From: Chitinivibrio alkaliphilus ACht1
GTDB lineage: Bacteria > Fibrobacterota > Chitinivibrionia > Chitinivibrionales > Chitinivibrionaceae
NCBI RefSeq assembly: GCF_000474745.1
Contig: NZ_ASJR01000011.1
Coordinates: forward strand, 1-64,000
Reading direction: 5' to 3'
Length of the DNA: 64,000 nt
Part shown: in pieces, positions 1 to 64,000 of the stretch
Position numbering within the stretch: the first letter of the stretch is position 1
How the letters are laid out: every line of letters starts with the position of its first letter
Notes under the pieces: model-generated
What the model was told of the DNA's origin: nothing
The model's input: the letters and a program-made list of their open reading frames with translations, nothing else
Databases searched by the model: none
Position numbers and translations under genes: made by a program

Positions 1-143
1 TCAATAGTGCCGGACGGCGCTTAGGACGAGGCGCATACTCTGCACAGATTGACCTGCGATGGAGTGGACCGGAGGGGTCTACCCAACGTGCGAGAAGAGA
101 ACGAATGATCGGGATTAAGGAAGATCTCTTTCCTACGCAATAA
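1..143 (+). CDS. C-terminal end of an exported or surface protein (partial)
   Basis: An open frame enters from the left edge and stops with TAA at 141-143, giving about 46 residues. The fragment contains GRRLGRGAY followed by SAQIDLRW and ends in GIKEDLFPTQ. I associate such a GR-x-LG-x-GAY turn followed by beta strands with the FlgD-like or Por-type C-terminal beta domains of large secreted Fibrobacterota and Bacteroidota proteins; that link is inference from pattern memory. The rest of the gene is outside the window, so no function is given. The frame runs without a stop up to a strong hairpin terminator just downstream, which supports it being a true 3' end. Confidence 0.5.
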   Translation, partial: NSAGRRLGRGAYSAQIDLRWSGPEGSTQRARRERMIGIKEDLFPTQ

Positions 144-149
144 ATAAAA

Positions 150-177
150 CCCCCGTGCCGGATTTCCGGCGCGGGGG
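150..177. terminator. Bidirectional intrinsic terminator between convergent genes
   Basis: A 12-bp GC-rich stem (150-161 with 166-177, one G-T pair) closes an ATTT loop. Read leftward it is followed by TTTTATTTA, so it should terminate the ispG-glycosyltransferase operon that ends at 275. Read rightward it follows the partial gene but has only a weak T tract. Confidence 0.75.
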
Positions 178-274
178 AATTGTTACAGGGCCGGTACCTG
201 TACGTTGATTTTTCCGCAGGAAAACGGTTATGGTCTTTAGATTCTACGAAGGAGTTTTTTTCACGGGAATGTAC

Positions 275-1381
275 TTATGGAGTGCATTTGCGTGTAAGAA
301 GTGCTTCTGTTTCGTCTGCCGCTTGTTTCCAGGAAAATCGCTCTGCCCAGGGACGACAATTTTCACGCAGTTTTGCTTCAAGGGCGGGGGTTTCTACATA
401 TTCCTTCACCCGTCGGGCTAAATCGCGCCACGACCCAAAACGGTAGAGCAGTCCCGTGGTATTGTCCTGTACGCTGTCGCAGAGTCCCGGTGCTCTGTTT
501 GCTATAACCGGTGTGCCGCACGCATTTGCTTCAATCACCGTCAAGCCCCACCCCTCTTTATAGCTGGTCTGTAGCACTGCTCGGGCGTGACGGTAGAGAG
601 ATCGTTTTTTTTCTGTGCTCACAAAGCCGTGCAGGGTGATGCGATGGCCGAGCTGTTTGTCTGCTATCCACTCTGCTACAACCTCTTTGTACGGGCCATC
701 TCCTGCAATGGCCAGGTGAAGATCCGGATAGGAGGTATGGAGCAACTGAAAGGCACGTAAGGCGTCCATAATACCCTTATATTTTTGAATACGCCCAATC
801 CAGAGAAGATACGGAGGGGCCGTAGACTCCTCGCGAGGCGGAGTATAGTAGGTAAGGTTACATCCGTTGTGTACAAGGGCAATATGTGAGGGGTCGACCC
901 CCATGGAAGCCAGCTCTTTTTTTGTCGATTCACTTACCACGATAAAGGAGGATTTGCGGTAGACAATACGGAGGGTTTGCTCCATCAGATAGATAAAGAG
1001 CGCAAGGGGAAAAGAACATTCGTGAAAGATTGATTTTTTCCAAAGATGGTGCATTTGAATAAGATGTGGCGTTTTAGTGCGGAGGGGAGTGCCAAAGGGC
1101 AGTTTGTTAAAATCTTCAACGACAATATGGGCATCACTTTGACGGATTAACCGGGGCAGCAAAACAAAGACACGAATCCAGAAATCATAGTCGTTGCCAA
1201 AACGAAGTATTCGAATTCCATGCAGGAGTTCACTCGGTGAAGCGCCAGGAAAGCGGCTTGTCACCAAGGTAATGGTATGGCCCCGCTGAGAGAGATCTTC
1301 GTATATTTTATGCAGACGCACCTCAGCCCCACCGGCACGGGGGTGTTTTTTGTCTCGCCAGTTCAGTACCAGAATATTCAT
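275..1381 (-). CDS. Glycosyltransferase, GT4/GT1-like (GT-B fold)
   Basis: A 368-residue cytoplasmic or membrane-associated sugar transferase. The N-terminus has the donor-fold start MNILVLNW followed by GGAEVRLHKIYEDLSQRGH, the usual glycine-rich acceptor loop. The C-terminal half has LLWIGRIQKYKG and the E-x7-E signature around EGWGLTVIE and NACGTPVIA, which binds the nucleotide-sugar. The start ATG overlaps the ispG stop as ATGA, so the two are translationally coupled and this is the last gene of the operon before the terminator at 150-177. Donor and acceptor cannot be told from sequence. Such enzymes build lipopolysaccharide, glycolipids or exopolysaccharide. Confidence 0.85.
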   Translation of the reverse strand: MNILVLNWRDKKHPRAGGAEVRLHKIYEDLSQRGHTITLVTSRFPGASPSELLHGIRILRFGNDYDFWIRVFVLLPRLIRQSDAHIVVEDFNKLPFGTPLRTKTPHLIQMHHLWKKSIFHECSFPLALFIYLMEQTLRIVYRKSSFIVVSESTKKELASMGVDPSHIALVHNGCNLTYYTPPREESTAPPYLLWIGRIQKYKGIMDALRAFQLLHTSYPDLHLAIAGDGPYKEVVAEWIADKQLGHRITLHGFVSTEKKRSLYRHARAVLQTSYKEGWGLTVIEANACGTPVIANRAPGLCDSVQDNTTGLLYRFGSWRDLARRVKEYVETPALEAKLRENCRPWAERFSWKQAADETEALLTRKCTP

Positions 1382-2430
1382 TGGTCTTGTTCGATAAGAG
1401 CGATAAGTTCCGGGATGAGTGCTGCTTCAGATACCTTTTTTACCACCGTACCTTTTTTGAAGATCAGCCCCACTCCGTCTCCGCCGGCAATGCCGTAGTC
1501 TGCTTCCCGTGCTTCTCCTGGGCCGTTCACAACACACCCCATGACAGCCACGGTGATATCTTTCTCGATGGGGGTTATGTATGCTTCAACCTCTTCTGCC
1601 AGCTGTACAAGGTTAATACGGGTTCGGCCACAGGTAGGACAGGCAATAACCGTTGGGCCTGAGGCCAGACCGAGAGATTGAAGTATTCCCTTCGCTACGG
1701 GGATCTCCTCACAGGGATCTCCCGCCAAGGAGACTCGAATAGTATCGCCGATGCCGCGTGAAAGAAGCGCGCCCAGCCCCACGGATGATTTTATTGTACC
1801 AAAGCGTGGGGTGCCCGCTTCGGTAATACCAAGATGTTGCGCATAGGAGGTCTGGGCACTCAGGGCTGTGCAGGCAGCCACGGTGGTGGGAACATCCGAT
1901 GCTTTTATGGAGAGAACCATGTCATAAAAACCGGCACTTTCGAGGAGGGCAATATGCTCTTGAGCGCTTTCCACAAGGGCTTGCGGTGTCGGGCCGCCAT
2001 GTTTTTTAAGAATGTCCTTCTGCAGGGAGCCGGCGTTTACTCCAACTCGAATGGGTATGCCTGCTTCTTTGGCCGCAGCAACCACCGCAAAGACTCGTTC
2101 CTTTGATCCAATATTGCCAGGGTTAATTCGAATTTTATCTGCTCCGTAGGCTATGGCTGCAAGGGCCATGCGGTAGTCGAAGTGGATATCGGCAACAAGG
2201 GGAACAGTGGTGTTTTCCCGAATCTTTTTAAAAGCTTCTGCTGCTTCCGTATTGTACACGGATACTCGCACAATATGACACCCGGCACTGTGCAGGGCGT
2301 GTATTTGATCAAGAGTAGCAGAAACATCTGTCGTGGGGGTGTTTGTCATAGACTGTATTGCCACGGGGGCACCGCCGCCTACGGGCACAGAGCCGACAAA
2401 CACCTGTTTTGTTGTAGTTCTATCCATCAT
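1378..2430 (-). CDS. ispG: 4-hydroxy-3-methylbut-2-en-1-yl diphosphate synthase (IspG/GcpE)
   Basis: IspG converts 2-C-methyl-D-erythritol 2,4-cyclodiphosphate to HMBPP in the non-mevalonate isoprenoid pathway, using a [4Fe-4S] cluster. The 350-residue protein has the typical start RTTTKQVFVGSVPVGGGAPV and the QSMTNT motif, an N-terminal TIM barrel, and a C-terminal cluster domain. Visible cysteine motifs are CPTCGRT and GCVVNGPGEA, which hold the cluster, and E-A-R-E-ADYG-I-AGG follows. Its length is that of the bacterial two-domain form. The start (ATGATG at 2430/2427) overlaps the end of the upstream gene by 11 bases. The other MEP genes seen here, ispE and ispD, are far away in different operons. 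Confidence 0.97.
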   Translation of the reverse strand: MMDRTTTKQVFVGSVPVGGGAPVAIQSMTNTPTTDVSATLDQIHALHSAGCHIVRVSVYNTEAAEAFKKIRENTTVPLVADIHFDYRMALAAIAYGADKIRINPGNIGSKERVFAVVAAAKEAGIPIRVGVNAGSLQKDILKKHGGPTPQALVESAQEHIALLESAGFYDMVLSIKASDVPTTVAACTALSAQTSYAQHLGITEAGTPRFGTIKSSVGLGALLSRGIGDTIRVSLAGDPCEEIPVAKGILQSLGLASGPTVIACPTCGRTRINLVQLAEEVEAYITPIEKDITVAVMGCVVNGPGEAREADYGIAGGDGVGLIFKKGTVVKKVSEAALIPELIALIEQDQ

Positions 2431-4069
2431 AGAGGGAGTACTCGTTGTTATAGCGTCTTAGTAAATAGACCCGCATGGCGGAAAAGGCCTCATCGTGGGC
2501 ATGTTCTCGCAGGAGGTCAGTATTAGTATAGTATATTTTTAGGGCGTCCATGAAATTTCTATTTTCCACGTTGGTGTAAATTTTTCCAATAACCTCAGCG
2601 GCCTTGGCTGCATGGGCGCTGTCACTTTGTTCTTCTTGCAAAGCTTGAATACGGGCAATGTCCGGGTCATCGTGGGTCTCAAAATATTCGTTGATGCGCA
2701 TGCGTACAATAAAAAGGCTCCTCGCGTCTCCATAGGCAAAGAGATCGTCCCGGTGACGGTCATAGCGGCGTCGTGCGCGACGAAAGCGTCCTCGGTCAAG
2801 TAGCTCGGTAATGGCCGCAAGGCGATCTTCTGCTCGAGCTTGATTACGAGTGAGTCGCCGATGCTCACGGTCAAAGCGGCGCATTTTCCGGCGATTCTCC
2901 CGTCGATAGTGCTGTATCGCCTTTGCTTCTATCATGGCAAAACGCTGTTCCACGGAATCTCGCCGTGAATGGAGGCGTCCCTGAATATCTCCTGTTGAAA
3001 TAAGTCCGCCCGTGGGGGCAGCACCATTGAGCCCTTCAAGTTGTCGTGCCACAGATTTTGCGGTTTCATCGTCCATGTGGCGTTGACTTGCTTGGAGTAT
3101 TTTTCGATCTACCATGGCCAGTTTTGAATTGGATATGCCTGCTTGAGAAAGGGTGTTTTCCATAAATCGAGCGGCTTCCTGCGTGTCACCGGGACGAATA
3201 AGGGAAATACCGTGAGATACAAGGGAGTCCTCTACACGATCAATTTCCGCAGCCATCTCTTCCAGACGTCGCTGATACCGGTTTGTAAAAGATCGATCCA
3301 GCCGTTCCGAGGCATTTTCAAGGTCAGCAGAAAAGATTTGGATGGTCCGTCGTGAGTGAGTAATATGTTGGTTTGCTGCAACCTGTTCTTCCACTTTCCG
3401 GAGTCGCTCGTCTAGCTCGTCACGAAGAAACTGGGCGGTTCTACGTTGCGTAATACGACGGCTCCATTGGTCGTAGAGTCCGGGAGATATTCCCAGGTAG
3501 CGGCGGTTGCTCACGGCATACTCATAGAGCTCTTTTGCCGTATCATAGTCGCCTCGACCAAAGGCATCGTTAATGGATTGGGTTGTTTTTTGACGAATGT
3601 AGCGTTGGTGGTGATTTACCAAGTCTGCCAGCTCATTGGCATGGCGCGTATCTAGGGAAAGCATGGAGGCATGGAGCCCGTAGAGTTTTGCAAAGGAGGG
3701 ACGTTCCGCATCGAGTTCTTTGTTAAATTCGTCCACAATCTCATTAATTTCAACCCCGCGCCGATAGGCATTTACCGTGTTATACTCTTCTTGCTCAAGG
3801 GCAATTTGAGCTTCCAACTCATTGACGCGCCACAAAATATATCGGGCATTGGGGTCGGTTTCTGCCTTCTCACGTAGGCGTTGAGCAGCTTGTCGTGCTT
3901 GCTGTATTGCCTCTTTTTGGCTGGTAGAACTTCCGCCGGCCCGGCGATCCGCAGCGATAAAGCGATAGTAGGCTCTCTGGATTGTTGTATCAATTTCTGC
4001 TTGGCTGAGAAACTCCTGTGCCCCCAAGGGGAGGGAAATAAGAAGCCACAAGAGGACCTGTCGTTTCAT
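2420..4069 (-). CDS. Exported helical/coiled-coil protein of unknown function
   Basis: I do not recognise this 549-residue protein. It starts with a short signal peptide (MKRQVLLWLLISLPLGAQ) with a likely cleavage after GAQ, so it is probably periplasmic. The rest is very rich in Arg, Glu, Ala and Gln and looks almost wholly alpha-helical, with heptad-like stretches (LREKAETDPNARY, LRKVEEQVAANQ) and an Arg-rich stretch near residues 395-450. TPR-like or long coiled-coil structure is likely. It overlaps the upstream membrane-protein gene by 4 bases (ATGA) and ispG by 11, so it is made with them. It may be a lineage-specific envelope protein. Confidence 0.75.
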   Translation of the reverse strand: MKRQVLLWLLISLPLGAQEFLSQAEIDTTIQRAYYRFIAADRRAGGSSTSQKEAIQQARQAAQRLREKAETDPNARYILWRVNELEAQIALEQEEYNTVNAYRRGVEINEIVDEFNKELDAERPSFAKLYGLHASMLSLDTRHANELADLVNHHQRYIRQKTTQSINDAFGRGDYDTAKELYEYAVSNRRYLGISPGLYDQWSRRITQRRTAQFLRDELDERLRKVEEQVAANQHITHSRRTIQIFSADLENASERLDRSFTNRYQRRLEEMAAEIDRVEDSLVSHGISLIRPGDTQEAARFMENTLSQAGISNSKLAMVDRKILQASQRHMDDETAKSVARQLEGLNGAAPTGGLISTGDIQGRLHSRRDSVEQRFAMIEAKAIQHYRRENRRKMRRFDREHRRLTRNQARAEDRLAAITELLDRGRFRRARRRYDRHRDDLFAYGDARSLFIVRMRINEYFETHDDPDIARIQALQEEQSDSAHAAKAAEVIGKIYTNVENRNFMDALKIYYTNTDLLREHAHDEAFSAMRVYLLRRYNNEYSLYDG

Positions 4070-4827
4070 AGGGTCTGCTCCTTTTCTTCTTCCAGAACAT
4101 ACAAATAGGTATTGTCCAGAATTTGAGTGGATTTTGCGCGGTGATAGTTTGAATTTATGATAACTGTGTCGTCTCCATCATCTCCAAATCGCGATATGTC
4201 TTCGGACAGGGTATGAAAGATGGGGGTGTCGTGATTTTCTGAGCGGTGGATTAAGAGCACCTCAACCCCATATTGTTCTGCCAGAGATGTGAGGCGTGAC
4301 AAGGGGTATACCCCCGTACCGTAGAGTCGCAGATCCTTCTCTTTTTCCTGCAGTACCGTGCGATGATGGAAAAGAATGCGCGGTGGGGTCTCACTGCTTG
4401 TGCGAAAGGAGGTGGTCGTTGTGTCCGCGGGCAGGGTATCAGTATTGAATGACGAAAGAATAAGACCGGAAGAGTCTACCACAAGAAGAGAAAAGAGAGC
4501 GGGAAAGAGTTCTCCATAGTAGGTGGCACTCTGCCGAATAACCCGGGCAGCAGGGCGATTTTCTGCAAAATAAGAGAGCATGAAATCCCGATTTTGTCCC
4601 ATGGCATATATTACTCGTTCCATGGTTTCGTGGAGGAGGTTTTCCTCACGGGCAATATGATACTCCATGGATTGCAGGGCAAGGAACAGTTTTTTTGATG
4701 TTGTGTCGGGTGAGGCGGGATGCTCGACAGATGCGAAAAAGCGACCGCTGTAGAGGCCCGCGCCAAAGGAGATGAGAATACAAAAAATAGAAGGAGTAAT
4801 TTTTTCATAGAAACCTTTTTTTCTCAA
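4066..4827 (-). CDS. Signal-anchored periplasmic protein, possibly a sensor (N-terminus probably frameshifted)
   Basis: A 253-residue reading from TTG at 4827 has a short hydrophobic stretch (SIFCILISFGAGLYSG) near residue 13, then a long periplasmic-type domain with helices (LHETMERVIYAMGQ) and a mixed region with SLLVVDSSGLILSSF, reminiscent of a PAS/Cache-type extracellular sensor. No output domain is present. The TTG lacks a well spaced ribosome site. In another frame an ATG at 4808 has AAGG six bases upstream and encodes MKKLLLLFF, a perfect signal-anchor start. One extra T in the T6 run (plus strand A6 at 4782-4787) would join that start to this frame and give a 247-residue protein. Function unknown. 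Confidence 0.65.
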   Translation of the reverse strand: MRKKGFYEKITPSIFCILISFGAGLYSGRFFASVEHPASPDTTSKKLFLALQSMEYHIAREENLLHETMERVIYAMGQNRDFMLSYFAENRPAARVIRQSATYYGELFPALFSLLVVDSSGLILSSFNTDTLPADTTTTSFRTSSETPPRILFHHRTVLQEKEKDLRLYGTGVYPLSRLTSLAEQYGVEVLLIHRSENHDTPIFHTLSEDISRFGDDGDDTVIINSNYHRAKSTQILDNTYLYVLEEEKEQTL

Positions 4828-4900
4828 TTCCTGTGATCACATCTCTGCAATATATATATTAGTAGCCGCAAATTGGGTAATCTAATAGTAAGGAGATAGT

Positions 4901-5098
4901 ATGAATATACGTACCGGTTCAAAAAACTCCATTGAAAACCGTGGAGAAAAGGTTGTGATGACCTGTTCCGTTTGTGGACAAGAGCGCAAGCCTATTCGTG
5001 TTATGGCTCTCAATGCAAAAAAATGGGGTATGAGTGTAAGTGTGGTTTGCTTGATCGAGCAGGGAATGTTATCGACCTGTAAATGCAGATCAGCTTGA
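4901..5098 (+). CDS. Small zinc-ribbon-like protein, frame broken at an A7 run
   Basis: As written the frame from ATG 4901 (AAGGAGA seven bases upstream) gives 65 residues with one zinc knuckle, MTCSVCGQER, then an unconvincing tail. At 5017-5023 there is an A7 run phased GC-A-AAA-AAA. Moving to the -1 frame there gives MGYECKCGLLDRAGNVIDL and a stop at 5080-5082, supplying the second knuckle C-x-C. The 60-residue joined product is a plausible C-x2-C...C-x-C zinc ribbon. Either one A is missing from the sequence, the gene is mutated, or the heptamer is a programmed -1 frameshift site. A hairpin terminator follows at 5117-5142. The role of the protein is unknown. Confidence 0.6.
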   Translation: MNIRTGSKNSIENRGEKVVMTCSVCGQERKPIRVMALNAKKWGMSVSVVCLIEQGMLSTCKCRSA

Positions 5099-5116
5099 CT
5101 TCTTGTTCAAATCTGT

Positions 5117-5142
5117 AAAAAAGAGGAGTGATCCTCTTTTTT
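5117..5142 (+). terminator. Intrinsic terminator after the zinc-ribbon gene
   Basis: An 11-bp stem AAAAAAGAGGA / TCCTCTTTTTT with a GTGA loop ends in a run of T on the plus strand and, by symmetry, on the minus strand. It can therefore also stop dgt transcription arriving from the right. The 154 bases between it and the dgt stop show nothing else. Confidence 0.8.
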
Positions 5143-5296
5143 GCTTTTCTGGGGGTGAATACAGCGACCCTGTTTTTCTTGCATGTTCCGCGGGTCCTTC
5201 TTTTTGTGTTGCACCTTGAATCATGCTTCTCATGAGCTGGTGGTTCGGTCATACGTTCCGTGCGTGCCCAATCAATTTTGTGCAGGATACGGTGAA

Positions 5297-6661
5297 TTAC
5301 TCTATCCCGCGAAATATGCGGTACCGTTTCAGGGCAAAATTATCCGTCATACCACTGATGTAGTCCACGGCAAGCTGCAGCCGGCTGTAAAGGGAGTGAT
5401 CGCTAAAGTGTTCATAGATAAAGCGATAATTGGAAGAGATCATATTATAGAGCCGTGGTTGTTTCGGATTCTTCTGTAACTCATCGCTGCTGACTGCTTC
5501 CACAAATTCATCAAGGAGGTAGTGGATGATATTAAAGCCAACCACCTCTTTTTCAATAATGGTTTTATGAGCAAAAATATGTTGTCCCAGATCTTTAAAG
5601 ACCCGGCGAATGTTGGATGCCCAGGAGTTTTCCAAGAGGTCTTTGTTGTAGGTGCCGGCGCAGATTTCATCAATATGGGCGTAAAAAGTATCCACCGCGG
5701 CGGAAATCATAAAGCGTTGTACCACAATGCGAAAGCGTTGCACCGCCAGCTCAAGTTTGTTTTTGTAGCTCTGAGCAACATCGTTGTAGAGGTCGGTAAA
5801 TAGGGTGATAAAGTCTGCATCCCGCTCTTGTTCAGACAGGGATATTGGCTGCAGGCCTTCTTCGAGAAATGTACGAATTTCCATATATCCGATCAATCCT
5901 TTTTTACAGGCATCTTCAATATCTGCAATGGAGTAGGCGATATCATCGGCTGCTTCGAGGAGAAAGGTGAGGGGGTAGCGTCCAGAGAGGGAGAATTCCC
6001 GGGCGATGTCTGCATAATCAGCTGCTTCAGATTGAAAATATCCGAATTTTTTGCGGAGGATTCCTCCCTCTGAGGTGTTTCCTTCAAGGGATGAACAGGG
6101 ATATTTGACGATGGTTGCCAGTACAGCAAAGGTAAGGTTCATTCCTTCGCTATCCTTTATATAATGTAGTTTTCGAAGAACCCGAAAGGTTTGTACATTT
6201 CCGTCAAAATAGATAAAGTCGTGTTGCTGAGCAGGTGTTAGGGCATCTGCGCAAGTGAAGTTTGTGCGGAAAAAACGACGAAAGTAGTCTTGAATGGCCC
6301 ATTCACCGAAATGGCCAAAGGGGGGATTGCCAATATCATGGACAAGTCCGGCCGTTGCAAGAATGGAAGGAATATGACCTCGTTTTTCGGGACTGAGTAT
6401 ACCCGCATCAATGAGGCGGTTTTCTACGCTCAGTCCAATTGACCGCCCAAGGGATGATACCTCTATGGAATGGGTAAGGCGGGTTCGAACAAAATCACCC
6501 TTGTCAAGCTGAAATACTTGGGTCTTGTCTTGCAGTCGGCGAAATGATGAAGAGAATACAACCCGTGAAAAATCATTTTCAAAGGGGTTCCGTTGATCCT
6601 CAGATGTTTGCATAGAACTGCGAAAGCGTCGATCCGTGAGGAACTGGTCAAAGCTGTTCAT
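5297..6661 (-). CDS. dgt: Deoxyguanosinetriphosphate triphosphohydrolase (dGTPase)
   Basis: A 454-residue HD-domain enzyme that hydrolyses dGTP (and in many homologues other dNTPs) to the nucleoside and triphosphate, controlling dNTP pools. Visible motifs are FSSSFRRLQDKTQVF, then the metal-binding H of RLTHSIEVSSLGRSIG, the HD pair in GLVHDIGNPPFGHFGE, and the downstream LLEAADDIAYSIADIEDA that completes the HD site. The ATG at 6661 is chosen because CGGAG lies six bases upstream; an in-frame TTG ten codons earlier has no such support. It follows a 34-residue membrane peptide gene on the same strand by 56 bases. Confidence 0.95.
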   Translation of the reverse strand: MNSFDQFLTDRRFRSSMQTSEDQRNPFENDFSRVVFSSSFRRLQDKTQVFQLDKGDFVRTRLTHSIEVSSLGRSIGLSVENRLIDAGILSPEKRGHIPSILATAGLVHDIGNPPFGHFGEWAIQDYFRRFFRTNFTCADALTPAQQHDFIYFDGNVQTFRVLRKLHYIKDSEGMNLTFAVLATIVKYPCSSLEGNTSEGGILRKKFGYFQSEAADYADIAREFSLSGRYPLTFLLEAADDIAYSIADIEDACKKGLIGYMEIRTFLEEGLQPISLSEQERDADFITLFTDLYNDVAQSYKNKLELAVQRFRIVVQRFMISAAVDTFYAHIDEICAGTYNKDLLENSWASNIRRVFKDLGQHIFAHKTIIEKEVVGFNIIHYLLDEFVEAVSSDELQKNPKQPRLYNMISSNYRFIYEHFSDHSLYSRLQLAVDYISGMTDNFALKRYRIFRGIE

Positions 6662-6717
6662 GGTGGGCTCCGAAAAAAGAACTCCCCCCAATATATGTTA
6701 TGTGGGAGGGGGCGGTG

Positions 6718-6822
6718 TTACTGCCGTCTCAGCCGTCTTTTTTTTCGGTCAAATCCCTGTGAAATATCACGGATCAGAAAGAGAAAAAACAGGGTTACGA
6801 GTAGTATCGAAAAAATATTCAT
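6718..6822 (-). CDS. 34-residue single-span membrane peptide
   Basis: This very short gene begins with ATG at 6822 and has a strong ribosome site (AAGGAG six bases upstream). It encodes MNIFSILLVTLFFLFLIR, one hydrophobic helix, followed by a short tail rich in Lys and Arg (DRKKRRLRRQ) and a TAA at 6718-6720. The layout predicts an inner-membrane peptide with a positively charged cytoplasmic C-terminus. It lies directly upstream of dgt on the same strand and may share its transcript. Function unknown; the ribosome site and clean hydrophobic pattern are the only support. Confidence 0.6.
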   Translation of the reverse strand: MNIFSILLVTLFFLFLIRDISQGFDRKKRRLRRQ

Positions 6823-7050
6823 GGTTGACTCCTTGTGATATGTGTATGGGTAAAGTATAGGATACAGAGAAACGTGACGCAAGGTACATTTTTAGAACAT
6901 GATTATATCTGTTCCAGTGTAATTACCAATCATGTATATTTATTATAAGATAATTGTAACGCAGTATGGGTATACAGGTACGTCAGTAGTACGAAAGAGT
7001 CAGAGAAACGTTTCTGTATTCTGCCCGCTGCACATTTGGAGGAGTAATCA

Positions 7051-8109
7051 ATGAAGGCAATGCATATTGGAGACCTCACGGTTCCTGTGCCTATTGTTCA
7101 GGGAGGAATGGGCGTTGGCATCTCCTTGTCAGGCCTAGCAGCAGCAGTAGCTAATAACGGTGGTGTTGGGGTGATTTCCAGTGCTGGCTTGGGGTTAATA
7201 TATAAAGATGCGTCAAAAAACTTTCTTCAAGCAAGTATCGATGGGCTGCGTGCTGAGCTACGAAAAGCACGAAAGCATACGAAAGGAGCTATTGGTGTAA
7301 ATATCATGGTTGCTTTGAGTAATTTTGATGACATGGTACGTACATCGATAGAAGAGAAAGCCGACGTTATATTCTCCGGCGCGGGGCTTCCTCTGGATTT
7401 GCCAAAATTCCTTACCTCGGATAGTGTTACAAAATTGGTTCCCATCGTATCTTCCGCCAAGGGGCTCCGGGTCATTTGTCGCAAATGGAAGAGTAAATTT
7501 AACTATCTGCCCGATGCGGTCGTCGTAGAAGGTCCGAATGCGGGAGGGCATCTTGGTTTCAAACCCGAGCAACTTGATGATGCGAACTACTCCCTTGAGG
7601 AGCTGGTTGAAGCTGTTGTCCGTGAACGTGATCTCTGTACAGAGAAGTATGGGGTACGTTTTCCTGTTATTGCCGGTGGGGGGCTTTTTACGCGGGAAGA
7701 TGTACGCGACATTCTTTCCCATGGTGCCGATGGCGTACAAATTGGAAGTCGTTTTGTAACAACCACAGAGTGCGACGCCCATGAGGATTTTAAACAACAG
7801 TATATCCAAGCGGAGGAGAAGGATGTTATGGTTATCCAAAGTCCCGTGGGGATGCCCGGAAGAGCCTTGAAAAACCGCTTTGTAGAAGAGGTTGAAGCTG
7901 GAGCGAGAAAGCCTACTGGGTGCCCCGTAAAATGCATTAAAACCTGCGATATCTCAAATACCCCGTACTGTATTATCTCCGCTTTGTACAATGCGTATCG
8001 TGGTAAGCTTGACCGAGGCTATGCCTTTTGTGGAAGCAAGGCGTATATGGCAGACCGAATTAGCAGTGTGGCAGAAGTTATGGATGATTTAAAACACGCC
8101 TTTGAATAA
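7051..8109 (+). CDS. FMN-dependent nitronate monooxygenase / FabK-like enoyl reductase family
   Basis: A 352-residue TIM-barrel flavoprotein of the 2-nitropropane dioxygenase family. The N-terminus has PIVQGGMGVGISLSGLAAAV, the FMN phosphate region; the middle has VVEGPNAGGHLGF, and then PVIAGGGLF and GADGVQIGSRFVTT, the typical flavin-binding strand ends. A C-terminal cysteine group, GCPVKCIKTCDISNTPYC, is unusual for characterised nitronate monooxygenases and could bind a metal; that is inference. A ribosome site GGAGG-like lies before ATG 7051. It is monocistronic or leads the rightward block; 228 bases separate it from the divergent membrane peptide gene. Substrate not predictable. Confidence 0.88.
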   Translation: MKAMHIGDLTVPVPIVQGGMGVGISLSGLAAAVANNGGVGVISSAGLGLIYKDASKNFLQASIDGLRAELRKARKHTKGAIGVNIMVALSNFDDMVRTSIEEKADVIFSGAGLPLDLPKFLTSDSVTKLVPIVSSAKGLRVICRKWKSKFNYLPDAVVVEGPNAGGHLGFKPEQLDDANYSLEELVEAVVRERDLCTEKYGVRFPVIAGGGLFTREDVRDILSHGADGVQIGSRFVTTTECDAHEDFKQQYIQAEEKDVMVIQSPVGMPGRALKNRFVEEVEAGARKPTGCPVKCIKTCDISNTPYCIISALYNAYRGKLDRGYAFCGSKAYMADRISSVAEVMDDLKHAFE

Positions 8110-8224
8110 CTCCTTGAAAAAGGGGTGGATCTCTCGAAGGTCTTGGCAGCGGTGAATTATGTCGTTGCCTTTTCATAATTGATAATGTATACTTCCTGTA
8201 CCTATATTTTGAGAGGAGTACGCC

Positions 8225-8473
8225 GTGGAGCAACTGCGCACCGATTTGCGACGGGTAAAAGACCGGATTACTGATATGGAAGAGCAGGAAGCAACGGAGC
8301 TTCTTGAAAATATTGATGTACTGCTTGAGCATCCTGGAGAGCTCTCCTTTAAACACCATCGTATGATTGCAGAATCCCTGAAGCGTGCCCTAGAGCGCTT
8401 TGAATATGCGCACCCGCGTATCATCGATGAGCTGCGTACGATCATCACCTCCCTCAATGAAGCTGGTATTTAA
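8225..8473 (+). CDS. DUF4404-like small helical protein
   Basis: An 82-residue acidic, all-helical protein starting with GTG at 8225 behind GAGAGGAG. The pattern MEQLRTDLRRVKDRI...LLENIDVLLEH...LERFEYAHPRIIDELRTI...LNEAGI fits the DUF4404 family, in which the FE-x-SHPR-like segment and a terminal GI are conserved. The family is uncharacterised. It ends 36 bases before rpoN and probably shares its message. Confidence 0.7.
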   Translation: MEQLRTDLRRVKDRITDMEEQEATELLENIDVLLEHPGELSFKHHRMIAESLKRALERFEYAHPRIIDELRTIITSLNEAGI

Positions 8474-8509
8474 AAACGGGAGCAACAACCACGATTTACA
8501 GGGGGCTCT

Positions 8510-9940
8510 GTGGACTTAGGGTTAACACAATCAGCGGAACTTCGCATGGAGCAACGGCTGTCTCAGCAGATGCTCCACTCCCTCGATCTATTGCAAGAAA
8601 CAAACATTCAGTTGGAACAGCGCATAAGTCGTGAGCTCCTAGAAAATCCTTTCCTTGAAACAGATGACTCTCCTGCTGATCATGAGCCCGAGGATGAAAA
8701 AGAACCGCATGCTGAGGATCATGGAGAGCTTGATCTCTCCGAAGATTCCGCTGAAGTGCCCTATGCGCTTGAAGAGGGGTTGCAGTATTCCGACGATGGG
8801 GATGGGGGAATATCGCAGGAAGAACAGCAGGAGAAACGTGAATATTGGCATTCTCTCCAAACGTACGAAAGCTCTCTTGAAGAACATCTTCGTACACAGT
8901 TGCGTGAAAAGAGTGTGTCTCAAAAAATATGGCCACTCATGGAGTTTATCCTGGGAAGCCTTGATGAGCGGGGATATTTGCAGATACCCACTGAAGAGAT
9001 TTGTGCCATAAGCGGTTTCTCTTTGGAGATGGTACAAGACGGAATCGCTCTGTTGCAGAGCCTTGAACCCGCAGGGGTTGGTGCGCGTGATCTTCAGGAG
9101 TGTCTTCTCCTTCAGCTTGCCCGCACACACGGTACAGACTCTGTGGAGTATCAAATTGTCGATTCATACTGGCAGTATTTTGAAAAACTCCAGCTGCCAC
9201 GCCTTGCCCGTGAACTAGCCCTCTCCATTGAAGAGGTGACCCGTGCAAAAGAGGTGATAGCGTCCTTAGACCCAAAGCCGGGTATGCAGTATAGCCTTTC
9301 AGACTCTGATGAGTATGCCCCTCCTCCTGATCTTCGGGTAATAAAGCATAACGGTCGCTGGAAAAGCGTTCTCAACGACAGCTTTCTTCCGGATTTACGA
9401 ATTAGCGAGCAGTATTCCGACCAGCTTCGGTATCGCAGTGATGAAAAGAGCGTGAAAAAATTTCTCCGGGAGAAGCGGGGGAGTGCCCAATGGCTCATCA
9501 TGGCTGTTGAGCAGCGTAAACGATCCATGTTGAAAGTGATGGATGCCATTGTGGCTCATCAGAATGGCTTTTTTGATCAGGGGGACGAGAACGCCTTGCG
9601 TCCTCTTACATTGAAAGATATTGCGCAGGAGGTTGAGCTTCATCCATCCACGGTGAGCCGTGTAACAAATAATAAGTTTGTAGAAACTCCCTATGGAGTG
9701 TACGAACTAAAGTATTTTTTTGTTGCTTCCATGGGTGGAGGCACAGAGGTCGCCAATATTCGTATTCAAAATTTAGTGCGTGATCTCATCGCAGAGGAAG
9801 ATCGAAAAAAACCTCTCTCTGATCAAAAGATTGCGAATCTATTAAAAGAACGTGGAGTAGAAGCAGCTCGACGCACTGTCGCAAAATATCGCGATAAATT
9901 GGGGATTCCCACAGCACGGCTTCGAAAAGAACATGCCTAG
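8510..9940 (+). CDS. rpoN: RNA polymerase sigma-54 factor
   Basis: A 476-residue sigma-54, which directs core polymerase to -24/-12 promoters and needs an AAA+ activator. Region I is the Gln/Leu-rich start (QSAELRMEQRLSQQMLHSL...ENPFLE), region II is acidic (about residues 50-85), then the core-binding domain, the helix-turn-helix (HPSTVSRVTNNKFVETPYG), and the RpoN box read here as ARRTVAKYRDKLGIP near the C-terminus. The start is GTG at 8510. It overlaps lipA by 8 bases and is followed by hpf and an HPr gene, partly as in the Proteobacterial rpoN cluster. No bacterial enhancer-binding activator is in the window. Confidence 0.97.
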   Translation: MDLGLTQSAELRMEQRLSQQMLHSLDLLQETNIQLEQRISRELLENPFLETDDSPADHEPEDEKEPHAEDHGELDLSEDSAEVPYALEEGLQYSDDGDGGISQEEQQEKREYWHSLQTYESSLEEHLRTQLREKSVSQKIWPLMEFILGSLDERGYLQIPTEEICAISGFSLEMVQDGIALLQSLEPAGVGARDLQECLLLQLARTHGTDSVEYQIVDSYWQYFEKLQLPRLARELALSIEEVTRAKEVIASLDPKPGMQYSLSDSDEYAPPPDLRVIKHNGRWKSVLNDSFLPDLRISEQYSDQLRYRSDEKSVKKFLREKRGSAQWLIMAVEQRKRSMLKVMDAIVAHQNGFFDQGDENALRPLTLKDIAQEVELHPSTVSRVTNNKFVETPYGVYELKYFFVASMGGGTEVANIRIQNLVRDLIAEEDRKKPLSDQKIANLLKERGVEAARRTVAKYRDKLGIPTARLRKEHA

Positions 9941-10784
9941 AAAACCATCTTTTCTTTCCATGCCAATCCCTCAGCGGGGATGTGCCCCACAGGTGGAGGC
10001 GAAGTTAGCGGAACAAGGAGTCTCCACCGTGTGTGTGTCCGCAGGATGTCCTAATCGTGCTCACTGCTTTTCGCAGGGTGAAGCGACGTTTCTTCTTCTT
10101 GGTCAGGGTTGTTCACGTAACTGCCTTTTTTGCGCCATGGGAGAAGAGGCGGTTACCCCGGTAGATGCAACTGAGCCACAGCGCGTGGCTCAGACGGTTG
10201 CCTCTCTCGAATTGTCCTATGTGGTCCTCACCTCTGTGACGCGGGATGATCTGCCCGACGGAGGAGCGGCACATATCTGCCAAACCGCCCGGGAAATCAG
10301 AGCCCATGCTCCGCACACACGAGTCGAGGCACTGCTTCCTGACTTTGGGGGATGCCGCCGTGCACTCTTTCTGGCAGCAACGGGTTCCTTTTCTATTGTG
10401 GGACATAATGTAGAAATGGTACCGTCGCTTTATACAAGATATCGCAGTGGAGGGGGCTTCCAGCGGTCTCTTTCTGTATTGCACGCCTTGGGCGAGCACG
10501 GTATCCCAACAAAGTCTGGTTTTATGGTTGGTCTTGGTGAGACGCAGGAAGAAGTCTTGTCTCTGATCTCCACTCTTTCGGACACGGGCATCTCCGTTCT
10601 TACGGCGGGCCAGTATCTTCCTGGGCGTCGTGGCGGAATCACACCGAAGCGATATGTGTCACCTGAGGAGTTTGAGATCTATGCAGCTCATGCGCAAGAG
10701 TGTGGTATTGCCAGTGTTCGCATGGGGCCGTATGTTCGCAGTTCTCTCAATGCGGCAGACTGTTTTCGGGAGATATGTAAATAA
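9933..10784 (+). CDS. lipA: Lipoyl synthase
   Basis: A 283-residue radical SAM enzyme that inserts two sulfurs into protein-bound octanoate to make lipoyl groups. Both clusters are visible: the auxiliary C-x4-C-x5-C (CVSAGCPNRAHC) near residues 34-45 and the radical SAM C-x3-C-x2-C (CSRNCLFC). The C-terminal RSS that ligates the auxiliary cluster is present in YVRSSLNA. Length matches the family. The ATG lies inside the last codons of rpoN (8-base overlap), so translation is probably coupled. No lipoyl-dependent dehydrogenase or lipB is in the window. Confidence 0.96.
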   Translation: MPRKPSFLSMPIPQRGCAPQVEAKLAEQGVSTVCVSAGCPNRAHCFSQGEATFLLLGQGCSRNCLFCAMGEEAVTPVDATEPQRVAQTVASLELSYVVLTSVTRDDLPDGGAAHICQTAREIRAHAPHTRVEALLPDFGGCRRALFLAATGSFSIVGHNVEMVPSLYTRYRSGGGFQRSLSVLHALGEHGIPTKSGFMVGLGETQEEVLSLISTLSDTGISVLTAGQYLPGRRGGITPKRYVSPEEFEIYAAHAQECGIASVRMGPYVRSSLNAADCFREICK

Positions 10785-10827
10785 ATATGGACTTTTATGC
10801 GAATTATAGTATTATATATATTTGGTT

Positions 10828-10848
10828 CCGGGTAAGCGAATTACCCGG
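10828..10848 (+). promoter_or_regulatory. Stable hairpin in the lipA-hpf gap
   Basis: CCGGGTAA and TTACCCGG form a perfect 8-bp stem over a GCGAA loop, 20 bases before the hpf start and just ahead of its AGGAGG site. No T run follows, so it is not a normal terminator. It could protect or gate the hpf leader, or be a processing site. Confidence 0.45.
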
Positions 10849-10868
10849 ACTTTAACAGGAGGTTTTCC

Positions 10869-11180
10869 ATGAATGTACAAATTACGAAACGCCATGACAG
10901 ACATCTTTCTCAGGAAACCAAAGACTTTATTGTTGCTGATGTTGAAGCGCTTCAGCGGTTTCACGATGGCATAAGTTCTGCCCATGTTATTCTTGATAAG
11001 GTGGAGCATAAGAGCGGTCCTGAGGATATTGTGGAAATTATTATCAATGCAGCTGGTGCAAATATCACAGCGAAGACCTCCAACCAAGAAGAGAACATGG
11101 TGAAGGCTTTCGATGAAACCTTGAGTAAGGTTGCCCGTCAGCTGAAGAAGAAAAATGAAAAAGAGAAGTCCCATAATTAG
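10869..11180 (+). CDS. hpf: Ribosome hibernation promoting factor, short HPF/RaiA type
   Basis: A 103-residue ribosome-associated protein of the YfiA/HPF family that binds the small subunit decoding region in stationary phase. It starts MNVQITKRHDRHLSQETKDF and keeps the family layout of beta-alpha-beta-beta-beta-alpha with VEIIINAAGANITAK and an acidic helix before a Lys-rich tail (KKKNEKEKS). It lacks the C-terminal dimerisation domain of long HPF. AGGAGG lies close upstream, and an intrinsic terminator follows at 11213-11241. Confidence 0.93.
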   Translation: MNVQITKRHDRHLSQETKDFIVADVEALQRFHDGISSAHVILDKVEHKSGPEDIVEIIINAAGANITAKTSNQEENMVKAFDETLSKVARQLKKKNEKEKSHN

Positions 11181-11212
11181 TTTTCTCATGGTATATTTCG
11201 TGTTATATATTA

Positions 11213-11241
11213 CTGACAGCGCAAGCTGTCAGTACTTTTTT
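11213..11241 (+). terminator. Intrinsic terminator of hpf, abutting the mlaD ribosome site
   Basis: CTGACAGC and GCTGTCAG form a perfect 8-bp stem with a GCAA tetraloop, followed by TACTTTTTT. The final T run touches the TAGGAG that serves mlaD, so no promoter fits between the two genes. mlaD must be reached by read-through or from a promoter inside hpf. Confidence 0.8.
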
Positions 11242-11254
11242 AGGAGAACTCTCT

Positions 11255-12199
11255 TTGCAGAGAAGAAAATCGGATTTTAGTGTTGGCCTCATAATCATCT
11301 TTGCTCTCATAACCCTCTTTGCTGGGGTTGTGTTTTTAAAAGATGTGAATTTGGGAACGCGCCACGTCACGTACACAGGACTGTTTTCAAATATCGGCGG
11401 ATTGCAAGTAGGGGATCCTGTTTCGGTCAATGGGGTCAAGATGGGGTCGGTACGAAAGGTCTATCTGCGTGATGCCCGTGTGGCGGTTGTGTTTGCCTTG
11501 GAAGAAGGAGTTGCCTTCACCAATAAATCACAGATTACGGTGAAGAATGTCGGCCTTCTCGGCGAACGAAATCTTGAAGTAACCTTGAGCCCTCACGGTG
11601 AGCGGTACTCTCCAAATACAGAGAGGGATACCACCTTCGTTGACGGCCGTTTTGATAGTGGTATTGCTGAGGCTATCGGTATGTTTGGAGATATTCTACA
11701 ACAGGCAACAGGCCTTGTAGATACTGTTGAGTTTCTCGTGAGCAATACCGTCGCATCGCCGGAGTTTCTTTCCTTCTTTGATACACAGTTGCAGCGTGTG
11801 GATGGTATAACCGAAAAAACAGAGGCGATTCTCGGAGAAAATCAGGGTGATATTGGGCATATTATTACAAATTTGCGTACAACCACTGAAACAGTGCGTC
11901 ATATAGCCCGGGACAATGAAGAAAATATTCATGCCATTACGGAGAATTTTTCCCTCTTTTCTGAACGGGTTCTTTCTCTGGAAAAGCAGCTTGATACAAC
12001 CATGCACAATATCTTCGATATTACGGAAGCCGTAAACTCAAAGGAAGGTACCGTGGGACAGCTGATACATGAGTCTGACTTGGCAGAGCAGTTACATGCC
12101 ACCCTTCATTCACTCGATTCTCTTGTACAGGTGATTGATGATGATGGGTTGAAATTACTGATACGAATGGGTACACGACGACGATGGGAGCGTGAATAA
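11255..12199 (+). CDS. MCE/MlaD-family lipid transport protein
   Basis: A 314-residue inner-membrane-anchored periplasmic protein. After RRKSDFSVG comes one membrane helix (LIIIFALITLFAGVVFL), then the MCE domain (YTGLFSNIGGLQVGDPVSVNGVKMGSV...LLGERNLEVTL) and a long helical C-terminal region, as in MlaD/YrbD/Ttg2C. Such proteins form a ring that moves phospholipids between membranes with an MlaE permease and MlaF ATPase; neither partner is next to it here. The start is TTG at 11255, eight bases after TAGGAG. The stop is immediately followed by the HPr start. Confidence 0.88.
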   Translation: MQRRKSDFSVGLIIIFALITLFAGVVFLKDVNLGTRHVTYTGLFSNIGGLQVGDPVSVNGVKMGSVRKVYLRDARVAVVFALEEGVAFTNKSQITVKNVGLLGERNLEVTLSPHGERYSPNTERDTTFVDGRFDSGIAEAIGMFGDILQQATGLVDTVEFLVSNTVASPEFLSFFDTQLQRVDGITEKTEAILGENQGDIGHIITNLRTTTETVRHIARDNEENIHAITENFSLFSERVLSLEKQLDTTMHNIFDITEAVNSKEGTVGQLIHESDLAEQLHATLHSLDSLVQVIDDDGLKLLIRMGTRRRWERE

Positions 12200-12469
12200 A
12201 TGCAGGAAATGAAATTTCGTGTCACCGCAAAGGATGGCATTCATGCCCGCCCTGCTGCGCAAATTGTAGAAACCGCACAGAAATTCTCTTCCGCCGTTGA
12301 ATTTATAACAGCGGAAGCACGGGTGAATGCCAAGAGTATTATGGAAATCATGATGCTTTCGGCAGTGTACGGGACTGAGTTAGTGTTGCAGATTTCCGGA
12401 GATGATGAACAAACAGCTCTTGGAGAAATGACCACGTTACTCCTTCAAAATATTGCCGAAGCAGCATAA
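12200..12469 (+). CDS. ptsH: HPr-type phosphocarrier protein
   Basis: An 89-residue PTS phosphocarrier. The active-site histidine is His15 in GIHARPAA, and Ser46 in AKSIMEIMML sits where HPr kinase phosphorylates the Gram-positive type protein; both are at canonical numbers. The C-terminal helix is present. It starts directly at the mlaD stop. Neighbourhood with rpoN and hpf resembles the Proteobacterial cluster in which the equivalent gene is npr/ptsO, so a regulatory rather than sugar-uptake role is possible. No EI, EII or HPr kinase is in the window. Confidence 0.93.
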   Translation: MQEMKFRVTAKDGIHARPAAQIVETAQKFSSAVEFITAEARVNAKSIMEIMMLSAVYGTELVLQISGDDEQTALGEMTTLLLQNIAEAA

Positions 12470-12564
12470 GGCGGCACTCCTTTTTTTTCACGATTCCATA
12501 AATCCTTCTTTATGGCACAGGATACATATATTTTACGTCTTTAATTGACGAAGGATATGCGTAA

Positions 12565-14355
12565 ATGGATCAAGCAAAGATCAGAAATGTTGCAATAATT
12601 GCCCATGTGGACCATGGGAAGACCACCCTTGTGGATAAACTCTTTGAGCAGAGCGGTATGTTCTCTGCCCATGGCGGCTCTACGGAACGTCTTATGGATT
12701 CAATGGATATTGAGCAGGAGCGGGGCATAACGATTACCTCTAAAAGTGGTGGTTTTCGCTATAACGATTTTTATATCAATATTATAGATACACCGGGACA
12801 CGCCGATTTCGGCGGACAGGTTGAACGGGTATTAAAAATGGCCTGTGGGGCAATTCTTGTGGTTGATGCGCAAGAGGGACCCATGCCTCAAACGTTTTTC
12901 GTATTAAAAAAAGCACTCGCCTTGGATATACCGATCATTGTTGCTATTAATAAAATAGATAAGCCTGCGGCACGTCCTGAGTGGGTATTGGATCAAGTTT
13001 TTGACCTTTTTGTAAAGCTGGAAGCGCCGGATGATATTCTCGATTTCCCCGTTGTCTATGTTTCTGCCAAAGAGGGATATGCCCTGCGGGATCCTGAGGA
13101 TGAAGCACGTGATATGGCTCCGCTTCTTGAAATGATTACGGAGGAGCTCCCCCCACCTGCGGGAGATGCCCATGGCCCATTTCAGCTTCTTATTAGTTCC
13201 CTCGATTATTCTCCCTTTCTGGGGCGTCTTGCCATTGGAAAAATAACCAATGGTTCCGTTCAGATAAATGATGCCGTTGTGTTGTCACGTCGTGATGGAC
13301 AGCTTGAGCCCACACGCATTAGTAAAATTTATAAATTTGAGAAAAATGAGAAAATTCCCGTAGAACAGGCATCCTGCGGTGATATTATTGCTGTAGCTGG
13401 TATGGACTCAGTTACCGTTGGAGAAACCTTTACCAGTAAGGAAAATCCCCTTCCTCTTGAGCCCATAGCCATTGATCCACCCACTATCTCTATGAATTTT
13501 ATTCCCAATGATTCTCCCTTTGCAGGACAGGAAGGAACCTATGTCACCTCTCGCCATATTGGCGACCGTCTTCGCAAAGAGACGCTGTCTGATGTTGCCT
13601 TGCATGTGGAAGATCTTACCGATCGGGTTGGATTTAAGGTGTCGGGTCGGGGAGAGTTGCACCTCTCTATTTTAATTGAGACCATGCGTCGCGAGGGATA
13701 TGAGCTACAGGTAACACGTCCGCAGGTTATCTATCACACTGATGCGGCGGGTAAGGTGACAGAGCCCTATGAAGAAGTGACCATCGATGTGAGTGAAGAG
13801 TTTAGCGGGGTGGTTATTGATAAGCTGAATCAGCGTAAAGGGAAAATGGTAAATATGCTGAAAATGGATGGTGGATTAACCCGGATAATTTTCCATATAC
13901 CGACGCGGGGGCTTCTTGGGTATCGTTCTGAATTTATGACTGATACGCAGGGTATGGGTATGATGAACTATGTGTTTCATGAATATGGCCCGTACTGTGG
14001 AGAATTAAAAAATCGCCATAATGGCGCCATGGTTTCCATGGAAAAAAATTGCGTCTCCATAGCCTATGCCTTAGCAAATCTTCAGGAGCGGGGCACCCTT
14101 TTTATCGGGGCAGGAGAAAAGATTTATGCGGGGCAGATAATTGGTGAAAATAGCCGAAGTGCCACCTTAAAAGTGAATCCTGCTAAGGGCAAGAAATTGT
14201 CCAATGTGCGATCTTCTGGGGCTGACGATGCGGTTGTTCTCACGCAACCACGAAGAATGACCCTTGAAGACTGCATTGCGTGGATTAATGATGATGAATT
14301 GGTGGAGATTACTCCAGAGAATATACGCTTACGAAAAATGACGATGTCAAAATAG
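12565..14355 (+). CDS. typA: Ribosome-associated GTPase TypA/BipA
   Basis: A 596-residue translational GTPase related to EF-G, involved in ribosome assembly and stress adaptation. The G domain has G1 AHVDHGKTT, the switch region RGITITSK, G3 [10 protein letters not shown] and G4 NKIDKP; then domain II, EF-G-like domains III and V ([21 protein letters not shown]), and the TypA-specific C-terminal domain ([12 protein letters not shown]-like ending with [16 protein letters not shown]). Length fits the family. A ribosome site AAGGA precedes ATG 12565. pyk follows after 13 bases. Confidence 0.97.
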
Positions 14356-14368
14356 AGAGGGAGTTACT

Positions 14369-15835
14369 ATGAGGACCTTGGATATGCTTCCGGAAACACC
14401 CCGGAAAAAAACGAAGATTGTTGCTACTATTTCTGACAAGAACTGTAGTACGGAGTTCATTACCGAGCTTTACAAAAACGGTTTAAATGTGGTGCGTATT
14501 AATACTGCGCACCAAACACCGGAGGTTTCCAAGGAAGTCATAGATAATGTGCGGAAGGTTTCGGAGAAGATTGCTATTATGATCGATACAAAGGGGCCTG
14601 AGGTTCGTACTACCGCTGCCGATGAGGAGATTCCTGTGGAGACCGGAGATACGGTGTACTTTGCGGGACGACCAAATACCCCCTTTTCTGGTGATACGGT
14701 TAATGTTTCCTATACACATTTTGTTGAAGAAATCCCCGTGGGAAGTCATATTTTGATTGATGATGGAGAACTTACCTTTGTGGTAAACTCCCGTGAAGGG
14801 GATCGCCTTTCCTGTGTTGCTTTAAATCAAGGGGTTGTTCGGGGTAAAAAGAGTGTTAATGTGCCCAATGTGCACTTGCATCTCCCAACCCTTACAGAGA
14901 AGGATAAGCAGTTTCTTCGCTTTGCCGTGGAAGAGGAAGTCGATTTTATTGCCCACTCCTTTGTGCGTAACAAACAGGATTTACTTAATGTTAAGTCCTA
15001 TTTAGCAGGCCAAAAGAACTGTTGTCGTATTATCTCCAAGATTGAAAATCAGGAGGGAGTTGATAACATTGATGAGATTTTGGATCACTCCTACGGTATT
15101 ATGATTGCTCGGGGTGATCTTGCCGTAGAAATTCCTCGTGAGCGGATTCCTTCAATTCAGAAAAAGCTTATTAAAAAATGTATTACCAAGCGAAAACCTG
15201 TTATCATTGCAACACAGATGCTACACTCCATGCTCTCAAATCCAAGTCCAACCCGGGCAGAGGTAAGTGACGTGGCGAATGCGATTTATGATGAAGCAGA
15301 TGCTGTGATGCTGAGCGGAGAAACGGCCAATGGAAAATATCCAGTAGAGTCTATCCGGGTAATGTGTGATATTGCTGTTGAGGTAGAAAAGGACTTACAG
15401 CCCTTTTCAGATATTCATCCCATAACCTTAAATACAGAGGTCTCTGCGTATTTATGTAAATCGGCCATTGAATCGGCAAACCGTCTCAATGCAAAGGCGA
15501 TTATTGCAGATACGGCCAGTGGGAGAACCGTGAGAAATCTTGCGGGATATCGGGGAAATACGCCTATTTATGCTCTGTGTTACAATGATCATATTGTCCG
15601 CAGTCTTGCTCTTTCCTTTGGGGTTACTCCCTACTTCTTCGATGGAAGTACACAGCCGGTAACGGATCGTGCCTTAAAAAATGCCATGAAACGTCTTGCG
15701 TATCACTTTAATTTTGCAGAAGATGACTACCTCGTTATACTTTCTGGAAATTACGGCGCTCAAGTTGGAGCTTCCTATATTGGTATTACCACTACGGCAG
15801 AGCTTGAAAATGATGTGTTTATTCGGAGAGATTAA
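14369..15835 (+). CDS. pyk: Pyruvate kinase
   Basis: A 488-residue glycolytic enzyme that transfers phosphate from PEP to ADP. Motifs seen are KTKIVATISDKN, MIDTKGPEVRTT, the B-domain, IISKIENQEGVDNIDEI (catalytic Lys), MIARGDLAVEIP, ATQMLHSM and MLSGETANGKYPV. The substrate loop is RINTAHQ rather than the common RLNFSHG, so this is a divergent subfamily; the conserved Asn is retained, Thr-Ala replaces Phe-Ser. A C-terminal allosteric domain is present. It sits 13 bases after typA and ends six bases from a convergent regulator gene. Confidence 0.96.
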   Translation: MRTLDMLPETPRKKTKIVATISDKNCSTEFITELYKNGLNVVRINTAHQTPEVSKEVIDNVRKVSEKIAIMIDTKGPEVRTTAADEEIPVETGDTVYFAGRPNTPFSGDTVNVSYTHFVEEIPVGSHILIDDGELTFVVNSREGDRLSCVALNQGVVRGKKSVNVPNVHLHLPTLTEKDKQFLRFAVEEEVDFIAHSFVRNKQDLLNVKSYLAGQKNCCRIISKIENQEGVDNIDEILDHSYGIMIARGDLAVEIPRERIPSIQKKLIKKCITKRKPVIIATQMLHSMLSNPSPTRAEVSDVANAIYDEADAVMLSGETANGKYPVESIRVMCDIAVEVEKDLQPFSDIHPITLNTEVSAYLCKSAIESANRLNAKAIIADTASGRTVRNLAGYRGNTPIYALCYNDHIVRSLALSFGVTPYFFDGSTQPVTDRALKNAMKRLAYHFNFAEDDYLVILSGNYGAQVGASYIGITTTAELENDVFIRRD

Positions 15836-15840
15836 ACTCT

Positions 15841-16218
15841 CTACTCGGCTTCTTTACTGAGGAGGTTTGTAACCATCTCGATAAGCTGCTCATTGTCAAA
15901 GGGTTTTTTCAGGGTACAATCTACCTCAAGCTCTTTTGCAAGATCAAGATAGCGTTCTGCTTCAATTCTTCCACCACCAGAGATGGCGATGAGAGGTATA
16001 TCCTTATTTTGTTCCCGGATGGTCATGATAATTTCCATACCTTCAACTTGGGGCATAATAATGTCGGTTATCACGAGATCAAACCGTTCTTGAGAGAAGA
16101 GCTCAAGGGCTTTTTGTCCATCTTCCATGGTAACCACATCATAGCTATTTCCAAGAAGCTTTTCCATAATAGTCAAGATAAGCGGGTCGTCTTCAATTAC
16201 AAGAATTCGTTGCTGCAT
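15841..16218 (-). CDS. Stand-alone CheY-like response regulator
   Basis: A 125-residue single receiver domain. The acidic pocket is E9-D10-D11, the phosphorylated residue is D52 in VITDIIMP, the switch residue is the serine of IAISGGG, and the conserved lysine is in LKKPF. There is no output domain, so it must act by protein contact. It is the last gene of the leftward ABC transporter operon, 26 bases after the lipoprotein gene. No histidine kinase is nearby. Confidence 0.92.
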   Translation of the reverse strand: MQQRILVIEDDPLILTIMEKLLGNSYDVVTMEDGQKALELFSQERFDLVITDIIMPQVEGMEIIMTIREQNKDIPLIAISGGGRIEAERYLDLAKELEVDCTLKKPFDNEQLIEMVTNLLSKEAE

Positions 16219-16244
16219 ACTCTGTCCCCCTGTTACGGTGTTTT

Positions 16245-16589
16245 TTAGTCTGCTCGAATGAGCTCATTGTGATACCGCTCCCACTGTCGTTTATTGCGAT
16301 GAAAGCGATACTTTCGTCGTATTTTAAAGGTAATTGGTTCAATATCCATATGATAAAAGTCAACGACCGCTCGAAATTGAAACAACGAGCGATCGCCATA
16401 CTCACTGGTTTCTACAATCTTAAAATATGGCTCGGCGTGGAGGGCTTTGGGGTTTGTTGTGGCAACGATGTGTTCTAAATCGCTTTCACAAAGCCGGAGA
16501 AGGGCCTCCTTGGCAAAGTCTGCGCGCTGGGCAGTAGAAGAGCACGCTCCGAACAAAAGTAACAGAGATACTACGAGAGTGTGTCTCAT
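16245..16589 (-). CDS. Small putative lipoprotein
   Basis: A 114-residue protein with a hydrophobic signal (MRHTLVVSLLLLFGAC) and a lipobox-like FGAC, giving a lipidated Cys at residue 16. The mature part is a small mixed alpha/beta domain with FQFRAVVDFYHMDIEPITFKI, similar in feel to NTF2-like or DUF domains, but I do not recognise it. It overlaps the ATPase gene by 4 bases (ATGA). Placement inside a transporter operon suggests an envelope accessory part. Confidence 0.7.
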   Translation of the reverse strand: MRHTLVVSLLLLFGACSSTAQRADFAKEALLRLCESDLEHIVATTNPKALHAEPYFKIVETSEYGDRSLFQFRAVVDFYHMDIEPITFKIRRKYRFHRNKRQWERYHNELIRAD

Positions 16590-17719
16590 TTGTATTGCTC
16601 CTCATGGCGTATATTCATCTTTGTTTTGGTATCATAGAGATGAAGGCGATTTCCCGGTATAAGAATTGATTGGAGATCTCCACGGGATACGTGGCGTGAA
16701 CGATGTACGAAAAAACGAATCGTTGTTGCGTCGTTTTTACCTGCCCGTGCAATAATAAGACTTCTATCTCCGGGAGTTTCTGTCATTTCCACACGGACAG
16801 AAATCTCTGTGGAAAGATTTGCAACACTGCTGTTTGTTTCTGTTTTTAAGCGAATATCCTGAGGGCGTATAGAGGCAAGTACCTCCACTCCATCGTACTT
16901 TTGTAGGGCGGGAGAATCACCAAGGGCAACCCGAATTGGACCAATGGATGAATGGAGAATTGCATCTTTTCCATCCGTTTTGAGGGTTCCTGTGAGGGTG
17001 TTTGTTACAGGGCTCCCAATGAAACAGGCGGCATTATAGGTTGCGGGACTATCATAGAGTACCGATGGCTTATCGTATTGTTCTACCTGTCCATTACGCA
17101 TAACCGCAATGCGATGACTCATGGTCATGGCCTCAATTTGGTTATGGGTTACATAAATGATTGTTTTACCAACCTTCATGTGAATCCGTTTTAATTCCTC
17201 CGTTGCCTTTTCCCGAAGGGCTGCATCGAGGTTGCTCAAGGGCTCATCAAGGAGCAGAACATCTGGATCGAGAACAAGGGCCCGTGCTAAGGCTACTCGC
17301 TGACGTTGTCCGCCGGAAAGTTGTTTCGGCAAGCGCTCTGTGTATTTTTCTAAGCCAAGTAGGGGAAGCACCCAATCCAGCTTTGTAAAAATATCGGCAC
17401 GGTCCTTTTTTTGAATCTTTAATCCAAAGGCGATGTTGTTGCGTACATTCATATGGGGAAACAAGGCATAACTTTGAAAAACCATTCCAATAGGACGTTT
17501 TTGCGGTGGCACAGGATTCATATACTTTCCACCAATGTACAACTCTCCAGAATTAATTTTTTCTAACCCTGCAATCATACGAAGCAGGGTTGTTTTCCCA
17601 CATCCCGATGGCCCGAGAAGCGTAACAAATTCCCCCGTTTGTATTTCAAGGTTGAGGTTAGGAATAACCGTATTATTGCCAAACCGCTTATGAATATTTC
17701 GTAGAATGAGTCCTGCCAT
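16586..17719 (-). CDS. Carbohydrate-type ABC transporter ATP-binding protein (MalK/UgpC-like)
   Basis: A 377-residue ATPase of the CUT1 class. Walker A is GPSGCGKTT at about residues 36-44, the Q loop is MVFQSYALFPHM, the signature is LSGGQRQRVALARAL, Walker B is VLLLDEPLSNLDAALR, and the switch His is in YVTHNQIEAMTM. A C-terminal TOBE-type regulatory domain follows (SIRPQDIRL). It is followed by the lipoprotein gene in an ATGA overlap and lies 8 bases after the MalG-like permease gene. Substrate is unknown; sugar or sugar polymer fragments are typical. Confidence 0.95.
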   Translation of the reverse strand: MAGLILRNIHKRFGNNTVIPNLNLEIQTGEFVTLLGPSGCGKTTLLRMIAGLEKINSGELYIGGKYMNPVPPQKRPIGMVFQSYALFPHMNVRNNIAFGLKIQKKDRADIFTKLDWVLPLLGLEKYTERLPKQLSGGQRQRVALARALVLDPDVLLLDEPLSNLDAALREKATEELKRIHMKVGKTIIYVTHNQIEAMTMSHRIAVMRNGQVEQYDKPSVLYDSPATYNAACFIGSPVTNTLTGTLKTDGKDAILHSSIGPIRVALGDSPALQKYDGVEVLASIRPQDIRLKTETNSSVANLSTEISVRVEMTETPGDRSLIIARAGKNDATTIRFFVHRSRHVSRGDLQSILIPGNRLHLYDTKTKMNIRHEEQYK

Positions 17720-17727
17720 ATTGCCTC

Positions 17728-18582
17728 TTATTTGACAGCGCCGGTTACAATGCTTTGCGCCATGTATCGTTGGATCACATAGGTAAATATAATTACGGGT
17801 ACGCTTACAATTACGGAAATCGCTGCATGAATGTTCTGTCGCGGTGCACTTTGAAGAAGATCTGCTAGATACAGGGTGAGAGTCTTTGTGCTTCCTCCAC
17901 CGAGAAGATAGTGGGCAAAGATAAATTCATCCCATGAAAGTAAAAAAGTATAGACACTGCATACCACGATGCTGGGAATAATCATAGGAACCAGTATTTT
18001 AATGAAAATACTCATTCTTCCCGCTCCCATGACTAAGGCCTGTTCCTCAATATCGCGGGGAATCATTTCAAAGGCAAACATGGAGATGAATATAATGTAT
18101 GGGAGAGAAAGCAAGGTGTGGGCAAAAATGACTGCGTAGGGCGATGAGTAGAGGTTAATGCTGATAAAAAAGGAGGTAATGGGTATGACGGAGGAAATAT
18201 CGGGAAAGAGCCGTACTGAGATAATAAGGATGAGAAAGATCTTGCGAAAGGGGATGCGATATCGAGCTAAGACATACCCGGCGGGTAAACCCAAGGAAAG
18301 GGTAAGTAAAACCGTGTTAACCGCAATGAAGAGTGAGTTTTGAATAACCCGTATAATAGCTCGATCATTTAAGACATAGCGAAAGTTGTTGAGGGTTGGA
18401 GCCGTTGGCCATAGGGGCAGGGGGGTTCCGGGTGATACCACAGAAGTATGGAGGGAGTATTTGATCAGCATATAGAGTGGTGCCAGTATCACGGCGAGAA
18501 TGCAAACGGTAAGGAGAGCCCATACAAGGCGTTTTATAATTTGTCCTGATGGTCCAAGGCTACTACGCAGCTGAAGCATCAC
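17728..18582 (-). CDS. ABC transporter permease, MalG-like
   Basis: A 284-residue inner-membrane protein with about six helices. The first is near residues 20-42, and the cytoplasmic coupling motif EEQALVMGAGRMSIFIKILVP (E-A-A-x3-G class) is present in helix-loop form at about residue 185. It resembles MalG/UgpE CUT1 permeases. It overlaps the partner permease gene by 20 bases and is followed by the ATPase after 8 bases. Confidence 0.92.
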   Translation of the reverse strand: MMLQLRSSLGPSGQIIKRLVWALLTVCILAVILAPLYMLIKYSLHTSVVSPGTPLPLWPTAPTLNNFRYVLNDRAIIRVIQNSLFIAVNTVLLTLSLGLPAGYVLARYRIPFRKIFLILIISVRLFPDISSVIPITSFFISINLYSSPYAVIFAHTLLSLPYIIFISMFAFEMIPRDIEEQALVMGAGRMSIFIKILVPMIIPSIVVCSVYTFLLSWDEFIFAHYLLGGGSTKTLTLYLADLLQSAPRQNIHAAISVIVSVPVIIFTYVIQRYMAQSIVTGAVK

Positions 18583-19492
18583 TCCCCCTGTTGATAAGTC
18601 GTTTTTCGATATTCTGTAACAAAAACAGTAAAGTGAAGAGAGATAGAATAACGCAGACCAGAAGAATAAGTGCTACCACGGAGCCCTTTTCTGGCTGGCC
18701 GCTGAAACCATTATAATAATGTTCTACCAAGGTGCCTAAGAGATAGTAGCGCCCGGAAAGAACATAGGGAAAGATAAATTCTTTCCACATTTCAATAGAT
18801 CGGAGGAGAATCACTGTTTTTATGGCAGGAAAAATGAGCGGGATGACAATAAAAAGCAGGCGGTGTCGAAACCCTGCACCAAGGGTTTTTGCTGCATCAA
18901 AGATACTAACATCCACAGCGTTAAGCCCAGACAAGATTATCAGCATGGAGAGGGGCATGTCCCGCCATACCTTTCCCATCATTGAAAGAATCAGAGAAAA
19001 CCAGCGATTCCCGCTCCAATTAATATCTGTTTCAATGATGGCGGGAAAAAAATCATATCGTCCCATAAGTAGATCGTTAACCATGCCACCTTGTGAATTA
19101 AAGAGGATAAAGAAAAGGGAGGCAATGACGAGGCCAGGAAAAGCCATGGGAAGAATGAAGAAGGAACGGAGGGTAGATCGTAGCACCGGCGCTGTGTAGA
19201 TAAGCAGAGCCAATAGTATACCGATACAGAGTTCCGTAGGAGTGCCGACAAGAACAAAGAAGAGAGAGTTTATGAGCGCGTCAGAAAACTCTGGATCTTG
19301 TAATACTTGTTGCACAGGCGTCAAGGAAGGGAATACTCCCCGGTGGGTAAAGGCAAGCTTTAATAAGTAGACAATAACAAGAACCAAGGAAGTAAAAAGA
19401 TATATAGCCGCTGGTAACAACGGCCATATATCAATAAGCTTGCCTTTCAGCAATGAGGCGATCTGTATCATGCCCGCAGGCTTACTCCTCAA
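18563..19492 (-). CDS. ABC transporter permease, MalF-like
   Basis: A 309-residue inner-membrane permease, partner of the MalG-like protein. About six helices are seen, the first being LLPAAIYLFTSLVLVIVYLL. The coupling loop is present as SIFDAAKTLGAGFRHRLLFI. It overlaps the binding-protein gene by 11 bases upstream and the second permease gene by 20 downstream, consistent with tightly coupled translation of a CUT1-type transporter. Confidence 0.92.
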   Translation of the reverse strand: MRSKPAGMIQIASLLKGKLIDIWPLLPAAIYLFTSLVLVIVYLLKLAFTHRGVFPSLTPVQQVLQDPEFSDALINSLFFVLVGTPTELCIGILLALLIYTAPVLRSTLRSFFILPMAFPGLVIASLFFILFNSQGGMVNDLLMGRYDFFPAIIETDINWSGNRWFSLILSMMGKVWRDMPLSMLIILSGLNAVDVSIFDAAKTLGAGFRHRLLFIVIPLIFPAIKTVILLRSIEMWKEFIFPYVLSGRYYLLGTLVEHYYNGFSGQPEKGSVVALILLVCVILSLFTLLFLLQNIEKRLINRGSDASAA

Positions 19493-20960
19493 AAAGAGCT
19501 TCTATGCGCTGAACATAGCCGTCATTGAGTGCTTCGCGTATGTTCTCAGCGGTGTAGCCAACATTCTGGTTTGCTCCATCAATAAAACTATTCCATGCAT
19601 CAATATAGGTGTAGCCAATGTCGGAATATTCACGAATACGAGGTACGGTGGTAATGGAGTCGGTAATTTGAAATTGTAGCTGCTCAATGGAGGTTCGGTA
19701 GATATCCCCAACCCATCCCATATCATATGTCTCAGCAATGTTAAACAGAATATCGCGACGCACGGGGATCATGCCAAATTGCGCAGATTCATTTACATGC
19801 ACGCCTCTATTGGTGATGAATTTGGCAAGTTGGTACCCCATGTCTGCATTGGGAGAGGAGGTTGGTACACCCCACCACCATCCACCGACCGTAATTCTCC
19901 GAGAACCCTCAAAGCGGGGTGTGCCATCTTCATTGAGGGTAAAGGAAACCCCCTTAGGTACAACGGCTACGCCCATATCACTTGGATCTTCAAGGAACGA
20001 TTGCATTCCCGGGTCTTCTTCCCAGCCATGAATATTAAAACAGTCAATTTGTTGCATGTATGCCAGAAAGACGTTTCCGTCTTGAATGCCAGTATAAATA
20101 TCGTTTCCTCTCCAGCGGTTATTCCATATTCCAGGGTTGTAGATACCCATATCGATAAACACTTTTTCCCATAGATAGGTTTCGTCAACGGCATCGCCAC
20201 TCATAGAAATTATATCATCTCGTGTTGCCCCCAGTTGGTAGGCACGATCTACGAAAAAGAGCGCTGTACCCTCATACCGATCACCACGATGGGCAATTCG
20301 TCCAGTTCGGCGACCGTAATATTCCTCATTGGCCCAAATATACCCTACGGTAAACAGGTCGTAGAAGTCCCAGTCAGAAGGATCTTTTGAAAGTTCATAT
20401 TCTCGTGGAAGCCCAAACCCATTTGCTTCCTGTAATACTGAGTCTATTTCAGCACGGTAGTCATCAAATTTAGAGTAGGCGTCTTCAACTTTGCTTTTCC
20501 GATAAAACAGGATGCGTGTTTCAAGTTTTCGGGGTATATAGTAGTAGTTTCCTTTTTGAGTCCCGAGCTCTTTGGCAAGGGGGTGGTAGACACGCATATC
20601 CTGTTCAAGGTAGGCGGGGTCTGTTTCGATATCGCTCAAACGATGAATATATCCTTCTTCAACAAGTTGTTGGGTGATTTCAAAGGGGGCCTTTACGAGA
20701 GATATTTCATTTCTATTTTGATCCAATTCAAGGATTCTTCGCAGGTCAGCAGCGTTTCGAAAGTCCGCGATATTTACTTTGACATTGTAGCGATCTTCAA
20801 AGCGGGGGACAATTTCATTTTCAAAAAACCGTTTTTGTGCATCCAACATGCGAATCAAGACGGTTATTTCCTCTTTCTCTTTTCGGGGCCCGCATCCGCT
20901 AAAAAGGGTAAAAAGCGAAAGTGCGAGAAGAGAAAGGATTACTGTTTTTCCATATTTCAT
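19482..20960 (-). CDS. ABC transporter substrate-binding lipoprotein, family 1
   Basis: A 492-residue extracytoplasmic binding protein. The ATG at 20960 is chosen because GGAGG lies a few bases upstream; an earlier in-frame start lacks this. The signal ends in a lipobox (LFSGC), so it is lipid-anchored. The mature protein has the family-1 solute-binding layout, with EIVPRFEDRYNVKVN early and VGGWWWGVPTSSPN in the C-lobe, where Trp-rich segments usually stack on sugars. Ligand not predictable, though in a probable polysaccharide degrader oligosaccharides are likely. First gene of the transporter operon. Confidence 0.9.
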   Translation of the reverse strand: MKYGKTVILSLLALSLFTLFSGCGPRKEKEEITVLIRMLDAQKRFFENEIVPRFEDRYNVKVNIADFRNAADLRRILELDQNRNEISLVKAPFEITQQLVEEGYIHRLSDIETDPAYLEQDMRVYHPLAKELGTQKGNYYYIPRKLETRILFYRKSKVEDAYSKFDDYRAEIDSVLQEANGFGLPREYELSKDPSDWDFYDLFTVGYIWANEEYYGRRTGRIAHRGDRYEGTALFFVDRAYQLGATRDDIISMSGDAVDETYLWEKVFIDMGIYNPGIWNNRWRGNDIYTGIQDGNVFLAYMQQIDCFNIHGWEEDPGMQSFLEDPSDMGVAVVPKGVSFTLNEDGTPRFEGSRRITVGGWWWGVPTSSPNADMGYQLAKFITNRGVHVNESAQFGMIPVRRDILFNIAETYDMGWVGDIYRTSIEQLQFQITDSITTVPRIREYSDIGYTYIDAWNSFIDGANQNVGYTAENIREALNDGYVQRIEALFEE

Positions 20961-21034
20961 CAAGGCCTCCAATACATAATATGATTTGCCAAGCAAGTAA
21001 TATATAAATTATACCATGATGCGGGTTAAATTTC

Positions 21035-23329
21035 TTAGAAATCTTCCCTTTTCCGTTCCTCATGGATACTTTCCTTATCAAGTATCTTTTGCCCCATAAA
21101 ACGAATAAAACTTTCAGCCATAGAGGGGGTGGATGTCATGGCTTTACGAAGATCACTGTACTCAATGACAAAGAGGGTGCAGTTGTCACGGGCTACAGCA
21201 GAGGCTCGTCGTATACCACGACTCAAAGCTCCTGCTTCTCCATAGGACTCACCAGTTGTTCGTGAGCTCATATGTTTGGAGTGTGGCTGTCCAACATTCT
21301 GGATAATATCTAGGGTGCCTTCGTAGATGAGAAAGAGATGTACCGCCTTGTCTCCCTGTCGGGAAACGATCTCCCCGGGCTTGCAATGAAGTAGACGTGC
21401 TTGTTCAGCAATATGTACCAGATCTTTTGCCAATACGTTTTTGAAGATAGCGATGGTTTTGAAAAAGATTATTTTTTCAACAATTTCAAGGGTTTCTCGT
21501 TTCAAATCACCCTCCTTTGTAGTTTCATCAAGGACCTTCTCTATTATGTAGAGGTTTTTATTTTCCATTTGTTTAAAAAACCGTTTTGCCTGTGCCGCTG
21601 TCGTTTCGGTGTACGAAAAATAGGTGTAGTGCCAGAGAAGCACCACCTTTTGGTGCCAGCGATTTGTTGTCTCAAAGAAGAGTTCTGTTCCGGCTGTAAT
21701 ATTAAAGAACCGTTGCCCTACTTCTGAGTAGGTTTTCCATGGGCTGTCTTCCAGAATTGGAATGAGAATATCTTTGAGGCTTGAGTTGGGTAACATTTCA
21801 ATAAGCTCTACCAAGGAGGCGCGGTCATCACTATCGTAGAGAGAGAACTCTTGCCGGGCTTTGGTAAGAAATGAAGCTCCTTCAAGAATAACGAGGGTGT
21901 TGAACACCGTATGTCCTGCATCTAAAAGTTCTCCCCGAAGATACTCTTCCATGAGGTTCGTAACGGGTGATTTCTTGATGTGGGGAACCTTTGTACACGC
22001 AGTGTAATATACTGATGCTTTTAAATACGCTTTTTCACACTGAGCTTGTGCATAGGCACGAATACCATGGTAATGACTCCATTCATGGGGAGATATGCTT
22101 TGGTAGTATTTTGTACGCAGGGCTACCAAGGCTTCGATAATTTGTGGATTAATGGCTGCTTGGGGATATTCCTTGATAAAATTATTCAGAACAACCACTT
22201 TATCCCGAGGTAGTGTTCTCAGTTTTTTAATGATAATACGACGCTTCGTTGTTTCAAAGTATTGACAGAGATAGAGAAGGCGTTCCAGTTCCATGTCGTT
22301 TGCCTTTGTGAATATGGCATCCACAATATGGCTTACTTTTTCATTATCGAAATAACCGAGGTTGTTGAGAACTTCTTCAGAAATACCATGTTTACGTAGA
22401 TGTAGCAACCCCATTATCCCGTATTGTCGCTCTTGAAAAGGGGTGTCGGGTTCTGAAATGAGCGAAGAAAAGTACGTTCGTGCCCAGCTTTTATCTACCA
22501 CGCTATGAGTAGACAGGGCAAGAATGGCATAGTATTTATCCCGGGGGTTTTCCGTGAGAATAAAACGAGACCAAATGGTATCACGATAGTCATCAATGGG
22601 GATATCATTGTAAAATAGGGACAAGAGGAGTTGATTGTAAACTTCCGGTTTTGAAACCGTGAGATAATGAGATATTATCTGTGTTCGTGGTATGGTACTC
22701 AACTCTCCGCATGAACGGGCTATAATTTTCATGATGCCCAGGTCGGTCTCCTTTCGAGCTATTTGGACAACCAAGGCTTCAAGGTCCTTCTCGTCTGAGT
22801 GCAGAAGTATGTTGACAAGAAATCTCTTGATATCCCTTTCGTAGGAATCATAGTTAGTAAGAAGGGCCGTCATATCTTTAATTTCATGACTCGCAAGGTT
22901 TTGGGCGAGGGTTGAATAGAGATTATAATTCAGATTCGATTTCTGGTAAGTTGCCCCCGTCGTGAGGGTACGAATATACGTGTTCTGGATTTTTTTTCCA
23001 AAGTAGAACATGAGCCATCCGGAAAGAGAAACCGTGGAGATAATTAACCACGGTGAATCCTGATAGAGGATCAGCAGTATGGCGGAGCCTATAATTGCTG
23101 CCGGCTTTATAATTCCTTCAATCACTGTTTTAGATCGGCCACGTTTTTCCTTATCTATGGCGGCAAAAAACATTTGGTAAATGGGAGAGAAAAAGTTTTC
23201 AAAGAAGGTGTATCGGACTACCTGAAGAAAGAGGAGCAAAAAGAAGGGAATACCAAATTCGATTGTGCTCCCAGAAAAGGCCATAAACACAAGAAAAAGG
23301 GTGGCTCCAAGTGAGAGGGCTCGTGGCAT
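21035..23329 (-). CDS. C-terminal part of MFS-like/HEAT/cNMP-binding membrane protein (split by frameshift)
   Basis: This 764-codon frame starts in the middle of a membrane helix bundle at a methionine that is not a real start: the frame is open well upstream of 23329. It holds the last membrane helices, a long HEAT-like helical repeat region (for example YAILALSTHSVVDKSW), and a C-terminal cyclic-nucleotide-binding domain (LLHCKPGEIVSRQGDKAVHL...GESYGEAGALSRGIRRASA). One extra base in the T6 run on the minus strand (plus 23485-23490) joins it to the ORF at 23395-24222, giving about 1,062 residues. The combined architecture resembles TLC-like (ATP/ADP translocase-like) or MFS transporters fused to HEAT and cNMP domains. 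Role unknown. Confidence 0.75.
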   Translation of the reverse strand: MPRALSLGATLFLVFMAFSGSTIEFGIPFFLLLFLQVVRYTFFENFFSPIYQMFFAAIDKEKRGRSKTVIEGIIKPAAIIGSAILLILYQDSPWLIISTVSLSGWLMFYFGKKIQNTYIRTLTTGATYQKSNLNYNLYSTLAQNLASHEIKDMTALLTNYDSYERDIKRFLVNILLHSDEKDLEALVVQIARKETDLGIMKIIARSCGELSTIPRTQIISHYLTVSKPEVYNQLLLSLFYNDIPIDDYRDTIWSRFILTENPRDKYYAILALSTHSVVDKSWARTYFSSLISEPDTPFQERQYGIMGLLHLRKHGISEEVLNNLGYFDNEKVSHIVDAIFTKANDMELERLLYLCQYFETTKRRIIIKKLRTLPRDKVVVLNNFIKEYPQAAINPQIIEALVALRTKYYQSISPHEWSHYHGIRAYAQAQCEKAYLKASVYYTACTKVPHIKKSPVTNLMEEYLRGELLDAGHTVFNTLVILEGASFLTKARQEFSLYDSDDRASLVELIEMLPNSSLKDILIPILEDSPWKTYSEVGQRFFNITAGTELFFETTNRWHQKVVLLWHYTYFSYTETTAAQAKRFFKQMENKNLYIIEKVLDETTKEGDLKRETLEIVEKIIFFKTIAIFKNVLAKDLVHIAEQARLLHCKPGEIVSRQGDKAVHLFLIYEGTLDIIQNVGQPHSKHMSSRTTGESYGEAGALSRGIRRASAVARDNCTLFVIEYSDLRKAMTSTPSMAESFIRFMGQKILDKESIHEERKREDF

Positions 23330-23394
23330 GTATAAAAAGACACGGGTAAAGCCCCGTTCACTTACAATATCTGGAGTGATATGTCGAAGACTGG

Positions 23395-24222
23395 TTATGG
23401 TGATAAGACTATGAGCAATATAAAATGTGAATTGAAACCCCGCAAGATTAGTAGAGTCTTTATAGATAGAACTGGTAATAAACCAAAAAAGTAATCAAGC
23501 ATAAATATGGCTATGTACGTAAAGAAATAAAGATATCCAATATTTTTTACCAAGGGCATGGTAAGAATCTCTTTGATATCTCCTATCAGTGATCGTGTGT
23601 TTTTACTTCTTCCCGAAATGGCTTCTATGGGGACAAGGTGTTGTCCGTAGATGGAATTGAATTTTGCGGTGTAAAGATAGGCAAGTATATAGAGAAATAC
23701 CCAGAATAAAAGGATGAATTCAGGGGAAAATGGGATAAGAAGCAAGCGCGATGCAATGGCACCTGAAAGCCCCCCGATGAATCCCCACGCGGTTATCTCT
23801 GGAAAAGATAGTTTCGCCTCCATTGTATCGTTAACATCAACAGCTACTGTCCAGAATGTGAGAAAGAGAATGGTTTTTAAGAGATAAGAAAGCGGATAGA
23901 GTATGAGTAAAAATGCTGTGTAAAAGGTAAGGTCTGCGGCCGCACTTAGGGTGTAAAGGATAAAAAGGATGCTGACAATACCTATGGCAGCTCTCAGAGT
24001 CTTTTGCAGAAGATTTCCTCGATGTGAAGAGTCAATCTGTGAAAAGAAAAAAGTGGGCAGCAAAAACAGAAGTACACCGTTAATAAAATTAAGCTTTGAG
24101 AGTACTGAGACACCGACTTCAGAGACAATGAGGGAGGTAACCCCAGTTTCTCCAACAATGGTAGCGCCGAAGATAAAGTACAGGAGACGTGCAAGTTGCT
24201 GCTTCTTTCCTGGTTTGTCCAT
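23395..24222 (-). CDS. N-terminal part of MFS-like/HEAT/cNMP-binding membrane protein (split by frameshift)
   Basis: A 275-codon frame with about six membrane helices, starting MDKPGKKQQLARLLYFIFGA. Roughly the first 245 residues look native; after FMLDYFF the reading goes out of frame and ends about 30 codons later. In the shifted frame the sequence continues smoothly into the helices and repeats of the ORF at 21035-23329. The start lies only 20 bases after the T8 side of a strong terminator hairpin, so the gene may depend on read-through from the TonB-type operon or on a promoter within its last gene. No strong ribosome site is visible. Confidence 0.75.
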   Translation of the reverse strand: MDKPGKKQQLARLLYFIFGATIVGETGVTSLIVSEVGVSVLSKLNFINGVLLFLLPTFFFSQIDSSHRGNLLQKTLRAAIGIVSILFILYTLSAAADLTFYTAFLLILYPLSYLLKTILFLTFWTVAVDVNDTMEAKLSFPEITAWGFIGGLSGAIASRLLLIPFSPEFILLFWVFLYILAYLYTAKFNSIYGQHLVPIEAISGRSKNTRSLIGDIKEILTMPLVKNIGYLYFFTYIAIFMLDYFFGLLPVLSIKTLLILRGFNSHFILLIVLSP

Positions 24223-24242
24223 CCTAATTTGTTGCCTCTGTT

Positions 24243-24270
24243 AAAAAAAAGGACCGGAATACTCCGGTCC
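24243..24270 (-). terminator. Intrinsic terminator of the TPR/ExbBD/TonB operon
   Basis: GGACCGGA and TCCGGTCC form a perfect 8-bp stem over a four-base loop; read leftward it is followed by eight T. It lies 37 bases after the outer-membrane-protein stop at 24308 and just before the start of the split MFS-like gene. Confidence 0.9.
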
Positions 24271-24307
24271 AATAATACATCAATTAAATAGGATATGCAA
24301 GGGTTCT

Positions 24308-25573
24308 TTAAAAATGAAATCCTGCACTGATGTGAGAAGAAATATGCCCGAGGTTGCCGCTAAAGATATTGCCAAAGGTATAGAAAATATCTTCAGCTAT
24401 TACTGCATCAACATAGAGCCGGTCTTCAATATTCAAGCCAAGACCAAAGGAAATCGTTGGAGATTTTCCGTGCTGATCTTTTTCTGCAATGCCATTAAAA
24501 TACTCACCCAAATCACCATCTTCATAGGTAACCTGTGATAAGAGCTGTTGTGCACCAACTCGCCAAACGAGCCAGTCAGTAAGCATGTTTCGCTCAATAC
24601 CAATCATTACTTTACCCCCATACTCATTCCGTTTGCCGTAATGAATATGGTTATTGGTAGATGCGGTATCTACAACGGCACGGCTGTCATTTTCATAAAA
24701 CCCTTCTAAGCCAGCCCAGAAGAAACCACGGTCAATTCTGCTGGAAATACCAAACCCTGCGTTAAAATCAGTAATACGCTCATCATCGTCGTAATTAATG
24801 ACGTTAGCCTGAATATGAGGAACGAAGGTTTTGTAATCATCTAAGTAGGCAAAAAGGCGAGCATCAATCGAAAAGGAGATATCATTATACATGGTCGTCG
24901 ATTCATTATGAAACCGAGAGTGCCCGTCGAGGGTAAGGGCTGCGATATTAAAAGACGCATCAAGGTCCACATTGGGAGAGACTTCGCCATATACCCCGAA
25001 GGCCCCTTTTGCTACGCGGGTCATTTTGTTTCTTCCAGCTCTATCGGTGGAATCTTGCATCGCAAGATAGCCCGATGCACCTAAGGCCCATCCGTTTTCC
25101 AATACATATGCCGCTTGCAAATCAATTTTTGCTTGTACATCGTCAAGAAATGATACACTTTCCCAGCGATCGTTTCGTGCATCCTTTGGAGTGCCCACAA
25201 ATCGATCTGAACCGGGGAGCACGTAATCGAGGTATTGGTCATACCGATTAAAGGTTGCACCTAAGTAGAGACCGGTCATATCTTCACGTTGTGAGATATA
25301 GTAGGTCCCCCCAAAGTATGGTCGTAAAGGGTCTGTATTGGTAAATTCAGGGGCATCTTCATCAGTAGAGTATGCCTCTTCATTTGTGTAGACCCCAAGG
25401 TCTCCAAGAAGCATCCCATTATACCGAGTGATAAGAGCCGGATTTCGATAGATGGATATGTTGTCCATAATATAGAAATCTGTCCCACCCATGGTCTCAA
25501 TACGGGCATTGCTTGCCAGTATTGGTGTTGCACAAAGAGCAAGGCTCAATAGCAGGCCAATTCTTGTTTTCAT
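24308..25573 (-). CDS. Putative outer-membrane beta-barrel protein of the TonB-type operon
   Basis: A 421-residue exported protein. The ATG at 25573 is preferred since GGAG lies upstream at the right distance. The signal peptide is MKTRIGLLLSLALCATPILA. The mature N-terminus NARIETMGGTDFYIMDNISI with YRNPALITRYNGMLLGDLG resembles the start of PorV/FadL-type barrels, and alternating hydrophobic strands with Tyr and Gly continue to the end, which finishes SAGFHF with the terminal Phe typical of BAM substrates. It is the last gene of the operon and may be the outer-membrane client of the motor. Confidence 0.78.
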   Translation of the reverse strand: MKTRIGLLLSLALCATPILASNARIETMGGTDFYIMDNISIYRNPALITRYNGMLLGDLGVYTNEEAYSTDEDAPEFTNTDPLRPYFGGTYYISQREDMTGLYLGATFNRYDQYLDYVLPGSDRFVGTPKDARNDRWESVSFLDDVQAKIDLQAAYVLENGWALGASGYLAMQDSTDRAGRNKMTRVAKGAFGVYGEVSPNVDLDASFNIAALTLDGHSRFHNESTTMYNDISFSIDARLFAYLDDYKTFVPHIQANVINYDDDERITDFNAGFGISSRIDRGFFWAGLEGFYENDSRAVVDTASTNNHIHYGKRNEYGGKVMIGIERNMLTDWLVWRVGAQQLLSQVTYEDGDLGEYFNGIAEKDQHGKSPTISFGLGLNIEDRLYVDAVIAEDIFYTFGNIFSGNLGHISSHISAGFHF

Positions 25574-25585
25574 ACACTTCTCCAT

Positions 25586-26362
25586 TTATTGTGTAAAGAC
25601 AAAGGGATAGGTAACACTTGTTACGTCACCGGGGATATCAATGGGGCCGAAATTCCACGATCTGATCCGCTCAACAACAAGTTCTTCAAACTCAGGATCA
25701 TTCATGGTTGTGCTCTCTACACTACAGTGGAGAACATTTCCGTCTTCGTCGATAGCCCAAGAGACCTCAATCATCCCTTCAGCGTCGGGATTGCTGTTTA
25801 GGTGTCGGTTGTAGGCATACTGCAGTGAGGCCATATTATTACGCACAGTACGCATAATATTTGCACGGCTTCTTCCACCTTCCATTCCTCCAGAAGAGGC
25901 TCTTTGGGTTGGTTCAACCTGTTGCACTTCACGGCGACGAATCTCTGTCTGTTGGGTTCGTTGTCGTCCTGAAAGTCCAGATAGATCAACGTCACCAGAT
26001 CCTCCACCAAAGCCTGACTGCGAACCGGATCCGCCAAACCCAATGCCTGATGCGGAAGCACGACCAGCGCCAGATCCACCGCCAGACTGTATGCCTTGGC
26101 TTCCGGATAAGAGGGCATCTACACCTTGGGCATGTCCGCCCTTAGCAAGTGGGTCGGCATTTGCAACTTCTTCACCAGTAATAGGGCCAGAAAGTCGTCC
26201 CAAAACACCACGTTTCATAACACGTTCACGTGGGTCTCCACCGCCTCCACCGGTTTGGGCTTCGGGGGTATCGTCGGGTTCGTCAGGTTTTAAGGTTTGC
26301 TTTTCCCGCTCAATTTGTTCTTGCTTTTCCGGTTCTTCCTCTTCCTCTTCTTCCATTACCAT
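25586..26362 (-). CDS. TonB-like energy transducer, AgmX/PglI-type C-terminus (N-terminus unresolved)
   Basis: From the first canonical ATG (26362) the frame gives 258 residues: an acidic stretch (M-V-M-E then eight acidic residues), a Gly-rich linker, and a C-terminal TonB-like domain (MRTVRNNMASLQYAYNRHL...GMIEVSWAIDEDGNV...IRSWNFGPI). The open frame extends upstream to 26524 through KGKRLKVVFPLVLLLFFWIG, a proper membrane anchor, but no ATG, GTG or TTG exists there; only ATT at 26524. A membrane helix is essential in this class, so either translation starts at a non-canonical codon or one base is missing and the upstream 139-codon ORF is fused to it (about 443 residues in total). Confidence 0.75.
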   Translation of the reverse strand: MVMEEEEEEEPEKQEQIEREKQTLKPDEPDDTPEAQTGGGGGDPRERVMKRGVLGRLSGPITGEEVANADPLAKGGHAQGVDALLSGSQGIQSGGGSGAGRASASGIGFGGSGSQSGFGGGSGDVDLSGLSGRQRTQQTEIRRREVQQVEPTQRASSGGMEGGRSRANIMRTVRNNMASLQYAYNRHLNSNPDAEGMIEVSWAIDEDGNVLHCSVESTTMNDPEFEELVVERIRSWNFGPIDIPGDVTSVTYPFVFTQ

Positions 26363-26496
26363 TGTTTCACCAAGGGTTACGCTCCTTGTTTCTTCCCGTG
26401 TTTGGAAGAAGTCACCGTCAGCACTGATAAACTTGTAGGTTCTGAAAAAGACACCGATCCAGAAAAAGAGAAGTAATACGAGAGGAAATACAACTT

Positions 26497-26916
26497 TTAA
26501 ACGTTTTCCTTTTCCGTATAGAATATGTCGGCACGTTGGTTCATGGCCTTCACATACTCTTCTTTTGTGAGAAGCACTCCTTCTTCCTCTTCTTCATCTT
26601 CGTCGTCATAGCCCTGAGTTGTTTTTTGGGGCTGCTCAGAGGCATCTACATTATCAGAGGGTGTCGATGTTGCTGGTTGTGTAGCAGAAGGAGTTGAGAG
26701 ATCTTTTACAACTGTCTCAGCCCCAAGGCTTTCAAACCTTGCGCGAAGCTCAGCAGCTTTTTCTTCACTGAAGTCCTTGCCAATAGAAATGCTCTTTGTT
26801 TCCAATGCTTTGCGTACTTGCTCAGCGGGAGCACCAGAGATTGCTGCTACTTCAGAAGAAACTCGCTCAAGGGTTTCCGGATCAGTAGTTCGTTTTAATA
26901 TTACTTGAAAGGCCAT
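26497..26916 (-). CDS. Protein with an L7/L12 C-terminal-like domain, probably fused to the TonB-like protein
   Basis: As read, 139 residues. Residues 1-70 (MAFQVILKRT...SEEKAAELRARFESLGAETVV) follow the pattern of the ribosomal protein L7/L12 C-terminal domain (F-x-V-x-L-K at the start; S-x-E-E-A-x2-L-x3-L-x2-A-G-A-x-V at the end), a ClpS-like fold. A Ser/Thr/Pro linker and a run of Asp/Glu follow, then LLTKEEYVKAMNQRADIFYTEK and a stop. The last residues run straight into the membrane anchor of the next frame if one base is added near 26500-26515. It would then be the cytoplasmic N-terminal domain of the TonB-like protein. Confidence 0.65.
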   Translation of the reverse strand: MAFQVILKRTTDPETLERVSSEVAAISGAPAEQVRKALETKSISIGKDFSEEKAAELRARFESLGAETVVKDLSTPSATQPATSTPSDNVDASEQPQKTTQGYDDEDEEEEEGVLLTKEEYVKAMNQRADIFYTEKENV

Positions 26917-26917
26917 A

Positions 26918-27463
26918 TCAGTCCTCCCCTCGTGACATTACGGCAAATTTCATTCCCGTAAAGCCCGTGCGGGCGCATATTTGCATAATATTAGTAACAA
27001 CACTCATATACATACTTTTGTCAACTTGTATAATAATTTGTCGCATACTCTGTTCGGTTATCTCGTTTAGTGCAAAGAGTTGCTCGTTGGCCTTCATATG
27101 CATAGAGAGACTGTCTTCCATGATCTGCAAAGCAACAGGTTTATCCTCGTCAGGTTCAGTGTCAAAATTAACAAAAACACTATCTGTTAAGGCAAGAATG
27201 TCTTCCGTTGCTACCAAATCCCGGTTATCCAAGAGGATACGACCAGGAGCTATGGTTAACTGAAGACGTACCTCATCGGGGGTATCCACGGCTATGGAGT
27301 TTGGAAGCGCCAAGTCATCCGATGCAGTAAGCATAGAGCCATCGGCAGAATAACTTTGCAGAAGAAAGAGAAGGATAATGGTGAACATATCCATCATTGA
27401 TGTAATGTTTAAGCCAAGATCAACATCTGCTGCAGAGCCGCCTCTTCCTCTTTGTTTTGGCAT
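26918..27463 (-). CDS. ExbD/TolR-family protein
   Basis: A 181-residue inner-membrane motor part. A short basic N-terminus (MPKQRGRGG) leads into the single helix LNITSMMDMFTIILLFLL, in which the Asp of SMMD is the likely proton-carrying residue of ExbD/TolR. A periplasmic domain follows. The two-base spacing to the next gene and the ExbB gene upstream place it in a proton-motive-force driven complex. It is one of two ExbD-type genes in tandem. Confidence 0.9.
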   Translation of the reverse strand: MPKQRGRGGSAADVDLGLNITSMMDMFTIILLFLLQSYSADGSMLTASDDLALPNSIAVDTPDEVRLQLTIAPGRILLDNRDLVATEDILALTDSVFVNFDTEPDEDKPVALQIMEDSLSMHMKANEQLFALNEITEQSMRQIIIQVDKSMYMSVVTNIMQICARTGFTGMKFAVMSRGED

Positions 27464-27479
27464 ATCGGTATTCCTTTCT

Positions 27480-28466
27480 CTAATTTGCTCTCAAACTGTT
27501 TAGGGAGAGGTTTACCAATCCCGCGTCTTGAGCAACATCCATTATTTGAACCACCTTGTCATAAAACACCTGTGGTTCTGAAGCGATAATCAAGCTGTTG
27601 CGGTCTTCCGCTTCTTCATTGCGAGCACGAACCTCAATAAACGCCTGCTTTAAAATGTCATAGGCAGAAACTGGCATTCGGCGATATTTTGAGAGATCTT
27701 CCACCTTAATTGTTCTTCGTGCTGAAATTGTATCCACAGGTACCATTTCGCCATCAACCTCTTCTTTGCGAACCTCCGTTCGACGGGTATACGGACTATG
27801 GTTTGTGGTAAACAGATAGACCTGATCCCCCTCATTCAACTCGTCCTCTTCTAAGGGAAAGAAGGGTCTTCTACTATTAAACGATTTCGATACATACTCT
27901 ATCTTCTCCAGCCCCGTTTCTTCGTCGCGGTCAAAACGATACCACCCATACCACGGTTCACCTGTTTTTTCAAAGGTCTCTTCGTCTATGGCCAAGGCAT
28001 TCAGTAGTATCTCATATCGCTCACTTCTGCGAAATTGTCCTCGCTCAGTTCGCATGAGAGAATCGGGATAGGTTTTATCATACTTATAATTACCATCCTC
28101 ATCATACATAATCTCATGATGATACGGTATGGTATCCATGGCATTGGTGCCGTCTGAGATGTACACATGCTCTTCGCTGTAATGAATACTGGCGAGCATT
28201 GCACTCTGCGTCATTAATGTCATGGCTGTATCAGAAACCAATACCGTAAACAGCATAAGGTTTCGTTCTTCTTCCAAATCCCGTTCGGTCTGCTGTACCT
28301 CGGTGGAGGAACCGCGTTCCTCCGGGAGGTTAATATCAATTGTTGCAATTTGAGCAAATTGAGCAGAGGCAAGCAGCAAGGGTATCAGCACCACCATGAG
28401 GTTCATGAAAGGCTTAAAGTCGATATCCTCAACTTTGATTTCATTCGTTTTTATTTTATTTGCCAT
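27480..28466 (-). CDS. Long ExbD/TolR-like protein with an enlarged periplasmic domain
   Basis: A 328-residue protein, more than twice the usual ExbD size of about 140. The N-terminus VEDIDFKPFMNLMVVLIPLLL has the family layout of a short cytoplasmic tail and one helix, but the usual proton-carrying Asp of the helix start is replaced by Asn (FMNLMV), with acidic residues only before it (EDIDF). The periplasmic part contains a long insertion (about residues 80-260, Tyr-, Arg- and Glu-rich) before a normal ExbD ending (VVQIMDVAQDAGLVNLSL). It may be a structural, non-conducting partner of the normal ExbD downstream. Confidence 0.8.
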   Translation of the reverse strand: MANKIKTNEIKVEDIDFKPFMNLMVVLIPLLLASAQFAQIATIDINLPEERGSSTEVQQTERDLEEERNLMLFTVLVSDTAMTLMTQSAMLASIHYSEEHVYISDGTNAMDTIPYHHEIMYDEDGNYKYDKTYPDSLMRTERGQFRRSERYEILLNALAIDEETFEKTGEPWYGWYRFDRDEETGLEKIEYVSKSFNSRRPFFPLEEDELNEGDQVYLFTTNHSPYTRRTEVRKEEVDGEMVPVDTISARRTIKVEDLSKYRRMPVSAYDILKQAFIEVRARNEEAEDRNSLIIASEPQVFYDKVVQIMDVAQDAGLVNLSLNSLRAN

Positions 28467-28501
28467 ACAATATGTCCTCTACTAAGGGTAGGTTTTCCAG
28501 C

Positions 28502-29173
28502 TTACTGTTCAATAAGGTTAATCAGTTTTGCTGTTTTTTCATCAAGGTCCTCTACCACTTTTTTAGATCGTTGCGCAAGAAACCCTTGCACGACAATACC
28601 GGTAACACCGACAACAAGACCGAAGAGGGTTGTTGACATCGCAACGGCAATACCATCGGCAAGAGCCGTTGAACGTCGTGCCGCTGGAGCATTTGCCACC
28701 GCGTCAAAGGAGAGCATCAGACCATAAATTGTACCCATAAGACCAATCATGGTGGAAATATTCGCAAATACATTCAAAAGAGAGATAAACCGAGTAATCT
28801 TTGGAGTTTCTGAAAGAAAGACCTCGTCTACGGCTTTCTGCACAGCCTTTGTACCCTTGTCGCGTTCGGAGAGAATAGGAATAATTGCCTTTGCAATAGG
28901 TTTCTTGGCATATTTCTTTTGCTGTGCAAACTTAATTGCCTTATCAAAATCACCTTTTTTCAGAAATTTAGCAATACTTGCCATAAAGGTGTTTGTACCT
29001 CCAGCAACACCGTACAAGTAGATAACTCGCTCTACTGCAAGAGCTGCGATAATACCACCAACAATGAGAATAAGGATCATTGCCCAGGCACCATCTGCCC
29101 ACTCTCCGGTTCTCTCATCGACAAAACCAGTTGCAATGTAGTCAAGAAATCCCTTTTGCATTCCGTCACTCAT
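28502..29173 (-). CDS. MotA/TolQ/ExbB proton channel protein
   Basis: A 223-residue inner-membrane protein with the three-helix ExbB layout: a helix near residues 28-50 (AMILILIVGGIIAALAVERV), a cytoplasmic loop (KKGDFDKAIKFAQQKK), and two helices in the C-terminal half (LLNVFANISTMIGLMGTIYG and MSTTLFGLVVGVTGIVVQGF). The Thr and Gly-rich helices line the proton path in the family. It forms the pentameric part of the motor with the ExbD proteins downstream. Confidence 0.93.
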   Translation of the reverse strand: MSDGMQKGFLDYIATGFVDERTGEWADGAWAMILILIVGGIIAALAVERVIYLYGVAGGTNTFMASIAKFLKKGDFDKAIKFAQQKKYAKKPIAKAIIPILSERDKGTKAVQKAVDEVFLSETPKITRFISLLNVFANISTMIGLMGTIYGLMLSFDAVANAPAARRSTALADGIAVAMSTTLFGLVVGVTGIVVQGFLAQRSKKVVEDLDEKTAKLINLIEQ

Positions 29174-29210
29174 AAGTAAACCCCTTATAAAAAGTTAGTT
29201 ATTGGTTGTC

Positions 29211-32200
29211 CTACTGTTCGTTAATACCGAGTATCTCTCGGTATTCACGTATTTTTTCTTCTTCTTCACGAAGCGCTCTTCGTGCATTTTCTTCAATTTC
29301 CATGAGGCGCTCAATTTTTTCTTCGATGGGCATCTCTGAATTTGCTATTCGGTCAATTGTCGCAAGTGCTTGCTTTCTTTCATCAGCAGTGCGACGTTTT
29401 ATCGCTGCAATTCGAGCTTGCTGGGCCTCTTCAGACTCTCGGTACTCTTGAAGAATCTCATCAAGATCCACTTGTTTATACTCTGAAGTGATTTGTCCCA
29501 TGGTTTCTATTTCAACCATTTCAATCTCTTTTTGAATACTGTCAATCCACTCATTATGTCCAATATGAAGGTTTATCGCTATATCAATAGTTTCTTCATA
29601 GTATGGTACAGAGGCTGCAATATACTGGAGATAATGGTCGTAGAGCTCGTCCATATATATCTGCTCTTCTTCTGCTGAAAGTCCTGCCGGCATGGGAGCA
29701 TCACGATAGAGTATCCCCACCTCTTTTAAAAGAAGTGCCTTTCGGTATCCACTCTCAACAACCAGTTCTCGAGCCTTGGGGATGTACTCGCTTTCAATGC
29801 CCTCAGCCTCAGCGCGCTCAATAAGGACAGACAAGTTTTCTATGGCACGATCGTATAGTCCAGGACAAACCCCTTTCAAGGCTTGAGCTCGTCCAACGAT
29901 CTGATCTTCCACATCTCCAAAGACTTTACGTTCTTCATACATTCGGGCATAGTCGTAATTAAGCTTTGCCAGTTGATACAGTGATTTTACAACCCACTCA
30001 CGAATTTGCTGCTCCATGGAGAGGGTGTATGCTTCAACGGTTTTCTCGATAATTTCACGAACATCGTCAATCTTGCCTTGGACCTCTCGTTCATTGGCAC
30101 CAGTACTAAGATCAAAGCGAAGAACCTGTTCGTGATTCAGCTGGCCGTACGTGTAATACGCCTCGGCACCAAGTTCCGGTGCGATGGCCGCTTCATCCTT
30201 GTATTCGTCGTAGATCCGCGTTGCGAGACGAACATTGAGTTCAGCATTGTCAAAGTCATCAAGCTCTACGTAGGCTCGGGTCGCATAAATGAGGGCCTGA
30301 ATTTGATTTGGTCGATGTCGTGAAAAGTTTTTCGCAAACTCTGCAAAGGCATCGGCCATGCGGCGTTGATCTCCCATTGCTTTATAGCAATACCCAATGG
30401 AAAAGGCACCATCGAGCCCTTCATCGGTCTCAGGGAATTCCTCTGCGAGAATCGTATATACTTCAATGGCACGTTCATAATTTTCTGCCCGATTTTCAAA
30501 AAAGTCACCAGCGCGATACAATGCGGCAGGCGTCTTTTCGTGCAGAGGATACTTGTTGTAGATTTCAACCATAACCTCACCGGCTCTATTGGGGGCTTGT
30601 GCGGTGTCATAGTAGTCCGCTGCAGTTGAGAAAAACGCGAGAGCCATTGCTGTATCACCAATGTTTTCAGCTGCTTCAATAGATATTTTTGCTGCCTCTT
30701 CGTATTTCTCGAGGTAGGCAAAGTTGATAGCAGCACGTCCATAAGCGTTTCGGCGCAATTCAACTTCTGCTTCTGGAAAACGATGGGGTAACTCTGAGAA
30801 AACAACTGCGGCACTGTCGTGCTGCTCAATTTCTTGAAACACGAGGCCCGCTTCAAACCATGCTTGTTTTCGGTGTTCACTCTCAGGGTAGAGCTCATCG
30901 ATGCTTCGGAATGTTTCCGTTGCTTCTTGATACGCCCCTTGGTTTTTCTGATAGTTTGCCTTATTGAAAAGGGTTCCCGATGCCAAGGCGATAAGGCTTT
31001 CTCGTTCAGCCCCCTCTTGAATTAGAATATCATAATGATGTACTGCCTTGTCAAACTGACGATCTGCCGCGAAGGCATCAGCAAGAAGTTTTCTGGCGTC
31101 CCAAATAATATCTTCATCGTCATACGATGCAAGGAGGGTTTTGCAATCTTTAATAGCCCCAGCATAGTCCTTACCGTCAAATTGAACACTTGCAGCAAGA
31201 AGAAGTACCTCTGCAGCATCTTCGGAATCGCTAAATCTCCTTTGGTACGAGTGGATGTACTCAATAAACTCGCGCGTTGAAGCAAGGTCATAGGATTCTT
31301 CTTCGCTGAGGCCGCGCTCTTTCATCTCTTGCTTGCGAAGCTCATTTAAACTAGCGATGGCGTTATAGCCAGCCTCTTCTTGAGATATCTGCTCAACACT
31401 TTGCTCTTGTTCTCGTCTCAGCTCTTCAATCATTTCTTCACTCATGCCAACGGTATCACCCATGTCCGGGGTATAGTCGGCATATTCTGAGAGATCGGCC
31501 TGCGCAACAAAGTCGTAGTATTCTGCAGCTTTTCTATGTTCTCCAAGGACACTGTAGATATCACCTGCATAGTAGTGGTATTGATATACTCGCCACTCAT
31601 CCTCGTCAAAATCAGAAATGAATCGATTATACATGGCAAGGGCTTGTTGATACTTCTCCACTCCTTCAGGGCTTGGTTCTCCCGTGTCGGTCGTGTCTTT
31701 CTGAGCCTCTGAGTGATAGTAGAGAGCTGTTGATGAAATGGCATCCTTGACATGCTCTTCTGCTTGTGCCAAGGCGATTGCATTATCACGGTTGTTCGCC
31801 GCCCATGATCCATCACGGTGGTATCTTTCAATAAGCTCTTCCCGTGCAGCGTTTGCCTCTTCATATCGTCGGTTAATAATGTGGGCATTCATAATGCGCA
31901 TTTGGGCCTTGGGGGCTCGTTCAAAATGAGGAAAACGTTCCATGGCTGTACTGAGGGCAAGTATTGCTTGGTCATACTGTCCATGTTCAAAGTTTTTAAA
32001 ACCAACTTCGTAGATTACCGTGTCTTCATAGGTTCTTTGGCCAACACGGTCAAAGTAGTCAAGGGCATGTTGAGCCCCTTCTTCTGGAAGATCTGAAAAG
32101 GCAAGGGAGATATAGTCAAGGGCATTACGACGAAGGTCTCCTCGAGGAAATATGTCGCGATCTACATTGTCCACATACTGCGCAAACATTTCCGCAGAAC

Positions 32201-32957
32201 GAAGAAGGTCTCCAATGTTATAGTAGATCTCGGACTTTCGATAATGGGCAAGTTCACGGTTGATGGCTGTGAGCTGCGACATGTCGATCTCCTTCAGATG
32301 ACGAAGGGCGTCACGGTGTCGAAACTCATCAAAATGCATTTGAGCAATTCTAAAGTGTGCATTGTTCACCAAACGGTGGTCTGGAGCATGCTCTATGAGA
32401 TCTTTGTAGGCCTGCATTGAAGAATCTACTTCACCACGCAGGTTATAGATACCCCCAATTTGGAAATAGGCGTTTGCCAGCTGATTTGATTCCGGATATT
32501 CTTCTACGGCTTGCTGATATGTGCGCAGAGCTTGTGTGTAGTCAGGGCGAGGAGCTGTTGGTCGGTCTCCTACGGGGTTTCTGTTCCATTCAGCAAACGC
32601 TTCCTCATAGCGGTTTTGGGCTTGCACAAATTCATTTCGTGCTCGTTGGTAATAGAGCCGTCCCAAGGAGTATATGGCTTCGGCACAGATGTTCCTTTGA
32701 AAACCCGTTGCATCTTCGCACCCATCAAGGGTTCGTTCATATCGTCGTATGGATTCATTAATGCTTTGAGCGGAGCGTTCATCATCGCTTCGGTCACGGC
32801 TACTTTCTCTGGTCTCGATACGTTCACGTTCTTCCCGGAGCTGTCTGAGCCGTTCCCGTATCTCTTCGGCCGATTCGGCAGAGCTTGTAGCGGGGAAGAT
32901 AAATCCGAATGAAATAAGTGCAATAAGCAGATATGTACAATTCCTCATGGTAACCAT
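29211..32957 (-). CDS. Very large exported TPR-repeat protein
   Basis: About 1,249 residues. The signal peptide lies in MRNCTYLLIALISFGFIFPA with cleavage near TSSAES. A short coiled coil rich in Glu and Arg follows, then many tetratricopeptide repeats through most of the length (for example ANAYFQIGGIYNLRGEVDSS, NNAHFRIAQMHFDEFRHRDA, AALYRAGDFFENRAENYERA). The C-terminus is again charged coiled coil (EEKIERLMEIEENARRALRE). The starts at 32957 and 32948 are both possible; AAGGAG is 3 or 12 bases away. It heads the ExbB/ExbD/ExbD/TonB operon and is likely a periplasmic scaffold or an outer-membrane-associated partner. Confidence 0.85.
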   Translation of the reverse strand: MVTMRNCTYLLIALISFGFIFPATSSAESAEEIRERLRQLREERERIETRESSRDRSDDERSAQSINESIRRYERTLDGCEDATGFQRNICAEAIYSLGRLYYQRARNEFVQAQNRYEEAFAEWNRNPVGDRPTAPRPDYTQALRTYQQAVEEYPESNQLANAYFQIGGIYNLRGEVDSSMQAYKDLIEHAPDHRLVNNAHFRIAQMHFDEFRHRDALRHLKEIDMSQLTAINRELAHYRKSEIYYNIGDLLRSAEMFAQYVDNVDRDIFPRGDLRRNALDYISLAFSDLPEEGAQHALDYFDRVGQRTYEDTVIYEVGFKNFEHGQYDQAILALSTAMERFPHFERAPKAQMRIMNAHIINRRYEEANAAREELIERYHRDGSWAANNRDNAIALAQAEEHVKDAISSTALYYHSEAQKDTTDTGEPSPEGVEKYQQALAMYNRFISDFDEDEWRVYQYHYYAGDIYSVLGEHRKAAEYYDFVAQADLSEYADYTPDMGDTVGMSEEMIEELRREQEQSVEQISQEEAGYNAIASLNELRKQEMKERGLSEEESYDLASTREFIEYIHSYQRRFSDSEDAAEVLLLAASVQFDGKDYAGAIKDCKTLLASYDDEDIIWDARKLLADAFAADRQFDKAVHHYDILIQEGAERESLIALASGTLFNKANYQKNQGAYQEATETFRSIDELYPESEHRKQAWFEAGLVFQEIEQHDSAAVVFSELPHRFPEAEVELRRNAYGRAAINFAYLEKYEEAAKISIEAAENIGDTAMALAFFSTAADYYDTAQAPNRAGEVMVEIYNKYPLHEKTPAALYRAGDFFENRAENYERAIEVYTILAEEFPETDEGLDGAFSIGYCYKAMGDQRRMADAFAEFAKNFSRHRPNQIQALIYATRAYVELDDFDNAELNVRLATRIYDEYKDEAAIAPELGAEAYYTYGQLNHEQVLRFDLSTGANEREVQGKIDDVREIIEKTVEAYTLSMEQQIREWVVKSLYQLAKLNYDYARMYEERKVFGDVEDQIVGRAQALKGVCPGLYDRAIENLSVLIERAEAEGIESEYIPKARELVVESGYRKALLLKEVGILYRDAPMPAGLSAEEEQIYMDELYDHYLQYIAASVPYYEETIDIAINLHIGHNEWIDSIQKEIEMVEIETMGQITSEYKQVDLDEILQEYRESEEAQQARIAAIKRRTADERKQALATIDRIANSEMPIEEKIERLMEIEENARRALREEEEKIREYREILGINEQ

Positions 32958-33058
32958 TGACTCCTTGCCGTTATCAAATTGTAAGCTACACCAGTTAAAC
33001 ATCTAATTTAAATTAAATCAAATCTTTTTGCTTATTTTTTATTCTTTTTGTCTAATTT

Positions 33059-33922
33059 TCATATGAGGGTCTCCGCGACTATGGCATGGGGGAACAATTC
33101 CGCTACGTTGTGGGCGTGGGCCCTGTTTTGGGCGATCCCAACCACGGTAGAACCAGAGCCGCTTAAAAAAGATGCACAGCATCCCGCCTCACGTAAGGCC
33201 GTTGTAATTTGGCTGATACGGGGCTCTTTTTGTATGATGCACTTTTGAAAATCATTGTGAAACAATGGTGCCATCTCACGGTATTCGTTTCTTTCCAGGG
33301 CTTTGATAAGTGCCTCAGTGTTTTTTATCTCTTTTCCGCATAGTGGGTAGATGAGTTCTTTGTAGGCGCGAGCCGTTGCTATGCCAAAGGGAGGAATTAC
33401 CAGTACAAAGGAGAAGGTGCATTCTGTGGGAATTGCCGTGAGGGTTCCTGTTGTTTCGCTGTCGAAGGCCGTTTTTCCCAGAAAATAATAGGGGATATCC
33501 ATTCCAAAGGCTCCTCCTATGGCCATTTTCTCGGCAGGTGAAAGGGACAGTTCCCATGCTGTATTCAAAAGGTTGATCATGGTTGCTGCGTTGGCACTGC
33601 CGCCGGCAAGGCCTCCCTGTACCGGAATGTTTTTCTCTAGCTCGATGTGGTATTCCTGTGGGTGTTTATACCGGTCTTGCATGAAGCGTAAGACTGCTAT
33701 ACACAGGTTTGTCTCGTCACAGGGAACGCGGGAGTCGGTACAGGTAAGCCGTGTTTCTTCAGCTGGAGTGAGGGTAATTGTGTCAGCAAGATCAATCTGG
33801 TGCTTCACAATGCCCATTTCATGATATCCCGCCAGCGGTCCATGAGTAATTTTTCCGATAATGTCGAGAGCAAGGGTTATGCGAGTGTATGATTTTTCCT
33901 GTACTGCAGAGTTATTCGGCAT
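33059..33922 (-). CDS. ispE: 4-(cytidine 5'-diphospho)-2-C-methyl-D-erythritol kinase
   Basis: A 287-residue GHMP kinase that phosphorylates CDP-methylerythritol in the non-mevalonate isoprenoid pathway. The N-terminal substrate region is ARITLALDIIGK-like (TRITLALDI), the ATP loop is GGLAGGSANAATMINLLN, and the C-terminal SGSGSTVVGIAQ is the third GHMP motif. Start at 33922 overlaps the upstream lipoprotein gene by 11 bases. Last gene of the operon beginning with rsmA, an association (rsmA with ispE) common in bacteria. Confidence 0.93.
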   Translation of the reverse strand: MPNNSAVQEKSYTRITLALDIIGKITHGPLAGYHEMGIVKHQIDLADTITLTPAEETRLTCTDSRVPCDETNLCIAVLRFMQDRYKHPQEYHIELEKNIPVQGGLAGGSANAATMINLLNTAWELSLSPAEKMAIGGAFGMDIPYYFLGKTAFDSETTGTLTAIPTECTFSFVLVIPPFGIATARAYKELIYPLCGKEIKNTEALIKALERNEYREMAPLFHNDFQKCIIQKEPRISQITTALREAGCCASFLSGSGSTVVGIAQNRAHAHNVAELFPHAIVAETLI

Positions 33923-34544
33923 ACTCTATCCATTTCCATATTTTAAGATTGTTTTGTTCGTCTCGTCGGAGTAGGAAGTATTGTCCCTGTATGGTAAAGG
34001 TGTGTCTTCCATCTCCAAGTTGTGGAGCCTCCAGGGCTATTTCTGCACGCCCCGTTTGCACTACGATGTAGGCGTAGTCATCTTCGGCTGAAAGTGGGCT
34101 TCCAGTGTGGGAAAAATACTCCACGGATTCGATAAACATGGAGCGGGTAAAAGAAAGGTGTTCTGCACGGTTAAATAGATTATCGTGTATCCGTCGTTCA
34201 TCCCTAAACTCCAGCGGGATAAACTGTATATCCGGTGGTACTGTTTCATCAAAGACAATGCTGTCGGGAAGTCGTTCAGCCCCGTAGGGGAAATCAAGTC
34301 CTGAAGTGGGAGGGACATATATGTAGGAAGATAAGTCGAGAGTGTCATACATAAGCGTGGTGAAAAGGGTGATGTTTCGTTGCTCGTATGACTCCTGTAG
34401 CAGGGTTATTACCTCTTCTGGTGTGGTGCTTTCGAGGTTTCCCTGCGGGGTGTTCTGTGACGGAAAAAAAGGGTTGAAGCATGCCGTAAACATGCCAGCA
34501 CTAATAGCCAGGGCTAAAAAAAGATGTCTCCTTTGTTGCGTCAT
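33912..34544 (-). CDS. Putative lipoprotein, paralogue of its upstream neighbour
   Basis: A 210-residue exported protein with signal MTQQRRHLFLALAISAGMFTAC and lipobox FTAC. The mature part has EEVITLLQESYEQRNITLFTTLMYDTL, then a beta-rich region with AYIVVQTGRAEIAL and FTIQGQYFLLRRDEQNNLKIW ending KWIEYAE. The helix-then-beta layout with a terminal W-K-I-W strand is that of NTF2-like or SnoaL-like domains. The gene upstream encodes the same layout, so the two are likely tandem duplicates. Function unknown. Overlaps that gene by 44 bases and ispE by 11. Confidence 0.72.
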   Translation of the reverse strand: MTQQRRHLFLALAISAGMFTACFNPFFPSQNTPQGNLESTTPEEVITLLQESYEQRNITLFTTLMYDTLDLSSYIYVPPTSGLDFPYGAERLPDSIVFDETVPPDIQFIPLEFRDERRIHDNLFNRAEHLSFTRSMFIESVEYFSHTGSPLSAEDDYAYIVVQTGRAEIALEAPQLGDGRHTFTIQGQYFLLRRDEQNNLKIWKWIEYAE

Positions 34545-34989
34545 GTTCCAGGCTTTCCCATCGTGTGATTTTCCATCGTTGTGAATCTCCGTATGTTAAA
34601 TATATAAGGATCTTTTCCTGAAGAGTGTCTTCGGGCAAGAAAATTGTAGATTTTCGCACGGGGAGTTCGTGCTCTGCTCCATCCTTGGGAAAAAACTCGG
34701 CGGAATCTCCCTGCCATTCAACACGAGGGGTGTGGCTTGTTTCGATGTCAATAAGGCGTTCTATGAATTCATCCCGATTCCATGTGTTTTCCCGTGCGTC
34801 GGTAAAACGAAAGCTCTGTGAGAAAAATGTGCCGTACTCAGCGGACGGTTCGAAGTTGATGTCCACGGTGCTTTGTATTATCGTCATAAAGTTAAGCGGG
34901 TCTGATATGTCGCCCTCCGGTTCTGGTGCTGATTCCGGTGAAAACAGAGCACAAGAAGAAAAAACAAGCGCAAAGAGTACAGTTTTCAT
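34501..34989 (-). CDS. Putative lipoprotein, NTF2-like layout
   Basis: 162 residues from ATG 34989, chosen because GGAGG lies five bases upstream. The signal MKTVLFALVFSSC has a lipobox (FSSC). The mature part contains MTIIQSTVDINFEPSAEYG, FFSQSFRFTDARENTWNRDE, and a closing strand DSQRWKITRWESL, matching the general pattern of the next gene. The ATG overlaps the end of the outer-membrane gene (ATGA). No known function. Confidence 0.7.
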   Translation of the reverse strand: MKTVLFALVFSSCALFSPESAPEPEGDISDPLNFMTIIQSTVDINFEPSAEYGTFFSQSFRFTDARENTWNRDEFIERLIDIETSHTPRVEWQGDSAEFFPKDGAEHELPVRKSTIFLPEDTLQEKILIYLTYGDSQRWKITRWESLEHDATKETSFFSPGY

Positions 34990-36875
34990 AAGGTCCTCCG
35001 GAGTGAAAGAGCAATATCCCATCTGCCGGTGGTGCGTGACCGTGACAGATCAAGATCATATCGTAGATGTCCTGATAAAAAATGAGTGTCTGACAGGAGT
35101 ATTTCGCCCTTGAGCTGGGGAGTAATAAAAAGGTATGATTGGGTTTGTGTATAGGAAGACACATAGTCCCATTCGTAAAAGGTGCTGTGCCGCAGGCGTA
35201 GGCCCCCCGTAAGGTTTCGTGTTTCTGCATCTCCTATGGAAGCGCCACCATAGAGCACTCCTTCTCGATTCTTTCGTGTTACCTCATAGGCATTATCGGA
35301 GATGTCGCCGTTGTCGTAGTAGTATAAGCCTCCTTCCCCATGGAGAGACACCGCTGGGTTGGGAAGTTCTTGCGTGGCGCGGGAGGTTACATAAAAGTGA
35401 CGACGATGCGTTGAGTCTGCATGGATAAAAAAGCGTGGCTCAACCCTCGCGCCAAGGTCGCTTTCTACTTCCAAGGTGCTACGAAGCTGTTTCGTTGCAC
35501 GAATACCACCGAAAATTTGTCGTCGAATATAGCTGTTGTGGCTTTGCTGTGGCGAGAGGTAATTGCTTGTTTCCCGGAGGCTGTGCAGGCGGGTAGTGAG
35601 GGAAAGGCGCGGAGAGATTTCTTTTTCAAATCGCCCCTCATGAGAAAGAAACTGTTTGTCATAATCAAGGTTATATTGGCGACCATTTACTTCTTTGGGA
35701 TAGGTACGGCGTTCTCGTTGTATGCTAAAGGAGTAATGTACGTCCATGGGAAGTCCTGTGTACACAAGGCTGTTTTTAAATAGAGGAGAAAAGAGTTCTG
35801 CATCTCGAATGGTAAATCTTGGGCGAAGTTCTTCATAGGTGTCTCGCTCTTTTTCATACTCGCGGTACAGATACGTAATGTCACCCACGGCAAGGGTGAG
35901 CTCGGCGCTTCCGTCTATGTGGGCATTATCGCCAATGGTATAGGGAAGATCTATGTGGGGGGAGAAATCACGTCGTCTTCGGCTTGCGCGACGATCTTCA
36001 TGAGGAAAGTGGTATGAATCGTGGCGGTAGTGGATATGGACATCAGGGGTTCCAATAATTGCCCTGTTTCCTTCCCCAAGTCCTGTAAGTGTACCGCTTA
36101 CATTGAGAGTGTTGTCTACGCGGAGCGGGGCACTGCTGAGATTTTCCGAGTAGCCGTATATGTTTCCCATGCGTCCATGTACTAAGGTGTCCGATGCAGA
36201 GATATGGAGAGAGTCAGCAAGAACCAGTCCTTCTCGGTGCCATGCCATGTGTGCGTTGCCACTGGTGACACGGGTGTTCACATCGCTGCCCATGTAGCGT
36301 CCGGACATGCTTCCCGATGCATAGAGTGAGTGGTTCGGAAACAGGGGGGTCTCTCTGTCGCCCGCAGAAAGTGAGAAATATACACCATCATCATAGGTGG
36401 CGCTGTCGAGAGGGGTGGCAGACCATGGGGTTTCAAGGGCGGTCGTCCAGATGTCAAAGGTGTATCCCCCTGATGCAACAAGGGGGGTAGAAAACAGCGT
36501 TGTTTGTACAACGGGGCCTATGGACAGGGAGGCAACACCGTAGCCGGCCTCAGATTGTGGTTGTTGCAAGTAAAAAGCGGGAGACAGCTCTATTCCCGGG
36601 TGAATAGTAGATGAGTTTACATGGAGCAACTTACTGTTCATCCCAAGATGTTGTCGTTGAGAACCTCTGCTTTGATCGTAGAGAAGCTGGTACTCTGTAG
36701 TATGTGAAAGGGTAAAGGGAGCAATGGTCGTGGTATAGCTATGGGATCCGTCCACGCTGAAATTGTCGTGGTAATAGTATGATTCTACAGAGTAATTATG
36801 CGCGGCGTACAGCTGCATGCTCAGCAGGGCAACGCAGATCCTTACGAGTAAAGTGTTTGGTATAATTCGAGCCAC
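34986..36875 (-). CDS. Putative outer-membrane beta-barrel protein
   Basis: A 629-residue exported protein from GTG at 36875 (GAGGTG six bases upstream). Signal peptide MARIIPNTLLVRICVALLSM ending near YAA. The rest alternates short strands rich in Tyr, Ser, His and Arg (YSFSIQRERRTYPKEVN, LSLTTRLHSLRETSNYLSP), consistent with a large barrel, and ends DIALSLRRTL. Not recognised; one possibility is an LptD-like or other translocation barrel but no defining motif is visible. It overlaps rsmA by 34 bases and the following lipoprotein gene by 4; tight coupling with two lipoproteins suggests one envelope complex. Confidence 0.72.
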   Translation of the reverse strand: MARIIPNTLLVRICVALLSMQLYAAHNYSVESYYYHDNFSVDGSHSYTTTIAPFTLSHTTEYQLLYDQSRGSQRQHLGMNSKLLHVNSSTIHPGIELSPAFYLQQPQSEAGYGVASLSIGPVVQTTLFSTPLVASGGYTFDIWTTALETPWSATPLDSATYDDGVYFSLSAGDRETPLFPNHSLYASGSMSGRYMGSDVNTRVTSGNAHMAWHREGLVLADSLHISASDTLVHGRMGNIYGYSENLSSAPLRVDNTLNVSGTLTGLGEGNRAIIGTPDVHIHYRHDSYHFPHEDRRASRRRRDFSPHIDLPYTIGDNAHIDGSAELTLAVGDITYLYREYEKERDTYEELRPRFTIRDAELFSPLFKNSLVYTGLPMDVHYSFSIQRERRTYPKEVNGRQYNLDYDKQFLSHEGRFEKEISPRLSLTTRLHSLRETSNYLSPQQSHNSYIRRQIFGGIRATKQLRSTLEVESDLGARVEPRFFIHADSTHRRHFYVTSRATQELPNPAVSLHGEGGLYYYDNGDISDNAYEVTRKNREGVLYGGASIGDAETRNLTGGLRLRHSTFYEWDYVSSYTQTQSYLFITPQLKGEILLSDTHFLSGHLRYDLDLSRSRTTGRWDIALSLRRTL

Positions 36876-37633
36876 TGGGGCACCTCTAATTCTTCGGCAC
36901 GGACATTCTCATTAATTTGGCATGTGCGAAGGGCTTCACGTACTTCTTCTTTGCTTTTTATGTGGGTGGATAAAGGGGTAAGAAGTTTTTTTCGTCGCAT
37001 GGAAAAGCCCCGAGATACAAAATTGAAAAAAAGCGGGAGCTCTTCAGGCGCCAAGGGGCCACTTGTATCAGGGGTAAGATGAATTTGAAACACGGCTGAG
37101 GTTACTTTCGGGGGCGGAAAAAAGGCTCCAGGAGGAACGGTGAACAGTTGGCGCGGTTCGCCGAAATAGCCGCATAGAATTGTAAGAAAGCTTCTGTTTT
37201 TACCGCCACCCTTGTGACAGATTCGTTGTGCCACCTCTCGTTGTACCATACAGGTTAGGCTGCGCAGATGAGTCCCTGTGAGCAGAGCTTGTTTTATTAT
37301 GTGAGAGGCAACGTTGTAGGGGAGGTTTCCCACAAGATGAAAGGGGGTTGTGATTGTGCTGTAGTCGTAGGCAGCAGCATCCCCCTGTATAATCGTGCAG
37401 GGTCGCCCATGGATTGTGCTTTCAAGATGCGGAATAATAGTTTTGTCAAGCTCTATCATTGTAAGAGGAGCATCATATGAAAGAAGTTCTGTGCTTAAGG
37501 CACCTGTCCCGGGGCCGATCTCCCAGATCTCGTCGCCCTGCTCTATGGGAAGTGATGCGGCAATCTTTTCCACATAATGATGGGTTGTGAGAAAGTTTTG
37601 TCCAAAGTTACGATTTGGCTTATGCGACGGCAC
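36842..37633 (-). CDS. rsmA: 16S rRNA (adenine1518-N6/adenine1519-N6)-dimethyltransferase
   Basis: 263 residues from GTG 37633, chosen because GGAG lies five bases upstream; an in-frame start 15 codons earlier is unlikely. The enzyme dimethylates two adjacent adenines near the 3' end of 16S rRNA. Motifs: NRNFGQNFLTT at the N-terminus (canonical substrate loop), the SAM motif EIGPGTGALSTELL, the acidic MIELDKTI, and the catalytic NLPYNVAS. It overlaps the barrel gene by 34 bases and heads the operon ending in ispE. Confidence 0.96.
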   Translation of the reverse strand: MPSHKPNRNFGQNFLTTHHYVEKIAASLPIEQGDEIWEIGPGTGALSTELLSYDAPLTMIELDKTIIPHLESTIHGRPCTIIQGDAAAYDYSTITTPFHLVGNLPYNVASHIIKQALLTGTHLRSLTCMVQREVAQRICHKGGGKNRSFLTILCGYFGEPRQLFTVPPGAFFPPPKVTSAVFQIHLTPDTSGPLAPEELPLFFNFVSRGFSMRRKKLLTPLSTHIKSKEEVREALRTCQINENVRAEELEVPQWLELYQTLYS

Positions 37634-37690
37634 CCCTACTCCTTTTCGTTGAATATATAATAAGCAACAACTATTCACGGCATTAGAGGA

Positions 37691-37724
37691 GAAAAAAAGA
37701 AGGAGTAGCGTACGCTACTCCTTC
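37691..37724 (-). terminator. Terminator of the deacetylase gene, 26-bp perfect palindrome
   Basis: Positions 37699-37724 are a perfect 26-base palindrome centred on GTAC (GAAGGAGTAGCG and its complement). Read leftward it is followed by a T7 run, so it should end the message of the deacetylase gene whose stop is at 37747. Confidence 0.88.
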
Positions 37725-37746
37725 AGATAGAGAATACTGTGCAATC

Positions 37747-40206
37747 TTAGCGAACAAAAGCTCTCTGAGTAAGAGATTGGCTATTGTTTACACCGCGTAC
37801 ATTTATCATATATACGCCGCGTGCAAGATTGTTCAGTTCTATATTGTTTACACCTTGCGAAAGCTCTGTAGAAGAGAGAGATGTTACAATACGACCACTG
37901 GCAGTTGCAACACTCACGTCATACTTACCGCTTTGGGCAACATTCAGAGAAAGAGCGTTGTTATTCAGTGTATTTACTGCAAGGTCACTGATGCTTGTTG
38001 TACGCTCTGTATCAATAATAGATACGGTTCCTTGTTCTATGCCTTCGCCATATAGAGTAAGGTTGGCTATGCTAAACTCTACGTCGTATGGCTCTGAGCG
38101 AGTACTCCAGCTTCCGTCACTTGCATTTTCGGGAGCAAGGGGTTTGATCTCAATGCCGGTGATCGTGCTTGGATCAATCGCGTCACGTCCATACTGCATG
38201 GATCCAGCAAACTCAGGATCATCTTCAACATATTGGTCATAGTCGAACGCCCACAGTGGGATGTGTCCGGAAGATACCATTTCGGAGGTGTTTGCGTTGG
38301 CAAGGATTACCTGTCTATCCGCATCTCCTTCAATGTTCAAGCGAATTGCCAGAGCAGAGGTCGACTTGTAGTCAAGGGAGATGTAGTTGAGGTCTTCAAC
38401 ACTTAGGTTATAAGCGTTAAAGGTGGCCCATGGAGATTGTGTTCCGCTTTCAGCATCAATGGTAACACTTCCGCTAAAGTCACCCTTGAAGCTTCCTGCA
38501 GAGGCACTGGAGTTTAGTTCAGGATTGCTAATAAAGACAAACTCAATATCATCTCCAGATACCGCAGGAAGTGGATCTGGCGCTTGGCTTGCCATGGATT
38601 CAAGCTCGTGTACCAAGTCTGTGGCAGTTACAAACTCAACACCTTGCCCTTGTGCCCATGTAACAAACTGCTCAGCTGCAGATATCCGTGTTTCCCATGT
38701 ATTCCAGTTGTTGGTAACCACAAGACCATACCCGGGAGCGTTGAAGTCAGACAAAAGAGTGGCATTGTCGTAGATGGGAGTATGATAATCCGTATGCATA
38801 CCAAAATGAAAGGGCGAACGGTTACCGTCGAGTCGCTGTTCCATGGTGTGTTGCATACTTTCAAGCCACGTGCTTTCTTCCATACCCCACATGATCCATG
38901 TGTTAAAGTCATACGCGGTAATTTTACCGTTGTTTTGTACCCAATGCACACTGTCAGAAGAAGAGGGGCGGTCACCATCGGGAGCACCATCAAGAATTGC
39001 TGCATGGTTTGCCCATACTTGCTCACGAATACCTTCTGGAACTATAACCGCATTTGTGTGAAGGTTCCATAATCCTGATCCAGTAGGTAGGGAGTCAACA
39101 GTTCTTCGACCACCGCGACTATACTGTGTCCAAGAGTTCACAATGCCGTTATCTACAGTGTATGGCCACAGAAAGTTTGTTCCATCACGGTGATATTCAT
39201 ACCCTTCTTCGCTTCCACCATCCCAGAGATAGCCGAGATCTGCAAGGGCGAAGAATTGGGCAGAGTTAATTTCAAGACGGGGAGCACGGAAGCCGCGTAC
39301 GCCGTTTGCGGGAACGTTACCTTCATTTACCAATACGTCTTCACCAAGTTGGATTAGTCCACGCCACGCTTCTTCGCTGATATAGCGGCCAGCATAGACG
39401 CCCCACCCCATTTGAGTGCCGGATGATCCGGAGTTCATACCAAATTGTTGAGTAAGATCAATGGTCTCACCCCAGGGCATTTCCTGTACTTCTTGGTTGT
39501 TAAAGCCGTCACCACCCCAAGCGGAAAACCCGTCAGTACGAGATTCCCCACGAATGGAGTTGTTGTAAGGGTTATTTCCCCGCTGGTAGGGCAGTGGAGA
39601 GTTTGCTTCCAAGTGGTCCACGGTGTGGTTTCCAATTTCGTGCCCATTCTGAAGAGCACGTTGCGTCACATCGCGAATTGTATTGGGCTGGATTGATTCT
39701 CCATCAACAAGGATTTCATGTTCTCGCCCCCACGAAACAGCGATTTTGTTGTGGTCGAGGTTGTCGGCAGCAGGAGGCTCAAAATACCCCCAGTCAGATT
39801 CATAGTTCATCCATGCTTCACCTTGCGGTGCGCCGTTTGCAAAAATATCAATGTACAACCCGGAAATCATATTAAATGTGGCAGGGGCTCCCAGACCGTC
39901 AATTGCCCACGCCATTCCCATATCACCTTCTTGGATTTCGAGGGGGTTGTCGTCTGAGTCCCATGGAGTAAATGTTACGCCCCCTACACGGCCCATTTCT
40001 TCCCATTGTGCGTTGGGCTGGCCTTCGTAGACAGTTCCGTCCAAGCCGGAGTACGCGTTGTCGTCAAATACCAGAATCGCATATTGCTGAACCTGGTCAG
40101 CGGGTAACCCCGCTGGGTTTACTGGTGATGGAAAAACGTTGACCGCTGCATTGGCAGACCCGAGGGCCGCACATAAAGCTGCAGCTGAAAGTATTCGTTT
40201 CATCAT
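37747..40206 (-). CDS. Secreted polysaccharide (chitin-type) deacetylase with C-terminal sorting domain
   Basis: An 819-residue secreted protein. Signal peptide MMKRILSAAALCAALGSANA. The NodB-type deacetylase domain has ILVFDDN (Asp48/49) and GHEIGNHTVDHLE with metal ligands His194 and His198 in the H-T-x-x-H motif; catalytic zinc-dependent N- or O-deacetylation of a polysaccharide is expected. A beta-sandwich (about residues 570-720, with SWSTRSEPYDVEFSIANLTL) resembles CBM11/CIA30-like domains. The last 70 residues (GKYDVSVATASGRIVTSL... NLARGVYMINVRG) are a Por-type T9SS sorting domain. Own terminator downstream; AGGAGG precedes ATG 40206/40203. Chitin is inferred, not shown. Confidence 0.88.
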   Translation of the reverse strand: MMKRILSAAALCAALGSANAAVNVFPSPVNPAGLPADQVQQYAILVFDDNAYSGLDGTVYEGQPNAQWEEMGRVGGVTFTPWDSDDNPLEIQEGDMGMAWAIDGLGAPATFNMISGLYIDIFANGAPQGEAWMNYESDWGYFEPPAADNLDHNKIAVSWGREHEILVDGESIQPNTIRDVTQRALQNGHEIGNHTVDHLEANSPLPYQRGNNPYNNSIRGESRTDGFSAWGGDGFNNQEVQEMPWGETIDLTQQFGMNSGSSGTQMGWGVYAGRYISEEAWRGLIQLGEDVLVNEGNVPANGVRGFRAPRLEINSAQFFALADLGYLWDGGSEEGYEYHRDGTNFLWPYTVDNGIVNSWTQYSRGGRRTVDSLPTGSGLWNLHTNAVIVPEGIREQVWANHAAILDGAPDGDRPSSSDSVHWVQNNGKITAYDFNTWIMWGMEESTWLESMQHTMEQRLDGNRSPFHFGMHTDYHTPIYDNATLLSDFNAPGYGLVVTNNWNTWETRISAAEQFVTWAQGQGVEFVTATDLVHELESMASQAPDPLPAVSGDDIEFVFISNPELNSSASAGSFKGDFSGSVTIDAESGTQSPWATFNAYNLSVEDLNYISLDYKSTSALAIRLNIEGDADRQVILANANTSEMVSSGHIPLWAFDYDQYVEDDPEFAGSMQYGRDAIDPSTITGIEIKPLAPENASDGSWSTRSEPYDVEFSIANLTLYGEGIEQGTVSIIDTERTTSISDLAVNTLNNNALSLNVAQSGKYDVSVATASGRIVTSLSSTELSQGVNNIELNNLARGVYMINVRGVNNSQSLTQRAFVR

Positions 40207-40501
40207 AAAGCCTCCTAAAAACTTTATCGAAATTTAGAATTTCTTCTCACTGAATAATATACCAAAAAAAAAGAATAATGCAGTTATTTGTTCTTTGGGA
40301 GAATATACGTGCTCAGTCTTTGTAGGAATAGCAATCTTTTCTCTAGGTAAGGTCAATTTATATGGGGGGTAACGAGGGTAAATGCACATTTTTGTTGAAG
40401 AAAATGTTAAATGTTCCTTTTTGTGGGTGTTGTTTCTTGGGGTGGTGTAACGTGTGCGTGAGAGCCCCCTTTTTCGAGGGCTGCTTTGAAAAATGCAGTG
40501 T
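40207..40501. other. Non-coding gap before the deacetylase gene
   Basis: 295 bases hold the deacetylase leader and the 3' end of the S4-rsmG operon. A weak hairpin (AGCCC with GGGCT at 40463-40482) lacks a T run. A Cys-rich plus-strand frame here has no ribosome site and runs into the S4 gene. I see no gene. Confidence 0.5.
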
Positions 40502-40705
40502 TTATTTTGTGGTAATGCAAATATCTTTACAGAGAACTGTTTGGCCTGGGTATATTTTTTTTCTGCGTCGCTGTTCTACGGAACCGTCCACAAGGACCAG
40601 CCCCCCTTGAATAAGTGTTTTGGCTGCTCCACCGCTCTCGCAGAGGTTACACGCTTTTAAGAGCTGACAGAGTTCAATCCACTCGCCTTCTATTGTAAAA
40701 TTCAT
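40502..40705 (-). CDS. Small S4-domain RNA-binding protein (YbcJ/YaaA-like)
   Basis: A 67-residue protein that is almost only an S4 RNA-binding module: WIELCQLLKACNLCESGGAAKTLI, then GLVLVDGSVEQRRRKKI, which matches the family pattern of a helix pair, a V-x-V-N/D-G turn and basic residues. Homologues bind RNA or ribosomes. It overlaps rsmG by 4 bases (ATGA). Confidence 0.9.
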   Translation of the reverse strand: MNFTIEGEWIELCQLLKACNLCESGGAAKTLIQGGLVLVDGSVEQRRRKKIYPGQTVLCKDICITTK

Positions 40706-41322
40706 CGCTTCTCCACACAGATAAGGGTTCGTTTTCCAAGTGCTGGGGTACTGATGTCGTATGTTTTGTGGTGTTGAAAAAGGTCGCGGTCATCAAGAAG
40801 GGCTGCTTTGTAGAGGCAAAGGGTTCCACCTTTCTTCAGAATGCGCAACAAAGGGTGGACGAACTGTGGCGTTATCTTCACTGATCTGCACGTGATCATA
40901 TCAAAGGTTTCCGTAAAAGAAGCAGGAATATCCTCGATTCGCGTGTGAATTGTATCCACATTCTTCAGAAGGAGTGTATTGGCGATACGCTCAATGGCGG
41001 CAAGCTTTTTTTTCCGGCAGTCAAGTAGGGTAAATCGAGCAGTTGGAAAAAGAATGGCGAGGGGAAGCCCGGGAAGTCCACCGCCAGTACCAAAGTCCAG
41101 TATGTTTTTGTTTGAAAAATCAACGTGTTGAATGGGGAGTGTCGAGTCTAAATAATGGCGGGTCCAATACTCTTGCTCAGGGGTTTTACGAGAGATAAGG
41201 TTCACTCCTTCATTCTCACGTAGCAAACAGGCGTGGAGTAGATTAAATTTCTCTATAAGGGAATCTTTCCTTTGAGGAAATTCTTTTTGTAAAAACGCTG
41301 TGAATATATCTATATTTCCCAT
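40702..41322 (-). CDS. rsmG: 16S rRNA (guanine527-N7)-methyltransferase RsmG/GidB
   Basis: A 206-residue SAM-dependent methyltransferase modifying G527 of 16S rRNA. Motifs: NLISRKTPEQEYWTRHYLDS near the N-terminus, the SAM loop ILDFGTGGGLPGLPLAILFP, the acidic FTLLDCRKKKLAAI, and ITCRSV. Length fits. It is divergent from pilB with 98 bases between the starts. mnmG, its partner in many genomes, is absent here. Confidence 0.96.
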   Translation of the reverse strand: MGNIDIFTAFLQKEFPQRKDSLIEKFNLLHACLLRENEGVNLISRKTPEQEYWTRHYLDSTLPIQHVDFSNKNILDFGTGGGLPGLPLAILFPTARFTLLDCRKKKLAAIERIANTLLLKNVDTIHTRIEDIPASFTETFDMITCRSVKITPQFVHPLLRILKKGGTLCLYKAALLDDRDLFQHHKTYDISTPALGKRTLICVEKR

Positions 41323-41420
41323 GGTGTCGTCCGCCTTTTTAGGGGTAAAATATTTTAGGGGCTTTGGTAAGAGTAGGCTTAATTGCTGAACTGCCCCTTG
41401 TTGAAAAAGGAAAACGCAAC

Positions 41421-43322
41421 ATGATGCAGCGCAGAGTACGGAAGCTTGGGGAAATTCTTCTCTCTCAAGGCTTAATTAGTGAGTCTCAGCTTGCAAAGGC
41501 CTTGCAAATCCAGCAAAAAACTGGGAAAACCCTCGGAACTATTCTCATAAAAACCGGTCTTGTCTCTGCCGATGACATTAGCTCGGTCTTGGGACAACAG
41601 ATACATATCTCTTCACGGAAACGCCTTGGAGAGGTTTTGGTAGATCAAGGGCTTGTCTCTCCTAAAATGCTTGAAAAGGGGCTTCTGCATCAAAAAAAGA
41701 GCGGGAAAAAGCTTGGAGAAACCCTTATAGAGCTGGGGTATATTACGGAGAATAAGCTTATCGACATCCTCAGTGCTCAGCTTGATGTGCAACATGTGAT
41801 TCTTGATCAAATAAAAGTCAAAAAGGCCTTAACGTCAATAATTCCGAAAGAGTTGTGTAAAAAATACAACATTCTCCCCATTTATGAACAAGGTGGTGTT
41901 ATTACCATTGCCATGGCAGATCCAACAAACCTGCGAACCATGGATCATATCAAGTTCATGACGGGAAAAGAGATTGACGCGGTCATGGCATCGGAGAAAG
42001 AAATACAGAAGGCCATAGAGCGCGTGTATGAAGATAAGATGAAACAGATGAGCGACCTTCTGCATCATGCTGGACAGGGGCATGAAGAACTCGAGGTGGT
42101 GGAAGATGAAGAGCAGATGGAAGAGCTCACTGATGAAGAGGGTATGGAGATTGTTAAAATCGTGAATTTGATTATTCACGAAGCAATTGACGAAGAGGCC
42201 TCTGATATTCATATGGAACCCACGGAAAGTGGATATCTTGTTAAGTATCGTGTTGATGGTGAACTCCATAAAAAGCAAGAGTTGCCTGAGCACATGCGTC
42301 CACAAATTATCTCACGGTTGAAAATTCAGGGGGGCATGGACATCGCAGAGAAGCGAAAGCCCCAGGATGGGCGGATCAAAATTCGACACCAGAGCCGTAA
42401 TGTTGATCTTCGGGTATCCAGTTTTCCTGCCATGACAAAAAAGGCACTCAGTGAAAAAATAGTGATGCGGATTGTCGATACAGAAGGAAAAAGTCTCGGG
42501 CTGCCGCAGCTTGGTTTGTCAAAGGACACCCTTACGCGGTTTGAGCGGGTTATAAAATCTCCCGATGGAATTATGCTTGTGACGGGTCCCACGGGGAGTG
42601 GTAAAAGTATGAGTTTGTATGCGGCTCTGGAATTTATTAAAGATTATTACGAAGAGAAAAAGCAGATTATTACCATGGAAGATCCCGTAGAGTCGAGTGT
42701 TGCCGGCATTACGCAAGGACAAATTAATCCCCGGGCGGGTTTTACCTTTGCCGCGGGAATGCGCTCAATTCTCCGTCAAGACCCTGATATCATTATGATT
42801 GGGGAGATGCGTGACCTGGAAACAAGTCAGATGGCTGTCCAAGCAGCACTCACGGGGCACGTTGTTTTTTCAACCCTGCATACCAATGATTCTCCCAGTG
42901 CTTATACGCGTCTTTTTGATATGGGAGTGGCTCCCTATCTCGTTGCCTCGACGGTGCGGGGGATTATGGCACAGCGGTTGGTTCGACGCATTTGTAGTAA
43001 CTGCAAAGAGGAGTATTACCCGGACGATGAGACCCTTGAACAGGTTGGCTTGAAACCGGGGGTGAAACTCTATCGTGGGAAAGGGTGCAGCAAGTGCAGT
43101 GGCACAGGAATGCGAGGCCGAATTGGTCTCTACGAACTGCTTATTCCTGATCGGGAAGTGCAACGCTTGGTGAATAAAAAGGCGGAATCAGAAGATATTA
43201 AGGATTACCTCTTACAAAAAGGTGATTTTATCACTCTGCGAAAGGATGGGTTGATAAAGGCCCTCAAGGGAATTACAACCTTAGAACAGGTCATTGGTGC
43301 AACACAGGAGACGGAGCTTTGA
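41421..43322 (+). CDS. pilB: Type IV pilus/type II secretion assembly ATPase PilB/GspE
   Basis: 633 residues from ATG 41421 (AAGGA upstream). Two N-terminal MshEN/GspE-N type repeats (RRVRKLGEILLSQGLISESQ and RKRLGEVLVDQGLVSP) lie in residues 1-160. The ATPase domain has Walker A GPTGSGKSMSLYAAL, an Asp box and Walker B-like DPDIIMIGEMRDLET, the His box LTGHVVFSTLHTND, and a zinc site of four Cys (CSNCKEEY... GCSKCSGTG). It powers pilus polymerisation. An earlier start in the frame is not needed. It overlaps pcrA by 4 bases. pilM and a pilN/O-like gene occur later in the same run; pilC, pilQ, pilT and pilin genes are not in the window. Confidence 0.92.
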   Translation: MMQRRVRKLGEILLSQGLISESQLAKALQIQQKTGKTLGTILIKTGLVSADDISSVLGQQIHISSRKRLGEVLVDQGLVSPKMLEKGLLHQKKSGKKLGETLIELGYITENKLIDILSAQLDVQHVILDQIKVKKALTSIIPKELCKKYNILPIYEQGGVITIAMADPTNLRTMDHIKFMTGKEIDAVMASEKEIQKAIERVYEDKMKQMSDLLHHAGQGHEELEVVEDEEQMEELTDEEGMEIVKIVNLIIHEAIDEEASDIHMEPTESGYLVKYRVDGELHKKQELPEHMRPQIISRLKIQGGMDIAEKRKPQDGRIKIRHQSRNVDLRVSSFPAMTKKALSEKIVMRIVDTEGKSLGLPQLGLSKDTLTRFERVIKSPDGIMLVTGPTGSGKSMSLYAALEFIKDYYEEKKQIITMEDPVESSVAGITQGQINPRAGFTFAAGMRSILRQDPDIIMIGEMRDLETSQMAVQAALTGHVVFSTLHTNDSPSAYTRLFDMGVAPYLVASTVRGIMAQRLVRRICSNCKEEYYPDDETLEQVGLKPGVKLYRGKGCSKCSGTGMRGRIGLYELLIPDREVQRLVNKKAESEDIKDYLLQKGDFITLRKDGLIKALKGITTLEQVIGATQETEL

Positions 43323-45622
43323 CAGAGTCGGTATTACAAGAGATTCCCTTAAACGCAGTGCAGAAAGAGGCTGTTCGTCATGCTGATGGCTGTCAGCTTG
43401 TATTTGCCGGTGCCGGCACGGGAAAAACCCGTGTGCTTACTGCGAAGATTGCATGGTTAATTCGTGAGCGCGGCATACATCCGGGGCACATTTTTGCAGC
43501 AACCTTTACCAATAAGGCCGCACGGGAAATGAAGGAGCGGGTTGCGTCCTTGATACACATGGGATGCGACTCTTTGTGGATTGGGACATTTCACTCACTT
43601 TGTGTGCGTATATTGCGGCGTGAGGGCCATGCTTTGGGGTTTTCCCGATGGTTCTCAATTTATGACACCACTGATCAGCTTGCTGTGATAAAAAATGTGA
43701 TGAAAGAACAGGGGGTTGATGAAAAATCCCTTCGCCCGAAGGCCGTTCTTCATGCTATTTCCGGATATAAAAACCGGTGCATTTCCGCCGAGGAATTAGC
43801 AAAACAGGCGGAATCATTTTATGAAAAAGAAATGAGTCAGCTCTATCTACAGTATCAAGCAGAGCTTCGACGTGCCGATGCCATGGACTTTGATGACCTT
43901 ATACAAAATACAGTCACCCTTTTGGCTACCCATGGGGAGATCCGCCAGGCCTATCAAAATCTTTTTCGTCATATCCTCGTGGATGAGTATCAGGATACAA
44001 ACGGAGCACAGTTTCAGCTGATAAAAATCCTCGCTGGAGACTCTGTGCCGGTATTTGCTGTGGGCGATGATGATCAGTCAATCTACGGTTGGCGCGGTGC
44101 ACAAGTTGAAAACATCTTACAGTTTCATGAGGTTTTTGGCGATACGGCCGTGTTCAAGCTTGAAGAGAATTATCGATCTACGGGTAATGTGTTGCGTTTT
44201 GCCAATGCGATCATTTCAGAAAATTCTCGGCGCAGCAATAAAAAACTCTGGACTGCCGGTGATATGGGAGAAGAGGTGGTGGTGCGTGCCTTTAGTAACG
44301 ATATTAAAGAGGCTGAACGACTGGTCGCGTCGATTGCCTCATCGATACAAAGCGGAACTCCTCTCTCTGAACTGGCTGTGTTTTTCCGTACCAATGCGCA
44401 AACTCGGCAATTTGAGAAAGAGCTGCTCAAGGGCGATATTCCCTACGTTATTGTAGGGGGAACTGCGTTTTTCAGTCGAAAAGAGATTAAAGATATAACG
44501 GCGTACTTACGCGTGCTGATTAACCCTAAGGATGATCTCTCCTGTCAGCGAATTATTAACGTCCCCTCCCGTGGAATTGGAAACAAAAGCCAGGAAAAGA
44601 TTGCCGCAGAGGCGACACGGCAAGGAGTTTCTTTTTTTGAAGCTATCCTGTCGGGGCGCGCAGAGGCACACCTCACGGGGCGGGCTAAAAAAGGGCTTGT
44701 TGCGTTTCGGGAGATGTATGAATATGTTCGTGCGTTGCTGGATGAGGATAGCTCTCCTGAGGAGATTGTAAATGAGCTTTTGCGTGGCACGGGATATCTT
44801 GATGAGTTGCAGGTGCATGGTGGAGAAGAGGCGGAAAACCGTACAGAAAATATTAATGAGTTTGTCAATGCTGTTGCGCAGTGGCAGTTGGAAAATCCAG
44901 AGGGAGAACTCGGGCAATTTTTGGAAGAGATTACCCTGGCCACCGATGTTGATACCATGGACCAAGAGAACTGTGTGAAGCTTATGACCCTACATGCGTC
45001 CAAGGGCTTGGAGTTTGATGAAGTCTATCTTGCAGGCGTTGAAGAGGGGCTTCTGCCCTCTGTTCAGAGTTTAAATGATACGGAAAAGCTGGAGGAAGAG
45101 CGACGGTTGCTGTATGTCGGTGCAACCCGGGCGCGACGTCGCCTCATTTGCAGCTACTGTGAAAGCCGCATGCGCTTTGGTTCGGTGATGCCCATGGGCA
45201 TATCCCCCTTTCTCGATGCAGTTGATCCTTCCTATTACCGTGTCGTTGATGAAACAGCTCGATTTAATACGGTGTATTGGAGTGAGGACGCGGCAGCTTC
45301 TTCGTATAAGCCTCGATCTATCAGTCATGGTGGTTCCGGGGCAGGACAGCGGATAAAACGGGGGGCACCGGTGCTGATGCGTGGCAGGGATGTGCCTGCG
45401 AAAAGGAAGGAGTCCTCAAAGCCTTCTCTTTCTGCCGGCCCAGGAGGAGCGGGAAAAACCGTAGTGTTTCGCCAAGGTCAGGAAGTGCGCCATGAAAAGT
45501 TCGGTCGTGGAAAGATTCTTCGTGTTAGTGGTGTCGGTGCAAATACGCGTCTCACCATATTATTTGACGGCGGGGTGCGAAAACAATTGATTGCAAAATA
45601 TGCAAAACTTACATTACTATAA
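43319..45622 (+). CDS. pcrA: UvrD/PcrA-family DNA helicase
   Basis: A 767-residue superfamily 1A 3'-5' helicase for repair and replication. Start is TTG 43319, overlapping the pilB stop (TTGA) behind GGAG. Motifs: Q motif LNAVQKEAV, Walker A FAGAGTGKTR, Ia FAATFTNKAAREM, II VDEYQDTN, III GDDDQSIYGWRGA, IV ENYRSTGNVL, V LMTLHASKGLEFDEVY, VI RRLLYVGATRARRRL. The C-terminal Tudor-like segment (GQEVRHEKFGRGKIL) binds RNA polymerase in PcrA. GatC follows after 16 bases. Confidence 0.96.
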   Translation: MTESVLQEIPLNAVQKEAVRHADGCQLVFAGAGTGKTRVLTAKIAWLIRERGIHPGHIFAATFTNKAAREMKERVASLIHMGCDSLWIGTFHSLCVRILRREGHALGFSRWFSIYDTTDQLAVIKNVMKEQGVDEKSLRPKAVLHAISGYKNRCISAEELAKQAESFYEKEMSQLYLQYQAELRRADAMDFDDLIQNTVTLLATHGEIRQAYQNLFRHILVDEYQDTNGAQFQLIKILAGDSVPVFAVGDDDQSIYGWRGAQVENILQFHEVFGDTAVFKLEENYRSTGNVLRFANAIISENSRRSNKKLWTAGDMGEEVVVRAFSNDIKEAERLVASIASSIQSGTPLSELAVFFRTNAQTRQFEKELLKGDIPYVIVGGTAFFSRKEIKDITAYLRVLINPKDDLSCQRIINVPSRGIGNKSQEKIAAEATRQGVSFFEAILSGRAEAHLTGRAKKGLVAFREMYEYVRALLDEDSSPEEIVNELLRGTGYLDELQVHGGEEAENRTENINEFVNAVAQWQLENPEGELGQFLEEITLATDVDTMDQENCVKLMTLHASKGLEFDEVYLAGVEEGLLPSVQSLNDTEKLEEERRLLYVGATRARRRLICSYCESRMRFGSVMPMGISPFLDAVDPSYYRVVDETARFNTVYWSEDAAASSYKPRSISHGGSGAGQRIKRGAPVLMRGRDVPAKRKESSKPSLSAGPGGAGKTVVFRQGQEVRHEKFGRGKILRVSGVGANTRLTILFDGGVRKQLIAKYAKLTLL

Positions 45623-45638
45623 AACCAGGAGTTGCAAT

Positions 45639-45920
45639 ATGGATACAAAACAGGTTCAAGCGGTGGCGCATCTTGCCCGCATTGATGTCTCCCCTGCGGA
45701 GCTTCCCGGGTTAACCGAAGAGTTTTCCCGTATTATCTCCTATGTAGAACAACTCCGTGAAGTTGATACCACGGGAGTGACTCCAACAGCGTGTATTGAT
45801 CGTCCACACGATGCACTTCGCGAAGATGTCGTTACTCCGTCGCTTCCCGTTGAAACGGCATTGGCAAATGCGCCCAATGCCAAGAAAGGTCATTTTGCGG
45901 TACCGAAGATAATCGGATAA
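45639..45920 (+). CDS. gatC: Aspartyl/glutamyl-tRNA(Asn/Gln) amidotransferase subunit C
   Basis: A 93-residue subunit of the GatCAB amidotransferase, which converts Glu-tRNA(Gln) or Asp-tRNA(Asn). ATG 45639 is chosen for its AGGAG at seven bases. Family features are seen: VQAVAHLARIDVSPAEL, FSRIISYVEQLREVDTTGV, LREDVVTPSL and GHFAVPKII. gatA and gatB are not adjacent. Confidence 0.95.
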   Translation: MDTKQVQAVAHLARIDVSPAELPGLTEEFSRIISYVEQLREVDTTGVTPTACIDRPHDALREDVVTPSLPVETALANAPNAKKGHFAVPKIIG

Positions 45921-45925
45921 GTGCA

Positions 45926-46372
45926 ATGAAGGGGGTCTTCCAGTCTCCATCCTTTTATATCGGGGCAATATGGGTTGCAATCCTCATATTTGGTGCGCTC
46001 TCCCGAGATGATGAGATGGTCTTTGAATACCATATAGAAATGGGAGACAGTGAGGAGACTTTTGAGGAAACCGTATCTGTACAGGACGTGTCCCTTGATA
46101 CGATCGGTGTTGAGTCACAAGAAGCGCCTGATCATGAAGATGAATCACAGCACCAGTATGATGTATCGGGTAAAATTAATATCAATACTGCATCTCGTGA
46201 GGATCTCATGCAAGTGCGAGGGATCGGGGATGTTTTGGCAGGACGCATTATGGCATATCGAAATGAGCACGATTTGTTTCAAGATATGGCAGAGGTACAA
46301 GAGGTACATGGTGTTGGTGTGGTAACGGTTGAGCGAATGAAAGATCATTTTTACTGTGAGAAGCCGAGGTGA
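45926..46372 (+). CDS. ComEA-like membrane-anchored helix-hairpin-helix protein
   Basis: A 148-residue protein with one N-terminal membrane helix (IGAIWVAILIFGAL), an acidic linker (about residues 30-85) and a C-terminal double helix-hairpin-helix: KININTASREDLMQVRGIGD...LAGRIMAYRNEHDLFQDMAEVQEVHGVG. This layout is that of ComEA, which binds incoming DNA in competence. The flanking pilB and pilM genes make a link to pilus-driven DNA uptake plausible. Overlaps the next gene region; ends at 46372. Confidence 0.9.
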   Translation: MKGVFQSPSFYIGAIWVAILIFGALSRDDEMVFEYHIEMGDSEETFEETVSVQDVSLDTIGVESQEAPDHEDESQHQYDVSGKININTASREDLMQVRGIGDVLAGRIMAYRNEHDLFQDMAEVQEVHGVGVVTVERMKDHFYCEKPR

Positions 46373-46374
46373 CT

Positions 46375-47238
46375 ATGGAAGGATTGTGCGGCATTCATTG
46401 CACAACGGAGTATATTGTTCTGGCTCGGCGAGACGGAGCTGAGCAGGGGGTAAATTCCCTGAGCCTTCAACCTCTTGATACCAATATGCCCTATTTTGAA
46501 GCTCTTGAAGAAGGGTTCTCAACATTGCAGAATCATGATCTCCTCTCCCGCCGTGAGAGGATTGTCCTCGCCTTTACCTCTCATTCAACCCATGTCTTTC
46601 ATACAGAGCTTCCTGCGGAGGTAGAAGATCCCCATGAGATGATGTCATGGGAGTTGCAGTACCGCATAAATGAGCCGGTGAGCGCCTATTTTTTTGATGT
46701 GGTAAAGACGGGGCTTAATCGGGCATTGGGGGTTGCTGTACGTGAACATGAGGTGAAGAAATTTGCTAAGCTGTGTAAAAAAAAGGGGCTGCGTCTTCAA
46801 GCGGTGGATACGGATGTTCTTTCTATTTTTAATGTCTATGATCTTAACTACGATAGTACTGTCCCTGCGATGCTTCTTCATTTTGACAGCACGGGAATTA
46901 CTGCTGTTTTTTTCCAAAATAAAACAGTGTATCACGTCTCCAATATCCCGCCCTTGAATAAAGAGACTGAGGCAAAAGAGCTGCATCGTGTGGCCCATGA
47001 TGTTGCGACACTTCTTCGTGCTTTGGGTTTTTCCCAGGGGGTTCCCCTATATCTCTCCGGTGAGATTTTAACCGATACTGCTCTGCAAGTACAGCTTCTA
47101 AAGGAGCTGCCAGAGGCAAAAATGCTTGATCCATTTCGTCGTCTCTCTGCAACTGTGGGAATGGATGAGGCGACCCTCGACAAGTTTGCACCACTTATGA
47201 CGGTGGCAGTGGGGCTTTCACAACGAAATTCGTGGTAA
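46375..47238 (+). CDS. pilM: PilM-like pilus assembly protein
   Basis: 287 residues from ATG 46375, behind GAGG at 46366-46369; an in-frame GTG at 46369 overlaps the comEA stop. The actin-like/PilM fold is suggested by MSWELQYRINEPVSAYFFDVV, EVKKFAKLCKKKGLRLQAVD, DVLSIFNVYDLNYD and LLHFDSTGITAVFFQN, ordered as in cytoplasmic PilM. In the family it binds the N-terminus of PilN. The next gene has a membrane helix and could be that partner. Assignment is by pattern only; sequence is divergent. Confidence 0.75.
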   Translation: MEGLCGIHCTTEYIVLARRDGAEQGVNSLSLQPLDTNMPYFEALEEGFSTLQNHDLLSRRERIVLAFTSHSTHVFHTELPAEVEDPHEMMSWELQYRINEPVSAYFFDVVKTGLNRALGVAVREHEVKKFAKLCKKKGLRLQAVDTDVLSIFNVYDLNYDSTVPAMLLHFDSTGITAVFFQNKTVYHVSNIPPLNKETEAKELHRVAHDVATLLRALGFSQGVPLYLSGEILTDTALQVQLLKELPEAKMLDPFRRLSATVGMDEATLDKFAPLMTVAVGLSQRNSW

Positions 47239-47248
47239 GGAGGCGGTG

Positions 47249-48139
47249 ATGCTGCAGGCGAATTTGCTACATTCAAAACCCCGTATTCAAGGAGTGGGCG
47301 AGCTCAAACAGCTGGTGTTCCTTTTTGGAAAAATCGTAGGTGGGGTGGCTGTGGCAGCCCTTCTACTATTTGTGCTTGTTCCGCGAGTAAGCGAGTGGTT
47401 TGCACCACAGGAGTATGAAGAACCACCGGCTATAGGTGAGACCGTGGTGCAGGAGACAGAGGATGCGCCGTGGGAAGATCGTCTTTCCGTGGTACATGAA
47501 GAGGCCTACCATCTTGCCTACAAGGATATGCCTCTCGTGCAGCAATTTCAGTATGAGCACGGGTATACCAAGGCCGTGTTTGACTTTATTGTGCGTCATG
47601 CTCCACCGGGAGGCCAGTTTACTTCTCTCACGGTAGATGATTTTTCCACCGTCTCCGGTACGGTTACCTTTGCCAGTCGCGACGAGGTTCGTTCGTTTTT
47701 TCTTCCCTTTGAAGAGTCATCCGCGTGGACCATCCGCCCGCGGCCGGAAACAAGCATTCGCAGTTATGACGATTTTTACGAAGTAACCTATGTCTTTGAC
47801 TATGTTCTCCCGGCACAACGTTTTCTTGAAGATGATCCTGTAGAGGAACGTTTTGTTAGCAGTGATCATATACAACGAATTCGTCGAAAAGTAATCCGCC
47901 TTGCAGACAATAATGATTTGCGAATTACCAATGAGCGTTCCCTAGGAAGCACTCGCCGCGGTGGGTATCGGGAATATGAAAGACATATTGATGGCGAGGG
48001 GCGTTTTTCCGACTTTGTATACTTTCTCCATGCTCTGTACACCCAATCTCCGGGGGTTCGTTTTCGCACGGTTGAGCTGTCTACCCGCTCCGGCGAAATT
48101 TCGTTCTCAGGGGTGGTTTGCATCACCGTTTTGGAGTAG
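47249..48139 (+). CDS. PilN/PilO-like inner-membrane protein
   Basis: 296 residues from ATG 47249, five bases after AAGGAGG. A basic N-terminus precedes the helix GGVAVAALLLFVLVPRVSEWF, then an acidic linker and a periplasmic part with two weakly alike segments (FTSLTVDDFSTVSGTVTFAS and FRTVELSTRSGEISFSGVVC), each of helix plus strands typical of the ferredoxin-like repeats of PilN/PilO. It directly follows the pilM-like gene, which is the main reason for this name. If right, pilN and pilO functions may be merged in one protein. Confidence 0.6.
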   Translation: MLQANLLHSKPRIQGVGELKQLVFLFGKIVGGVAVAALLLFVLVPRVSEWFAPQEYEEPPAIGETVVQETEDAPWEDRLSVVHEEAYHLAYKDMPLVQQFQYEHGYTKAVFDFIVRHAPPGGQFTSLTVDDFSTVSGTVTFASRDEVRSFFLPFEESSAWTIRPRPETSIRSYDDFYEVTYVFDYVLPAQRFLEDDPVEERFVSSDHIQRIRRKVIRLADNNDLRITNERSLGSTRRGGYREYERHIDGEGRFSDFVYFLHALYTQSPGVRFRTVELSTRSGEISFSGVVCITVLE

Positions 48140-48141
48140 TT

Positions 48142-48684
48142 ATGAATATACGAATTACCGGTGGAAAATTTCGGGGAAAAAAGCTTATTGTGTCGGGAGA
48201 AGATGACTTCCGTCCTACCAAGTCACGGGTTCGTGAAGCCCTGTGCAGCTCTCTTATGAGTCGTATATCCGAGGCTTCTTGTTTAGATCTCTGCGGTGGA
48301 AGCGGCGCTGTGGCCTTTGATTTCCTCAGCTTTTCCGCAGGACACGTCACAGTGGTGGAGGTTGATCCTGGCCGGTGTCGGGCGATACAAGAAAATGTGC
48401 GGCATATGGGTGTGTCGACGCTTACCGTAGAGATGGCTTCGGCATACTCCTTTCTGACACATACAACCACCACCTTTGATATTATATTTTACGACCCCCC
48501 ATACTACGATCGAGGGCTTACGGATCTCTTATGTCAAGTTATCTCCCGCCTTGCTCCTGGAGGGGTGGCCGTCTTTGAATGGGCTTGCGACGACACGTAT
48601 GCGGCGCACCTATGCCATACGCAGGCTGTTCCGGGAAAAACCAAACAGTATGGTCATACCTGTCTTACCTATTTTTATGCTTAA
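48142..48684 (+). CDS. rsmD: 16S rRNA (guanine966-N2)-methyltransferase RsmD
   Basis: 180 residues from ATG 48142 (GGAG five bases upstream, overlapping the previous stop). Family motifs: IRITGGKFRGKKLIV, FRPTKSRVREALCSSL, the SAM loop LDLCGGSGAVAFDFLS and the catalytic DPPYYDRG. It modifies G966 of 16S rRNA. Followed after 11 bases by coaD, as in many bacteria. Confidence 0.95.
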   Translation: MNIRITGGKFRGKKLIVSGEDDFRPTKSRVREALCSSLMSRISEASCLDLCGGSGAVAFDFLSFSAGHVTVVEVDPGRCRAIQENVRHMGVSTLTVEMASAYSFLTHTTTTFDIIFYDPPYYDRGLTDLLCQVISRLAPGGVAVFEWACDDTYAAHLCHTQAVPGKTKQYGHTCLTYFYA

Positions 48685-48695
48685 GAGGAGTTTTA

Positions 48696-49175
48696 ATGCC
48701 TACTGCTATTTATCCTGGTACCTTTGATCCCATAACACGGGGACATATTGATATCGTACAACGGGCATCATATATTTTTACTGAAGTTATTACTATTGTG
48801 GCGGATAATCCTGCAAAGGATCGTTTCTTTACCACAGAAGAGCGTTTAGAGTTGGCCCAAGACGCCCTTGCAGGTATCTCCAACGTACGGGTAATACCGT
48901 TTCAAGGCCTCATTGTGGATGTGCTCCGTGAAACAGGGGCACGAACAATTATACGGGGATTACGGGCCCTGTCAGATTTTGAAGGAGAATTCCAGATGGC
49001 CTTTACGAACAGAAAGCTCTATGAACAGGCGGATACGGTATTTCTCATGCCCAGTGCAGAATATGCATATCTTAGTTCGTCCTTGGTAAAACAGATTGCC
49101 CATTTCCATGGAGATGTGGACAAATTTGTTACTCCCGCTGTTGCTCGTGCAATGCGGCAGAAACGGGAGGGGTAA
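48696..49175 (+). CDS. coaD: Phosphopantetheine adenylyltransferase
   Basis: A 159-residue nucleotidyltransferase of coenzyme A synthesis (4'-phosphopantetheine plus ATP to dephospho-CoA). Start ATG 48696 has AGAGGAG upstream. Motifs: YPGTFDPITRGHIDIV (T/HxGH), IIRGLRALSDFEGEFQM, and LSSSLVKQIAHF. Length is canonical. The stop TAA shares its last base with the ATG of the rhomboid gene. Confidence 0.97.
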   Translation: MPTAIYPGTFDPITRGHIDIVQRASYIFTEVITIVADNPAKDRFFTTEERLELAQDALAGISNVRVIPFQGLIVDVLRETGARTIIRGLRALSDFEGEFQMAFTNRKLYEQADTVFLMPSAEYAYLSSSLVKQIAHFHGDVDKFVTPAVARAMRQKREG

Positions 49176-49978
49176 TGGCATATCAACACCATACAGAATA
49201 CTCTGCCGTCTCGGTGATTACCATTGCCACCGTGGCAGTTTTCTTTTTTCAGCAGGTGCCATCTGTGGGGATACCGCTTCTGTCAGATTTTTCTCTAGTT
49301 CCCCAAGATCTCTTACGTGGGCAGGTTTGGCGCTTGCTTACCTACGGATTTTTACATAGCCCTCAGGGAATTTGGCATCTTGCCTTTAATATGCTTGGGT
49401 TGTGGGTGTTTGGACGAGAACTTGAATTTTTGTGGGGAAAGAAGCAGTTTTCTATCTTTTACTTTTTTTCTATCTTTTTCTCGGGGCTCTTTTCCTTTGT
49501 GAATTTTGCCTATGGCGCAGGCCATATTCCCATAATAGGAGCATCGGGAGCTATTTATGCGCTGCTCTTTGTGTATGCAGCATATTTTCCCCATCGTCAA
49601 TTACTGCTTTTTTTCGTATTTCCCGTATCCATACGTTCGGCCGTTGTCTTCTTTACAATATTCTCACTTCTGGGTATGATGCAGGGGCGGGGAGGGATAG
49701 CCCATGTGGTTCATCTCGGTGGGTTTGGTGCCGGATATGCATATCTGACATATATGCGGGGGGCTGTGTCCCTACCGGGTGTTCCAAAAGTGCTTTCTCG
49801 ATTGTTTCAAAGAAAAAAGGGACCTCAATTCTACTCCTTTCCTTCATCGTCTGAAAAGGGCAGGGGGGATGAAATGGATCTTCTTGACGATATCTTACGA
49901 AAAATCTCTCGTCAGGGTATATCCTCCCTTTCTGAGGAGGAGTGGAAGATTCTAAAACGGCATTCCCAGGACTCCTGA
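49175..49978 (+). CDS. Rhomboid-family intramembrane serine protease
   Basis: A 267-residue six-helix membrane protein. It has WRLLTYGFLHSPQGIWHLAFNM (conserved W-R and HxxxN region), the catalytic serine in IIGASGAIYA (G-x-S-G) and the catalytic histidine in VVHLGGFGAGYAYL. The soluble C-terminus DEMDLLDDILRKISRQG...LSEEEWKIL is the short domain often found on bacterial rhomboids (DUF6576-like). Overlaps coaD by one base and the next gene by one (TGATG). Confidence 0.92.
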   Translation: MAYQHHTEYSAVSVITIATVAVFFFQQVPSVGIPLLSDFSLVPQDLLRGQVWRLLTYGFLHSPQGIWHLAFNMLGLWVFGRELEFLWGKKQFSIFYFFSIFFSGLFSFVNFAYGAGHIPIIGASGAIYALLFVYAAYFPHRQLLLFFVFPVSIRSAVVFFTIFSLLGMMQGRGGIAHVVHLGGFGAGYAYLTYMRGAVSLPGVPKVLSRLFQRKKGPQFYSFPSSSEKGRGDEMDLLDDILRKISRQGISSLSEEEWKILKRHSQDS

Positions 49979-50802
49979 TGCCATTTATGTGGGCAATGCT
50001 TTTTCTGGTATGCCTCTGTTTGTCCTTTCTTTTTGCCGGATTTGAAACCGGCTTTATTAGTTGGAATACTCTGAAAATGGAGCATCGGGCGTCCCGGGGC
50101 AAGTGGGTTGCCCGTCGTGCGGTGTTTTTACAAGAGCGGGTTGAGCAGGTTATTAGTACGGTTCTAATTGGTAATAATATCGCCTTGGTATTGCTCTCAA
50201 CGAGCATTTTTTCCTTTCTCGCGTATTTTTCGGAGAACGTTCCCGAGTTTTGGGTTAATCTTGTTTTAACACCGGTGATACTGGTTCTTTGCGAGCTTTT
50301 TCCAAAATCGCTGTTTCGTATTTATTCATTTCGGCTCAGTTATATCTTTGTGCCCTTTATTTATGTTTTCTTTGTACTTTTCTATCCCGTAACGGTTCTT
50401 TTTCGCTTTGTATCTGGCGGGGGAAATGCCCACGTATCTGAGGAAGAGATTGTCTCTATTGCCACGGAAGGAGAAAAGGATAAGTCCTTGACTCCATTCA
50501 GCAAGCAGGTTGTCACCTCTGCCCTTACTCTGGAGAAAACCTCCTTGAGCGTACTTTTTAAGCATTTGACCCCTTCCGCAGTCTACCCTGTGTTTGCGCC
50601 TAATGGTGAGAAACACCGTTCTCTTCCCACAGAAATAGAAGAGCAGGGGGCGGTGTTTCCTGCTGACAATATGGCAGCAGTTCTTTTAGGGAATCCCGGG
50701 CTTATTTCTTTAGAATACATAATAATTGAAGACAAGGACCGCTTTTTATGCTATACTAAAGAGCAGTGTTTTGAAAAAATCTTTCTTGAAAAGAAAAAAT
50801 AA
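49978..50802 (+). CDS. CNNM (DUF21)-domain membrane protein, short HlyC/CorC relative
   Basis: 274 residues from ATG 49978, which shares a base with the rhomboid stop. The CNNM domain is seen in FLFAGFETGFISWNTLKMEHRA, VISTVLIGNNIALVLLST and LVLCELFPKSLFRI, with about four helices. Full-length family members then carry two CBS domains and a CorC domain; here only about 120 soluble residues follow, so the CBS pair is partial or very degenerate. The family is linked to magnesium or cobalt efflux; function here is uncertain. Confidence 0.82.
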   Translation: MPFMWAMLFLVCLCLSFLFAGFETGFISWNTLKMEHRASRGKWVARRAVFLQERVEQVISTVLIGNNIALVLLSTSIFSFLAYFSENVPEFWVNLVLTPVILVLCELFPKSLFRIYSFRLSYIFVPFIYVFFVLFYPVTVLFRFVSGGGNAHVSEEEIVSIATEGEKDKSLTPFSKQVVTSALTLEKTSLSVLFKHLTPSAVYPVFAPNGEKHRSLPTEIEEQGAVFPADNMAAVLLGNPGLISLEYIIIEDKDRFLCYTKEQCFEKIFLEKKK

Positions 50803-50862
50803 GGGAAACATCCCTACGGTATCGTATTTTTTACCCGTAAAAATTTTGGTGCATATCAGGTT

Positions 50863-51777
50863 ATGACAAAAATACACGAAAAACTACTACTTTATACTAC
50901 AACGGTGGCGCATAGCAGACGGCTCCATGTCGTATTACTTTGTGCGGTGCTCTTTGTTGCAGCAGATATTGTCTATGCCTTTGTAGGTTATAAGACCGTG
51001 CGGGCGCAGTATTCATCAGCGAACCGTTCACTACATTTTCTCCGCTCTGATCTCACCCGAATGAACGATGAGCTCCATGACCGCATGGAACAGCTCGGTC
51101 TTCTCGAAGAACGCGAAGGTTTTTTTCGTCTCAAATACGGCTTAGCAGATATTGACGAAGGGGTACGTGATTTTAGTACCGGGGGGAAACCTACGATGGA
51201 ATCCTTTGTGCAGGAGCGCTTAGGCAGTAAAGATCATATTACGTCAGATAAGCTTTTATTAGAAGCGGAGTCGTTTTTGCAGAGGGTCCGTTTTACGGAC
51301 AGCATGTTTGTAAAGCTCCAAGGACATATTGATCGGGAGATTATGTATTACAATGAAATCCCCTCTGTATGGCCTGTACGGCGGAATCGTATTACCTCGC
51401 CTTATGGACGGCGAACGCACCCTGTTACGGGACGGCGGAGTTTTCACGATGGTATTGATATTGCCGGCAGTATCGGAGACTCCATTATTGCTCCTGCCGA
51501 CGGCATTGTAACCTACGTTGGGCGTATGGACGGCTATGGGAAAACCATTGAAATACGACATAGAAATAGCGGGTATTACACTCGATATGCGCATCTTTCC
51601 GGGTTTAATACACAACGGGGCAATATTGTTCGCCGAGGTGACCTCATTGGATTTGTGGGGAATACCGGTACCAGTACGGGCCCGCATTTGCATTATGAAG
51701 TGCGTCGGGGTGAGCGCTGGGGGGCAACGCAAAATCCATGGCGCTATTTACCGCGAAAAGATGTGGTGTACGATTAA
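50863..51777 (+). CDS. Membrane-anchored M23 peptidase (LytM)
   Basis: A 304-residue protein with an N-terminal membrane helix (VVLLCAVLFVAADIVYAFVG), a coiled-coil stretch (residues 45-90) and a C-terminal LytM domain. The domain keeps the zinc ligands: ITSPYGRRTHPVTG, HDGIDIAG (first His and Asp), and GPHLHYEV (HxH). Such enzymes cut peptidoglycan crosslinks or activate amidases. Gap of 60 bases before it contains only a weak stem-loop. Confidence 0.93.
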   Translation: MTKIHEKLLLYTTTVAHSRRLHVVLLCAVLFVAADIVYAFVGYKTVRAQYSSANRSLHFLRSDLTRMNDELHDRMEQLGLLEEREGFFRLKYGLADIDEGVRDFSTGGKPTMESFVQERLGSKDHITSDKLLLEAESFLQRVRFTDSMFVKLQGHIDREIMYYNEIPSVWPVRRNRITSPYGRRTHPVTGRRSFHDGIDIAGSIGDSIIAPADGIVTYVGRMDGYGKTIEIRHRNSGYYTRYAHLSGFNTQRGNIVRRGDLIGFVGNTGTSTGPHLHYEVRRGERWGATQNPWRYLPRKDVVYD

Positions 51778-51778
51778 A

Positions 51779-52189
51779 ATGGTTGTACAAGAGACCATTT
51801 ACATAGATACACAGGCTTCTTCGCAGTGGGTAAATATAACCGACTCTGTGCGTGCTGTTGTACGGGCATCGTCAATTTCACGTGGGAGTGTAACCATAAC
51901 CTCTGCCCATACCACTGCTGCTGTTACCGTAAATGAAAGCGCAGATCCTGCAGTGGAAACGGATGTTTTTACCAAGCTTTCTCAGCTGATACCTTCCGGT
52001 GAACCCTTTTATTTACACGCAGAGGGTAATTCTCACAGTCATTTACAAGCAACTCTTGTGGGAGCTTCAGAAGTGCTGCCTGTGCAGAAGGGCGGGGTTG
52101 TGCTTGGGACGTGGCAAGCGATTTACTTTTGTGAGTTTGACGGCCCCCGGAAAGCCCGTCGATGTACTGTCACTGTTATGGGCGAATGA
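51779..52189 (+). CDS. YjbQ/UPF0047 family protein (secondary thiamine-phosphate synthase type)
   Basis: 136 residues from ATG 51779, directly after the peptidase stop; an ATG at 51761 in the same frame is also possible. The family signature is clear: ITDSVRAVV, ITSAHTTAAVTVNESADPAV, HAEGNSHSHLQATLVGAS and LGTWQAIYFCEFDGPRKARR. Some members have weak thiamine-phosphate synthase activity, but the normal role is unsettled. Overlaps the PHP gene by 4 bases. Confidence 0.93.
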   Translation: MVVQETIYIDTQASSQWVNITDSVRAVVRASSISRGSVTITSAHTTAAVTVNESADPAVETDVFTKLSQLIPSGEPFYLHAEGNSHSHLQATLVGASEVLPVQKGGVVLGTWQAIYFCEFDGPRKARRCTVTVMGE

Positions 52190-52908
52190 ATATTCGGGCT
52201 GATTTGCATATCCACTCATGCCTTTCCCCCTGTGCTTCTCTTGACATGGGACCACGTGATATTGTTGCGCAGGCGTGCGAAAGAAACTTGACCCACCTTG
52301 CCCTCACCGATCATAATAGTACACGTAACTGTGTTGTTATGGCAGAGCTTTGCGCAGAGGCGGGGCTTGTCTTTTTTCCCGGTATGGAAGTAACTACGAG
52401 CGAAGAAATTCATGTGCTTCTCTATTTTCCCAGTGTTGCAGAGGCTCTCAGAGCGGGAAAAGAAATAGAAGCGTCCCTTTCGCCTCGTGTTCCTTTACGG
52501 GCCGAGCAAATGGGATATGAGGCAGTTGTTGACCGTGAAAATAATGTGTGTGAGCTTCTTGACTGGTATCTCTCCGTGAGTACCACCTACTCCCTTAATG
52601 ATTTGAGTAGGTTTGCTACTTCTTTTGGGGCGTGCATCGTTCCTGCCCATATTCTGAAACCGTTATTTTCCATCACGAGCCAATTGGGGTTTCTTTTACC
52701 CAATGCGCCCTATGATGCGGTAGAAATAAGCCATGGAAATAGGCATCGTGCGGGAGAAGTGTCTGGCTACCCATGGATCACCTCTTCAGATAGCCATTAC
52801 CTTGATGATATTGGAAAATGCTTTACGGAATTCCACGCTGATACTCTTCCCAAAACCCCTCGTGAATTTTTTGCTTATTTGCCAAGGCGGGGTTCAAAGG
52901 GAGTTTAG
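52186..52908 (+). CDS. PHP-domain phosphoesterase
   Basis: 240 residues from ATG 52186 (ATGA overlap). PHP metal motifs are seen in RADLHIHSCLSPC, ALTDHNSTRNC, GMEVTTSEEIHVL, CIVPAHILKP and SSDSHYLDDIG. Relatives are phosphoesterases on nucleotides or small phosphorylated molecules; the substrate is unknown. It ends in a 4-base convergent overlap with the GGDEF gene. Confidence 0.9.
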   Translation: MNIRADLHIHSCLSPCASLDMGPRDIVAQACERNLTHLALTDHNSTRNCVVMAELCAEAGLVFFPGMEVTTSEEIHVLLYFPSVAEALRAGKEIEASLSPRVPLRAEQMGYEAVVDRENNVCELLDWYLSVSTTYSLNDLSRFATSFGACIVPAHILKPLFSITSQLGFLLPNAPYDAVEISHGNRHRAGEVSGYPWITSSDSHYLDDIGKCFTEFHADTLPKTPREFFAYLPRRGSKGV

Positions 52909-53903
52909 GATGAAGAGCGTTGAGGGATCATCGCTTTTTCAATCACCACACTTAATTCTTCCTCAATGGTTGTTTCGGTAGTTGCAATAAAATGAGTGTA
53001 TCCACTGCGCAGAGAGAGGGATAGGGGAAGACCTGAGTGGCTGTTGTAGCGTTCGAGATTTTCAAACAGTCGTTTTGAGAGTTCTTCCACCATTTTTGTA
53101 TCTCGCACTTTTATTGTTACAGCAAATCCCCCCCCGTCTATTCGTCCAATAATATCGGTGGTTCGGAATGTTCGTGCAATCAGAGATGCCGCGGCAACAA
53201 TGGCTCGATCTCCCATTTCTTGTCCATATTTTTCGTTAATACTTTGGAGATTTTCAATATCAAAATAGTAAATCCCCAAGGGTGTTTCTGTGGAAATTGC
53301 CTGGCTAATCATCTGTTGTGATAAGAGCATAAAGCCGTTTTTGTTGGAAACATCTGTGAGCTCATCCTGCATGGAAAGGGCCGAAAAGCGTTCTTTCATA
53401 TAGCAGTTATGGAGGGCTGTACTGACGTGCGATCGTAAGTCCTCATACATCGTATTTGCCGTATCTGTAATAATATCGGTGATAATATAGCCAAAGTACT
53501 CGCCATAAAAATAGAGTGGCAGGAAAATCATTTTATTAAAAGAGTGTGTGTAGGTGGGGAGAATATCATGGCTATTAATAACCAGTCCATCCTGTGGAAG
53601 AGCAACTTCCTTTCCCTTGCTAATTTGTCGTTTTACAAAGGAGACTTCGGGCATATTCCAGTCAAGGTAGGGAATGGAGGCATAGTTGTAAAAGAGTACA
53701 ATGGTTGCATTTTTACTTCCCAGACGACGAATCTCTTGCATGGAGTAGTCAAGAAGCTCTCCCACATTGTGTTGTGAGATAATATTTTGGTATACTTCAC
53801 GTAGTTCCTCTTTCTTATTTTCCCGTGCATACTGTGCATATCGGTCGTATGACTTCTGCGCATCATTGAGGATTAGCATGGCTTCAAGCTGGAGTTTATT
53901 CAC
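52905..53903 (-). CDS. GGDEF-like C-terminal part of a split signalling protein (degenerate motif)
   Basis: As read from GTG 53903, 332 residues: a helical linker, a GAF-like region (ATIVLFYNYASIPYLDW...MIFLPLYFYGEYFGYIITD), and a GGDEF domain with ALSMQDELTDVSNKNGFMLL, IYYFDIENLQSINEKYGQEMGDRA and the motif RIDGGGFAV, in which the G-G-D-E-F core reads D-G-G-G-F. The signature Asp/Glu residues of an active cyclase are lost, so it is probably a receptor or pseudoenzyme. The frame is open far upstream of 53903 and continues from the LacI-like ORF if one A is added at the A6 run (plus T6 at 54092-54097). Confidence 0.8.
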   Translation of the reverse strand: MNKLQLEAMLILNDAQKSYDRYAQYARENKKEELREVYQNIISQHNVGELLDYSMQEIRRLGSKNATIVLFYNYASIPYLDWNMPEVSFVKRQISKGKEVALPQDGLVINSHDILPTYTHSFNKMIFLPLYFYGEYFGYIITDIITDTANTMYEDLRSHVSTALHNCYMKERFSALSMQDELTDVSNKNGFMLLSQQMISQAISTETPLGIYYFDIENLQSINEKYGQEMGDRAIVAAASLIARTFRTTDIIGRIDGGGFAVTIKVRDTKMVEELSKRLFENLERYNSHSGLPLSLSLRSGYTHFIATTETTIEEELSVVIEKAMIPQRSSS

Positions 53904-54064
53904 CGTAAAGATTTTTTTGGGAAACTTTTCCAGGGCACAGCTGGGGAGTATAAAAGAGATGAAGTGTTGCCATATTTTTAAGCGTCTGTCAAAGAGAAGG
54001 TTGTACTCAATAGACCTGCTGACAGATGTAATAAACCGTTCTTCGTGAATTGCGTCATCCTCTC

Positions 54065-55105
54065 TTACGGCGCCAAGAAAGTCATGATATATTTTTTAAT
54101 TGCATTTTCAAGGAAGTGGCGGTACGTTGTAATACTCTCTGCAGAGTAGTACCGCATAGTTTTTAAGGACTCCTTTATTACCGGTTCCAGGGTTGCTACA
54201 ATTCGGGCTGGAGAGGGCGGGGTATCATTGTCCATACGTGGAAGGGTTTTGCGAAACTCTTGAACAGAGTGGTGAATACACCCACAGGAGTTTCGTGGTA
54301 CAAAGATTGTCGGTTTTACAATAACAGAGCGTCCCCCATGATTCAGCACAGCTTCTACAGCTGCCACCCCCATTTCATAAAACGGTTGTCGCACCGTGGT
54401 AAGGCTTGGGGAGAACATTTCTGCCTGGGGAACGTCATCAAACCCCGTGACAATAATGTCCGTGGGGGGATGAATGTTATGTCGTTGAAATTCCTTTATT
54501 GCTCCAATGGCAGACTCATCATCAGCGCAGACAAGGGCGTCAAGAGAGATGTTTCTCTTTACAATGGTGCGTGCCGCATCTCTTCCCGATTCAGCAGAGA
54601 ATGATCCCTGAAAAATGATAGAGCTGTCGTAGGAGAGATGATTCTCTTTTAAACCGGCAATGTATGCGTCGAGACGCTCAAGGGCTTCGTCATTACTTTC
54701 TGGACCTTTTAAGAACCCGATACGTTTCTTTTCATGGTGCTGTGCGAGGTGAGAAACCAGTTGTATGATGCCATCTTTATTATCAACCACAATGGAAGAT
54801 TGTGCGTTTTTGAGCATGCCGCCGATACTCACCACGGGCAGTTCTATGGTGTCCACATAGCGTTCAACAACAGACCAGTTTGTATATTCAGACATGGCGC
54901 CGGAAAAGAGTATGACGTCGGTGAAATTACCCCCGTTGATAAAGTCTGCGATCAAGGGGTAGTGCGAAATTATGGAATTTCCCGAAAGAGCGGGAAATGC
55001 AACCACAGTAACTCCTTTTTTTTGCGCAGTTTGGTAAATACCATCCCAAATTAAGGACTGGCACGCTTCTTCCATTTGACTGATTATGACTGCTATTTTT
55101 TTCAC
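54065..55105 (-). CDS. LacI/PurR-like ligand-binding N-terminal part of the same split protein
   Basis: A type-1 periplasmic-binding-protein fold without the LacI DNA-binding helix-turn-helix: VKKIAVIISQMEEACQSLI, VILFSGAMSEYTNWSVVERY, VDNKDGIIQLVSHLAQHHEK, RIGFLKGPESNDEALERLDA, ALVCADDESAIGAIKEFQRH, VTGFDDVPQAEMFSPSLTTV. I place the start at GTG 55105, where the domain begins just after the adk stop, but ATG 55144 inside adk is an alternative and neither has a good ribosome site. After IKK the frame reads ten wrong residues to a stop at 54065. One extra A at the A6 run gives IKKIYHDFLGAVREDDAI and runs into the GGDEF part, for about 733 residues. Confidence 0.8.
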   Translation of the reverse strand: MKKIAVIISQMEEACQSLIWDGIYQTAQKKGVTVVAFPALSGNSIISHYPLIADFINGGNFTDVILFSGAMSEYTNWSVVERYVDTIELPVVSIGGMLKNAQSSIVVDNKDGIIQLVSHLAQHHEKKRIGFLKGPESNDEALERLDAYIAGLKENHLSYDSSIIFQGSFSAESGRDAARTIVKRNISLDALVCADDESAIGAIKEFQRHNIHPPTDIIVTGFDDVPQAEMFSPSLTTVRQPFYEMGVAAVEAVLNHGGRSVIVKPTIFVPRNSCGCIHHSVQEFRKTLPRMDNDTPPSPARIVATLEPVIKESLKTMRYYSAESITTYRHFLENAIKKYIMTFLAP

Positions 55106-55115
55106 CGTAGGGATG

Positions 55116-55691
55116 TTACCGAATGAGGTTTTTGATTGTTTCATGGATATCGCAGATTTCTCCCGATCCATCCAAGTCAATCACAAGGTCATCCTGCTTC
55201 CGAAAATACTCGAGGCAGGGTTCGCTCTGTTTGTGATATGTTTCGATGCGTTTATCGATAATCTCCGGATTTGCATCATCAATGCGTCCCATATACTTGG
55301 CTCTTCTTCGTAAGCGCATTTTAATCACATCGTCTGGGGCATAGAGATCAATAATGATGTCAATTTGCTCGTTTAGATTTGCTAAGATTTCTTCCAGTGC
55401 CTTGGCTTGGCTAACACTGCGGGGAAATCCATCAAGAATGAAGCCATTGCGTGCGTCATGCTGATCGAGACGATGTGCTACCAATCGAATCGTTACTTCA
55501 TCCGGAACAAGCTTGCCCGCGTGAATATAGTCAAGGACTTCCCGTCCGAGTTTTGTTTTTTTCTTAATATGTTCTCTGAAGATATCTCCCGTGGAAATGT
55601 GTGGGTGCCCCGTATATTTTTCAAGCCGCTTCGACTGGGTACCCTTTCCAACGCCCGGAGGGCCAAAAAGAACTATGTATTTTTTTGTCAT
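55116..55691 (-). CDS. adk: Adenylate kinase
   Basis: A 191-residue nucleotide kinase (ATP + AMP to 2 ADP). ATG 55691 is preferred, with AAGGTG six bases upstream. Motifs: P loop FGPPGVGKGTQ, STGDIFREHI, the AMP-site GFILDGFPRSVSQAKAL, and the short LID region RLRRRAKYMGRIDD without zinc cysteines. Its end is followed at once by the LacI-like gene on the same strand. Divergent from ispD with a 188-base promoter region in between. Confidence 0.96.
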   Translation of the reverse strand: MTKKYIVLFGPPGVGKGTQSKRLEKYTGHPHISTGDIFREHIKKKTKLGREVLDYIHAGKLVPDEVTIRLVAHRLDQHDARNGFILDGFPRSVSQAKALEEILANLNEQIDIIIDLYAPDDVIKMRLRRRAKYMGRIDDANPEIIDKRIETYHKQSEPCLEYFRKQDDLVIDLDGSGEICDIHETIKNLIR

Positions 55692-55879
55692 GGCATACAC
55701 CTTCATTAAAAAACGACCTATTTACAAGTATAGCATTTTTGTTACGGCGTGAAAAGGAAAAAAATATTTCATCTAAGATGGTGTTTTTGAAAGAACGTTG
55801 TTGCGGTAAATAAATGCTATGAAGTGAAGAGACACAGAGTGTATTTTTATTGTTCAATTTTTTACACCGGGGGATGTAG

Positions 55880-56563
55880 ATGAGCACCATGACTGCAATA
55901 CTTGTTGCCGGCGGAATGGGAACCCGCTTGGGAGAACCCATACCCAAGGCTTTTGTTCCTCTGGGGAAAAAGCCTCTCTTTCTACATGCCTTTCGTGTCT
56001 TTGACGAGTATCCAGCTGTTTCCGCTATTCGCCTTATTGTTCCTGCAGGATATGAAGCGGCGGCAGAGGAGTATCTGCAAGAGCATGCATTTCACACACC
56101 CCACCTAATTCTTCCTGGAGGGGAGCAACGATGGGAGTCTGTTCGGATTGGAGTGGAAAGCGCAGAGACGGAACTTGTCTGTATTCATGATGCCGCCCGT
56201 CCCTTTGTCTCGGCACAGGTTATGGAGGAACTCTCAAACAATCTTGGGGAAGATGCTGGCGTGATTACGGTGAATCGGGTTACAGATACTGTACGTACCT
56301 TCTCAGGTCAATACTGTGGAACGACGGTGAATCGTGACTCGCTTATCTCTGTCGGTACGCCGCAGCTCTTTCGCCGACAGGTGCTTCTTTCCTGCTATGC
56401 GAAGGTGGATAGAGAAAAATCTCTGCCCACTGATGAGGCAATGCTCCTCGAACAACAGGGGATTCCCGTTCGTTTTTCCTATGGCGATCCACGTAATTTT
56501 AAGGTAACCACTCCTGCCGAGTATACCATGGCACAGGCGCTTCTTTCCTGGGAGGAGGCGTGA
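55880..56563 (+). CDS. ispD: 2-C-methyl-D-erythritol 4-phosphate cytidylyltransferase
   Basis: A 227-residue nucleotidyltransferase of the MEP pathway. The nucleotide loop is ILVAGGMGTRLGEPIPKAFV, then LPGGEQRWESVRIG, IHDAARPFVSAQV, VTDTVR and the Lys of FKVTTPAEY; length fits IspD. It overlaps murB by 4 bases (GTGA). IspF is not found next to it, unlike in many genomes. Confidence 0.96.
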   Translation: MSTMTAILVAGGMGTRLGEPIPKAFVPLGKKPLFLHAFRVFDEYPAVSAIRLIVPAGYEAAAEEYLQEHAFHTPHLILPGGEQRWESVRIGVESAETELVCIHDAARPFVSAQVMEELSNNLGEDAGVITVNRVTDTVRTFSGQYCGTTVNRDSLISVGTPQLFRRQVLLSCYAKVDREKSLPTDEAMLLEQQGIPVRFSYGDPRNFKVTTPAEYTMAQALLSWEEA

Positions 56564-57462
56564 AAATCCACGAGAACTATCCTCTTGCACCGCGAACCTA
56601 CTACCGTATAGGCGGTGCGGCTCGGTGGTGTGCCTTTCCTGAAACAGAAGAGCAGGTGCGGCAGTTATTTCACGAGTTTTCTGACTGCCCGTGCAAGGCT
56701 GCTCCGTGGGTTATGGGGGGAGGGGCAAATCTTCTCGTGTCGGATGCCGGTTATGATGGGTTGGTAATCTGTACAGAGGCCCTTTCTCGTTTTCATATTG
56801 AAGAAGCAACTATCGCCGCTCAGGCGGGGGTGGTTCTGAATACTCTCGTTGGCCGTGCCGTAGAGAAAAATTTTGCGGGATTTGCCTCTCTGGCAGGGAT
56901 ACCGGGCTCTCTTGGAGGCGGTATACGCATGAATGCCGGGGCCTTTGGCGCCACTATCAGCGATTCACTTTCTATCGTACGGTGGTATAATCCTGTAACA
57001 GACACCATGGAGGAGGATGTGCCTTCACAGCTCTCCTTTTCCTATCGTTCAAGCTTTTTTTCTCATACCCCCTCGGTTATTCTATCGGCTCGTTTTTCGA
57101 CCTGTCTCGGCTCAGGCGCAGAGGGCGTGTTGCGTGAGGATATCTTACAGCGCAGAAAGAGAAAGCAACCCCTCGAGTTCCCGAGTTGTGGAAGCGTTTT
57201 TAAGCGTCCTCCCGGTGCGTTTGCCGGTGCACTTATTGAAGAAGCAGGGTTGAAGGGATACACCTGTGGGGGGGCGCAGGTGTCACCACATCATGCAAAC
57301 TTTATTATAAATCGGAGTCGCCGAGCAAGGGCTGAGCACGTGTTATCTATTATTAATGAATGTCGTCGCCGTGTATACGAGCTGCGGGGAATTCTCTTAG
57401 AGCCGGAGGTAATCCTTCTTGGCGAGTTTTTACAAGAACTATGGAGGCCGAACAGTGTATAG
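56560..57462 (+). CDS. murB: UDP-N-acetylenolpyruvoylglucosamine reductase
   Basis: A 300-residue FAD enzyme of peptidoglycan precursor synthesis. Start is GTG 56560, overlapping the ispD stop. Motifs: NYPLAPRTYYRIGGAARW (FAD domain start), GGGANLLVSD, ASLAGIPGSLGGGIRMNAGA, SYRSSFF, RKRKQPLEFPSCGSVFKRP with the catalytic Ser/Cys region, and the late LEPEVILLGEF. It overlaps the MBL gene by 8 bases. Confidence 0.96.
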   Translation: MKIHENYPLAPRTYYRIGGAARWCAFPETEEQVRQLFHEFSDCPCKAAPWVMGGGANLLVSDAGYDGLVICTEALSRFHIEEATIAAQAGVVLNTLVGRAVEKNFAGFASLAGIPGSLGGGIRMNAGAFGATISDSLSIVRWYNPVTDTMEEDVPSQLSFSYRSSFFSHTPSVILSARFSTCLGSGAEGVLREDILQRRKRKQPLEFPSCGSVFKRPPGAFAGALIEEAGLKGYTCGGAQVSPHHANFIINRSRRARAEHVLSIINECRRRVYELRGILLEPEVILLGEFLQELWRPNSV

Positions 57463-58072
57463 TATCGAAAAATGGAGCCTTGGTCCGCTTGGAACCATGG
57501 GGTATGTCTACCATAATGGGAAACGCGGATTGATTATCGATCCTTCCTTACATCCGCAAGAGATGCTTGCATTTATCGAAGCATCCCGTATAACCGTGGA
57601 GGCAATTCTTCTTACCCACGGTCATTTTGATCATTATTTAGGCATCTTTGAAGTCCATGATGCCCTTGGTCCTCTTCCCGTATATATTCATCCACAGGGA
57701 AGACAGCTCTTGCAAAACCCCATCATGAGTGGTGCGGAGATGGTTGGAGAGGATCTTGCCTATCGAGGAGAGACCGTACCTGTTGCGGAGGGCCCCTTTT
57801 CCGTAGGAGACTTTTCCTTCGAGGTGTTTCATATTCCCGGGCATAGCCCCGGGGGAGTTGCCTACTATGCCCCTCCCTATCTTTTTACGGGGGATATCCT
57901 TTTTTGCGGGGCCGTGGGGCGTACTGATTTTCGAGGATATGGAGATCATGAGGCCCTCATATCGGGAATCCGCAAGAAATTGCTTTCCCTTCCTGATGAT
58001 ACGATTATTCTTCCCGGTCATGGCGGCGGATCGTCCATTGGAACAGAAAAGGCGAATAATCCCTTTTTATGA
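57455..58072 (+). CDS. Metallo-beta-lactamase-fold hydrolase, glyoxalase II-like
   Basis: 205 residues from GTG 57455, chosen because GGAGG lies seven bases upstream. The zinc motif THGHFDHYLG (HxHxDH), FHIPGHSPGGVAYY, TGDILFCGAVGRTDF and LPGHGGGSSIGTEK give a complete two-metal site. Such proteins hydrolyse thioesters like S-lactoylglutathione; substrate here is not known. Confidence 0.92.
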   Translation: MYSIEKWSLGPLGTMGYVYHNGKRGLIIDPSLHPQEMLAFIEASRITVEAILLTHGHFDHYLGIFEVHDALGPLPVYIHPQGRQLLQNPIMSGAEMVGEDLAYRGETVPVAEGPFSVGDFSFEVFHIPGHSPGGVAYYAPPYLFTGDILFCGAVGRTDFRGYGDHEALISGIRKKLLSLPDDTIILPGHGGGSSIGTEKANNPFL

Positions 58073-58116
58073 GAGAGTGCTCGTTGTATATTGCTATAAA
58101 TTAATTCAATAGAGAG

Positions 58117-59301
58117 ATGTGCATGTCCCTTACAGCCCTATTTGTTGACGATTCTGCCCTGCAGCTCTCTCTATATAAAAAACTGACGAACCACCTTGGG
58201 TCATCGCAATGGGAGTTCTTTTTTGCTGATGATGCCTTGGATGCCTTGGAACTACTTCATTTTGTGACGGTTGATTTAGTCATCACCGATCTTGAAATGC
58301 CCTTTATTAACGGGGTTCATTTTCTTGATATGGTTGCGGAGAAAGAGCCCGCGGCATTGCGGTGCATCCTGTCGGCTGCATGTTCCAAAGAAGACAGCCT
58401 TTCCACCGTACGGATCACCCATCAATACTTCCATAAACCCCTTGATATACGAGTGTTGGAGCATATTCTTGCTGTGGTTGTGCGTTTAAGAGAGCTGCCC
58501 CTTGACCAGCATGCACGTCGGTGGGTTCATGTCTTGCCGAGTCTGCCCATCCCTTCTCAAACATTTAATGAGTTGGTGACACATTTGTCGGATCGGCATA
58601 ATTCAGTTAAATCCGTTGCGGCCATTATTGCACGTGACCCTGCGGCAACAGCAAGTATTCTTAAGCTCGTTAACACGCCTTTTTTTGGGTGTACTGGCAC
58701 AATCTTTTCTCCATTGCAGGCCGTGGCTCTTCTTGGAATTGATATTGTTCGTTCCTTATATCTATTGTCGTATTTACGAAAAATAAAACCTTCGTCGTGT
58801 GGAGAGCCGCCGTACTCATTTTCTGCACTGGCAGAGCGATCGTTTATGGCATATGGTATTGCAAAGCGTCTCTGTATTCATAAGCGTATTCCCTTGGAAG
58901 AGCGTGAGCGGGTTTGTCTTGCCGCCTTGGTTATGGATATCGGAATTATCGTGATAAATGCCTTGTATCCCCGCGAAGTACGGCAGTATCTTACCACAGC
59001 AACAGTTCCCTTCAGCACAGGGGAAGAGAGGGGGATTGTCGGGGTATCTCATCAAGATCTATCTCAGTATCTCTTAGGTATCTGGGGCTTTGAAATCTCT
59101 CTCATTGAGCTGGTGGAAAAGCATCACTGCCATGGCACGGCATGTATGAATGAGGGCAGACGGATACTCTACATGACAACGGTACATCTCGATTGTATCC
59201 TGTATGATATGGAGCCGCAGGAGTATCTTCCTGCTTCATGTGATAAAGATCTTGCAGAGGAAATCTGTTTATTATACAGTTATAGTACAGATATGCTTTA
59301 A
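58117..59301 (+). CDS. Receiver-HDOD signalling protein
   Basis: A 394-residue protein. Residues 1-125 are a receiver: LFVDDSALQLSL, the phospho-Asp in DLVITDLEMPFING, and YFHKPLDIRVLEH with the conserved Lys. Residues 145-350 are an HDOD domain (LPSLPIPSQTFNELVTHLSD, ARDPAATASILKLVNTPFFG, PLQAVALLGIDIVRSLYL), which resembles HD phosphodiesterases but lacks the metal site. An ATG at 58123 is an alternative start. It lies next to a CheX-like/GGDEF gene 15 bases downstream, so the two may form a signalling pair. Confidence 0.9.
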   Translation: MCMSLTALFVDDSALQLSLYKKLTNHLGSSQWEFFFADDALDALELLHFVTVDLVITDLEMPFINGVHFLDMVAEKEPAALRCILSAACSKEDSLSTVRITHQYFHKPLDIRVLEHILAVVVRLRELPLDQHARRWVHVLPSLPIPSQTFNELVTHLSDRHNSVKSVAAIIARDPAATASILKLVNTPFFGCTGTIFSPLQAVALLGIDIVRSLYLLSYLRKIKPSSCGEPPYSFSALAERSFMAYGIAKRLCIHKRIPLEERERVCLAALVMDIGIIVINALYPREVRQYLTTATVPFSTGEERGIVGVSHQDLSQYLLGIWGFEISLIELVEKHHCHGTACMNEGRRILYMTTVHLDCILYDMEPQEYLPASCDKDLAEEICLLYSYSTDML

Positions 59302-59316
59302 CAAGATTGCGTACCC

Positions 59317-60339
59317 ATGAACCATGCAGATATACAGGGTCATTTAGAGCTTTTTGTTCATAAGATGGTTGATAATTTTGCTAATCTCCTTGGCATTTCC
59401 TTTGCCTACGATGCTGCTCATGAGGGCACTAAGTGGGGGCTTTTTGAGGGCTTGAGTATTTATATCAATTTTACTGGTACTGCTCAGGGGTCCTACATTC
59501 TTAATATGTATCGCGAGTCAGCTCAGAAAATTGTTGGCCACGTTCTTGAAGAAGAGGAGGTGTCCATAAGGACCATTCTTGATTCGGGGATTATTGATGA
59601 AGTTTTGAATACCTCTGTTGGAGAAGCAATTGAGGATTTAAAACAGAACTACGGTTTTCTTACGTTCAACCCCCCCGTGATGAACTGGGGGGTGACCCAT
59701 GTTCCTGTGTTTTCGTATGCCTCGGGATGTATCACCAGTAGTTTTGGAGATATTAGTTGTCATTTCTCCATTAGCCCCGTGAGCTTGGATATTACGGAGA
59801 AGCTCATAACAACAATGCATAAATTAAAGGACACGGAACGGCTTGCCAATATCGACTCCTTAACGGGCCTTCGAAACCGGAAATTCTATGACGATTATGT
59901 CCGCCATTTTAATATGCATCGTGCTCTGCCGTTCTCCTTTGCCATTATAGATCTGGACGATTTTAAACATATTAACGATGGCTTTGGTCATGCTACGGGT
60001 GATTCTGCCTTACAGCATCTTGCAAAAATTTTACAAGAATCCACACGGGATAGTGATCTTCCGGTTCGCTTTGGCGGGGATGAGTTTGTTCTTATTATGG
60101 AAAATACCCCCGGTACGGGTGCCGAAATAGTACTACGTCGTATTTGTACAACCCTGAAAGAACGCCCGGTGGTTCATACCACGGGGGAGTCATTTTACTT
60201 GAGTGTGAGTTGTGGTATTACAGAGCTTTCTGAGGAGGACCGTACCTTTTCCTCTCTCTTTTCTCGTGCAGATGCGCAATTATACCGTGCTAAAATGGCA
60301 GGGAAAGGTTGTGTTTATCGTGATTCTTCGTCTGAATAG
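59317..60339 (+). CDS. Diguanylate cyclase with N-terminal CheX-like domain
   Basis: 340 residues. The N-terminal 160 residues (VHKMVDNFANLLGISFAYD..., SIYINFTGTAQGSYILNMYR, DEVLNTSVGEAIEDLK, SGCITSSFGDISCHFSISP) look like a CheX/CheC-type domain, with E-x2-N-like patterns, although no clear phosphatase motif is asserted. The C-terminal GGDEF domain is intact: LTGLRNRKFYDDY, DLDDFKHINDGFGHATGD, RFGGDEFVL. It should make c-di-GMP. It overlaps dacB convergently by 25 bases. Confidence 0.88.
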   Translation: MNHADIQGHLELFVHKMVDNFANLLGISFAYDAAHEGTKWGLFEGLSIYINFTGTAQGSYILNMYRESAQKIVGHVLEEEEVSIRTILDSGIIDEVLNTSVGEAIEDLKQNYGFLTFNPPVMNWGVTHVPVFSYASGCITSSFGDISCHFSISPVSLDITEKLITTMHKLKDTERLANIDSLTGLRNRKFYDDYVRHFNMHRALPFSFAIIDLDDFKHINDGFGHATGDSALQHLAKILQESTRDSDLPVRFGGDEFVLIMENTPGTGAEIVLRRICTTLKERPVVHTTGESFYLSVSCGITELSEEDRTFSSLFSRADAQLYRAKMAGKGCVYRDSSSE

Positions 60340-61772
60340 TCTGGGGCATTTTTCTCTGTAAGGTTTTTTACAAGTAGTTCCAAAAGTTCTTCCTGGAGAT
60401 TCCAGTGAGCGTAGGCTCCGCGATGCCGATTATTTAAGATAAGAGTAAACGCATAGGTTCGGTTGTCAATGTACACATACCCGGCAAGGTTATTGACCCC
60501 GCTTTGGGCAAGGGTGCCCGTTTTTGCTCGTACGGTTCCCCGTAAAGGTGGTGAATCAAGACGAGTTGCGAGGGTTCCATTTATTCCGGCTACGGGAAGA
60601 CCACTGATAAACTCATATTTCCACTCCGGTTGTTCGTAGACGTACTGCAAGGTGCGTAGGAGTTGGAGCGGGGTTGTCCGGTTTTCTCTTCCCATTCCTG
60701 AACCATTTACAAAGTGTGGTGGTGTGTCGGTGCTGTCAATATGGTGTATGTACCAATCTGTCATGCGTTGTGACGCCTCATTCCACGATACGGGGCCGGT
60801 TTTGGGTTCTACGGCGGCACGGTAGAGGTTTTCTGCAATAAAGTTATTGGAAAATTGCAAGGTGTTTCCTACATGAAACGAAAGGGGCGGGGAGTGGTGT
60901 GTATAGAAGGGCGTGCGGGTGGTATCTTGTGGATGCGGTGTTGTGGTTGTTTTAACAACGGCTGATAGGGTGATTCCTGCCGTATTCAGCATGTGTGAAA
61001 GAGCGTTGTGGAAATGGGTTTGTGGATCCCAGATCTTTCGGTAGAACACTCTATGGGGGCTGGTTTCGCTAATAACACCGTTGAGAAAGAGTATTGTTTC
61101 TCCTGCATCTTCATAGGTTGTTACTTCCAGTCGGGGAGATCCTTCAGTTTGCGTTACGATACGACCTCGGATACGGACATCGTCCCGGGGTGGAAGCAGG
61201 GCAACGTGAGCATCGTTTCCTGCTGTTGTCGGTGCTATGTGGATTTCCAGGGCGTTAAAATTTGCAGATAAGGAACTTGCGGGAGCCATATATGCACGAG
61301 AGCTGTTTTTGTTTTCAAAGCCCGGGCCGTAGATTTCACTGCCAAAGAGAGAGTGATCGAGTATCAAGGTGTCGGTTATTTCACGAATGCCACGATTGGC
61401 CAGCTGCGTGGCAAAAAGCCAGAGATTTTCTGCAGTAAGATGGGGATCGCCGGTTCCTACAAAACGGGATGTTCCCAGGGTCATCCCTTTTTCAGTATCA
61501 AGGGAATCTATGTATACGTGGGTAGGAAAGCGATGCTCTTTACCTAAAATATCAAAGGCTGCAGCGCCGGTGAAAATTTTTTGTAACGACGCGGGGGTAA
61601 ACCATGAATCTGCATTGACCGCAATATAGGAGGTATCTGCAGAAAGCTCTTGCACGACAAAGCCGAGATGGCTTTGTGTAAAGTCGTGACGGCGTAGAAG
61701 TGCTGTAACGTCATCTTTCGTAAGGGCTGCTGTGGTACCATACAGCATAAGCAAAAAAAGAAGATATTTCAT
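60315..61772 (-). CDS. dacB: D-alanyl-D-alanine carboxypeptidase/endopeptidase (PBP4, DacB)
   Basis: A 485-residue periplasmic penicillin-binding protein of class C (S13). Signal peptide MKYLLFLLMLYGTTAA. Active-site motifs: SxxK in TPASLQKIF, SxN in LQFSNNFIAEN, and KTG in VRAKTGTLAQSG. A typical inserted domain lies between SxxK and SxN. It trims or cuts peptidoglycan peptides. The gene starts in an ATGA overlap with nrdR. Confidence 0.95.
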   Translation of the reverse strand: MKYLLFLLMLYGTTAALTKDDVTALLRRHDFTQSHLGFVVQELSADTSYIAVNADSWFTPASLQKIFTGAAAFDILGKEHRFPTHVYIDSLDTEKGMTLGTSRFVGTGDPHLTAENLWLFATQLANRGIREITDTLILDHSLFGSEIYGPGFENKNSSRAYMAPASSLSANFNALEIHIAPTTAGNDAHVALLPPRDDVRIRGRIVTQTEGSPRLEVTTYEDAGETILFLNGVISETSPHRVFYRKIWDPQTHFHNALSHMLNTAGITLSAVVKTTTTPHPQDTTRTPFYTHHSPPLSFHVGNTLQFSNNFIAENLYRAAVEPKTGPVSWNEASQRMTDWYIHHIDSTDTPPHFVNGSGMGRENRTTPLQLLRTLQYVYEQPEWKYEFISGLPVAGINGTLATRLDSPPLRGTVRAKTGTLAQSGVNNLAGYVYIDNRTYAFTLILNNRHRGAYAHWNLQEELLELLVKNLTEKNAPDYSDEESR

Positions 61773-62221
61773 TTTCGTTGCAGTATTCCAGTCTGAGTAA
61801 TAAATTCTTCAGCAGAGTTTACATCGAGATAGACTGAGGCAAAACGAATGTAGGCTATTTGATCTACTTCGTAGAGGCGAGTCATCACCATTTCGCCAAT
61901 CGTGAGGGAGGCAACCTCTGTTTTTCCAAGACTCCGCAACTCTTTTTCAATGGCATTTGCCATGGCAGCGATTGTATTAATACTGACGGGCCGTTTCTTA
62001 CAGGCAATCTGCATTCCCTCAACTAATTTTTGCCGATTGTAGTTTTCCCGTCGTAAGTCCCGTTTGATAACGGCGATTTGTGTTTCCTCTATGTACTCAT
62101 AGGTTGTGAACCGTCCTTCACAGACGGTACATTCGCGACGTCTTCGTATGGCAGAGCCATTGTGGGCAGTGCGTGAATCTATCACCTTGTCGTGTAGATT
62201 ACTACAATGAGGGCATTTCAT
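61769..62221 (-). CDS. nrdR: Transcriptional repressor NrdR
   Basis: A 150-residue regulator of ribonucleotide reductase genes. The N-terminal zinc ribbon is MKCPHCSNLHDKVIDSR... CTVCEGRFTTYE, followed by the ATP-cone domain (VIKRDLRRENYNRQKLVEGM). Length and start are canonical. No nrd operon is visible here. It is divergent from the degenerate receiver gene; the 79-base gap holds a strong sigma-70-type promoter for the latter. Confidence 0.97.
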   Translation of the reverse strand: MKCPHCSNLHDKVIDSRTAHNGSAIRRRRECTVCEGRFTTYEYIEETQIAVIKRDLRRENYNRQKLVEGMQIACKKRPVSINTIAAMANAIEKELRSLGKTEVASLTIGEMVMTRLYEVDQIAYIRFASVYLDVNSAEEFITQTGILQRK

Positions 62222-62242
62222 GAAGCAACTCGCAAAAAAAAG

Positions 62243-62271
62243 TTGGCAATCCCAGGACTCTATAATATAAT
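62243..62271 (+). promoter_or_regulatory. Predicted sigma-70-type promoter for the degenerate receiver gene
   Basis: TTGGCA at 62243-62248 and TATAAT at 62266-62271 are separated by 17 bases, five of six and six of six matches to the standard consensus. The transcript would start near 62278, about 22 bases before the ATG at 62301, which has AAGGA in its leader. Confidence 0.65.
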
Positions 62272-62300
62272 TATCGTACCTTCATTCAAGGACAGTTAGT

Positions 62301-62816
62301 ATGGATTTTGATACAAATAGAAACCGTCTGTTGCAACAGCTGACATCGCAACGAAAACAAAAACAACGGAGCATTGAAAATACGCGGGCAAAAATGCGAT
62401 TGAAGGAGCAGGCACAAGCTTTGGGAACAGCTTCGTCGAAGCGGCGGGGCAGGAAAAAGTTTGTGTTGCTGTACGGCCATCCCGGGCTTTTTTTGGGCAC
62501 CGTGAAGGCAACCCTTGCAGATATGGCTGAGGTTGTTTTGTATAATAATATTGATCGAGCTTCTGAGTATGTGCTTGAGCACCATATTCCCTTAGTTATT
62601 ATGGATATGGACCCTCCCAGTGATTGGCGAAAATGTCATGATCTTTTTACGACAGGGAAAACCATGTATCCCGATATAAACTATATTGTATTTCAAAAGA
62701 ACAAAATTCCGGAAGAGCCCGTGTGCGTCTTAGAGCATCAAGGTGCTCATGTCTTAACAAAGCCCTTGAATAGTGCAGAGTTCACTGCTCTTGTGGAGAA
62801 GCTTGTGTATTCCTAA
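62301..62816 (+). CDS. Receiver-like protein with degenerate phosphorylation site
   Basis: 171 residues. A basic N-terminal helix (about residues 1-50, rich in Gln, Lys and Arg) leads to RGRKKFVLLYGHPGLFLGTV, then LVIMDMDPPSDWRKC, then AHVLTKPLNSAEFTALVEKL. This is the order of a response regulator receiver, with MDMD at the phospho-Asp strand and the KP motif of strand five, but the paired acids at the start of the domain are missing (YGHPG). Phosphorylation is therefore doubtful. The 20-base AAGGA leader and the promoter at 62243-62271 support expression. Ten bases later comes the Nif3-like gene. Confidence 0.75.
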   Translation: MDFDTNRNRLLQQLTSQRKQKQRSIENTRAKMRLKEQAQALGTASSKRRGRKKFVLLYGHPGLFLGTVKATLADMAEVVLYNNIDRASEYVLEHHIPLVIMDMDPPSDWRKCHDLFTTGKTMYPDINYIVFQKNKIPEEPVCVLEHQGAHVLTKPLNSAEFTALVEKLVYS

Positions 62817-62826
62817 GGAGGTACGT

Positions 62827-63588
62827 ATGCGTCGGGATAGGCTTGTTGAATATTTAGAATCACGTCTTTCTATTTCTTCCTTTTCAGATTACAGTTTTAA
62901 CGGGGTACAGATTGCCGGTGCAGAGGAGGTTTCTCGAGTAGGCTTCTCGGTAGATTCGGGCAGCGCCATATTCCGCGACGCTGTTGAGTTGGAGCTGGAT
63001 TTCCTGGTGGTACATCACGGGTTATTCTGGAACGGGGCAAACCCCTCTTTGCGAGGCCCTATGAAAGAACGAATCTCCCTGCTTCTTTCCCATAATATCA
63101 CCCTCTTTGCGGCCCATCTTCCCCTTGATGTGCACGCCGAAATTGGAAATAATGCAGTTTTGTTGGAGCAGGTTGGGTGTGATGGGTCGTCTCAGGGGAT
63201 GGTCCCTTGCGGGACGGGGTATTTGGGAAATCTCGGTGTTGTGTCAGAGCCACGGACTGTTCAAGAGATTTCCAATGACCTCTTGCGTCATTACCCTGGG
63301 GTAGACATGAAGGTGGTTCTTCCTGATCGTCTGGTCCAACGGGTTGCCGTTTTAAGTGGTGCTGCATCACGAAAAGATTTTTATCGGGCCTGTGCCATGG
63401 GGGCAGATCTTTTTATTACAGGTGAACAGTGCGACTATTTTCACGATGCGTGTGATGCTGGGTGTGGCTTGCTTTTTATGGGGCATCACGCCAGTGAAGA
63501 GGGGGGAATGCGTGCCTTGCGCAGAGATGTGGAGCGTGTATTTCCTCAACTGAACACGCATTGCATTAACCATGCAACGGGTCTGTAA
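62827..63588 (+). CDS. Nif3-like GTP cyclohydrolase I type 2 family protein (YbgI)
   Basis: 253 residues from ATG 62827, behind AAGGAGG. The dinuclear metal site of the Nif3/YbgI fold is visible: FSVDSGSAI, VVHHGLFW (HH), FAAHLPLDVH, and the late GHHASEEGGMRAL. Relatives bind two metals; some were reported as GTP cyclohydrolase type IB-like, but the in vivo role is unclear. Transcribed with the receiver-like gene. Confidence 0.93.
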   Translation: MRRDRLVEYLESRLSISSFSDYSFNGVQIAGAEEVSRVGFSVDSGSAIFRDAVELELDFLVVHHGLFWNGANPSLRGPMKERISLLLSHNITLFAAHLPLDVHAEIGNNAVLLEQVGCDGSSQGMVPCGTGYLGNLGVVSEPRTVQEISNDLLRHYPGVDMKVVLPDRLVQRVAVLSGAASRKDFYRACAMGADLFITGEQCDYFHDACDAGCGLLFMGHHASEEGGMRALRRDVERVFPQLNTHCINHATGL

Positions 63589-63613
63589 TAAAAAAATCAA
63601 CAAAATAAAATTT

Positions 63614-63631
63614 GTGTGACCAGTATCACAC
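63614..63631. repeat. Inverted repeat GTGTGA-N6-TCACAC
   Basis: A perfect 6-bp dyad with six-base spacing lies between the convergent Nif3-like and mazG genes. It contains the exact CRP/FNR-family consensus TGTGA-N6-TCACA, but lies after two gene ends, where an activator site is not expected. Read leftward it is followed by AAATTTTATTTTG, so it may terminate mazG. Confidence 0.5.
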
Positions 63632-63641
63632 TTGTTTTGCC

Positions 63642-63690
63642 CTGTGTAATGTATCTTACTAGTAGATATCTCATTGAGCATATTACACAG
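63642..63690. repeat. Long imperfect inverted repeat between convergent genes
   Basis: CTGTGTAAT at 63642-63650 pairs with ATTACACAG at 63682-63690; the interval has its own near-palindrome around ACTAGT. No T run follows on either strand. It could form a cruciform or RNA hairpin in the 3' end of either message. Confidence 0.5.
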
Positions 63691-63719
63691 CACTACATTC
63701 TGCTGTATAATTGGGAGTG

Positions 63720-63755
63720 GTGAGTTATCCCGTAGGGGGTGACTCACTTTTTTTT
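63720..63755 (+). terminator. Intrinsic terminator of the Nif3-like gene, overlapping the end of mazG
   Basis: GTGAGT (63720-63725) pairs with ACTCAC (63742-63747), with further pairing of CCC and GGG inside, and is followed by a T8 run at 63748-63755. The hairpin overlaps the last codons of the convergent mazG frame. Confidence 0.7.
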
Positions 63756-64000
63756 ATGTGATCCCAGATATCATTGAGTTCTTGTGCAGAAGTTGTGTGA
63801 AACTCTTTCCCATGCTGGGCTAATTCTTTTTCGATGGCCATAAATCGTTGCGTAAAGGAGCGGATTGACGCTTGAAGCCCCTCTTCAGCAGAAATATCTA
63901 CGTGTCGCGCCACATTTACCAAGGAGAAAAGGATATCCCCCAGTTCTTTTTCTGCATGCCTATGGTTGCCTGTTTCCACAGCTTCACGAAATTCCCCAAA
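63725..64000 (-). CDS. mazG: Nucleoside triphosphate pyrophosphohydrolase MazG, C-terminal part (partial)
   Basis: An open frame enters from the right edge and stops with TAA at 63725-63727. Its 91 residues contain FGEFREAVETGN, then KELGDILFSLVNVARH (the E-x2-D helix of the MazG fold, metal-binding) and EEGLQASIRSFTQRFMAIEK (typical of the second MazG repeat). The family removes pyrophosphate from non-canonical NTPs. Only the C-terminal part is in the window. Confidence 0.9.
   Translation of the reverse strand, partial: FGEFREAVETGNHRHAEKELGDILFSLVNVARHVDISAEEGLQASIRSFTQRFMAIEKELAQHGKEFHTTSAQELNDIWDHIKKSESPPTG

Follow-up and report, generated by a model that had tools for sequence, protein, structure and literature searches.

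The Glt/Agl core complex, as defined in Myxococcus, Bdellovibrio and Gammaproteobacteria, consists of GltC, GltD, GltE and GltG with AglR, AglQ and AglS (PMC3169522). Fibrobacter homologues, F. succinogenes among them, were placed in this core by Luciano et al. in 2011 (PMC3169522). The core is widespread, and its job is known only for gliding and spore-coat assembly. A 2022 review of 5:2 motors names as an open question whether AglQ and AglS pair as heterodimers or homodimers (PMC9389320). In F. succinogenes, the corresponding operon, FSU_2400-2403, is present in cellulose-proteome papers (PMC6851124, PMC4619616), with a 1.2-1.7-fold increase on cellulose (PMC6851124), and FSU_2404 has been named as a member of the PopA superfamily (PMC12228718). 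The locus described here, which the initial annotation presented as a possible specialised envelope motor, is thus not new as such; it belongs with these earlier records.

The window is a stretch of 64,000 nucleotides from Chitinivibrio alkaliphilus ACht1 (contig NZ_ASJR01000011.1). The following features were recognized:

24251-24270, minus strand: intrinsic terminator (8-bp stem with 6 G-C pairs, 4-nt loop, U8 tail)
24308-25585, minus strand: outer-membrane beta-barrel, PopA-superfamily-like, 425 aa (NF053618 PopA, 48.8 bits; cut-off 150)
25586-26518, minus strand: TonB-like force transducer, GltG-like, with a TM helix (~26506-26447), a Gly/Lys-rich linker and an AgmX/PglI C-terminal domain
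26497-26916, minus strand: ORF of L7/L12-CTD (ClpS-like) fold, 139 aa; in relatives it forms the cytosolic N-terminus of the TonB-like protein
26505-26518, minus strand: apparent one-base frameshift in an A-run, where the L7/L12-like ORF meets the TonB-like frame
26918-27463, minus strand: short ExbD in the AglS position, 181 aa (PF02472, 1.7e-10), Asp kept at residue 25
27480-28466, minus strand: long ExbD in the AglQ position, 328 aa (PF02472, 1e-10), Asn replacing Asp at residue 22
28502-29173, minus strand: ExbB/TolQ-type proton-channel subunit, AglR-like, 223 aa (MotA_ExbB, 1.4e-20)
29211-32957, minus strand: exported periplasmic TPR scaffold, GltD/AgmU-like, 1,248 aa from the ATG at 32957 (Pfam TPR_6, 1e-20)

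The operon runs leftward on the minus strand from 32957 to 24308. It is ~97% coding, its gaps are mostly 0-37 bp, and the terminator follows the last gene, which bears out the ~8.7-kb operon with a strong terminator of the initial annotation. The gene order is TPR, ExbB, long ExbD, short ExbD, TonB-like protein and barrel, with the L7/L12-like ORF 5' of the TonB-like frame. The six proteins listed earlier (exported TPR, ExbB, two ExbDs, an AgmX/PglI-tailed TonB-like protein and a barrel) were all confirmed. The seventh ORF at 26916-26497 had been overlooked, as had the two most informative details of the locus, the missing Asp of the long ExbD and the PopA-type character of the barrel. An alternative start of the TPR gene at 33002 would give 1,263 aa. 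Neither a receptor, TolB or Pal nor a PF07715 plug domain was found within the operon by inspection of ORFs and Pfam profile search.

The same order recurs phylum-wide in Fibrobacterota, and relatives of the long ExbD were found in 113 of 121 genomes. Because of this recurrence, the operon is more than a chance arrangement; it is real and conserved beyond this one genome. Gene-order conservation had been set as one check of the locus, and the order is not peculiar to a lone genome.

Profile comparison relates the TPR protein to GltD, ExbB and the two ExbDs to AglR, AglQ and AglS, and the TonB-like protein to GltG. The gene assignments at the high-GC loci of Myxococcota were made with profiles. 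Myxococcota share the order TPR-(GltE-like)-ExbB-ExbD-ExbD-GltG, and one of the Myxococcus proteins found with the TonB-like profile is a true GltG (1095.7 bits). The Fibrobacterota TPR profile (A6) matches the GltD-like TPRs of Myxococcota, which hold the same gene position, with ~250-417 bits over approximately positions 23-1140 of 1234 (~90% of the profile). In a quick maximum-likelihood tree, the operon ExbB grouped with ExbB from Glt clusters, apart from TolQ/ExbB paralogues (SH-aLRT 96-98), and one long-branch paralogue of this genome (contig C9) also fell on the Glt side. It is very likely, as judged from these sequence comparisons, that the operon encodes the Glt/Agl core complex in the form it takes in Fibrobacterota. 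The earlier suggestion of a gliding-motor-like system is supported by this grouping, and the operon does not correspond to any standard Tol or TonB system.

The content of the C. alkaliphilus genome was checked by targeted searches. A GltC-like TPR protein of 786 aa is encoded on contig C16, unlinked to the operon. A GltE-like lipoprotein was not found in the operon; Myxococcota alone have its gene placed between those of TPR and ExbB. A separate Tol-Pal-type cluster is present on contig C2.

We consider it likely, with a probability of about 0.7, that the operon encodes a Glt/Agl-type proton-driven trans-envelope machine of Fibrobacterota that works by the following mechanism and in the following role. 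Within an ExbB pentamer, one long ExbD would pair with one short ExbD to form a heterodimeric axle. The short ExbD alone would carry protons, and the long ExbD would serve as the structural half, its periplasmic domain being enlarged. The GltG-like protein, which in this gene order has a cytosolic L7/L12-fold adaptor, would transmit force through the periplasm, on to the TPR scaffold and the barrel. Less surely, this work may move or position a cell-surface adhesin or enzyme complex on insoluble polysaccharide, either chitin or cellulose.

The evidence for the axle comes from the two unlike ExbDs. The Asp site of the long ExbD was located by alignment to solved ExbD. In all 50 Fibrobacterota rows (~40 distinct loci) this site is N, G, A, S or C and never D, while the Asp of the short ExbD is retained in 49 of 49 rows. 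The residues of a 5:2 proton motor are therefore present in the short ExbD (49/49) and in ExbB, where both TM Thr residues (TM2/TM3) are invariant (46/46), but not in the long ExbD (0/50). The long-ExbD profile of Fibrobacterota prefers AglQ (42.5 bits vs 13.8 for the short-ExbD profile), and the short-ExbD profile prefers AglS (96.9 vs 11.5 bits). The ExbD pairs of Myxococcota include 20 N-or-G/D, 2 D/A and 15 D/D combinations, and none has lost the Asp from both members. Since both are never lost in the Myxococcota pairs examined and the Fibrobacterota partner always keeps its Asp, an obligate ExbD heterodimer is suggested, for which we see the chances as evenly balanced. The residue D16 of the long ExbD, six positions before the lost Asp site, hardly varies and could partly stand in as proton carrier. 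Such a substitution is unproven because N is found in 3 rows and the site is six residues away.

The loss of Asp from the long ExbD is new as far as our literature search went. It leads to a wider proposal, with a chance slightly short of even, that the Glt-type clusters of Fibrobacterota and many Myxococcota build an obligate ExbD heterodimer axle with one proton-carrying ExbD, and that the Fibrobacterota motor is coupled to a PopA-type outer-membrane oligomer. If true, the 5:2 motor would be asymmetric, each axle having a single active Asp, with ~5 proton transits per turn instead of 10, and the question whether AglQ/AglS-type pairs are hetero- or homodimers would be answered. The natural loss of Asp from one ExbD, reciprocal in a few Myxococcota, is evolutionary evidence on that question, and makes it testable by structure and simple point mutants.

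The gene of the TonB-like protein appears interrupted. Its open frame extends back to 26596, and there is no ATG, GTG or TTG start upstream of the TM helix. The start at 26362 given by the initial annotation does not hold, as the TM helix is encoded before this ATG, in the frame without a start codon. In relatives with the same order, the L7/L12-like domain, the TM helix and the TonB part constitute one ORF of 412-460 aa, in all sampled but one. In the exception (L054) the ORF is split at a different place, which may be an assembly fault. A tblastn search with a single-ORF relative (L050) changed frame at 26505-26518. A one-base frameshift near 26510 is indicated because relatives carry one ORF and the TM-helix frame has no start codon; it is probably a sequencing error at the homopolymer. 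The neighbouring transporter gene is likewise shifted by one base at a T6 run, in the region 23450-23520. Programmed -1 frameshifting was considered, as an A-AAG slip site is present. It is less likely because the ORF of relatives is continuous there and the two nearby frameshifts look like typical sequencing errors at homopolymers. The L7/L12-like ORF as a separate cytosolic gene was rejected on the same continuity.

The AF2 model of the L7/L12-like ORF has a pLDDT of ~88 for residues 1-70, and its best Foldseek matches are 2zjq and 1ctf (L7/L12; TMt 0.78-0.83, E 6-9e-4). The TonB-like protein scores 80 bits against NF033768 (AgmX/PglI; cut-off 40) and 86 bits against NF033760 (GltG), its best full-length model. 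The latter is below the equivalog cut-off of 650, and therefore the protein is GltG-like and not GltG itself. Myxococcota GltG-like members have FHA-like N-termini. The FHA domain of GltG is not seen here; the L7/L12-fold domain takes its place in Chitinivibrionales, and the Fibrobacteraceae examined have neither. The combination of a cytosolic L7/L12-fold domain with a TonB-like protein, in the order of the window, is new as far as the literature was searched.

The presence of a TonB-like protein and a barrel could also indicate TonB-type uptake, in which ExbB, ExbD and TonB energise the import of cellodextrin or chitin oligomers via an outer-membrane channel. This was put forward for FSU_2400-2403 by the authors of the F. 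succinogenes proteomics on the ground that cellulose raises the levels of these proteins (PMC6851124). It is very improbable for the operon. The TM helix of the TonB-like protein lacks His in all 17 sequences, whereas a conserved His makes the motor contact in Ton and Tol transducers (PMC12204202). The barrel is PopA-like and matches no Pfam receptor or plug. Outside the operon, the genome encodes 11 TonB-receptor plug domains, and a TonB2-like cluster at another site clearly matches TonB_C (2.7e-17). Uptake also gives no reason for a TPR scaffold of 1,250 aa or two unlike ExbDs. Together with the Tol-Pal-type cluster on contig C2, these data support the earlier view that the operon is neither plain TonB uptake nor Tol-Pal.

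The barrel matches the PopA model NF053618 in 16 of 16 aligned relatives; the match of the window's own barrel (6.7e-13) is below the curated cut-off. It has no Pfam family, a profile search against PDB gave no match, and the single-sequence AF2 model (pLDDT 29) was discarded. The occurrence of such a barrel in this operon is new to the extent of our literature search, and PMC12228718 has no mention of a linkage of PopA barrels to an ExbB/ExbD/TonB operon. Across the phylum the barrel gene recurs in last place, which points to a motor partner for a branch of this new superfamily of lipid-trapping barrels. This recurrence fits a motor for outer-membrane lipid or envelope maintenance, acting on the barrel, for example in constriction, lipid handling or vesicle formation, Tol-Pal-like but distinct. 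Such a function is unlikely, as the separate Tol-Pal-type cluster exists and the link between barrel and motor is genomic only. Furthermore, the barrel is missing from 12 Myxococcota genomes that have Glt clusters, and therefore the motor works without it there.

A motor for a surface complex on insoluble polysaccharide, rather than for full gliding or nutrient uptake, is the role that we tentatively propose. Fibrobacterota, known as attachers to and degraders of insoluble polysaccharides, keep the core phylum-wide, and in F. succinogenes cellulose raises the levels of its proteins. True gliding of Chitinivibrio and Fibrobacter on solid substrates would agree with the homology to AglRQS, GltD and GltG. 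An MglA-like GTPase, 58-62% identical to Myxococcus MglA, is found in 9 of 9 Fibrobacterota genomes tested (in C. alkaliphilus on contig C2, 106765-107334, 58% identity). MglA is specific neither to Glt machines nor to gliding. Crystalline cellulose is reportedly degraded by F. succinogenes along the crystallographic axis, but this species is described as not actively motile and its motility is not demonstrated (PMC3079729). The Myxococcales/Bdellovibrionales-specific GltA, B, F, H, I, J and K are not in the operon, the core genes alone are insufficient for motility in Myxococcus, and gliding is undocumented in most carriers (Luciano et al., PMC3169522). C. alkaliphilus has a polar flagellum (PMC4704652). 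Gliding is thus improbable.

Compared with the Glt/Agl core, the operon has GltD-, AglR-, AglQ-, AglS- and GltG-like proteins in the order of compact Myxococcota clusters. It differs in lacking a linked GltC-like TPR and a GltE-like gene between TPR and ExbB, in adding a PopA-type barrel, in the L7/L12-like instead of FHA cytosolic domain, and in the long ExbD without Asp, which is also lost in many Myxococcota clusters but not in AglQ. With Tol-Pal and Ton it shares the motor fold (ExbB/TolQ and ExbD/TolR) and the TonB-type C-terminal domain, but not TolB, Pal, a plug-domain receptor or the His of the TM helix, and its two ExbDs are unlike. The barrel resembles the PopA superfamily of radial outer-membrane oligomers (PMC12228718) through the NCBIfam model, although it is under the family cut-off (48.8 of 150). 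FSU_2396-2404 of F. succinogenes encodes OmpA, TPR, a 147-kDa TPR, ExbB, a 32-kDa ExbD, an 18-kDa ExbD, TonB and a PopA-type barrel (PMC6851124, PMC4619616, PMC12228718). The last six genes match the order of the window, while the linkage to OmpA and a second TPR does not, and the TonB protein of the Fibrobacteraceae examined is ~310 aa without the L7/L12-like domain. The Nfs/Agl spore-coat machine of Myxococcus has different outer-membrane parts and is sporulation-specific. It shares the motor class and an exchangeable Glt-like transducer with the operon, and is a precedent for a non-motility role in moving a surface polymer (PMC3858216).

The minus-strand operon is likely to belong to the family of the Glt/Agl gliding-motor core of Myxococcus, with a probability of about 0.85 estimated from sequence comparisons. 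Intergenic gaps in the operon are mostly 0–37 bp.

32957–24308, minus strand: TPR protein, ExbB, long and short ExbD (AglQ and AglS positions), 139-aa ORF, TonB-like protein and outer-membrane barrel
24270–24251: good terminator at the 3' end of the operon

The tail of the TonB-like protein exceeds the AgmX/PglI domain cut-off, and GltG is its best full-length model, with a score under the equivalog cut-off. A Myxococcus genome, found with an MglA bait query, contains an ExbB–ExbD–ExbD trio; its first two proteins, at 245 and 162 aa, agree in length with AglR and AglQ as given in PMC3169522. The Fibrobacterota ExbD profiles discriminate AglQ (42.5 with the long ExbD vs 13.8 with the short) from AglS (96.9 with the short vs 11.5 with the long). 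GltD-like proteins are matched by the TPR profile at about 250–417 bits. In other Myxococcota, compact clusters of TPR784, GltD-like, GltE-like lipoprotein, ExbB, ExbD, ExbD and GltG-like genes are syntenic with the operon. In a quick ExbB tree, Fibrobacterota form one clade (SH-aLRT 98), grouped with Myxococcota Glt-cluster sequences; the TolQ/ExbB paralogues fall elsewhere, except for a single misplaced one on a long branch. Such tail, profile, synteny and tree results together argue for membership in the core family. F. succinogenes was already among the core carriers of Luciano et al. (PMC3169522).

Of 121 Fibrobacterota genomes, 113 carry relatives of the long ExbD, and 37 of the 38 genera are represented among them. 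Among 20 neighbourhoods, some truncated at contig ends or muddled by spurious overlapping ORFs, the order TPR–ExbB–long ExbD–short ExbD–TonB–barrel is repeated in the window's family, in other families of its order and in other Fibrobacterota families. Beyond the window's family, the upstream genes commonly include one of ~500 aa (in locus L055, OmpA plus beta-helix) and a TPR gene of ~750–800 aa. In the window's genome (G000), the matching 786-aa TPR gene and a beta-helix-type gene are unlinked to the operon, at G000:C16. Two large ORFs 5' of the operon, 34986-36875 (629 aa) and 37747-40206 (819 aa), have no Pfam match at 1e-5.

The gene list of the initial annotation was correct except that it overlooked the 139-aa ORF and started the TonB-like protein at ATG 26362. 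That start is impossible, because the TM helix VVFPLVLLLFFWIGVFF is encoded upstream of it. The frame encoding the helix is open back to 26596 with no ATG, GTG or TTG. In relatives from the window's order, an L7/L12-like domain, the TM helix and the TonB part constitute a single ORF of 412–460 aa; tblastn of one such relative against the window places the frame switch near 26510, at an A-run. In locus L054, the gene is also split, but elsewhere. The downstream transporter-like gene (21035-24222) is broken by a single-base shift within a T6 run, at about 23489-23484; in relatives it is one ORF of 1,053-1,091 aa, with a transporter-like TM region followed by a C-terminal cNMP-binding domain. Since these two one-base homopolymer breaks lie inside 3.1 kb, both look like sequencing errors. 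The source genome is 2,591,328 bases in 99 contigs with 46.3% GC in the window; the values published for Chitinivibrio alkaliphilus ACht1 are 2.6 Mb, 46.2% GC and 99 contigs (PMC4704652, Table 1). Both in the window (19482-24222) and in loci L050, L052, L055 and L056, the barrel is followed by the cNMP-binding transporter gene and a gene of ~500 aa, and this downstream neighbour is conserved in its own right.

The two ExbD proteins are asymmetric. When aligned to solved ExbD, the window's long ExbD has Asn at the canonical proton-carrying TM Asp. This position is N in 32, G in 8, A in 4, S in 3, C in 3 and D in none of 50 rows from Fibrobacterota (some loci are represented twice, so that about 40 are distinct). 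In the short ExbD the Asp is kept in 49/49 rows, and two ExbB threonines are invariant (46/46). Myxococcota long/short pairs, mostly retrieved by the long-ExbD profile and thus biased to similar sequences, are N-or-G/D (20), D/D (15, including true AglQ/S) and D/A (2). In the last, reciprocal case (loci L204 and L209), the short ExbD has Ala (MMALFT) and the long type retains Asp. None of the Myxococcota pairs examined had lost Asp from both. The N/D state requires more than one change on the ExbB tree. The simplest reading of this pattern, to which we give even odds, is that the axle would be an obligate ExbD heterodimer requiring at least one Asp; the proton stoichiometry and force path of the motor we likewise infer. 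Whether AglQ/S form hetero- or homodimers is unknown according to a review (PMC9389320), and no description of an Asp-less ExbD partner was found in open-licence papers.

Chitinivibrio alkaliphilus lives on chitin. A polar flagellum was seen in strain ACht1 (PMC4704652). MglA, 58–62% identical to Myxococcus MglA, is common to all nine Fibrobacterota genomes tested, though Fibrobacter is described as non-motile.

G000:C2:106765-107334: MglA-type GTPase, 58% identical to Myxococcus MglA

Its presence fits a Glt-type motor and is not specific to one. The genome of locus L059, titled 'Comamonas sp. KCTC 72670', has an MglA sharing 99% identity with the Myxococcus-type query, and it looks as if the title is wrong or the assembly mixed. 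In F. succinogenes, growth on cellulose raised FSU_2400–2403 by 1.2–1.7-fold, while FSU_2397/2396 were recovered in a complex with cellulases and a fibro-slime protein; the authors proposed TonB-type uptake, namely cellodextrin import (PMC6851124). Of 11 plug domains in the source genome, 0 are in the operon. Because the core genes by themselves do not drive gliding in Myxococcus (PMC3169522) and the Nfs version of the motor transports spore-coat polymer instead (PMC3858216), we tentatively favour a motor working on a surface complex that engages insoluble polysaccharide. Its main rival, outer-membrane maintenance via the barrel, we consider rather unlikely.

The NCBIfam PopA model matched 16/16 aligned barrels, the window's under the model cut-off, weakly suggesting a tie to PopA. 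FSU_2404, by locus number directly after the TonB protein FSU_2403, was named a PopA-superfamily hexamer in a 2025 paper without mention of ExbB, TonB or Glt (PMC12228718); the barrel follows TonB in Fibrobacteraceae loci. As the barrel profile had no match in 12 Myxococcota genomes, the linked barrel seems to have been added in Fibrobacterota.

The 139-aa ORF model (pLDDT about 88 for residues 1–70) resembles the C-terminal domains of L7/L12 (TMt 0.83 and 1.7 Å with 1ctf) and, to a lesser degree, ClpS, so that an L7/L12-like fold is predicted. In GltG proteins of Myxococcota this position is taken by an FHA-like domain (by eye, and also in true GltG), and the Fibrobacteraceae TonB-like protein has no cytosolic domain at this position, so the cytosolic contact of the transducer varies by lineage. 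The operon is neither a Tol nor a Ton system. Elsewhere in the source genome lie a Tol-Pal-type cluster (C2), a TonB2-like cluster (C13) and a further ExbBD–TonB-receptor cluster (C9). This third ExbB-ExbD-TonB cluster (L181, G000:C9:90000-105000) is followed by a receptor with an N-terminal TonB_C domain of its own, and the cluster's ExbB forms a long branch close to the Glt clade. In contrast to the TonB-like TM helix here, which has no His in 17 sequences, the motor contact in Ton and Tol is made by a conserved His (PMC12204202).
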